Source: Gemmatimonadota bacterium (GTDB taxonomy: Bacteria; Gemmatimonadota; Gemmatimonadetes; Longimicrobiales; Gaopeijiaceae). From it: a DNA stretch of 32,379 nucleotides. The stretch covers positions 1 through 32,379 of the forward strand of contig JAJDVR010000137.1 in assembly GCA_022826025.1 (NCBI GenBank). Reading direction: 5' to 3'. The notes beneath the pieces are model-generated. The model did not search any database. It saw only the letters and a program-made list of their open reading frames with translations, and was not told the origin of the DNA. This document shows, one piece after another, positions 1-32,379 of this stretch. A program made the position numbers and the translations under genes. Positions within the stretch are counted from its first letter, which is position 1. Every line of letters starts with the position of its first letter.

Positions 1-432
1 GCGGTAGGCCACCGACATGTTGAAGTGGGGCGAGCTGTGATGAACCGTGTGCGTGGCCCATCCGACTCCGATCCTGTGCATCATGCGGTGATCCCAGTAG
101 TACATGAGATCGGCCAGCAGGACACAGGTCACGATGGTGACCCAGTTCAGCGACAGGTGGGCCAGGCTGAAGTTCGCGTAGATCCAGAAGTAGAGCTTCG
201 TGACGAAGAGGATGCCGAGGGCGTACTCGATGGCCACGAACGACACGAAGGTGATGACGTTCGCGACCGAGTCGCCGATGACGTCGAAGCTCAAGCGCTT
301 CAGATACGCATAGCGAATGAGTTCGACGAAGAAGAACGGGACGATCACGTACACCAGGCTCAGGTCGTTCAATACGTAGAACCAGCCCATGACCGCGTCC
401 CAGTTGAGCGCTCTCGTGATCGCGTCGATCAT
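1..432 (-). CDS. Fatty acid hydroxylase / sterol desaturase family protein (3' end cut by window edge)
   Basis: The frame gives the first 144 residues and stays open to base 1, so the C-terminal part is missing. The chain has about three hydrophobic segments (roughly residues 16-38, 57-79, 96-113). They are followed by two histidine clusters: H115-x3-H119 in DHRMMH, and H128-x2-H131-H132 in HTVHHSS. This is the di-iron binding pattern of the membrane fatty acid hydroxylase/sterol desaturase superfamily, and the following HFNMSVAYR stretch also looks like that family. Members use di-iron and O2 to hydroxylate or desaturate membrane lipids; the substrate cannot be told here. The ATG at 432-430 overlaps the stop of the small upstream gene as ATGA, so the two are probably translationally coupled and under the TetR-type gene's promoter. 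The family call is firm; the specific reaction is unknown. Confidence 0.88.
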   Translation of the reverse strand, partial: MIDAITRALNWDAVMGWFYVLNDLSLVYVIVPFFFVELIRYAYLKRLSFDVIGDSVANVITFVSFVAIEYALGILFVTKLYFWIYANFSLAHLSLNWVTIVTCVLLADLMYYWDHRMMHRIGVGWATHTVHHSSPHFNMSVAYR

Positions 433-665
433 GGCTCTTCACGCTCCACGGGCACCTGGCGCTCGTCGTCCGCGGGGCCGGCCGCCTCGACACCGCGAGC
501 AGCCCCTTCCAGCTGAAACCGCGTCTGCTCCGCCGCCTCGTCGAACGCCCTGGAGTCTTCTTCGGAACTCGCCAGGCGGGCGGCCCCGGCGAGTGCGGCC
601 ACGATGATCGCGGTCGTCAGGATCTGCGCCGGAAACGAGAGTCGATTCGGTCGGCCACGCGGCAT
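429..665 (-). CDS. Small single-pass membrane protein, 78 aa, unknown function
   Basis: I do not recognise this protein. It starts with a basic N-terminus (MPRGRPNR), has one hydrophobic segment at about residues 15-33 (ILTTAIIVAALAGAARLA), and ends in an acidic, Glu-rich tail of about 45 residues. It therefore looks like a bitopic inner-membrane protein. The ATG at 665-663 is preferred over upstream non-ATG starts because it lies 2 bases after the TetR stop and gives a sensible membrane topology. Its TGA overlaps the desaturase ATG as ATGA. The tight packing between regulator and lipid enzyme suggests an accessory or anchoring role for the enzyme, which is inference only. Confidence 0.7.
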   Translation of the reverse strand: MPRGRPNRLSFPAQILTTAIIVAALAGAARLASSEEDSRAFDEAAEQTRFQLEGAARGVEAAGPADDERQVPVEREEP

Positions 666-667
666 GG

Positions 668-1228
668 TCAGGAGCCCCTGGTCTCGTGGACGGCAAGTCC
701 GCTCGTGATCGTGTCCCAGACAAGATCCTGCGCCTGAACCAGTCCAAGCTCTCCGTCGCCGACGGCGCGGCACGCAGCCCATATCAGTCCGTCGATGCTT
801 GCCACCACCCATGCTGTGGGCAGATCCGGCCGAATGAAGCCCTCTCGCCGGGCGAGTTCGACCAGCTCCGCCAGTTCGGCCATCTGCCGCTCGTAAGCCC
901 CCGCGATCTCCGGCTCTTCGCCGAGCTCGGCAGCCGACTCCAGGAACCGATAGTGCTCGCCCGCGCCCACGACAGCCCGTGTGACCAGTCTCAGCGCGTC
1001 GGTTGCGGTGCAGGCCCGTGCCGCGGCCTCCCGCGCCACCCGGTCCGTCTCGTCGATGGCCCGCCTGGCCAGTGCCCTGAGCAACCCCGCACGGCTCTCG
1101 AAGTGACGGAAAACCGTCGCTCGGCCCACCTGCGCTTCGCCAGCGATCCGGTCGACCGTGGCGTTCGGGCTCCGGGTTAGCGTCCTGCGAGCGGCCTCAA
1201 GGATTCGTTCTCTGGTCGCCAATGCCAT
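668..1228 (-). CDS. TetR/AcrR family transcriptional regulator
   Basis: This 186-residue protein has an N-terminal TetR helix-turn-helix: TRERILEAARRTL at about residues 5-17, then TVDRIAGEAQVGRATVFRHF at about 24-43. A variable helical ligand and dimerisation domain follows. Length and layout are normal for the family, whose members are usually ligand-released repressors. The gene is first in a three-gene set with the small membrane protein and the lipid desaturase, and its stop lies 2 bases from the next start. A 42-bp imperfect palindrome directly upstream overlaps the predicted -10 box (see the operator at 1230-1271), so autoregulation of the whole set is likely. No clear Shine-Dalgarno precedes the ATG. 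The ligand is unknown; a lipid or amphipathic compound would fit the partner enzyme. Confidence 0.92.
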   Translation of the reverse strand: MALATRERILEAARRTLTRSPNATVDRIAGEAQVGRATVFRHFESRAGLLRALARRAIDETDRVAREAAARACTATDALRLVTRAVVGAGEHYRFLESAAELGEEPEIAGAYERQMAELAELVELARREGFIRPDLPTAWVVASIDGLIWAACRAVGDGELGLVQAQDLVWDTITSGLAVHETRGS

Positions 1229-1229
1229 T

Positions 1230-1271
1230 GATGATACGCTAACGTCTGGAATGAGATGTTAGAGTATCATC
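1230..1271. promoter_or_regulatory. Likely TetR operator: 42-bp imperfect palindrome
   Basis: The left arm (1230-1247) and right arm (1254-1271) are 18 bases each with two mismatched pairs, around a 6-base centre. The outer parts GATGATAC and GTATCATC pair perfectly, as do CTAAC and GTTAG. The palindrome ends one base upstream of the regulator's start codon and covers the predicted -10 box. This is the usual arrangement for TetR autorepression. The binding protein is inferred from position only. Confidence 0.8.
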
Positions 1272-1291
1272 ACCGTCGCTGACGTTGTCAA
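1263..1291 (-). promoter_or_regulatory. Predicted sigma-70-type promoter of the TetR operon
   Basis: On the minus strand a perfect -35 TTGACA lies at 1291-1286. A 17-base spacer follows, then a -10 GATACT at 1268-1263 (4 of 6 consensus positions). Transcription would start near 1256, giving a leader of about 28 bases before the ATG at 1228. The -10 and start region fall inside the palindromic operator. The promoter begins 4 bases beyond the thymidine kinase stop, so the regulator need not depend on tdk transcription. Confidence 0.65.
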
Positions 1292-1295
1292 CCTG

Positions 1296-1931
1296 CTACA
1301 CCCCCTCCCAGCCCTTTCCGCGTCTCAGCAACAGCTCCCGCTGGGCCCGATCCCGTTTTGGTACCTCGTGACAGCGGCGACAGCGCGCCTCGTAGGTCTC
1401 GGCGCCTCCCACGTGGATCGTGGGGCCCTCCGCGGGCGCCGGCTTCCCGTCGACGAGGCGCTGGTTCCTCGTCGCCGGATCGCCGCACAAGACGCAGATG
1501 GCGTTCAGCTTGTCGATCCGTTCCGCGCGCGCCAGGAGGAGCCCCATGGGGCCGAAGGGCTCCCCGCGGAAGTCCATGTCGGTGCCGGCGATGATGACGC
1601 GCATCCCCGCATCCGCCAGCGCGTCAGCCACCTCGCAGACGCCGTCATCCAGGAACTGGGCTTCGTCGATGGCGACGACCTGGGTCTCCCGGTGCACCTT
1701 TTCGGCGAGCTGCGTCGAGTTGGACACGGGCTCGGCGTCGATCTGGCGGCCGTCGTGGGAGGAGATGCGGAACTGACCCCCGTAGCGGTCGTCGAGGTGC
1801 GACTTGAAGAGCTGCACCCGCCGTCCGGCGATGAGGGCGCGCCGTATGCGCCGGATCAGCTCCTCGGACTTGCCGCTGAACATGACGCCGGCGACGACCT
1901 CGACCCATCCGTGTCTCGTCCTCTGCATCAT
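1296..1931 (-). CDS. tdk: Thymidine kinase (type II)
   Basis: Thymidine kinase phosphorylates thymidine with ATP to dTMP in the salvage pathway, in the cytoplasm. The protein shows the P-loop GVMFSGKSEEL near the N-terminus, a Walker B-type segment VVAIDEAQFL, and the GTDMDFRGEPFGP loop. Two Cys pairs (CVLC and CRRCH) form the structural zinc site of bacterial type II enzymes. I chose the ATG at 1931-1929, giving 211 residues and the P-loop at the usual distance. The longer frame to 1991 adds 20 residues without family character, and an adjacent ATG at 1928 is also possible. GCAGGAG and GGGA stretches lie upstream. The TetR gene follows on the same strand 67 bases downstream but has its own promoter. 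The intergenic region on the 5' side holds the 22-bp repeat array. Confidence 0.95.
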   Translation of the reverse strand: MMQRTRHGWVEVVAGVMFSGKSEELIRRIRRALIAGRRVQLFKSHLDDRYGGQFRISSHDGRQIDAEPVSNSTQLAEKVHRETQVVAIDEAQFLDDGVCEVADALADAGMRVIIAGTDMDFRGEPFGPMGLLLARAERIDKLNAICVLCGDPATRNQRLVDGKPAPAEGPTIHVGGAETYEARCRRCHEVPKRDRAQRELLLRRGKGWEGV

Positions 1932-2055
1932 GACTCTGTTCCCTGCTCCTGCGGTGTTGGGGGCGTGCAACGTAGTTATCCCAAGGGCCACGTCCGCACC
2001 AGCTTTGCCGGCGGATCCGAGTGGAGCCTGCCTGGCAGGGTTGCAGGTCCCGGAG

Positions 2056-2157
2056 AGGACGGATGGACGGTCGGCACTAACGAGTGGACGGCATGAGAAT
2101 AACGATTGGACGGCCTGGAGATAACGATTGGACGGGCTTTCAATAACGATTGGACGC
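2056..2157. repeat. Array of 22-bp direct repeats (iteron-like) between tdk and the AAA ATPase
   Basis: Four copies of the 14-base core TAACGATTGGACGG occur at 2078-2091, 2100-2113, 2122-2135 and 2144-2157. The period is exactly 22 bases. The first copy has AGTGG in place of ATTGG and the last ends in C. The 8-base spacers differ in sequence. A degraded fifth copy, sharing TGGACGG, lies at 2056-2070. A period close to two helical turns places each site on one DNA face, as in operator arrays or replication iterons. The array sits between two divergent genes and runs into the start of the ATPase reading frame. No dyad symmetry is seen inside the unit. Confidence 0.85.
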
Positions 2158-3446
2158 CGATAGATTCACGATCAGCCGCCGCCCTCCAGAGCCCTCCTCC
2201 AGCGCAGGAGCCCGCCGTCATCTATCCGCGATTCACCGCCCGCCTGGTGCAGGAGGCGCTCGCCGACACACCTGTGGTGTTCGTCATGGGTGCGCGGCAG
2301 GTGGGGAAGACGACCCTGGTCAAGCACCTCATCGACGCCAGCTGGGCCTACATCACCTTCGACGACATCGCGCAGGCGGAGGTGGCCCGCGCCGACCCGG
2401 TCGGCTTCATCCGCAATCTTCCGCGGAAGAGGATTGTCCTCGACGAAGTGCAGCGGGTGCCCGAGACGCTGCTCGCGATCAAACAGGCGGTGGACGAGAA
2501 TCGGACACCGGGGCGCTTTCTGCTGACCGGATCCGCCAACGCGCTTCTCCGGCCCAGGGTGTCCGATGCGCTGGTCGGACGGATGGAGGCTGTCCGGCTC
2601 GCCACGCTGTCGGAATGCGAAATTGCCGGCCGTGAGCCGACCTTTCTCGGCACCCTTCTCAGGGGCGAAGCGCCCGTCGCGGAGGAGGTGCGGGTCAGGG
2701 ATCATCTGGTGCGGCGGATTGTGGCGGGCTGCTTCCCGGAACCGCTGTCACGCACGAGCGAACGACGGGCGGCCGCGTGGTACCGGCAATATGTGAGCAC
2801 GCTCATCCAGCGGGATCTGAGAGACCTGCCCGGGATCGGTCACTTGGACTCCATGACCAAACTGCTCCGGCTGACCGCCGTTCTCTCTGGACAGCTGGTC
2901 AACCTTGCCGACCTCGGGGGCAGGCTGGGTCTGAACCGTCTCACCGCGGGGAAGTACCTGGCCCTCCTGGAGCAGCTGTTTCTTGTGGAGCGGGTTCCGG
3001 CCTGGCACGCCGCAGAGTTCACGCGCCTGGTCAAGGCGCCGAAGATGCACGCCGTCGACACCGGAATGATGTGCGCGGTGCGCGGGATCAGCCGGCGGAG
3101 GCTGCTCGCAAGCCCGGCGGACTTGGGGCCTCTGCTGGAGTCCTTCGTGTATAACGAACTGAGAAAGCAGGCGCTCTGGGTGGAGGAGCCTCTCGCCTTC
3201 CATCACTATCGCGACAAGGACAAGATCGAGGTGGACGTCGTTCTGGAGAGTGTGTCGGGTGGATGCTACGGGATCGAGGTCAAGGCGGCGGCCTCGCTGC
3301 GCGCGCGGGACCTCACCGGGCTCAGGCGCTTCCGGCGCGTGGCGGGGAAGCGGTTCCGCATGGGCGTCCTCCTCTACGACGGCGATCACACGACCTCGTT
3401 TGGGGAGGGGCTCTACGCCGTGCCGCTCGGGGCACTATGGCGATGA
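2106..3446 (+). CDS. AAA_14 / DUF4143 family ATP-binding protein
   Basis: The 446-residue frame contains an AAA+ P-loop GARQVGKTT at about residues 62-70, a Walker B IVLDEVQ at 110-116, and a sensor-like FLLTGSANALL. A DUF4143 domain follows, ending with DVVLES...GIEVKAA, which resembles a PD-(D/E)xK nuclease core. Proteins of this two-domain type are widespread and their role is unsettled; links to mobile DNA or toxin-antitoxin-like functions have been proposed. The start is uncertain. Family similarity begins near residue 39 (IYPRFTARLVQ), yet no ATG or GTG lies between the in-frame stop at 2100 and that point. The TTG at 2106, inside the second repeat, is the only ordinary candidate. Expression is probably governed by the 22-bp repeats. 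It ends 7 bases from the convergent membrane gene. Confidence 0.85.
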   Translation: MDGLEITIGRAFNNDWTPIDSRSAAALQSPPPAQEPAVIYPRFTARLVQEALADTPVVFVMGARQVGKTTLVKHLIDASWAYITFDDIAQAEVARADPVGFIRNLPRKRIVLDEVQRVPETLLAIKQAVDENRTPGRFLLTGSANALLRPRVSDALVGRMEAVRLATLSECEIAGREPTFLGTLLRGEAPVAEEVRVRDHLVRRIVAGCFPEPLSRTSERRAAAWYRQYVSTLIQRDLRDLPGIGHLDSMTKLLRLTAVLSGQLVNLADLGGRLGLNRLTAGKYLALLEQLFLVERVPAWHAAEFTRLVKAPKMHAVDTGMMCAVRGISRRRLLASPADLGPLLESFVYNELRKQALWVEEPLAFHHYRDKDKIEVDVVLESVSGGCYGIEVKAAASLRARDLTGLRRFRRVAGKRFRMGVLLYDGDHTTSFGEGLYAVPLGALWR

Positions 3447-3453
3447 GCGACAA

Positions 3454-4188
3454 TCACCCACCCAGCACGCTGTAGCTCCCGTCCAGGATCAGGCGAACCG
3501 ACACATACAGGCCGAACATCGGAATGAACACCCAGATGGCGTTCGGCCCGACCAGATAGGCGTACAGTTCGGGCCTGGTGATTCGGGTATGGCTCCCGGT
3601 CACGAAGAAGCTCACCCAGTAGAGCGACGACACGTACACCCACTGCCAGAACAGCATCGCCCCGATGATGCCGGCAACGATGGCGGGCAGGAATTCGACG
3701 GTATAGGCCGCGTACAGGATCAACGTGGGAATGGGCGTAACGAAGCCGTTCCCGATGTCGGCATTGAAGCCGAACGTGCTGCGATCTTCGTATGCCGAAT
3801 CGATCATCGAATAGGTCGCCCAGACGTCTGCCCAGACCGTAGGTGACAGGACCCGGCCCGGCGGCACCCTGGTGGTAAGGAACTCGACTGCCGGCGTGCG
3901 GCCGGTTTCACGCCGCCATCCGCGCCAGTACTCCGCGCGCACCTCGATGTAGTTCCTGCGGAAGAACAGGCACATTTCCCAGTAGCAGATCAGGAGGTTG
4001 GTCGAGAAAAACAGGCTGAACAGGCAATGGATGGCGTTCACGTCCCCCTGGACGTAGTAGCGGGTACCGATGCCGAGCAGCGCCAGCAGCGCGATCACGA
4101 GCGCGATGAGCAGGCCCACCGGGATCCCCGAACCGCTCGCCCCGTTGCCCTGGTCCCGGGCCTCCTGATCGGAGTTGCGTCCAGCCAT
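3454..4188 (-). CDS. Multi-pass membrane protein of unknown function, 244 aa
   Basis: I do not recognise this protein. A hydrophilic N-terminus of about 20 residues precedes a first hydrophobic segment (about 21-42), a second (about 51-75), and a soluble stretch of about 70 residues rich in Trp and Tyr. Two or three closely packed segments follow (about 150-197), then a last one (about 212-236), giving roughly five membrane passes. Aromatic residues and Pro/Asn within the late segments (GFVTPIPTLILY, VGPNAIWVFIPMFGLY) suggest a buried ligand site, faintly like EXPERA-type sterol-binding membrane proteins. That likeness is an impression of topology, not a motif match. The ATG at 4188 follows a GAGGAT stretch about 9 bases upstream. 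The gene is divergent from the Hsp70-like operon and convergent with the DUF4143 ATPase. Confidence 0.75.
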   Translation of the reverse strand: MAGRNSDQEARDQGNGASGSGIPVGLLIALVIALLALLGIGTRYYVQGDVNAIHCLFSLFFSTNLLICYWEMCLFFRRNYIEVRAEYWRGWRRETGRTPAVEFLTTRVPPGRVLSPTVWADVWATYSMIDSAYEDRSTFGFNADIGNGFVTPIPTLILYAAYTVEFLPAIVAGIIGAMLFWQWVYVSSLYWVSFFVTGSHTRITRPELYAYLVGPNAIWVFIPMFGLYVSVRLILDGSYSVLGG

Positions 4189-4297
4189 CGGCAGTGATCC
4201 TCGTATGATCGGAGCTGTCGTAGTGCGCGGAGTTGCCGGCGAACCCGAGCGAGCCGGCGAACGCGCGCAGGTCTGGCGAACCCGACACCATACGTCA

Positions 4298-4315
4298 TGA
4301 CACCCGCAGGTGTCA
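4298..4315. promoter_or_regulatory. Perfect palindrome upstream of the Hsp70-like operon
   Basis: TGACACC (4298-4304), a 4-base centre CGCA and GGTGTCA (4309-4315) form a perfect 7+4+7 inverted repeat, 28 bases before the Hsp70-like start codon. It lies in the divergent intergenic region shared with the membrane protein gene. It could be a dimeric regulator operator, or a short RNA hairpin if transcription starts upstream. I could not place a convincing -35/-10 pair around it on either strand. It is not the CIRCE element of HrcA, whose arms are longer and of different sequence. Confidence 0.6.
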
Positions 4316-4343
4316 CTTCAAGGGACCGCCACTAGATTCATCC

Positions 4344-5936
4344 ATGCCAACCCACTGGGCCATCGACCTCGGCACCTCCAACACGACGATCTGCGAAGAC
4401 CGGTCGGGCCGGCCGCACATCGTGAACCTGCCGGACCTCGCCAAGCTCGAGCCCGTTACGCAGACGCCGGTCATGCCCTCCTGCGTATGCGTCATGGACC
4501 GGGAGGGCGAAAAGGTCCTGATCGGACAGGAGGCCGTCACCTACAACTGGGACGGCCGGGCGGCGGGGTTCGTGCGCGGGTTCAAGCGCTACCTCGGGAT
4601 GGAGAGCGGCCGGGCGATGGCGCGCGTGGACGGGCGAGCCTTCACCGCACAGGACGTCGCTTCGCTTTTCCTTCGGCAGGTCATCGGCACCCTCGAGGCG
4701 CGCTTCGACGAAGACGTCACCGACATCACCATCGCCACGCCGAGCGGCTTCTACGAGACGTACCGGGCCGAGCTGCAGGGGATTGTCCGGAGTCTGAAGC
4801 GCGGGGGCTGGTGGGAACGCGTCTGGGCCCGCCTCCGGGGCAAACCGACCGGGATCGTGTTTCGCACGCTCGACGAACCCGTCGCGGCCGCGCTCGGTTA
4901 CGGCGTGGATGTCGGACGACCCACCACGCTGGTGGCCTTCGATTTCGGTGGCGGCTCGATGGAGGCCGCCGTGGTGCGCACCCACGGCGCGCGCACGATC
5001 GAGACCGGGCGGGCGGAGGTGCTGGCCAAGCAGGCCGTGGAACTCGGCGGCGACGACGTGGACGGCTGGATTCTGGATCGTTTCGTGCCGTCGGCGCTTC
5101 ACGACTGGCCCGAATGGGAGGTCGCGCTTCGGTGGGAGGCCGAGCGCGTGAAGCTCATCGCGAGCGCCGGGGGCGAGGGAGACTTCACCTTCCGCAACGA
5201 ATCCTTCGGCAAGCTGGACTATGACGGCCTGCGCGACATTCTCGCCGGGAACGGTCTGTATGCGCGCATGCGGGAGCTCGTGGACGCCCTGCTCACCGAG
5301 CTCCGCACCCGGCATGGCGTCCCCCGGGAAGAGATCGACGACGTGATCCTCGAAGGAGGATCCACCCTCCTTCCCGAAGTACGGAACGTCGTGGGCGACA
5401 TGCTCGGCAGGGAGAAGGTGCGCGAGTGGCTCCCCTTCGCCAGCGTCGCGCGCGGTGCGTGCATCTACGCGGGAGGTGCGCACGTACAGGACTTCATCTA
5501 TCACGACTATGCACTTCGCCTTCTGCCCGACGACGGCGGAGAGGCCGAGTACGAGTTGCTCATTCCCGGCGGCACCTGCTTTCCGACGGTCGACAACTTC
5601 GTGACCCGCTACTACGCCCCCGGCTTCGACGGCCAGCAGCACATCAACCTCTTCGTCTGCGAGGTCGGGCGCGTAGCCGGGCGTCCGGTCGAGTGGACGG
5701 AGCGCCCCAACGGCTCCCGGTATTTTTCGCCCGGGACGGCGGGCGAACGGGCGTTCTGCCTGTGCCTCAACGAGGCGGACCCGGCACTGCCGCTGAACCC
5801 GGCCGGCCAGGGCACGGCGCCCCGGCTGCGCGTGACCTACTCGGTTGACGAGAACCGCTGGCTGTGCGTTACCGTGCACGATCTGCAGCGAAAGACCGAC
5901 CTCAAGGTCAGACATCCGGTGGTGCGTTTGCGATGA
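4344..5936 (+). CDS. Hsp70-family (DnaK-like) ATPase, short form without the lid domain
   Basis: The 530-residue protein has the Hsp70/actin-fold nucleotide-binding motifs in order. These are phosphate-1 AIDLGTSNTT (about residues 6-15), DITIATPSGF (about 127-136), connect-1 DEPVAAALGYG (about 178-188), phosphate-2 AFDFGGGS (about 199-206) and the adenosine motif ILEGGST (about 334-340). The remaining 130 residues or so look beta-rich, like a substrate-binding beta-sandwich. The alpha-helical lid of ordinary DnaK (about 640 residues) is absent. The ATG at 4344 is chosen because the motif begins five residues later; the upstream extension is in-frame filler. No strong Shine-Dalgarno is visible. 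The stop overlaps the next micro-ORF as ATGA. It is clearly not the housekeeping DnaK: no dnaJ or grpE lies beside it. A specialised chaperone or assembly ATPase is likely; the client is unknown. Confidence 0.88.
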   Translation: MPTHWAIDLGTSNTTICEDRSGRPHIVNLPDLAKLEPVTQTPVMPSCVCVMDREGEKVLIGQEAVTYNWDGRAAGFVRGFKRYLGMESGRAMARVDGRAFTAQDVASLFLRQVIGTLEARFDEDVTDITIATPSGFYETYRAELQGIVRSLKRGGWWERVWARLRGKPTGIVFRTLDEPVAAALGYGVDVGRPTTLVAFDFGGGSMEAAVVRTHGARTIETGRAEVLAKQAVELGGDDVDGWILDRFVPSALHDWPEWEVALRWEAERVKLIASAGGEGDFTFRNESFGKLDYDGLRDILAGNGLYARMRELVDALLTELRTRHGVPREEIDDVILEGGSTLLPEVRNVVGDMLGREKVREWLPFASVARGACIYAGGAHVQDFIYHDYALRLLPDDGGEAEYELLIPGGTCFPTVDNFVTRYYAPGFDGQQHINLFVCEVGRVAGRPVEWTERPNGSRYFSPGTAGERAFCLCLNEADPALPLNPAGQGTAPRLRVTYSVDENRWLCVTVHDLQRKTDLKVRHPVVRLR

Positions 5937-5995
5937 GCCCCGAAGATGCGATGGGCGCCGACGACGCGATGGACGTCCGGGAATACGCCGAATGA
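5933..5995 (+). CDS. Micro-ORF of 20 codons bridging the Hsp70-like and HEAT-repeat genes
   Basis: An ATG at 5933 overlaps the Hsp70-like stop as ATGA, and the TGA at 5993-5995 overlaps the next gene's ATG at 5992, again as ATGA. The 20-residue product begins MSPEDAMG and is strongly acidic (seven Asp/Glu against one Arg). It may be a real microprotein. It may also be a translated linker that carries terminating ribosomes over the 55-base gap to the next start. No Shine-Dalgarno of its own is evident apart from coupling. The double exact overlap is seen directly; function is unknown. Confidence 0.5.
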   Translation: MSPEDAMGADDAMDVREYAE

Positions 5996-7302
5996 GCTTC
6001 CTCAAGTCGCTGTTCGGACCGAGCCGAAAGGAGATCTGGCAGCAGCTATCCGCGGAGGTGGGCGGCCGCTTCCACGAAGGAGACCTGTTCACGGCATCCG
6101 CTGTCCAGGCCCGCGCCGACGACTGGATCATCACGCTCGATACCTTCACGGTGAGCACCGGCAATTCGAGCCAGACCTACACCCGGCTGCGCGCTCCCTA
6201 CTTCAATCCGGAAGGCTTCAGGTTCGAGGTCTACCGGGCGAGCCTCTTCAGCGGGCTGGGGAAGGGGCTGGGGATGCAGGACATCGAGGTCGGCCATCCC
6301 CGCTTCGACGACGATTTCGTGATCAAGGGCAATGCGCCCGGACGCGTACGAAGGCTCTTCGACAACAAGAGGATCCGCCGCCTCATCGATGCCCAGCCAA
6401 AGATCCGTCTGTCCGTCAAGGCGCATGAAGGCTGGTTTAGCAAGTTCCCCGCGGGGGTGGACGAACTCCACTTCCAGTCGACCGGGGTCATCAAGGATCT
6501 GACGCAGCTCCGGACCCTGTTCGACCTCTTCGCCGAAGTGCTGCAGCAGGTCTGTCACGAGGGTGAGGCCTATGAGGACGATGTCGGGATTCACATCCGG
6601 CGCCTCCGCGCGCCCGGGGGCGAGATCAAGGACAAGCTCGTCCTCTGGGAGGGGGACGAGCCGCGACGCGACGCGGCAGCCGCGCTTGGGCGACTCGGGG
6701 ACCCCGAGGCCGTTCCCGCCCTCGCTTCCGTCCTCCGGGACGAGGATGGCCTGCTCAGGGTCCAGGCGATCGAGGCCCTCGCCGCGATCCGGCACCCGGA
6801 TGCGATCGGCCACCTCATCCCCTTGCTGGGAGACACCCGGGAGGCCGACGGCCAGCCCGTTCGGGCCAGGGTCGCCGCGGCGTTGAGGCAGTTGGGCGCA
6901 GGGGAGCTGGTCGACACTGTGCTCGCGGCCCTCGGCGGAGACTGCGGGCCGCTCAAGGCGGACGACGGCGGGTACAGGGGCGAAATCATCGCCGCCCTGG
7001 GGGGCGCGCTCGAGGGGGCTTCCGGCACGCACGCGGCCAACGCGCTCGCCGAGATCCACGCCGTGCGAGCGCTGCCCCGACTGCGCGAAGTCCTCAGGGG
7101 CATCGACTCGCGGGAGGCCAGGGGCCAGGCGGTCTCGGCCGCGATCAGGAGGCTCGAAGCGCGGGCTGCGCTCCCGCGCGCCGCGGCCGCGGCCGATGTC
7201 GGTGTCGACACGCTGCCCAGGTCCGCCCGGGCGCCGGGCCCCGATTCAAGGACTCTCCCGCGCAGTTCTCGAGCGCGTTCTCATGACCCGACCCCCGATT
7301 GA
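5992..7302 (+). CDS. HEAT-repeat protein with an N-terminal domain of unknown function, 436 aa
   Basis: The N-terminal half (about residues 1-215) is a globular mixed domain starting MSFLKSLFGPSRKEIW. I cannot name it, though it loosely recalls DUF3137-like cytoplasmic domains. From about residue 218 there are HEAT-like helical repeats: PRRDAAAALGRLGDPEAVPAL, then VQAIEALAAIRHPDAIGHLI, then VRARVAAALRQLG. The spacing and the Pro/Asp/Ala/Val positions are typical of PBS-lyase HEAT repeats, which mediate protein binding. The last 40 residues or so are low-complexity Ser/Arg/Pro. The ATG at 5992 overlaps the micro-ORF stop; extending upstream gives a frame without family character. Coupling to the Hsp70-like gene suggests a substrate adaptor or partner for it, which is inference. 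Confidence 0.8.
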   Translation: MSFLKSLFGPSRKEIWQQLSAEVGGRFHEGDLFTASAVQARADDWIITLDTFTVSTGNSSQTYTRLRAPYFNPEGFRFEVYRASLFSGLGKGLGMQDIEVGHPRFDDDFVIKGNAPGRVRRLFDNKRIRRLIDAQPKIRLSVKAHEGWFSKFPAGVDELHFQSTGVIKDLTQLRTLFDLFAEVLQQVCHEGEAYEDDVGIHIRRLRAPGGEIKDKLVLWEGDEPRRDAAAALGRLGDPEAVPALASVLRDEDGLLRVQAIEALAAIRHPDAIGHLIPLLGDTREADGQPVRARVAAALRQLGAGELVDTVLAALGGDCGPLKADDGGYRGEIIAALGGALEGASGTHAANALAEIHAVRALPRLREVLRGIDSREARGQAVSAAIRRLEARAALPRAAAAADVGVDTLPRSARAPGPDSRTLPRSSRARSHDPTPD

Positions 7303-7409
7303 CCGGACGCCGTGGCAGGCTTAGTCATCAAGGTTACTCGCACCCCGTCGGGCTCGGACAGGGACCGGTCGGGTCTTGGAAACGAGGTGGTCTTACGCAG
7401 GGGTGACAA

Positions 7410-10409
7410 ATGGGGGGTTCCGTGAAGGCAATACTCGGCACGATGGGGCTGGCGGCCGCACTGGCGACGGGCGTCGATGCCCAGCAGGCGACCCGAACCC
7501 AGCCCGTGGAGGGCATGCGCGACAACGGCACCGGGTTCCACGCCCTGGTGGGGGCGCGGGTGGTGACCGGACCGGGGCAGGTCATGGACGACGCCACGAT
7601 CGTGATCCGCGACGGCCTCATCCAGGCGGTCGGGCGCGGCGATGCGCCGGCGGGCGCGCGCGTCTGGGATCTGGAAGGGCTTACGGTATACCCGGGCTTC
7701 ATCGACGCGCATGCGGACCTGGGGATGGACGACGTGCCGGAAGGCGGTGACATCGGCCCCACGCACTGGAATCCGCAGGTCCGGGCGTGGTTTTCCACCA
7801 CGCGAAACCTCCAGGACGATGCCGACCGCCGCGCGGCGCTCCGCTCGCAGGGGTTCGGCGCGGCGCTGGCGGTGCCCAAGCAGGGCATCTTCCGGGGCAC
7901 CGCCTCGCTGGTCACTCTCGGGGACGAAGGCGTTCGCGACCGGGTGCTGCGTCCCGACATCGCCCAGGCCATCGGCTTCCAGCGCTCCTTCGAGCTCGGC
8001 GGATCGTATCCCAACTCCGCGATGGGCACGATCGCGCTGATGAAGCAGACGTTCATGGATGCCGACTGGTACGAGCGCGCATGGGATGCGTACGAGTCGA
8101 GCGGCCGCGCCTTCCTGCCCCCGGAGACCAGCGAAGCCCTGGCGGCGCTCGAAGACGCGGCGGACGGCGATCAGCCGGTCATCTTCGAGACGGGCAGCGA
8201 AGAGGAATACCTGCGCGCGCATAGCCTCGCGTCGGAGTTCGGGCTCGAGGCGTGGTACCGGGGGAACGGTCTCGAGTACCGGCTCGTCGACGTGCTGCGC
8301 GGGCGCAGCGATCCCCTCATCGTTCCGCTCGATTTCCCGGACGCCCCGGATGTGGGCCATCCGGGGGCGGCACTCGACGCCTCGCTCGCCGACCTGCGCC
8401 ACTGGTACCTGGCGCCGACCAGCGCGGCGCAGCTGGCCGACGCCGGGGTCCGCTTCGCCATTACCACCGACGGTCTTGCGTCGCTGAACGAGTTTCTGCC
8501 CAATCTGCGCGTCGCGGTGGCGCGGGGGCTTGAGGCGGACGATGCGCTGGCGGCGCTCACCACCACGCCAGCCTCGTGGCTCGGCATCGATCGCACCCAC
8601 GGGACCATCGCCGAGGGCAAGGTGGCCAACCTGATCGTCAGCGAGGGCGACCTCTTCGCCGAGGAGGCGACGGTCCGCGACGTATGGGTGCAGGGAAGGG
8701 CATACGGCGTGACCCGCCCGGCCCAGATCGATCCCAGAGGAAGCTGGGAAATCGCCTCGGAAGACGAGTGGGGCTTCGATGCCGTTCTCGTCCTGGAGGG
8801 TCCGCTGAACCGGCTGCGTGGCCACCTCGACATCGCCAGCACGGGGCCTGAACTGCCGGGCGGCGCGAGGATCGAGCTCGAATCGGCCAGCGCGGTCGCG
8901 GAGACCGGCCGCCTCGACGTCCGCTTCAACGGCGAGGTGCTGGGCTATCAGGGCATGGCGCTCCTCTCGGGTTCGGTGCACGGCGACGACTTCTACGGAT
9001 GGACTTCGCTGCCCAACGGGGCGGACCCGTCCTTCCGCGGCACCCGCACCGAGGGCTTCGAGGGCCCGGCGCGGGGCACCGTGGCGATGGAGGTGCCCGA
9101 GATCGACCTGCCCTTCATCCGGCCGATGATGGATTACGGCCGTTCCTCGATCCCGGAGCAGCCCGCTGCGGTCGTGGTGCGCAACGCGACGGTCTGGACC
9201 CAGGGTCCGCAGGGCATCCTCGAAGGCGCCGACCTCCTGGTGCGCGCGGGGGCGGTCGAGGCGGTCGGCATGGACCTCGACGCCCCCGGCGGCGCGGTGG
9301 AGATCGACGCGACCGGCAAGCATGTCACGCCGGGCATGATCGATCCGCACATCCACTCGGGCGTCAGCGCGGTGAACGAGAGCGGCTTCGCGATCGTCCC
9401 CGAGGTGCGCATGGGCGACGTCGTGACCCACAACAACATCTGGATGTACCGGCAACTGGCCGGCGGGCTCACCTCGGCGCACATCAAGCACGGTTCCGCG
9501 AATCCCATCGGGGGCGAGAACGTCTTCGTGAAGATGCGCTGGGGGGCGCTGCCCGAGGATCTCAAGCTGGAGAACGCGCCCCGCACGGTGAAGTTCGCGC
9601 TGGGCGAGAACCCGAAGCGGCGTCAGGGCCGCTATCCCGACACCCGCATGGGAACGCAGGAGATCATCCGCGACCACTTCATGGCCGCGCGCGACTACGA
9701 GCGCGAGTGGCAGCGGTGGGAGGAGAACCAGGAGGGGCTGCCTCCGCGGCGCGACCTGCGCATGGAGGCGATTCTCGACATCCTCGACCAGGAGCTGCTC
9801 ATCTCGTCGCACGGCTATCGCGCGGACGAGTTCCTCGCGCTGGTCCGGCTGGCCGAGGAGTTCGGCTTCCGGGTCCAGACGCTGCAGCATGGGGTCGAGG
9901 CCTACAAGATCGCGCCCGAACTCGCCGCGTCGGGGGTCGCTGCCGTGGTGTGGAGCGACTGGGGCGCCTTCAAGCTCGAGGCGTACGACGCGACGGTGTA
10001 CAACGCCCGCATCCTGATCGAGGCGGGGGTCGTGACTTCGCTGCACTCCGACAACAGCGAGATCGCCAGCCGCATGAACTGGGAGGCGGGCAAGCTGCTG
10101 CGCACCGGGCTCACCCCGGAGCAGGCGCTGTCGACGGTGACCAACCAGGCGGCGGAGGCAGTGGCGATCCACGACCAGGTCGGTTCGCTGGAGGCCGGCA
10201 AGGATGCCGACTTCGTGATCTGGAGCGGCAACCCGCTCTCGCAGTTCTCGCGCGCCGAGCAGACGTGGGTCGACGGCCGCCGGTACTTCTCGCTCGAGGA
10301 GGACGCGGCGATGCGCGACCGGATTGAACAGGAACGCACAGAGCTCATCCAGGCCATCCTGTCCGTGGAGGAGAACGGCGGCCGGAACGCTCAGATGGAG
10401 AGAAACTGA
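7410..10409 (+). CDS. Secreted tandem amidohydrolase (two amidohydrolase domains, second one intact)
   Basis: The 999-residue protein has a signal peptide at about 1-26 (MGGSVKAILGTMGLAAALATGVDA) and two amidohydrolase-superfamily domains. In the first (about 45-440) the metal motif is reduced to IDAHADLG, with only one His, and ITTDG replaces the usual active-site Asp segment; it is probably not catalytic. The second (about 585-985) keeps IDPHIHSG with H647 and H649, later LISSHGY and TLQHGVE histidines, LHSDNSE with the catalytic-type Asp, and the closing IHDQVGSLEAGKDADFVIW. It resembles imidazolonepropionase/dipeptidase-like metallohydrolases; substrate unknown. AGGGG sits 7 bases before the ATG. 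A GTG at 7422 is an alternative start. It is coupled by a TGATG overlap to the following amidohydrolase, so the two probably form one periplasmic complex. Confidence 0.9.
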   Translation: MGGSVKAILGTMGLAAALATGVDAQQATRTQPVEGMRDNGTGFHALVGARVVTGPGQVMDDATIVIRDGLIQAVGRGDAPAGARVWDLEGLTVYPGFIDAHADLGMDDVPEGGDIGPTHWNPQVRAWFSTTRNLQDDADRRAALRSQGFGAALAVPKQGIFRGTASLVTLGDEGVRDRVLRPDIAQAIGFQRSFELGGSYPNSAMGTIALMKQTFMDADWYERAWDAYESSGRAFLPPETSEALAALEDAADGDQPVIFETGSEEEYLRAHSLASEFGLEAWYRGNGLEYRLVDVLRGRSDPLIVPLDFPDAPDVGHPGAALDASLADLRHWYLAPTSAAQLADAGVRFAITTDGLASLNEFLPNLRVAVARGLEADDALAALTTTPASWLGIDRTHGTIAEGKVANLIVSEGDLFAEEATVRDVWVQGRAYGVTRPAQIDPRGSWEIASEDEWGFDAVLVLEGPLNRLRGHLDIASTGPELPGGARIELESASAVAETGRLDVRFNGEVLGYQGMALLSGSVHGDDFYGWTSLPNGADPSFRGTRTEGFEGPARGTVAMEVPEIDLPFIRPMMDYGRSSIPEQPAAVVVRNATVWTQGPQGILEGADLLVRAGAVEAVGMDLDAPGGAVEIDATGKHVTPGMIDPHIHSGVSAVNESGFAIVPEVRMGDVVTHNNIWMYRQLAGGLTSAHIKHGSANPIGGENVFVKMRWGALPEDLKLENAPRTVKFALGENPKRRQGRYPDTRMGTQEIIRDHFMAARDYEREWQRWEENQEGLPPRRDLRMEAILDILDQELLISSHGYRADEFLALVRLAEEFGFRVQTLQHGVEAYKIAPELAASGVAAVVWSDWGAFKLEAYDATVYNARILIEAGVVTSLHSDNSEIASRMNWEAGKLLRTGLTPEQALSTVTNQAAEAVAIHDQVGSLEAGKDADFVIWSGNPLSQFSRAEQTWVDGRRYFSLEEDAAMRDRIEQERTELIQAILSVEENGGRNAQMERN

Positions 10410-11779
10410 TGACGACGACGGAGCGACGGGCGATGAAGGGAACCTGGTCACGGATTGGCGGAGCCGCCTTCGCGGCGCTGGCGCTCCTGGCATGGACGCC
10501 GGCAGCCATCGAGGCCCAGGTGCGCATGACGGTCCCCCCGCAGGCCGAGCCGATGGCCCTGCGCGGAGCGACCATTCACACGGTTACGAGCGGTGTCATC
10601 GAGAACGGGACCATCCTCTTCGAGAACGGGGTGATCACCGCGGTCGGCGCCGATCTGGAGATTCCGGACGGGACCCGCGTGGTCGACGCGACCGGGAAGC
10701 ACATCTATCCCGGGCTCATCGACGCCTACAGCACGGTGGGGATCGCCGAGATCGGGGCGGTCGGGGTCTCCAACGACATCAATGAACTGGGGGACTTCAA
10801 CCCGAACGTGCGCGCGGACATCGCGGTGAACGCCGAGAGTCGGCACATCGGCACAACCCGTTCGGCCGGCGTGCTCACCACGCTTACGACCCCCGACGGC
10901 GGACTCGTTTCCGGCATGTCTTCCGCGATGGCGCTCGAGGGCTGGAGCTGGGAAGAGATGTCGATGCAGTCGGCCGCCGCGCTCAACGTGAACTGGCCGA
11001 ACCCGAATCCCCGCCGCTTCCGCGGCTTCGGCGGCTTCCGCTTCGGGCCACAGGAGGAAGCGCCGAGCTACGAGGAGCAGGTCCAACAGCTCAAGGGCTT
11101 CTTTGCCGAGGCGCGGGCGTACAGGGACGCGGTTGCCGCCGGCGAGGAGGTGCGCAGCGACTCCCGCTATCTGGCGATGATGCCGGTCTTCGACGGGGAG
11201 CTTCCCGTTGTGGTCGCGGCCGACGGCGCGGCGCAGATCAACGACGCCGTCACATGGGCGCAGGAGGAGAACCTCCGGATCGTGATCCGCGGCGGACGCG
11301 ACGCCATCCACGTGGCGGACCGCCTGGTCGCCGAGGATGTTCCGGTGATCCTGACCTCGACGATGGCCGCCCCCGGCCGGGACTACGAGGGCTACGACGG
11401 CGCCTACTCGATGCCGGCGCGGCTGCACGAAGCGGGCGTGCGCTTCGCGATCTCGGGTGGCTCGGGCTCGCTGTACTCGAACCGGCTGCCCTTCGAGGCG
11501 GGGGTGGCGGTTGCGTTCGGTCTTCCCGAGGACGAGGCGCTGAGGGCGGTGACCATCAACCCGGCGGAGTTCCTGGGGCTTGAAGACCGGGTCGGCTCCC
11601 TGGAGCCGGGCAAGCAGGCGACCTTCCTCATTACGACGGGCACGCCGCTCGACATGACCACCGACATCGAGCAGGCCTACATCCAGGGCCGCGAGCTCGA
11701 CATGATGGACATCCAGAAGTACTTCTTCGAGAAGTACATGGAGAAGGTCAGGCAGTACATGCGGCGGGTGATCATGTAG
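10409..11779 (+). CDS. Secreted amidohydrolase-family protein lacking the HxH metal motif
   Basis: The 456-residue protein has an N-terminal signal segment (about residues 9-36, ending AAIEAQ). The amidohydrolase fold markers follow: a small beta domain, KHIYPGLIDAYSTVG at about residues 97-111, and the ending LEDRVGSLEPGKQATFLI. At the point where HxH should stand the sequence is D105-A-Y-S-T, so two metal-binding histidines are missing. The usual later histidines are also not evident. It is therefore probably a non-catalytic partner of the preceding tandem amidohydrolase. The start at 10409 overlaps the previous stop (TGATG) and has GGAG 8 bases upstream; an ATG at 10433 is an alternative. 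Similar paired secreted amidohydrolases are, from memory, common in Gemmatimonadota and Bacteroidota. Confidence 0.85.
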   Translation: MTTTERRAMKGTWSRIGGAAFAALALLAWTPAAIEAQVRMTVPPQAEPMALRGATIHTVTSGVIENGTILFENGVITAVGADLEIPDGTRVVDATGKHIYPGLIDAYSTVGIAEIGAVGVSNDINELGDFNPNVRADIAVNAESRHIGTTRSAGVLTTLTTPDGGLVSGMSSAMALEGWSWEEMSMQSAAALNVNWPNPNPRRFRGFGGFRFGPQEEAPSYEEQVQQLKGFFAEARAYRDAVAAGEEVRSDSRYLAMMPVFDGELPVVVAADGAAQINDAVTWAQEENLRIVIRGGRDAIHVADRLVAEDVPVILTSTMAAPGRDYEGYDGAYSMPARLHEAGVRFAISGGSGSLYSNRLPFEAGVAVAFGLPEDEALRAVTINPAEFLGLEDRVGSLEPGKQATFLITTGTPLDMTTDIEQAYIQGRELDMMDIQKYFFEKYMEKVRQYMRRVIM

Positions 11780-11828
11780 CCTCGAACTGCCGGACTTGCC
11801 CGGCGTTCCCATCACCGGACCCGTACCC

Positions 11829-12419
11829 ATGCCCGCTACGCGCCCACGTCCTCCAGGCCGTCCCTTCTACCTGGCACGGCTGACCACCCTTGTCGTGACG
11901 ACCGGTGTGGCTGTCTGGGCACCGACCGCCGCCACCGCCCAGCAGCCCGCCGCCGACCCGACGGACGTCGCCTCCATCGACGCCATCATCACGACCCTCT
12001 ACGAAGTCATTTCCGGCGACGCGGGTGTGGCGCGCGACTGGGACCGCTTCCGGTCGCTGTTCGTGTCCGGCGCGACCCTCAGCCCGGTCGGTCGCCCCGG
12101 CGGCGGCGCGACCTACGCGCGCAGGGTGATCACCCCCGACGAGTACGCGGAGGTGGCCGGCGAGTCGCTCGAAGCCAACGGCTTCCACGAGGTGGAGATC
12201 CATCGGGTGACCGAGGAGTACGGCGTCATCGCGCACGCGTTCAGCACCTACGAGTCGCGCAGAAGCGCGAGCGACCCGGAGCCGTTCACGCGCGGCATCA
12301 ACTCGATTCAACTGATGAACGACGGATCGCGCTGGTGGGTGGTGTCGATCTTCTGGCTCGGCGAGGGGCCCGACCACCCGATTCCGGCGAAGTACCTGCC
12401 GGGGGGCGGGGGCGGCTGA
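11829..12419 (+). CDS. Secreted NTF2-like / SnoaL-fold (DUF4440-type) protein
   Basis: The 196-residue protein carries an N-terminal hydrophobic signal (about residues 17-36, ending TAATAQQ). A domain of about 140 residues follows with the NTF2-like pattern: a helix (IDAIITTLYEVISG), DWDRFRSLFVSGATLSPV, then beta strands ending SIQLMNDGSRWWVVSIFWLGE. The fold is used for small-molecule binding or simple catalysis and is not diagnostic of a reaction. The ATG at 11829 is preferred to an upstream TTG because it begins a plausible signal peptide. No clear Shine-Dalgarno is present. It starts 49 bases after the amidohydrolase stop on the same strand and may be co-transcribed. Periplasmic or extracellular location is inferred from the signal. 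Confidence 0.78.
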   Translation: MPATRPRPPGRPFYLARLTTLVVTTGVAVWAPTAATAQQPAADPTDVASIDAIITTLYEVISGDAGVARDWDRFRSLFVSGATLSPVGRPGGGATYARRVITPDEYAEVAGESLEANGFHEVEIHRVTEEYGVIAHAFSTYESRRSASDPEPFTRGINSIQLMNDGSRWWVVSIFWLGEGPDHPIPAKYLPGGGGG

Positions 12420-12470
12420 CCCGGGGCGGCCTTGTTGACGCCCGGCCATCCCCCGGCCCACATTGGTCTC

Positions 12471-12875
12471 ATGCGCCGCACCGCAGCTCTGTTCGCCCTC
12501 GCGGCCCTGTCCTGGTCCCAACTGGCCGCGCTTCGTTGTGACATGGGTGCGTCCACGCCCATGCTCGAAGCCACGCCGCGCGCCTTCACTTCCGTGCACC
12601 CGGCCGGCGACCAGCCGCACGGCGCCGGCGGCGCTGCCCACCACCATCTCTCCACCGAGGAGACACCGGCGGCCCCCCACGGGGAGCACCACGGCGGCGG
12701 CGGCGGGTGCCTGATGATCCTGGCGTCCTGCGGCGCCGCCTCTGCGCGCAACGTACAAACGACCATCCTGGCTCGCTTCCCGGCCGTCTCCGTTCGGGCG
12801 AACCTCTACATCGCGCCCATCCCCGTCGCGGTCTCAATGGGCGTCGAAACGCCCCCGCCTCGCCACCACGCCTGA
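12471..12875 (+). CDS. Small exported His/Cys-rich protein, putative metal binder at the head of the efflux locus
   Basis: The 134-residue product has a signal-like start (MRRTAALFALAALSWSQLAAL). C23 follows in LRCDMG, then a His-rich stretch with His 43, 50, 57-59, 70, 73 and 74. A Gly run and C80/C87 (CLMILASC) come next, and the chain ends RHHA. Metal-ligand residues, export and position just before the CusC/B/A-like genes suggest periplasmic copper or other soft-metal binding. It recalls small uncharacterised proteins (DUF2946-like) near copper efflux genes, but that is a resemblance by memory. The ATG at 12471 is chosen over an upstream TTG. No strong Shine-Dalgarno is visible. The 197-base gap to the next gene holds no further gene or promoter that I could define. 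Confidence 0.72.
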   Translation: MRRTAALFALAALSWSQLAALRCDMGASTPMLEATPRAFTSVHPAGDQPHGAGGAAHHHLSTEETPAAPHGEHHGGGGGCLMILASCGAASARNVQTTILARFPAVSVRANLYIAPIPVAVSMGVETPPPRHHA

Positions 12876-13072
12876 CCGTCCGCGCTCCGTTCGGGGCGCA
12901 ACCCGTGAAGGCCGCCTGACTAGCGCGCGCCGCCGCACCCCCCGGTGGCGTTTCCCGCAGTCGGTCGTGGGCCCGTCCGGCGCAGCACACGGTCCCGCTC
13001 CCTTCGGAACCGCAGCTTCGCGCCCGGCCATCCCCTCACGGGATCTGTCGACATCCTGATGGCGAGGTACAC

Positions 13073-14416
13073 ATGTCAATCAAGCGGATCCTGGCGGTTG
13101 CGCTGGCAATCGCGATCTCGGATCCCCTGGGCCCGGCAGGCGCCACGGCCCAGGCGCCGACCCATGCGAACAACGGCGATCCAACGCTTGCCGCGCTCAT
13201 CGCGGAAGCACTGGAGGGCAACCCGCGCGTACGCGGAGCGTTTTCGGACGTGCAGGCCGCGCGCGCCCGCGTCCCTCAGGCCGCAGCCCTGCCGAATCCG
13301 ATGGTCGCCTTCACCCAGCACCTGCGGGGCCCCCAGACGAGGGTCGGGCCGCAAACGTCGGGCGTATCGCTCAGCCAGGCATTCCCCTGGTTCGGCACGC
13401 TTTCAGACCGAAGGGGCATCGCCGAGGCCGAGGCCGAGGGTCGCAGCGAGGCATATCGGGAACAGAGGGCCGAGGTCGTGCGGCAGGTCAAGCTGGCCTA
13501 CTACGACCTCGCGTACCTCGATGAAGCCCTCCGCATCACCGGTGAGGAGGAACAACTCCTCCTCCACTACGAGACCCTGGCCCAGGCCCGCTATTCGCAG
13601 GGCTTCGGGCAGCAGCAGGCGGTGCTCAAGCTTCAGGCGGAGGTGACGCGCGTCCTCAGCACGCGGCAAACGCTTCTTCAGCAGCGGATCGACTTCGAGG
13701 CGGCGCTCAACATCCTCGCGAATCGGCCGGTGGACGCCCCGATCCCGGTGATCGAGATCGGGGAGCCCCCGCTGGCGAGCGTTGACGATGAGCGGTTGCG
13801 GGCAGCCGGGATCGGCGCCAGGCCGGAAGTGAGATCGGCGCGGCTGCGGATCGAGAACAGCCAGCGGGCAGTGCGCCTGGCGCGTCGGCGGTATCGGCCG
13901 GACTTCTCAATCGGCGTCGCCTGGGGGAGCGTGCTCGACCGGCGCGACGATCCGGGCCGCAGCGATCCGCCGCCGGACAATGGGCGCGATACCTACAGCC
14001 TCACCCTGGGCGCGAGCATACCCGTCTTCAGGTCGAGCTACGACGCGGGCATGCGCGAAGCCGCCGCGAGTCTCACCGCGGCCGAGGAAGGGTACCGGGA
14101 CGCGGTAAACGAGGTGGCGCTCGCCGTCCGTTCGACTGCGTTCCGCCTGACCACCATCGAAGGTCAGCTGGCCCTCTTCGAACGCGCGCTGCTCCCCCAG
14201 GCGGAGCAGGCCCTGCGCGCCACCGAGGAGGCGTACTCGGCCGGCGTCACGGGCGTGCTGGAGTTGCTGGACAGCGAGTCCGTCCTGCTGGACGTCCGCC
14301 TCGGCCTCGCGCGCATGCGGGCCGACTACATGAAGACGCTGGCCGACATGGAACGAGCCATCGGCTCGCCCTTTCCGGAGGAGGGAGCATCGTCTCCGGA
14401 GGAGGAGGGATCATGA
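13073..14416 (+). CDS. TolC-family outer membrane efflux protein (CusC/CzcC-like)
   Basis: The 447-residue protein begins with a signal peptide (about residues 1-27, ending GATAQA). It shows the two-fold TolC pattern of long Ala/Gln/Arg-rich helices: NPRVRGAFSDVQAARARV, then LPNPMVAFTQ, and later ARPEVRSARLRIENSQRAV and the closing VTGVLELLDSESVLLDVRLGLARMRADYMKTLADMERAIG. Trimers of such proteins form the outer-membrane exit duct of RND pumps. GAGG stands 5 bases before the ATG. The stop overlaps the adaptor start as ATGA, so genes C, B and A form one operon. The substrate is inferred from the pump and adaptor to be a heavy metal. Confidence 0.92.
   Translation: MSIKRILAVALAIAISDPLGPAGATAQAPTHANNGDPTLAALIAEALEGNPRVRGAFSDVQAARARVPQAAALPNPMVAFTQHLRGPQTRVGPQTSGVSLSQAFPWFGTLSDRRGIAEAEAEGRSEAYREQRAEVVRQVKLAYYDLAYLDEALRITGEEEQLLLHYETLAQARYSQGFGQQQAVLKLQAEVTRVLSTRQTLLQQRIDFEAALNILANRPVDAPIPVIEIGEPPLASVDDERLRAAGIGARPEVRSARLRIENSQRAVRLARRRYRPDFSIGVAWGSVLDRRDDPGRSDPPPDNGRDTYSLTLGASIPVFRSSYDAGMREAAASLTAAEEGYRDAVNEVALAVRSTAFRLTTIEGQLALFERALLPQAEQALRATEEAYSAGVTGVLELLDSESVLLDVRLGLARMRADYMKTLADMERAIGSPFPEEGASSPEEEGS
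14395..14409 (+). promoter_or_regulatory. Strong ribosome binding site for the CusB-like gene within a tandem duplication
   Basis: GGAGGAGGAGGG at 14398-14409 ends 3 bases before the ATG at 14413 and offers several overlapping Shine-Dalgarno registers. It forms the second copy of an imperfect 21-base tandem duplication (14374-14394 and 14395-14415). The first 11 bases, TCCGGAGGAGG, are identical in both copies. The duplicated bases also encode the end of the outer membrane protein. This may raise adaptor translation relative to coupling alone. Confidence 0.55.
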
Positions 14417-15852
14417 GGAACACAAGGAGATTTCAGTTCGCGGCAATCGTGGCGCTGGGCGCGGTTGTGGGCGCGGGCGGGACGCTGCTGCTGCTGCGCA
14501 TCGTGCCGGGCGAGCCCATGGCCGGGGCACCGCCCGGAGCCGGAATGAGCGGCGACCACGCATCCCATGGAGAAGCCGGGGCGGGCGGTGCCGATGCGGC
14601 GATCGCCGGAGGCGCGGGTGAACGCAGGATCCTCTACTGGCGAGCGCCCATGGATCCGAACTACACGTCGGACCGCCCCGGCAAGTCGCCGATGGGGATG
14701 GATCTGGTTCCGGTCTACGAGGACGAAGGCCTCGCGGACGGCCAGGTCCGGGTGAGCCCCAGCTTCCTGCAGAACTTCGCCGTGCGCACGGCCGACGTGC
14801 AGCGCGGCTCGCTCCCCGTCTTCATCCGCACCGTCGGCATCCTGGCGCACAACGAGGAGCGGGTGGTCTCGGTCCAGACCAAGTACGCGGGCTGGATCGA
14901 GGAGGCGAGCGTCAACAACGTGGGCGAGACGGTCGAAAGGGGCGATGTGCTCTTCGAGATCTACAGCCCGGAGCTGGTCACCACCCAACGCGAGTTCACG
15001 GGGGCGATGGACTACCTCCAGCGCCTGCGGGACGGCGGGGCCTACGCGGAGGCGATCGAGCGCGCGCAGTCCCTCCTGGAGGCCACCCGCGAGCGCCTGC
15101 TCTACTGGGACATGACCGAGGCGCAGATCGACGCGCTCGCCGAATCGGGGACGGTCGCGCGCACGGTGCGGGTCTTTTCGCCCGCCACCGGCTTCATCGT
15201 CGAGAAGGTGGGCGATTCGATGGAGGGGTTGCGGATCGAACCCGGGATGACGGTCCTGAAGATCGCCGACCACTCCACGCTCTGGGCCGAGACCGAGTTC
15301 TACGAGGACGATCTGAGGCATGTGGCGGAAGGCGAGGCCGTCGAGATCGAGGCGGACGCGTTCCCGGGCCGGCAATGGGACGGGCGCATTCTCTTCTTTC
15401 GTCCCGCGGTGAATACGCAGACGCGGACGCTCACGGCGTTCGTGGAGGTGGCCAACGCCGATTTGCGGCTCAGGCCCGGGATGTACGTCGATGTGACGGC
15501 GCGGGGCGGGGGCGCGTCGGACGCCGTGATGGTGGCCGCCGAGGCGGTGCTTCACAGCGGAACGCGCGCCGTCGTGATCGTGGCCAGGGGCGGCGGCGTG
15601 TTCGAGCCGCGCGAGGTCCTGCTCGGAACCGAGAGCGAAGGGATGCAGGAGGTGACGTCCGGGCTGGTCCCCGGAGAGCAGGTCCTGGTTTCGTCCCAGT
15701 TCCTCATCGACGCCGACGCCAACCTCAAGGCCGCGATCTCGCAGCTGTTGAGCGGCGCGGAGTCCGGGGAGGAGCCCGGTATGGACGGGGCGATGCCGGG
15801 CGCGCACGAGATGATGCCCGGTGCGGCCTCCGGCAACCCGCCCGGCCGCTGA
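14413..15852 (+). CDS. RND efflux periplasmic adaptor (CusB-like) with heavy-metal-binding domain
   Basis: The 479-residue adaptor has a single N-terminal membrane or signal segment (about residues 8-29) and a Met/His-containing linker. A heavy-metal-binding domain lies at about 75-103 (YWRAPMDPNY, then PGKSPMGMDLVPVY). The CusB core follows: VQTKYAGWIEEASVNNVGETVERGDVLFEIYSPEL barrel-sandwich, a helical hairpin (about 190-245), FIVEKVGDSMEG, and the beta-barrel and membrane-proximal parts. The tail is Met/His-rich (DGAMPGAHEMMPG). The PMGMDLVP motif and Met-rich ends are typical of copper/silver adaptors, which pass metal to the pump. It is coupled by ATGA to the CusC-like gene and followed 13 bases later by the pump gene. 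Confidence 0.93.
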   Translation: MRNTRRFQFAAIVALGAVVGAGGTLLLLRIVPGEPMAGAPPGAGMSGDHASHGEAGAGGADAAIAGGAGERRILYWRAPMDPNYTSDRPGKSPMGMDLVPVYEDEGLADGQVRVSPSFLQNFAVRTADVQRGSLPVFIRTVGILAHNEERVVSVQTKYAGWIEEASVNNVGETVERGDVLFEIYSPELVTTQREFTGAMDYLQRLRDGGAYAEAIERAQSLLEATRERLLYWDMTEAQIDALAESGTVARTVRVFSPATGFIVEKVGDSMEGLRIEPGMTVLKIADHSTLWAETEFYEDDLRHVAEGEAVEIEADAFPGRQWDGRILFFRPAVNTQTRTLTAFVEVANADLRLRPGMYVDVTARGGGASDAVMVAAEAVLHSGTRAVVIVARGGGVFEPREVLLGTESEGMQEVTSGLVPGEQVLVSSQFLIDADANLKAAISQLLSGAESGEEPGMDGAMPGAHEMMPGAASGNPPGR

Positions 15853-15865
15853 GGGAGGCCCGCTC

Positions 15866-18800
15866 ATGTTCGCGCGCATCATCGACGGCTCCATCAGAAA
15901 CCGGCCCCTGATCCTCGTCGGCGCCCTGGCCGTCGTGGTGGCGGGCATCTTCTCTCTGGCCCGCACGCCAATCGACGCGATCCCCGACCTCTCCGATGTC
16001 CAGGTCATCATCCAGACGGAGTATCCGGGCCAGGCGCCGCGCATCGTGGAAGACCAGGTCACCTACCCGGTCGCTACCCAGATGCTGGCGGCGCCGTTCG
16101 CGCAGGTGGTGCGCGCGTACTCGTTCTTCGGAGTGTCGTTCGTGTACGTCATCTTCGAGGACGGAACCGACCTCTACTGGGCCAGAAGCCGGGTCCTGGA
16201 GTACCTGAACGCCCTTTCCGAGCAACTGCCGGCGGGCGTCACGCCCCGGCTCGGACCCGATGCCACCGGCGTCGGCTGGGCCTTCGTCTACGCGCTCCGG
16301 TCCGACCGCCACGACCTCGGGGAGCTGCGCGCGATCCAGGACTGGTTCCTCAGGTACGAGCTGACCGCGGTGCGCGGGGTCTCGGAGGTGGCCAGCGTGG
16401 GCGGCTTCGTGCGCCAGTACCAGATTACGGTCGACCCGAATCGCCTGCGCGCGTACGATCTGTCCATCTCCGCCATCCGCACCGCCATACAGGAGAGCAA
16501 CAGCGATGTCGGGGGCGGCCTCATCGAGGTCGCCGAGCGGGAATTCATGATCCGGGGACTCGGCTACATTCAGTCGGTGGACGACATTCGCCGAATCGGT
16601 CTCGGCGTGAGCGCGGACGGGACGCCGATCCTGCTGGAGGACGTCGCGCGCGTCAGCCTGGGGCCGGAGGGCCGCCGCGGACTCGCCGAGTGGAACGGGG
16701 AAGGGGAGACCGTCGGCGGCATCGTCGTGGTGCGGTCCGGCGCGGACACGCGGCAGGTGATCCGGGATGTGAAGGACAGGCTGGCGGAAATCACGCCGGG
16801 CCTGCCGGACGGCGTGGAGATCGAGGTGGCGTACGACCGCACCGGCCTGATCGACCGGGCGGTGGGAAGCATCCGCATGAGCCTCGCGCAGCAGCTCGTA
16901 ATCGTGGGCCTGGTGTGCCTCGTCTTCCTCTTTCACCTGCGCAGCGGACTGGTGGCCGTGATCGCGCTGCCCGTGGGAATCCTGATGGCCCTGATCGTGG
17001 TGCGGCTTCAGGGCCTCACGCTCAACATCATGTCCCTGGGCGGGATCGCGGTCGCGATCGGGACGATGGTCGACGCGGGGATCGTGATGGTCGAGAACGC
17101 CCACCGGCGCCTCGCCCAGGACGGTGGCCGAAGGCCGCACTGGGAGATTGTCGGCTCCGCTGCGCGTGAAGTGGGTCCGTCGCTGTTCCTGGCGCTGCTG
17201 GTGATCACGGTTTCGTTCATGCCGGTCTTCACCCTCGAAGCGCAGGAGGGGCGGCTGTTCAAGCCCCTTGCGTTCACCAAGACCTACGCGATGGCGGCGG
17301 CCGCGCTCCTGTCGGTGACGCTGGTTCCCGTTCTGGTGGGCTACTGGGTGCGAGGCAGGATTCGTCCGCCGACGCGCACCCCGGTGGGCCGGCTCCTGGC
17401 CCGGACGTATTGGCCGGTTCTGTCGCTGGCTCTGCGGTTTCGGACGTGGGTCCTGGCCGCTGCCGTGCTGGGGCTGGCGGCGACCGCCCTGCCGCTGTCG
17501 CGGCTGGGGTCGGAGTTCATGCCTCCGCTCTGGGAGGGCGACCTGCTTTACATGCCCACGACGCTCCCCGGGGTCTCGATCACCGAAGCGCGCGAGATCC
17601 TGCAGCAAACCGACCGGATCATCTACACCTTCCCCGAAGTCCAGCACGTCTTCGGCAAGGTCGGGCGGGCGGAAACGGCGACCGATCCCGCGCCCCTGTC
17701 CATGATCGAGACCACCATCGCCCTGAAGCCCCGCGACCAGTGGCGGTCCGGGATGACGCCCGAGCGCCTCATCGAGGAACTCGACGCCGCCCTGCAGATT
17801 CCAGGGCTGACCAACGCCTGGACCATGCCCATCCGGAGCCGGATCGACATGCTGTCAACCGGAATCCGCACGCCCGTCGGAGTCAAGATCGCCGGTCCCG
17901 ATCTGGCCGAGCTGGAGAGGCTGGGGCGCGAGATCGAGGGGGTGCTGCGGGACGTTCCCGGGACCGCCAGCGTGTACGCGGACCGCGTGATGGGCGGCAA
18001 CTACCTCGATTTCACCATCGATCGCGAGGCGATTGCCCGGCACGGACTCACGGTGAGAGACGTGCAGGAGGTGGTCCGGACGGCGATCGGCGGGATGAAC
18101 GTCACGACGACGGTGGAAGGTCTCACGCGTCATCCGGTCAACCTGCGCTACAGCCGGGAACTGCGGGACGATCTGCCCGCGCTGCGCGCCGTCCTGGTGA
18201 CGACCCCGCAGGGGCACCAGGTGCCGTTGGGACAGCTGGCGGGCATGGAGTACGTGGTCGGTCCCCCGAGCATCAAGAGCGAGGGGGCGAAGCCCAACGC
18301 CTGGGTGTACGTCGACCTGCGCGACGTGGACATGGGCGGATACGTGGAGTCCGCGCGTGAGGCGGTCGCGGCCGGGGTCGCGCTTCCGCCGGGATACACG
18401 ATCGCGTGGAGCGGGCAGTACGAGTACCTCGAGCGCGCCCAGCGGCGCCTCATGTACGTGGTTCCGATGACCCTCCTCCTGATCTTCGTCCTGATCTACC
18501 TGACCAACAGATCCGTGACGGAGACCTGCCTGGTGCTGCTGGGCGTTCCGTTTGCCGTCGCCGGCTCGTTCTGGCTGCTGCAGGTGCTCAACTACGACCT
18601 CTCCATCGCCGTCTGGATCGGGATCATCGCGCTGGCGGGCCTCTATGCCGAAACCGCGATCGTGTTTCTGCTCTATCTGAACCTCTCGCTCAACGACTAC
18701 CGCGACCGCGGCCTGCTGACCGATCGCGCGGCGCTTGCGCAGGCGATTCGGGCGGGATCCATCAAGCGGGTGCGCCCGATCATGATGACCATCGCAACCG

Positions 18801-18994
18801 ATGTGCTGGGGCTGATGCCGATCATGTGGAGCGCGGGCGCGGGAGCCGACGTCATGAAGCGGATCGCGGCGCCTCTGGTGGGAGGGGTCGTGACGTCGGG
18901 CGCCGTGGTGCTTCTGCTCTTCCCGGTGGTCTACTACCTGTGGAAGGCGCGCGGGCTGCCGGAGGGGTCGGGAGACAGCGCTGTCGCGGCCTGA
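15866..18994 (+). CDS. Heavy-metal RND efflux pump (CusA/CzcA family, CusA-like)
   Basis: The 1042-residue inner-membrane pump has the RND duplication, with a first helix (RPLILVGALAVVVAGIFSL) and large periplasmic loops. The TM4 motif is GTMVDAGIVMVENAH with D403 and E410, and the later acidic residue is E929 in LYAETAIVFLLY. Two CusA metal-site segments are visible, PLSMIETTIALKPRDQW (M613) and RIDMLSTGIRTPVG (M662), favouring Cu(I)/Ag(I). I recall a Lys in RVRPKAMT of E. coli CusA; here the segment reads RVRPIMMT. The ATG at 15866 has GAGGGAGG about 7 bases upstream; an upstream in-frame extension was not used. It acts with the preceding CusC- and CusB-like proteins as a proton-driven exporter. 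No terminator-like hairpin with a T-run follows. Confidence 0.94.
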   Translation: MFARIIDGSIRNRPLILVGALAVVVAGIFSLARTPIDAIPDLSDVQVIIQTEYPGQAPRIVEDQVTYPVATQMLAAPFAQVVRAYSFFGVSFVYVIFEDGTDLYWARSRVLEYLNALSEQLPAGVTPRLGPDATGVGWAFVYALRSDRHDLGELRAIQDWFLRYELTAVRGVSEVASVGGFVRQYQITVDPNRLRAYDLSISAIRTAIQESNSDVGGGLIEVAEREFMIRGLGYIQSVDDIRRIGLGVSADGTPILLEDVARVSLGPEGRRGLAEWNGEGETVGGIVVVRSGADTRQVIRDVKDRLAEITPGLPDGVEIEVAYDRTGLIDRAVGSIRMSLAQQLVIVGLVCLVFLFHLRSGLVAVIALPVGILMALIVVRLQGLTLNIMSLGGIAVAIGTMVDAGIVMVENAHRRLAQDGGRRPHWEIVGSAAREVGPSLFLALLVITVSFMPVFTLEAQEGRLFKPLAFTKTYAMAAAALLSVTLVPVLVGYWVRGRIRPPTRTPVGRLLARTYWPVLSLALRFRTWVLAAAVLGLAATALPLSRLGSEFMPPLWEGDLLYMPTTLPGVSITEAREILQQTDRIIYTFPEVQHVFGKVGRAETATDPAPLSMIETTIALKPRDQWRSGMTPERLIEELDAALQIPGLTNAWTMPIRSRIDMLSTGIRTPVGVKIAGPDLAELERLGREIEGVLRDVPGTASVYADRVMGGNYLDFTIDREAIARHGLTVRDVQEVVRTAIGGMNVTTTVEGLTRHPVNLRYSRELRDDLPALRAVLVTTPQGHQVPLGQLAGMEYVVGPPSIKSEGAKPNAWVYVDLRDVDMGGYVESAREAVAAGVALPPGYTIAWSGQYEYLERAQRRLMYVVPMTLLLIFVLIYLTNRSVTETCLVLLGVPFAVAGSFWLLQVLNYDLSIAVWIGIIALAGLYAETAIVFLLYLNLSLNDYRDRGLLTDRAALAQAIRAGSIKRVRPIMMTIATDVLGLMPIMWSAGAGADVMKRIAAPLVGGVVTSGAVVLLLFPVVYYLWKARGLPEGSGDSAVAA

Positions 18995-19127
18995 CGCGTT
19001 CGCGCTGCCGTCGGGCGCGTCCCGGCCGACTCCACAGGGTTCGGTCGCGGGGATCCCGGGGTAGGCCCGCGACGGGTACGCCGATAATGTAGTGTTTCCG
19101 CAACTCTACCCGGGAACCCTCCTGTAG

Positions 19128-20426
19128 ATGGCCGCACGAGACACGAAAGGCGACGCCACGAGGCGGCTCTCGCGCGTCACGGGCTGGATCATTCTCCCGC
19201 TGACGCTCGCGGCGTGCGCGGATTCTGCGCCGGCGGACTCGGAGTCCGGCACGATGGTGATCACGGGGATGGAGCAGACGGCCACGGGGACGGAGCAGAC
19301 GGCTGTCCCCGGCGCCGAGGCGGGCGGGGCAACGGAGCAACCGGCGGAAGCGGGCACGGAACTCGCTGCAGGCCCCGGAGCCGAAGCAGACGCGGCGGCT
19401 GGCGCTCAGCCCCAGGCGGGTGCCGAGCAGCAGGCTATCCCAACCCAGGCGACCCTCGACTCGCTCGCTGTCCAACTGAGTGATATCACTGCGGCACAGC
19501 AGTTGATACTATCGCGCCTGGACGCGATGGAGCAGGACGGCGCAGCGGTTGTGGCCCAGGGCGACACCGCCGGCGCGGCCCTCGACCTGGACGAGGCGAC
19601 CGAGGAAGTCCGGAGTCTCGGGGTGGGCATCTTCTGGTCGCTGGTCATCATCGTCGTCTTTCATTTCCTGATCCGGGCGCTGGCATGGATCCTCGAGACG
19701 CTGGCCGAACGGAGCGTCAGGCGCCGCCTCACATTCAAGTGGCTCATCCCCATCACGCGCATGGCGCTGTGGGGGATCGCGGCCTATCTGATCCTGCGCA
19801 CCGTCTTCCGGGTGGACGCGCAGGGGCTTCTCGCCGCGAGCGCCGCGCTGGGCCTGGCGCTCGGCATCGCGGCGCAGGACCTGCTCAAGAACGTGTTCGG
19901 GGGCCTGATCGTCGTCTTCGACCAGCCCTTCCAGGTGGGCGACAAGATCTCGGTCGGGGGGACCTACGGGGAGGTCGTGTCGATCGGGCTGCGGTCGACG
20001 CGCATCGTGACCGCCGACGACAACCTGGTGACCGTGCCCAACTCCCAGGTCGTGGAGGAGCAGGTCGCCAACGCCAACGCCGGGCAGTTGAACTGCCAGG
20101 TCGTGACCGATCTCTACCTGCCCGGCCGCGTGGACGAACGCGGAGCCAGGGAGATCGCCTTCGAGGCCGCGGTCACCTCCCAGTACGTCTTCCTGAACAA
20201 ACCCATCGTTGTGCTGGTGGGAGACGAGTTCCGCACCACCTTCGTCACGCGCGTGAGGGTGAAGGCCTACGTGCTGGATCCCCGCTTCGAGTTTCTGATG
20301 CAGAGCGACATCACCGAACGCGCCCGCGACGGTTTCCGCGCCGCGGGGCTCATGCCGGAACGCGACTGGTATCCGATGGTCGAACCCCCGGAGGCATCCG
20401 CCCCTGGTGAGTCGAGTGCGCGATGA
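19128..20426 (+). CDS. MscS-family mechanosensitive channel with lipoprotein-type N-terminus
   Basis: The 432-residue protein starts with a signal ending in a lipobox LAAC (C30) after a hydrophobic stretch WIILPLTLAAC. A low-complexity Ala/Glu/Gly/Thr/Pro segment follows (about 31-105), then a coiled-coil-like part (about 108-160). The MscS part comes last: two helices (about 165-188 and 203-228) and the pore helix LLAASAALGLALGIAAQDLLKN with its small-residue pattern. The beta-domain motif is DQPFQVGDKISVGGTYGEVVSIGLRSTRI, then VPNSQVVEE and the alpha/beta C-domain. The channel core would release solutes under membrane tension. A lipidated, disordered N-terminal arm on MscS is unusual. It overlaps the following 1045-residue gene as ATGA, implying a joint function. 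The 133-base gap upstream contains GATAAT at 19083-19088, without a convincing -35 box. Confidence 0.88.
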   Translation: MAARDTKGDATRRLSRVTGWIILPLTLAACADSAPADSESGTMVITGMEQTATGTEQTAVPGAEAGGATEQPAEAGTELAAGPGAEADAAAGAQPQAGAEQQAIPTQATLDSLAVQLSDITAAQQLILSRLDAMEQDGAAVVAQGDTAGAALDLDEATEEVRSLGVGIFWSLVIIVVFHFLIRALAWILETLAERSVRRRLTFKWLIPITRMALWGIAAYLILRTVFRVDAQGLLAASAALGLALGIAAQDLLKNVFGGLIVVFDQPFQVGDKISVGGTYGEVVSIGLRSTRIVTADDNLVTVPNSQVVEEQVANANAGQLNCQVVTDLYLPGRVDERGAREIAFEAAVTSQYVFLNKPIVVLVGDEFRTTFVTRVRVKAYVLDPRFEFLMQSDITERARDGFRAAGLMPERDWYPMVEPPEASAPGESSAR

Positions 20427-23400
20427 GTGACGCCGCGCCCCGCATGGCCGGCGCCGCGCCGGGCGCATCCGGCGACTCCGACATCGTCGCCCGTATCTCC
20501 GCCGCGGTGCACGAGCCCTTCGCGGAGGTCTGGCGGCGCTACGAGGCGGACGTGTGGCTGCCCATCCGCCGTGTGCTGGTGGAGGCTGGTGTCGCGCACA
20601 GGCGGGCACTCGCCGCATTGGCCCGGCAGGGACCGGAGGATGCGAATGCCGGAGGTGGAGAGCGGGAAGCATCCGAAGCCCTGGCGCGGTATCGCGAGCT
20701 GGTCTCGGATGATGTAATCGAGCCCCTGCGGGTCGCCCTGGCCAGGCGCGCCTCGGCCACCGCGCTGGAGGAATCTCTCGCTTCGACCGCGGATCGCACG
20801 CGGGCGTCGCTGGTGGCACTGCCAGTCATGCTGGAGGCGCCGGCTCCCCGGTCGCCCGCCGCGCGCGTCTCCGGGGTCGGTACCATCCGCGCCATCAAGC
20901 GAGCCGCCGCGCGCGTGCTCGGTCCGGTGGTTTCGCGGGGCCGGGTGCGCCGCGTCGCGGTGGCCCGGCTGGCCCGGCAGCACCTCGACCAGGTGGTCCT
21001 TCGTGCTCAGGCGACCGCCTTCCGCCGGAGCCAGCACGACCGGGGCGAATGGCTCGGGCGCCTCGAGCGCGCCTGGGCCGACTGGGCGACCGCCGTGTTG
21101 CAGCCGGCCGTCCCGGCCGATGAGTTCCCGCCGCCCTTCGAGCCTGCCTCGGAGGAGGAACGGCGGCATGACGCCGAGACCCACCGCGCCGCCGGAGCGG
21201 CCCTGCAGGCCGAGCTGCAGGCGCTCGTCGACGAGGTCGAAAGGGCTGCCGGGAGCGCCTGGAGCGTCGACTTCGAGCAGCTGGAGGAGGCCCTGGCCGC
21301 CTCGGTGGCGGTAGCCGGCACCTTCGCGGCCGATCCGCCATCCAGTCGGCCGGGCCCCGGACGCCAGCGGGAGCTGGCCGTGCAATGGGATGCCTGGGTG
21401 GAGGGAGCGGCGGCCCGGCTGGAGTTGTACCGGGGTCTGGTATCGATGCGCCGTGACATCGAAGGGATTCTCGGCGAACTGCGTGGAGACTGGTCGCGTA
21501 CCGTTCGCAAAGCCGATGCGGCGCTGGCCGAAGTCGCGGCCGAACTGGGCCGAAGCAGGGAGCGGGCCGCGGGTTTGTCAACCGGCGATGAGGACCTGGT
21601 ATCGACTCTGGAGGCGGAGCGGCAACGCACCGATACGGCGCTTGAGCAGCTCCAGGGCGTGCTGCCGGAGCCCGACGCAATGTTCGAGATGCTGACTGCC
21701 ACGGTAGAGGAGGCGATCCACGGTCTGGACGAGGTTCGGGAGCGGATGCCCGGGGCCCTGGCGCTTCACGACATTCCGGCGCCCGGAGATGCCCCGGGAA
21801 AACCGACAGCGGACCCCCGCACCGTGCGTCTGCGCGAGACCTTCCTCCACGGGTTCGATCTCCTGCGCCGCGAACGCATGCGGGCCGCGCCTTCGGCAAT
21901 CCGCGAAGCCATGCATCGGATTCGCTCGGAGGTCGCCGAACTCCGGGAGGTGTCGGGATACGGCTACGAGGCCGCGATCGCGGAGGCGAAGGATCGGCGC
22001 GATCCCGACGCGCCACATCCCACCGTGCTGGTTGTCAACGGCCTTACCCGCGCCGGCAACAAGGCCGCGGATGCGCGCGAGCTGGTGCGCGCGGCCCAGT
22101 CGGCGGCGGAGCGCAGGGTCGCTGCCGAGCTCGGCAGCGGTTCGCGGCAACTGATCGAACAGGCGACCGCGGACCGGATGACGGCGGGCTATCTCGAGGC
22201 GCGCACGGTTCTGTCGGCCGGGCTCGCGCGTGCATGGAAGCGGATGCGGCGGCTGTCGGCCCAGGCCGCTGCCGCCACCGCGGCGGCCGTGTCATGGGCT
22301 CTGGGGTTGCTGCGGCCGCTCAGCGCGAGGATGGGCCTCGGTCCATCCGGCCGGGCCGTCGCCGATCGCCGCGAGGACAACCTCGCGTACACGGACGAGT
22401 ACCCGCCCGCGCTCCCGGTCGTATACAGGCGACTCTTCTCGCTCGAGCCGCTCGCTGATGGCCGGTTGCTGGCGGGACGGGAAGACGCCCTGGCCGCGGT
22501 GGAGGTGGCCTGGGGCCGACGAACGACCGGGGAGCCGAGGTCCCTGGTCGTCATCGCATCGCCCGGCGCGGGCGTGACCAGTTTTCTGAACGTCGTGGCA
22601 AACCGCCTCTCCGAAGAAGCCTCGGGTGGTGTGCGGCGGACGTTCGCCACGCGTGTCCGGGCGGAAGCATCTCTCGCGGAGTGCCTGGCCGGATGGCTGG
22701 GCCTCGAGGAAGCGGGCGATCTCGACTCCCTCGCGGAGCGTGCCCTGAAGGCGCCGCCCAGGTCGATTCCCGGCTTCGTCATCCTGGAGGCGACGGAACA
22801 TCTTCACATGCGCACGCCCGCGGGGAGCAGGCTGTTCGAGCGGCTGCTGACCTTCATGTCGCGCACCGAATCGAGGGTATTCTGGATCACGGCCATGACT
22901 TCGTCGGCGTGGCAACTGATCCAGAAGCGCGCGCCGGCCTTCGTGCACGACATCGAGCGGGTGCATCTGGGAGCACTGTCGCCCGAAGAGCTGAAGCAGG
23001 CCGTGCTGGCCCGGCACCGGCTGAGCGGTCTTCCCCTGCGCTTCGCCGAACCACATGACGGACGAGCGGCGCTGCGGCGCCGGACACGCCGGTTGCGGGG
23101 CGCGGAGAAGCAGGAACAACTCGTCGAGGCGGACTATTTCCAGCGCCTGCACCGCGCCTCTCAGGGGTCGGTTCGCCTGGCGCTCTTCCACTGGTTGCGG
23201 ACGGCCGACTTCACCTCGACCCCGGGCAGCCTCCTCGTGCAACCGCTGAGCACGCTGGATTCGGGAATCGAGCACCTGGACCGGACCCGGAGCTTCGCCC
23301 TCAAGGCCATCCTCGACCACGGAACCCTGACCATAGACGAGTACTGTGATGTCGCGCGGACCGCGGGCCCCGAGAGCCTGCACATCCTCCGGTCACTGGA

Positions 23401-23560
23401 GGAGTGCCGCGTGATCGAGAGGGTGGAGGACGCGGCCGGGGAGGAGCCGGCCGCTGAGCAAGCGGCATGGAACAGCGCCGCCCGGTCCCGCTATCGCGTC
23501 CGCCCGCTCATGATCGGCCCGGTTTCGGCCCATCTCCGGTCAAGCAATATCCTGCACTGA
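20423..23560 (+). CDS. 1045-aa helical protein with degenerate AAA/STAND-like module and winged-helix-like tail
   Basis: I do not recognise this protein as a named family. Residues 1-600 or so are almost wholly helical, with Glu/Arg/Ala heptad-like stretches. One short hydrophobic segment lies at about 613-630 (AAAATAAAVSWALGLL). From about 675 the layout is AAA_16-like: LLAGREDALAAVEVAW, a P-loop position reading SPGAGVTS (713-720) without the essential Lys, and FVILEATEHL (785-794) at Walker B with Glu but no Asp-Glu pair. VFWITAMTSSAW follows at the sensor-1 position, then LSPEELKQAVLARH, and a terminal wH-like region (FALKAILDHGTLTIDEYCDVA). It is therefore probably an ATP-binding-defective scaffold or sensor. 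It is coupled by ATGA to the MscS-type channel, and its 3' end overlaps the convergent HNH gene by 21 bases. Confidence 0.75.
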   Translation: MSDAAPRMAGAAPGASGDSDIVARISAAVHEPFAEVWRRYEADVWLPIRRVLVEAGVAHRRALAALARQGPEDANAGGGEREASEALARYRELVSDDVIEPLRVALARRASATALEESLASTADRTRASLVALPVMLEAPAPRSPAARVSGVGTIRAIKRAAARVLGPVVSRGRVRRVAVARLARQHLDQVVLRAQATAFRRSQHDRGEWLGRLERAWADWATAVLQPAVPADEFPPPFEPASEEERRHDAETHRAAGAALQAELQALVDEVERAAGSAWSVDFEQLEEALAASVAVAGTFAADPPSSRPGPGRQRELAVQWDAWVEGAAARLELYRGLVSMRRDIEGILGELRGDWSRTVRKADAALAEVAAELGRSRERAAGLSTGDEDLVSTLEAERQRTDTALEQLQGVLPEPDAMFEMLTATVEEAIHGLDEVRERMPGALALHDIPAPGDAPGKPTADPRTVRLRETFLHGFDLLRRERMRAAPSAIREAMHRIRSEVAELREVSGYGYEAAIAEAKDRRDPDAPHPTVLVVNGLTRAGNKAADARELVRAAQSAAERRVAAELGSGSRQLIEQATADRMTAGYLEARTVLSAGLARAWKRMRRLSAQAAAATAAAVSWALGLLRPLSARMGLGPSGRAVADRREDNLAYTDEYPPALPVVYRRLFSLEPLADGRLLAGREDALAAVEVAWGRRTTGEPRSLVVIASPGAGVTSFLNVVANRLSEEASGGVRRTFATRVRAEASLAECLAGWLGLEEAGDLDSLAERALKAPPRSIPGFVILEATEHLHMRTPAGSRLFERLLTFMSRTESRVFWITAMTSSAWQLIQKRAPAFVHDIERVHLGALSPEELKQAVLARHRLSGLPLRFAEPHDGRAALRRRTRRLRGAEKQEQLVEADYFQRLHRASQGSVRLALFHWLRTADFTSTPGSLLVQPLSTLDSGIEHLDRTRSFALKAILDHGTLTIDEYCDVARTAGPESLHILRSLEECRVIERVEDAAGEEPAAEQAAWNSAARSRYRVRPLMIGPVSAHLRSSNILH

Positions 23561-25021
23561 TGTGACGTCCTGGATGGCACCTGTCTCTCCTCCTTCGCCC
23601 AAGCCCTCCTCTTTCTCCCTCCAGAGGCACAACATCGCATAGCCCCAGTCGATGCGTTCGCCCGTCCACAGCGAGTCGCCGGTCCAGGCGTCGATGCCGT
23701 CCTGGCCGTGCCAGCGGCCCAGACCGAAGTCCTGCGCGGCGGGCGCCGAGGGGTCGCCGGGCACCAGGCCGCCGATGTCCGGGGAGGCGGGCACCACGGG
23801 CCGCCGAACGCCCAGGGGGTTGAGGAACCGCAGGGCTCCCGACCCGTCCATCTCCACCCGCCAGCCCCCTTCGTGGACCGCGCGGTGGTGGAAGGGACAC
23901 AGGAGCACGAGGTTGTTCATCCCGGTCTCTCCACCCTCGGCCCATGGCGTGATGTGATGGGCGTGGGTGCGCGCGCGCGACTCGCATCCCGGGAAGCGGC
24001 ACCCGCCGTCGCGGGCCTCGAGCGCCTTGCGCAGCCTCCAGCCCACCGTCCTCCTGCGGCGCCCGACATCGAGCACCGAGCCGTCGGCTGCCCGCGCGAT
24101 GGGCACGACCCCGGCATCGCATGCGAGCCGGGCAGACGTTTCAGCTGAAACGCTCGAGCCCTCCTCGGTGACCAGAGGGGCTGGCACTTCCTGCTCGTGC
24201 TCCGCCGGCTTCCGATGCTCCTCTCCTTTGAACGAGTGGACCACGAGCTGCACCCGAGGCTGCACGCGCTCCTCGAGCCACAGCCCCAGCGCGTCGGCCC
24301 GGCGCTGTACCGCCGTCGTCTGGTGCTCGGTCCCGGCGCTGCGCTCGGCGCGGTAGAGCCGGGCTTCCGCCATCTCGAGCGCCTTGAGGAGCAGGGCGCC
24401 CACCTCGGGGCTGAGCCGGCCCCGCACTTCGTAGCTGCCGTCGTCGGTGACCCACACCGAGAGGCCGCGGCGCTCCGCCCGAGCTGCCTCGGAGGCGTCG
24501 CCCCGGTCCAGGCGGCGCCAATGCCGGACCATGCGTTCCACGTGCGCGGTGGTGCCGTGGCGCGCGAAGTCGAGAAGCTCGGCCTCGTTTTCCGGGTTGG
24601 CGATGCGGGTCAGGGCCCGCACCTTCGAGTACGAGATCTCTCCCCTGGCGAAGGCTTCGGGGATCAGGGCCAGGGAGGGCAGAGCCCGGGCCACGCGCAC
24701 CTTCTCGCGGGCGGGACCGAGGGAGATGCCCGTGCGCCAGGAGAGCCAGTGAGCGCAGGAGCGGAATCCCTGCCAGCGTTCCTCGGCGTCGTAGACCTTC
24801 AGCAGGCAGAGGAGCCGGTAGGTGGCGGCCGTGATGTGGGCGCAGAGAAGGGCGATCTCGTCGCCGAGGGGATCGATGTCGGGGTTGAGCCCTGTGGAGA
24901 TGGGCCTGACCGAAGCGGGCGCGGTTGGGACGAGCCCGCTCGTGGAGGGCTGGCCCGAGGTGGGAGGAGTGGGCGAAGGAGGAACCGGGGCAGGCGCGAC
25001 TGGAGCGGCGGCGGTGGACAT
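23540..25021 (-). CDS. DUF222 / HNH endonuclease domain protein (13E12 repeat type)
   Basis: The 493-residue protein has a Pro/Ala/Ser-rich N-terminus (about 1-45), then a DUF222-type helical domain (RTGISLGPAREKVRVARAL, GEISYSKVRALTRIA, VERMVRHWRRLD). An HNH nuclease domain lies at about residues 340-388: CRFPGC, then HAHHITPWAEGGET, NNLVLLCPFHHRAVHEGGW. The Cys pair and the His/Asn/His set of the beta-beta-alpha metal fold are all present, so nuclease activity is plausible. Such 13E12-family proteins occur in many copies in some actinobacterial and Gemmatimonadota genomes and may behave as mobile or selfish genes; their role is unproven. The ATG at 25021 is the first start after an in-frame TGA. 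A near-perfect Shine-Dalgarno-like AGGGAGGTGA lies 42 bases upstream (25073-25064) with no start at usable spacing. Confidence 0.9.
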   Translation of the reverse strand: MSTAAAPVAPAPVPPSPTPPTSGQPSTSGLVPTAPASVRPISTGLNPDIDPLGDEIALLCAHITAATYRLLCLLKVYDAEERWQGFRSCAHWLSWRTGISLGPAREKVRVARALPSLALIPEAFARGEISYSKVRALTRIANPENEAELLDFARHGTTAHVERMVRHWRRLDRGDASEAARAERRGLSVWVTDDGSYEVRGRLSPEVGALLLKALEMAEARLYRAERSAGTEHQTTAVQRRADALGLWLEERVQPRVQLVVHSFKGEEHRKPAEHEQEVPAPLVTEEGSSVSAETSARLACDAGVVPIARAADGSVLDVGRRRRTVGWRLRKALEARDGGCRFPGCESRARTHAHHITPWAEGGETGMNNLVLLCPFHHRAVHEGGWRVEMDGSGALRFLNPLGVRRPVVPASPDIGGLVPGDPSAPAAQDFGLGRWHGQDGIDAWTGDSLWTGERIDWGYAMLCLWREKEEGLGEGGETGAIQDVTSVQDIA

Positions 25022-25166
25022 GGTCGTCTGATTCCGGGGGCTCCGGGATGATCGGTTACTGGCTCACCTCCCTATTACACCGATATTCGGATTTTGTTCG
25101 GTTTGATTCCACACCGGAAGGTCGGAAGTTGGCGCCCGGCGACTCGGGCGGCCGTCCGGCTGTTTT

Positions 25167-28100
25167 TCAGCGCGCCTCGTTCCCGAATCGGCCGTACCGC
25201 AGGAACAGCGCGGGAATGACGAACATGTTGAGGAAGGTCGATGTGATCAGGCCGCCGAGCACCACCACCGCGAGAGGAGCCTGAATCTCCCGCCCGGGCT
25301 CGCCGATGCCGAGCGCCAGCGGAATCAGCGCCAGGCCCGTGGTGAGCGCGGTCATCACGATCGGGCTCAGGCGCTCCGTCGACCCTCGCCGGATGGCGCC
25401 CGAGAGCGGAAACCCTTGCGCGCAGAGGTGCTGGTAACGGCTCACCAGCAGGATCCCGTTGCGCACTGCGATGCCGAACAGGGTGATGAAGCCGACAAGG
25501 GTGGCGACGTTGATGGTGCCGCCGATGAGCATCACCGTGGCGACACCGCCCGCGAGCGCCAGCGGCAGATTGGCCATGAGCATCACCGCCGTGCGGACGT
25601 TGCCGAAGGCCCGCAGCAGCACCAGAAAGATCGCCGCGATGGAGAAGAACGAGAGAACGGTGATGCTCCGGGTGGCCGCCTGTCCGCTCTCGAACTGTCC
25701 GCCGTACTGAAGGGAGTATCCCTGCGGCAGCGCCACGTCAGCCGCGACCCTCTCCTGCAGCTCCGTCACCGCGCCAACCACGTCGCGGCCGGCCACGTTG
25801 GCGCTGATCGCGATCTTTCTCTGGACGTTTTCGCGGCTGATGGTGTTGGGCCCCCGGGCCGGCACGATGGCTGCGAGCTGTGAGAGCGGAACGGTGGCGC
25901 CCGCCGGCGTCGACACGAGGGTGCTGCCGATGGCATCCGCGTCCGCGCGGTGCTCGTCGGCGTAGCGCACCACCAGGTCGAAGGCGCGCTGGCCCTCCCG
26001 GATCAGCGAGACCTCCTCTCCCTGGAACGCCACGTCCACTGCGGCCGTCAGCGAGCCCGGGGTGACGCCGTAGCGGGCCATGGCGCGGCGGTCGGCGCGG
26101 ACCTGGAGTTGAGGCACGTCCGCCTGCCGTTCGACGGCGATGTCCACCAGCCCGGGGACCTGGCCGGCGACGGTCTCGATCTGCGCCGCGATGTCGCGCA
26201 GGGGTTGGAGATCCGGCCCGAACAGGTTCACCGCGATGGCGGCGCGTGTCCCGGAGAGCATGTGGTCGATGCGGTGGCCGATGGGCTGACCCACCGTGAT
26301 GCTGGTGCCCGGAAACCCGGTCAGGTCGGCGCGCAGCTCCGCCAGGACGTCGTCCAGGTCGTGGTCGGCCAGGTCGAGGCGCGCGTCGATCTCGGAGGCG
26401 TTGGAGCCCTGTGCGTGCTCGTCCAGATCCGCCCGCCCGGTCCGCCGCGAGGTGGAAACCACCGCGGGATGGTCCAGCAGGCGCCGTTCCACCCGTGCCC
26501 CGATCGCGTCCGACTCGGCCAGCGAGGTGCCTGGAAGGCTGACCACCGAGATGGTCAGCGAGCCTTCCCGGAACGGGGGCAGGAACTCGCCCCCCAGCGA
26601 GGGAATCAGGGCCAGGGTGCCCAGCAGCAGCACACCCGCCCCCGCCACCACCACACCCGAGCGGCGCAGGGTCCGCTCCAGCAGGCTGCCGTAGACGCGC
26701 TGCACCCTGCGCAGCAGCCAGGGTTCCTGCTTCCTCGCCAGCGTGCGATCGCCGGACAGGAGCAGGGAACAGAGCACCGGGGTCACGGTGACCGCCACCA
26801 GCAGGGAGGCCAGGATGGCCACGATGTAGGCCTGGCCGAGCGGGCGCAGCATGCGGCCCTCCACCCCGGACAGGAAGAAGAGCGGCACGAACACGACCGT
26901 AATGATGATGGTCGCGTTGACGATGGGATCGCGCATTTCGCGCGCGGCGCCCCGGATCAGCGGCACCGTCGCCTGCCGCATGTTCTCTGGCTGCTGCCGG
27001 TTCTCGCGCAGCCTCCGGTAGGCGTTCTCCACGAAGATGATGGCGTCGTCGACGAGGGCGCCGATGGCGATCGCCATCCCCCCCAGGGTCATCGTGTTGA
27101 TCGTGCCCCCGAGCAGGAGCAGGGCGATGACGGCCAGCGCGAGCGACAGGGGAATCGCCAGAACGGAGATGACGGTCGTGCGCAGGTTCCAGAGGAAGAG
27201 AAACAGGATGACGACGACGAGCACCGCCCCGTCGCGGAGCGCCTCGACCACGTTTTCCACCGCAAGCGAGATGAAGTCGGCCTGGCGGAAGATGGCCCGC
27301 GCGAACGAGACGCCCGCGGGAAGCTCGGCTTCGATGGCATCCAGTTCGGCGTCCACGCGCTCCGTGAGTTCCAGCGTGTTGGCGCCCGGCTGCTTCTGAA
27401 TCGAGAGGATGACGGCCGGCTCGGCATTCACCGCGGCCGTCCCGAAGCGAATCTTCGGGCCGATGCGCACGTCGGCGACATCTTCGATCAGCACCGGCAC
27501 GCCGTCGCGCACCGCGACGACCGTGAGGCCGATCTCCTCCAGACCGCGCGCGCGTCCGAGACCCCGGATCAGGACTTCCCGGCCTCCGGAGCGGTAGACT
27601 CCGCCCGACACGTTGCGGTTCGATGCGGCGGCGGCGGCGAGAATCTCGTCGAGCGCGATTCCGTACGCCCGCATCCGGCCGGGGTCGACCAGAATCTGGT
27701 ACTGGCGTACTTCGCCCCCTATGGGAATCACCTGCGACACGCCCGGCACGGCCAGCAGCCGGCGCCGCACCGTCCAGTCCGCGGCCGTGCGGGCTTCCAT
27801 GAGCTGCGCTTCCGGCGCGGTCATGCCGACCAGCAGGATCTCGCCCATGATCGAGCTGACCGGGGCCAGAACGGGAGCCGTCACGTCGTCGGGGAGCTGC
27901 GCGACCGCGAGCTGGAGTCGCTCGTTCACGATCTGGCGCGCGCGGAACAGGTCCGTGCCCCAGTCGAAGTCCACCCAGACGATGCTGATGCCCTGCGCCG
28001 AACTGGACCGCACCCGGCGTACGCCCGGGGCTCCGTTGACGGCGGTCTCGAGGGGGAAGGTCACCAGGCTCTCGACCTCTTCGGGCGCCAGGCCGTGGGC

Positions 28101-28292
28101 GTCCGTGAGCACCGTGACGGTGGGAGCGGTGAGATCCGGAAAGACATCGACGGGGAGGGTCGCCGCAACCCATCCCCCACCGGCGAGCGCAATCGCCGCG
28201 GCGCCGACGGTGAGCAGCCGGTGGCGGAGCGAAGCGCCGACCACCGCGTCGAGGATGCCGGTCCGCTTCCACTCGGTGGGCGTCGAGGCCAT
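25167..28292 (-). CDS. Heavy-metal-type RND efflux pump (CzcA/CusA family), second system
   Basis: The 1041-residue pump shows the RND repeat: a first helix (LLTVGAAAIALAGGGWVAATLPVDVFPDL), DWTVRRRLLAVPGVSQVIPIGGE, and the TM4-type motif GALVDDAIIFVENAYRRL at about residues 408-425. LFFLSGVEGRMLRPLG and FGIAVRNGILLVSRYQHL follow later. It lacks the MIETT and DMLSTG methionine segments of the first pump, so its metal is likely different (divalent ions such as Zn, Co or Ni are usual for CzcA-like members). The ATG at 28292 is chosen because family similarity begins there and the adaptor stop is only 13 bases upstream. A longer open frame to 29054 overlaps the adaptor gene and is an artefact. 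It is the last gene of a leftward C-B-A operon. Confidence 0.92.
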   Translation of the reverse strand: MASTPTEWKRTGILDAVVGASLRHRLLTVGAAAIALAGGGWVAATLPVDVFPDLTAPTVTVLTDAHGLAPEEVESLVTFPLETAVNGAPGVRRVRSSSAQGISIVWVDFDWGTDLFRARQIVNERLQLAVAQLPDDVTAPVLAPVSSIMGEILLVGMTAPEAQLMEARTAADWTVRRRLLAVPGVSQVIPIGGEVRQYQILVDPGRMRAYGIALDEILAAAAASNRNVSGGVYRSGGREVLIRGLGRARGLEEIGLTVVAVRDGVPVLIEDVADVRIGPKIRFGTAAVNAEPAVILSIQKQPGANTLELTERVDAELDAIEAELPAGVSFARAIFRQADFISLAVENVVEALRDGAVLVVVILFLFLWNLRTTVISVLAIPLSLALAVIALLLLGGTINTMTLGGMAIAIGALVDDAIIFVENAYRRLRENRQQPENMRQATVPLIRGAAREMRDPIVNATIIITVVFVPLFFLSGVEGRMLRPLGQAYIVAILASLLVAVTVTPVLCSLLLSGDRTLARKQEPWLLRRVQRVYGSLLERTLRRSGVVVAGAGVLLLGTLALIPSLGGEFLPPFREGSLTISVVSLPGTSLAESDAIGARVERRLLDHPAVVSTSRRTGRADLDEHAQGSNASEIDARLDLADHDLDDVLAELRADLTGFPGTSITVGQPIGHRIDHMLSGTRAAIAVNLFGPDLQPLRDIAAQIETVAGQVPGLVDIAVERQADVPQLQVRADRRAMARYGVTPGSLTAAVDVAFQGEEVSLIREGQRAFDLVVRYADEHRADADAIGSTLVSTPAGATVPLSQLAAIVPARGPNTISRENVQRKIAISANVAGRDVVGAVTELQERVAADVALPQGYSLQYGGQFESGQAATRSITVLSFFSIAAIFLVLLRAFGNVRTAVMLMANLPLALAGGVATVMLIGGTINVATLVGFITLFGIAVRNGILLVSRYQHLCAQGFPLSGAIRRGSTERLSPIVMTALTTGLALIPLALGIGEPGREIQAPLAVVVLGGLITSTFLNMFVIPALFLRYGRFGNEAR

Positions 28293-28305
28293 CAGCCGGT
28301 ATCCG

Positions 28306-29838
28306 TCAGTGGGTGTGCCCGTGGTCGGCGAGGTCGGCTTCGCCCAGCGACGCGAGGAACACCTGGTAGGCGCCGGCTGTGACCACCTTCTCGCCGACCG
28401 CCACGCCGGTGACGAGGGTCCAGGTGCCGTCGGAGGGGCCCGCCTCGACCACCCGTCGCTGGAAGCTCTCCCCGCCGACTTCGACGTAGACGACCCCGAG
28501 CCCGTCCTCGTCCTGGATCGCGGCGGACGGGACGGCGACGCCTGTGACCGGCTCTCCCGTGAACAGCCGTCCCTCGGCCAGCATGCCCACCTTGAGCCGG
28601 CCGTCCGGGTTGGCGATGGCGAAGCGCAGCGGCAGGGTGCGGGTATCGGGGTCGATGACGGTGCCGGCGGAGACCACCCGGTCGGTGGTGTAGGTCGCGT
28701 CCGCCCCCTCGACCGTGAACCAGGCCTCCCGCACTCCTCCCGCCCCCGCGGCCTCCCGTGCCGGCAGCCGGGCGATGAACCAGAGGGTCGCCGGATCGAC
28801 GACCGTGAAGGCATGTGCGCCCGCCTCCACCTGTTCCCCGGGGGCGACATGGCGCTCCGAGAGGACCCCGCCGATGGGGCTCCGCAGCGCATAGAGGTGT
28901 GCGGCCTCATCGCCCTCAGGCGCCTGGATCCCGCCCACGGCCGCGAAGGCCGCGCGCGCCACCTCCAGTTCGTGCCGCGCCTCCAGCAGGCGGCGTTCCG
29001 GGATGGCCTCGGCGGCGAACAGCCGCTCCGCGCGCGCCGCCTCACGCTCGGCATGCGCCACCCGCACCTGCATGCGCGCGAAGGAATCGTCCAGGCTGGT
29101 GGGCGCGATCAGCGCGAGCGTCTGCCCCGCGGCGACCGCATCCCCGGGGGCGGGCGTGGGGCCCTGCACCACCACCAGCCCGGTGACCGGCACGGAGACG
29201 TGCGCGAGGCCGTCGGCGGGCGCGACGACCTCACCCGCCGCCGGAATCGAACGGGGGATGCTGCGCTCCTCCGCGGCCGTCACGCCGAAGGGCATCACCC
29301 ACTGCTGCTCCTTCAGCAGCGTGATCAGGCCCGGGGACGCGACGTCCTCTTCCGGGACCAGGGCGTCGACGCTCTCGAAGACCTCCAGTTCGCCCACCGG
29401 GACCGGGTACTCCCGGCCAGCGACCGAGAGCGTGAAATCGGCGCGCCACATTCCCGCCACCGGCAGCACCGGGGCTGTCGTAAAGACGCCCGACCGGGCG
29501 GGCGAGGGCATCACGATCTCCTCGCGCGCCCCACCCGGCCCTTCCAGCGCCAGCGTCAGGCTGCCTTCCTCGACAGGCGACCAGTCCGCGAGCCAGGTGA
29601 GGTGGATCGCCCACACGTCGCCCTCCAGCCCGCGAACGTGCGGCGGATACTCGACGAAGAGCTCGAGGACGTCGGTCCAGTGGGTAACGACCGCACCCCC
29701 GGCAAAGGCCTGATCGGGCTCCGGCGGAAGATCGTCCGCGGCTGGACCGCAGCCGATGCACATGAGCCCGGCGACGATCCCGGACATCGGTGCAATGGCC
29801 GACCGTCCCACCGGCGCCGCTTCGACTCCCCTCATCAT
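28306..29838 (-). CDS. RND efflux periplasmic adaptor with extra N-terminal domain and His-rich C-terminus
   Basis: The 510-residue adaptor has a hydrophobic export signal (about residues 13-30) with a possible but imperfect lipobox (CIGC). About 110 residues that are not part of the usual adaptor follow: THWTDVLELFVEYPPHVRG, then a beta-sandwich-like stretch ending YPVPVGELEVF, similar in layout to FixH/YtkA-like domains. The HlyD/CusB core then follows: AAGEVVAPADGLAHVSVPVTG, a helical hairpin (ARMQVRVAHAEREAARAERLF), LRSPIGGVLSERHVAPGEQVEAG, and the barrel. The chain ends DHGHTH, a likely metal ligand cluster. The ATG at 29838 overlaps the outer-membrane gene's stop as ATGA; a second ATG is adjacent at 29835. 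It links outer membrane factor and pump. Confidence 0.9.
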   Translation of the reverse strand: MMRGVEAAPVGRSAIAPMSGIVAGLMCIGCGPAADDLPPEPDQAFAGGAVVTHWTDVLELFVEYPPHVRGLEGDVWAIHLTWLADWSPVEEGSLTLALEGPGGAREEIVMPSPARSGVFTTAPVLPVAGMWRADFTLSVAGREYPVPVGELEVFESVDALVPEEDVASPGLITLLKEQQWVMPFGVTAAEERSIPRSIPAAGEVVAPADGLAHVSVPVTGLVVVQGPTPAPGDAVAAGQTLALIAPTSLDDSFARMQVRVAHAEREAARAERLFAAEAIPERRLLEARHELEVARAAFAAVGGIQAPEGDEAAHLYALRSPIGGVLSERHVAPGEQVEAGAHAFTVVDPATLWFIARLPAREAAGAGGVREAWFTVEGADATYTTDRVVSAGTVIDPDTRTLPLRFAIANPDGRLKVGMLAEGRLFTGEPVTGVAVPSAAIQDEDGLGVVYVEVGGESFQRRVVEAGPSDGTWTLVTGVAVGEKVVTAGAYQVFLASLGEADLADHGHTH

Positions 29839-31085
29839 GATTCCTCCCCGGGGGCGCCACCCATGGCGCGCAGCAGGTTGTACCAGGCGATCCAGGCTTC
29901 CGCCCGGAGGGTGAGCGCGCTGAGCCGGGCATCCCTGAAGGCCCCCGTCGCGTCCAGGAACTCCACCAGCGTCATCTCGCCTTCATCGTACGCCACCCCG
30001 GCTGCCGAGAGTAGCACCTCGGCCTCGGCCATGATGCCGTCGCCCGTGACCTCCAGACGCTCACGCGCCACCGAGTATCGGTCGGACGCGTCCACCAGGT
30101 CGAGCTCGGCCTGGCGGCGGAGAAGGTCGAGGCCCGAGGTGGCCGCCGATTCGCGCGCGGCAGCTTCCTCCCGCGCGCCCCCGGCCCGGTCGAAGATCGG
30201 CAGGGGCAGGTCCACCCCGAGCGTCGCGCCCTTGAAGCCGTCGGCGTGCTCCTTGTACGCCAGACTCAGCGTCGGATCGGGCACCCACTCCAGGCTCGCG
30301 ACCCGGTGCTGGGCCCGGGCCGCGTCCAGTTCCCGCGCGGCCGCCTCCAGATCGGGACGTCGGGAGAGGGCATCGAGGGCGGTCCCGGAGGCGATGGCGG
30401 GCGGAACGCCGATAATCGCATCCGCAGGTCCCAGCTCGTGCAGGGAAACTCCCGGAAGGACCAGGGAAGCCAGCAGCCTGCGGGCGGCGCGGGTGCGCAA
30501 CTCCGCGTCCGCTTCATCCCTCTCGGCCTGAATCCGGCCCAGGCGCAGCCGACGGGTCTCGTATCCTGAAATGTCGCCCGCCTCGAAGCGCTGCTCCGCC
30601 GCGCGCGTGACGACGTAGATGATCTCCGCGGCCTGTCCGACGGTTCGCTCCGCCTCCTCCGCGAGCCAGGCGCGCACATAGGCCTCGCGGACGGCAAAGG
30701 CCAGCTGCAGCGAGTCGGCGCGAAACCGGGCGCCGGCCCCGGTGATGGTGTGGCGGACGGCTATGCCGCGGGCCACGGTGCGACCGGGCCACTCGATCCG
30801 CTGCATCAGCCCGGCGGTCGTTTCCCAGTAGTCTTCGCCCGAACGACTCAGATCCTCGCGCAGGAGCGAGAAGGCGGGGTTGGCGTAGCTGCGAGACTGG
30901 CGCGCCCGTCCCGCGATTCCCGCCGCCTCGGCCCGGGCGATGCGCAGCGCGGGACTGTTCTCGGCGAAAGCCTCCAGCGCTTCTGCAAGCGTGACCCGCG
31001 GCACGCCGTCCTGGCACTGCAGGGCGAGGGGCGCCGAGGCGAGAAGACCCGGCAAGAGCACCACACCGACCCGCGTCAATCGCAT
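29835..31085 (-). CDS. TolC-family outer membrane efflux protein, second system
   Basis: The 416-residue protein begins with a signal peptide (MRLTRVGVVLLPGLLASAPLAL, cleavage near residue 24). It continues VTLAEALEAFAENSPALRIARAEA and ANPAFSLLREDLSRSGEDYW, typical of CzcC/CusC-like outer membrane factors. The second helical repeat contains RRPDLEAAARELDAARAQHRVASLEWVPDPTLS. GGGGAGG lies 5 bases before the ATG. This is the first gene of the leftward metal efflux operon. The 100-base gap upstream (31086-31185) contains TATGAT at 31132-31127 as a possible -10 box, without a good -35 box. The tail overlaps the adaptor start as ATGA. Its sequence is clearly divergent from the first TolC-like gene in this window, so the two operons are not a recent duplication. 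Confidence 0.9.
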   Translation of the reverse strand: MRLTRVGVVLLPGLLASAPLALQCQDGVPRVTLAEALEAFAENSPALRIARAEAAGIAGRARQSRSYANPAFSLLREDLSRSGEDYWETTAGLMQRIEWPGRTVARGIAVRHTITGAGARFRADSLQLAFAVREAYVRAWLAEEAERTVGQAAEIIYVVTRAAEQRFEAGDISGYETRRLRLGRIQAERDEADAELRTRAARRLLASLVLPGVSLHELGPADAIIGVPPAIASGTALDALSRRPDLEAAARELDAARAQHRVASLEWVPDPTLSLAYKEHADGFKGATLGVDLPLPIFDRAGGAREEAAARESAATSGLDLLRRQAELDLVDASDRYSVARERLEVTGDGIMAEAEVLLSAAGVAYDEGEMTLVEFLDATGAFRDARLSALTLRAEAWIAWYNLLRAMGGAPGEES

Positions 31086-31185
31086 CTTGCCTCCCCGGGG
31101 AGTTCACCGCTCGGACCTCAGCAAGGATCATATGGCCTCGGGACGGACCGGCGAAACGGCGGGACCTCCGGCCGCCGGTGCGCCC

Positions 31186-32106
31186 CTATCCCCCCAGCGC
31201 CGCCCTGGCCGCGGCTGCCGCGGACGCCGCGTAGCCGCGCCCGAAGAGCCGGGCGTGCACCAGCAGCGGGTAAAGCTGGTACGCGGGCCGCCGTCGCAGG
31301 TAGCCCGACTGGAGGGGCCAGGCGTCGGCGTAGGCCTCGCGGAAGGCCCCGGAGAAGCCGCCGAACAGGTCGGCCATGGCCAGGTCCACCTCGCGGTGAC
31401 CGACGTACACCGCCGGGTCGATGAGCACGGGTGCGCCGCCGCGGGCGAAGAGCACGTTGCCGGACCAGAGGTCGCCGTGGAGGAGGGAGGGGCCGTCGGC
31501 CGCCGCCGCCGGACCGAGGAGTTGGTCCGCGCGCTCCGCCACGGCCTCGACGACGGTCGCCTGGGCCGCCGATAGAGCGCCCCGCGCGCGCAACTCCCTC
31601 GCCAGCGGACGGATGCGGCGTTCCGCCCAGAAGCCGGCCCAGTCGCCGCTCCACCCGTTCGGCTGAGGCAGCGACCCGATCAGGTTGTCGCCGTGCCACC
31701 CGAAGCGCGCCTCCGTCCCTCCCGGGCCTGCATCGCGGTGCAGCGCGGCCAGCTCCCGGCCAAGCCGCATCCAGCCCGCTCTGCCGGCCCGGCCTTCCTC
31801 GATCCATTCGAGCAGCAGCCAGGCGACCTCGTCCCCGGGCCCGCTCGCGGCGATGACGGACGGCACCCGCACGGCGTCCGCGACCCTCAGCGCCGCCAGG
31901 CCCTCGGCCTCCACGCCGAAGAAGCGGTGATCCGCCCGCCGGTTCCACTTCAGGAAGAAGTCGCCCCGGGTGGTGCGAAGGGCGGTGCCCTGGTTGATGC
32001 AGCCGCCCCCGACGGGCCGGGCGCTCAGGACGTCGGTGGAATCCAGGCCGATCGCCCGACAGGCGCGCTCCACCGCGATTGCGGCCTGTCCCCGGCTCGG
32101 CTCCAC
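31186..32106 (-). CDS. Fructosamine kinase family protein (FN3K / YniA-like)
   Basis: The 306-residue protein shows the kinase-like fold of the fructosamine-3-kinase family. GGGCINQG sits at the nucleotide loop, FFLKWN carries the ATP-binding Lys, and LLEWIEEG the hinge. LLHGDLWSGNVLF is the catalytic loop, and LIDPAVYVGHREVDLAMADLFGGF the metal-binding Asp and a signature segment of the family. These enzymes phosphorylate ketosamines on glycated proteins or small amines, which removes the sugar, in the cytoplasm. The start is set at GTG 32106, because the family normally begins just before AIAVERACRAIG and the frame upstream overlaps another gene. AGGGG directly abuts the GTG, so the exact start is uncertain. 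It lies 34 bases after the preceding gene and 100 bases before the efflux operon. Confidence 0.9.
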   Translation of the reverse strand: MEPSRGQAAIAVERACRAIGLDSTDVLSARPVGGGCINQGTALRTTRGDFFLKWNRRADHRFFGVEAEGLAALRVADAVRVPSVIAASGPGDEVAWLLLEWIEEGRAGRAGWMRLGRELAALHRDAGPGGTEARFGWHGDNLIGSLPQPNGWSGDWAGFWAERRIRPLARELRARGALSAAQATVVEAVAERADQLLGPAAAADGPSLLHGDLWSGNVLFARGGAPVLIDPAVYVGHREVDLAMADLFGGFSGAFREAYADAWPLQSGYLRRRPAYQLYPLLVHARLFGRGYAASAAAAARAALGG

Positions 32107-32140
32107 CCCTGCAGGTCCCGCTTTCCGCCGGCTGCTGCGC

Positions 32141-32379
32141 CTACTCCTCGAGGTCGTCCGAGCTTCCTTCCCCCAGCGGGCTGCGGCTCTCCAGCACCTG
32201 CCGCAGCAGGCGGCCGGCGACGCGCAGAAGGAAGGCGTCCTCGTCCGCCATGCCCCGGACCGAGAGCCGGATGTCGGACGTGACATCGACCTGCGACCAG
32301 GTGTCGACTGCGTCCGCGGCGCGCTCGCGGCGGGAGTGGGAGCGAAGCTCATTCAGCACCCAGGACAGTTGATGCGCGA
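32141..32379 (-). CDS. Unidentified protein, C-terminal end only (cut by right edge)
   Basis: A frame open from the window edge gives the last 79 residues or so of a protein. It contains LSWVLNELRSHSRRERAADAV, then SDIRLSVRGMADEDAFLLRVAGRLLRQVLES and an acidic end SSDDLEE. The composition looks like a real alpha-helical protein and the gap to the fructosamine-kinase gene is short (34 bases), so it is likely the upstream gene of the same transcript. An internal GTG at 32359 could be a start, but the frame continues beyond it. I cannot name the family from this fragment. Confidence 0.55.
   Translation of the reverse strand, partial: AHQLSWVLNELRSHSRRERAADAVDTWSQVDVTSDIRLSVRGMADEDAFLLRVAGRLLRQVLESRSPLGEGSSDDLEE

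Follow-up and report, generated by a model that had tools for sequence, protein, structure and literature searches.

An MscS-type channel gene with a predicted lipoprotein signal and an overlapping gene for a degenerate AAA-like protein: a candidate undescribed two-gene system

The window, that is the whole stretch of 32,379 nt analysed here (contig C197 of a 3.9-Mb MAG), contains two overlapping genes, one for a channel of the MscS family and one for a large AAA-like protein (Table 1). An earlier note, made from this DNA alone, had put them forward as a candidate undescribed system. This proposal is upheld, as the MscS gene and the gene of the degenerate AAA protein form a conserved two-gene unit for which no described counterpart was found. 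The channel apparently represents an MscS subfamily that is new, and in the one phylum searched it was never seen without its partner, which is itself undescribed. Regarding function, the preferred reading is an osmotic or envelope MscS channel that is scaffolded or gated by a cytoplasmic subunit of its own; in the main lineage, this subunit would act independently of ATP hydrolysis. The reading is given an even chance of being correct.

Table 1. Features of the channel gene and of its partner gene in the window
Feature	Position	Strand	Basis and remarks
MscS-family channel gene	19128..20426	+	432 aa; Pfam MS_channel_2nd; subfamily met only alongside the large AAA-like protein
Predicted lipoprotein signal with hydrophobic stretch and LAAC lipobox	19167..19217	+	Sequence; Cys30 codon 19215-19217
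Putative exported arm, residues 31-152	19218..19583	+	AF2: disordered 45-104, predicted helix 107-143
Three predicted membrane helices, within residues 154-260	19587..19907	+	AF2 helices
Predicted cytoplasmic cage: beta domain 251-317, alpha/beta domain ~321-408	19878..20351	+	Pfam
ATGA start-stop overlap	20423..20426	+	Exact 4-nt overlap
Large AAA-like protein, predicted cytoplasmic	20423..23560	+	1045 aa, without a recognisable membrane helix
Helical N-terminal region, residues 18-651	20474..22375	+	AF2, mostly pLDDT 80-95 to residue 580
Predicted ORC/Cdc6-type AAA+ module, residues 662-948	22406..23266	+	VIA, Foldseek on predicted model
Degenerate Walker A, residues 712-720, ASPGAGVTS	22556..22582	+	Lysine position is Val718
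Winged-helix-like tail, residues 950-1045	23270..23557	+	AF2 secondary structure

Among 116 genomes of the family to which the window belongs, the large protein was detected in 43, and a 44th (G012) was added by profile. The MscS ortholog, defined by a single-sequence search with E<=1e-25, is present in 40 family genomes, each of which has the whole large protein or part of it adjoining on the same contig. Four genomes (G053, G077, G078, and G110) contain the large protein without this MscS; in these, it starts about 100 bases or less from a contig end. All 11 sampled genomes of the window's genus carry the pair. The window genome (G000) harbors three MscS genes in total, and the other genomes compared have between zero and nine. 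With only three such genes in the window genome and a pair kept in 40 family genomes, chance adjacency was ruled out, and adjacency wherever the contig allows it is more than chance would give. The other MscS genes of pair-bearing family genomes are far more distant in sequence than the paired channel. Flanking gene content varies by genus: the window's genus has an operon for metal efflux upstream of the pair, and other genes are present in g25 and elsewhere. The adjacency of the pair is retained though these genes change, and no other neighbour is kept.

Profile searches for the large protein were run on 395 genomes from the phylum and on 394 from the class, mainly MAGs of this one phylum. 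Relatives were found in three other families of the class, f7 (genera g81 and g121), f4 (three genera, 3 of 102 genomes), and f2 (one of 12 genomes). All nine relatives outside the window's family have an adjoining MscS gene, one of the contigs being probably misbinned. This contig of G154 (JAAXHJ010000047.1, 6687 bases, L098/L038), filed under Candidatus Palauibacter poriticola, carries the pair of the window's genus, and misbinning is indicated by the same size and scores as L038. Full-length relatives outside the class were not detected by profile among the 395 phylum genomes, and a scan of genome contigs yielded close relatives only.

The junction of the two genes in the window is exactly as described earlier, the channel gene overlapping the gene of the 1045-residue protein by ATGA. 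Of 36 loci, 30 show an exact 4-nt overlap (ATGA or GTGA); the overlap is 8-14 nt long in five, and a short gap separates the genes in the remaining one. Among alternative starts, the one closest to the stop was chosen. The overlap suggests translational coupling. The earlier note had regarded adjacency conserved in unrelated lineages as support for a system, and had named a large protein mostly found without an MscS neighbour and an overlap missing from close relatives as arguments against it. Neither of the latter was encountered. Pairing was conserved in the window's family and in the relatives elsewhere, the only four exceptions being at contig ends, and the exact overlap is retained in most loci.

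In two loci, L105 (f2) and L106 (f7), the order is reversed, with the AAA gene preceding the MscS gene, but here too the two are in contact or overlapping (junctions TGATG and TTGA). The possibility that these loci use a different MscS was rejected, since the channels from loci of either order group in a single clade (16/16, support 0.80, midpoint rooted) from which all other tested MscS are excluded. Genus g81 of family f7 is placed inside the g1/g25 group of f1 in the MscS tree as well as in the AAA tree, which suggests that the pair moved together; the deciding nodes are weak (0.31-0.90). The large protein shows 25-30% identity where the channel keeps 45-60%.

A second MscS-family gene, belonging to other MscS branches, lies no more than about 5 kb away from the pair in seven of about 50 loci from several lineages (L042:6492-7526; L043:3876-4796 and 927-1802; L049:2957-4381; L051:2088-2957; L053:3425-4297; L100:8188-9306; L104:5991-6905). 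Two of these loci, L049 and L104, have it 10-14 nt behind the AAA gene on the same strand, resulting in the arrangement MscS-AAA-MscS. Considering about five MscS genes per 3.5 Mb, a second one near the pair looks more than chance.

The window channel matches MS_channel_2nd with E=7.8e-22 and 77.6 bits (Pfam cut-off 20.2), and it has the beta domain and the TM3 pore helix with a hydrophobic gate that are characteristic of the MscS channel family. The gate residues of the pore helix, L and I, align to residues L105/L109 of E. coli MscS in a phmmer alignment, and the alpha/beta domain of the channel model matches MscS 7raz over 97 residues with an rmsd of 3.1. When compared with the NCBIfam equivalogs for MscS, MscK, and MscM, the channel stayed under every cut-off, the best score being 60 bits versus 500. 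Upstream of the gene, no promoter- or terminator-like site was recognised by consensus, which says little in this phylum. MscS proteins are oriented with the N-terminus outside and the cage inside the cell. Therefore, the lipid arm should be periplasmic and the large protein could meet only the cage side. Channel activity, membrane topology, and lipidation are what we infer from the families concerned.

The N-terminus of the channel reads MAARDTKGDATRRLSRVTGWIILPLTLAAC, with Cys30 inside the lipobox and Ala as the next residue. A signal with a lipobox Cys near the N-terminus is the feature of bacterial lipoproteins, and lipidation is predicted. By a simple rule demanding a basic and a hydrophobic part and a Cys, such signals were detected in 40 of 44 channel homologues encoded upstream of the AAA gene. 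Those of L049 and L069 were recognised by eye, raising the number to about 42, and the two members of genus g32 are the only channels of this order without lipobox. The reversed-order channels of L105 and L106 do not have a lipobox arm. The reading of an MscS-type gene starting with a lipobox (LAAC, C30) is thus confirmed by the Pfam match and the sequence, and the signal is conserved. The long disordered arm described earlier was also recovered, with pLDDT values below 50 at residues 45-104 of the AF2 model. Across homologues, 71-172 residues, mostly 110-150, separate the Cys from the first membrane helix, and the arm sequence is not conserved; a length that is kept while the sequence is free is what a tether would show. 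In the homologue sequences listed, Asp does not occur after the Cys. According to the Lol rule of E. coli, a residue other than Asp after the Cys directs a lipoprotein to the outer membrane. If this rule applies here, the outer membrane would be the destination of the lipid.

For the large protein, an AF2 model with a mean pLDDT of 80.8 was obtained, and no hydrophobic stretch stood out as a membrane helix. Searches with its sequence in NCBIfam and PADLOC gave no match, Pfam gave none above the cut-off, and PDB none that was meaningful. The helical N-terminal region had no significant hits in Pfam, NCBIfam, or PADLOC either, and its PDB profile matches (E 0.001-1) were discarded as reflecting helical-bundle composition only. 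Foldseek and VIA placed ORC/Cdc6 and TnsC, and also MuB, among the best folds for the C-terminal part of the predicted model, with Z scores of 13-16 over 220-290 residues at 10-17% sequence identity; the match to 7jgr_G has a VIA Z of 16.0 and an rmsd of 3.5 A over 248 residues. The ORC/TnsC matches leave the N-terminal 650 residues uncovered, and some of the ORC matches extend into the winged-helix-like tail. An AAA+ fold followed by a C-terminal winged helix, as in ORC/Cdc6, is accordingly seen in the predicted model, the winged helix being taken from AF2 secondary structure, but the Walker A lysine of this type is replaced by V718. AAA_16 (PF13191) is matched at residues 683-816 with E=2.2e-4 and 22.2 bits, under the gathering cut-off of 32.6. 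Weak AAA_16 matches are found in 23 of 36 members, the distant relative from L105 passes the cut-off (36.7 vs 32.6 bits), and the large proteins of L105 and L106 show weak nSTAND matches. The models agree with the earlier description of a 1045-residue helical protein with an AAA_16-like C-terminal module and a winged-helix-like tail. Within the tail, N1042 is near-invariant and H1045 is usual among homologues. A stand-alone ORF of 107-122 aa with 81% identity to residues 932-1045, the winged-helix tail, is located 5 kb downstream of a full large-protein gene at L032:16331-16669 (G075:C60:49552-49893).

Calling the AAA module degenerate was also right. In 41 of 46 homologues, the residue in place of the Walker A lysine is V, I, L, T, H, or A; three from family f4 have R, and K is present in two, the reversed-order loci L105 and L106 (GSGKT). 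The first acid of Walker B is E in 36 and D in ten homologues, and the second position is mostly non-acidic. From these 46 sequences, it appears that the ancestor of the large protein probably had a working ATP site that was lost in the main lineage. With the lysine gone, switching by ATP hydrolysis is unlikely there. The earlier comparison with AAA/STAND switches is therefore weakened for the main lineage, in which the lysine is lost throughout.

According to the preferred reading, the two gene products would constitute one membrane machine. The channel would be an inner-membrane, tension-gated channel of the MscS type with its N-terminus exported and lipidated at Cys30, and the flexible arm of about 120 residues would tie it to the envelope, either to the outer membrane or to the outer leaflet of the inner membrane. 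The partner, predicted to be a long rod or bundle of helices that carries an ORC/Cdc6-type AAA+ module and a winged helix at its end, would be made beside the nascent channel, dock on its cytoplasmic cage, and set its opening and closing, gating or scaffolding the channel under osmotic or envelope stress. ATP hydrolysis would play no part in this in the main lineage because the Walker A lysine is gone, and the less common lineages with reversed order and GSGKT may have kept a nucleotide switch. Docking, the control of gating, and the membrane holding the lipid are conjectural parts of this scheme. Exclusive pairing, adjacency amid changing flanks, a touching or overlapping junction in both orders, a single clade of channels, and the suggested joint movement of the genes support a channel-partner unit, as do the aligned gate residues, the partner's lack of a membrane helix, the conserved lipobox and arm length, and the lost Walker A lysine; the fast divergence of the partner and the two g32 members without lipobox count against it. 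The idea of the cage as a conserved docking surface was not supported: when paired and unpaired MscS of matching beta-domain identity are compared, their alpha/beta domains are equally conserved (0.63 vs 0.62; 0.65 vs 0.65). The domain is not unusually conserved, so that no docking surface is apparent.

The winged-helix tail could instead point to a role at DNA. The large protein would then be a co-expressed DNA-binding or nucleoid-organising AAA/winged-helix factor of an envelope-stress or osmotic operon, coupled to the channel by expression only and without contact. DNA-binding proteins, ORC/Cdc6, TnsC, and MuB, are indeed among the best folds, and the AAA module is basic (net charge +7), but the tail is acidic overall (-3), and a partner strictly tied to one MscS subfamily, whichever gene comes first and with no further neighbour retained, exceeds ordinary sharing of a regulon. 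This explanation is considered unlikely. Less probable still is an assembly, targeting, or membrane-shaping factor, chaperone-like in its action on the channel and not a gating subunit. The gene overlap would favor co-translational capture by such a factor, and the long helical N-terminus and the lost ATPase residues are in line with it; against it, other MscS channels are not known to require a helper.

The neighbours of the pair are housekeeping genes for efflux pumps, aconitase, MTHFR, glutathione synthetase, and HSP20. Two tripartite RND efflux operons, one CusCBA-like for heavy metals and one AcrB-type, flank it at 13073-18994 (+) and 25167-31085 (-). A DUF222/HNH endonuclease gene (23540-25021, -), found at this place only in the window's genus, is convergent with the AAA-like gene and overlaps its 3' end by 21 nt. 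Farther away, an AAA_14/DUF4143 protein is encoded at 2106-3446 (+), about 16 kb from the pair, and matches the PADLOC candidate model PDC-S01 at 1e-154. A 567-aa frame at 4233-5936 (+) specifies an HSP70-domain protein with a weak MreB match.

A membrane-permeabilising defence role had been envisaged in the earlier note, which proposed looking for defence genes among the conserved neighbours; this role is not supported. Anti-phage abortive infection, with a STAND-like large protein opening the channel and killing the infected cell, is very improbable: AAA_16/STAND-type sequence similarity (the weak nSTAND matches of L105/L106) and scattered presence outside the window's family speak for it, but PADLOC found no match for the pair (P0001, P0002) or the reversed-order channel and only a short one of Walker A length in L106, searches of PHROGs, plasmids, phages, and IMG/VR were empty for the window pair with no relatives on plasmids, phages, or viral contigs, the pair is constant in its genus, the neighbours are housekeeping genes, and the P-loop is dead in the main lineage.

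Returning to the channel with a gating or scaffolding partner, a more specific picture can be proposed tentatively, with clearly less confidence than the reading itself. One lipidated, disordered tether per subunit might join envelope lipids to a cytoplasmic ORC-like pseudo-AAA+ ring or rod, control being independent of ATP here and switched by ATP in sister lineages, which would be a mode of MscS control undescribed so far. A full-text search of the open-access literature, weak evidence by its scope, revealed no paper dealing with a lipobox-bearing MscS or with an AAA partner of MscS, and 'mechanosensitive channel', 'MscS', and 'lipobox' did not occur together in one open-access paper. MscS channels are usually regarded as stand-alone valves opened by lipid tension. 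If the proposal is true, a subfamily never met without one large cytoplasmic partner, and bearing a lipid tether as well, would mean that some bacteria control an MscS valve from inside the cell. The Walker A variants make up a natural series, from GSGKT with reversed order over GRT to G[VI]T with a lipidated channel. The series would document how an AAA+ protein gave up its ATPase site but kept its partner, and the purpose of the ATPase thereby becomes testable.

Compared with known systems, the large protein shares with AAA_16/STAND NTPases (PF13191, nSTAND) a weak AAA_16 match, above the cut-off in L105; unlike in these, the main-lineage P-loop is dead, and no effector or repeat-sensor domain was recognised. 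With ORC/Cdc6 and TnsC/MuB it has the AAA+ core in common, and with ORC/Cdc6 also the winged helix, but it differs from them by the helical N-terminus of 650 residues and the replaced Walker A lysine, and it is paired with a channel, whereas they are found with replication or transposition genes. The channel has the three-helix core, the pore helix with a hydrophobic gate, the beta domain, and the alpha/beta cage of E. coli MscS, YnaI, MscK, and MscM. Unlike known MscS channels, it carries a lipobox and a putative exported arm of about 120 residues and has a dedicated, overlapping partner gene.
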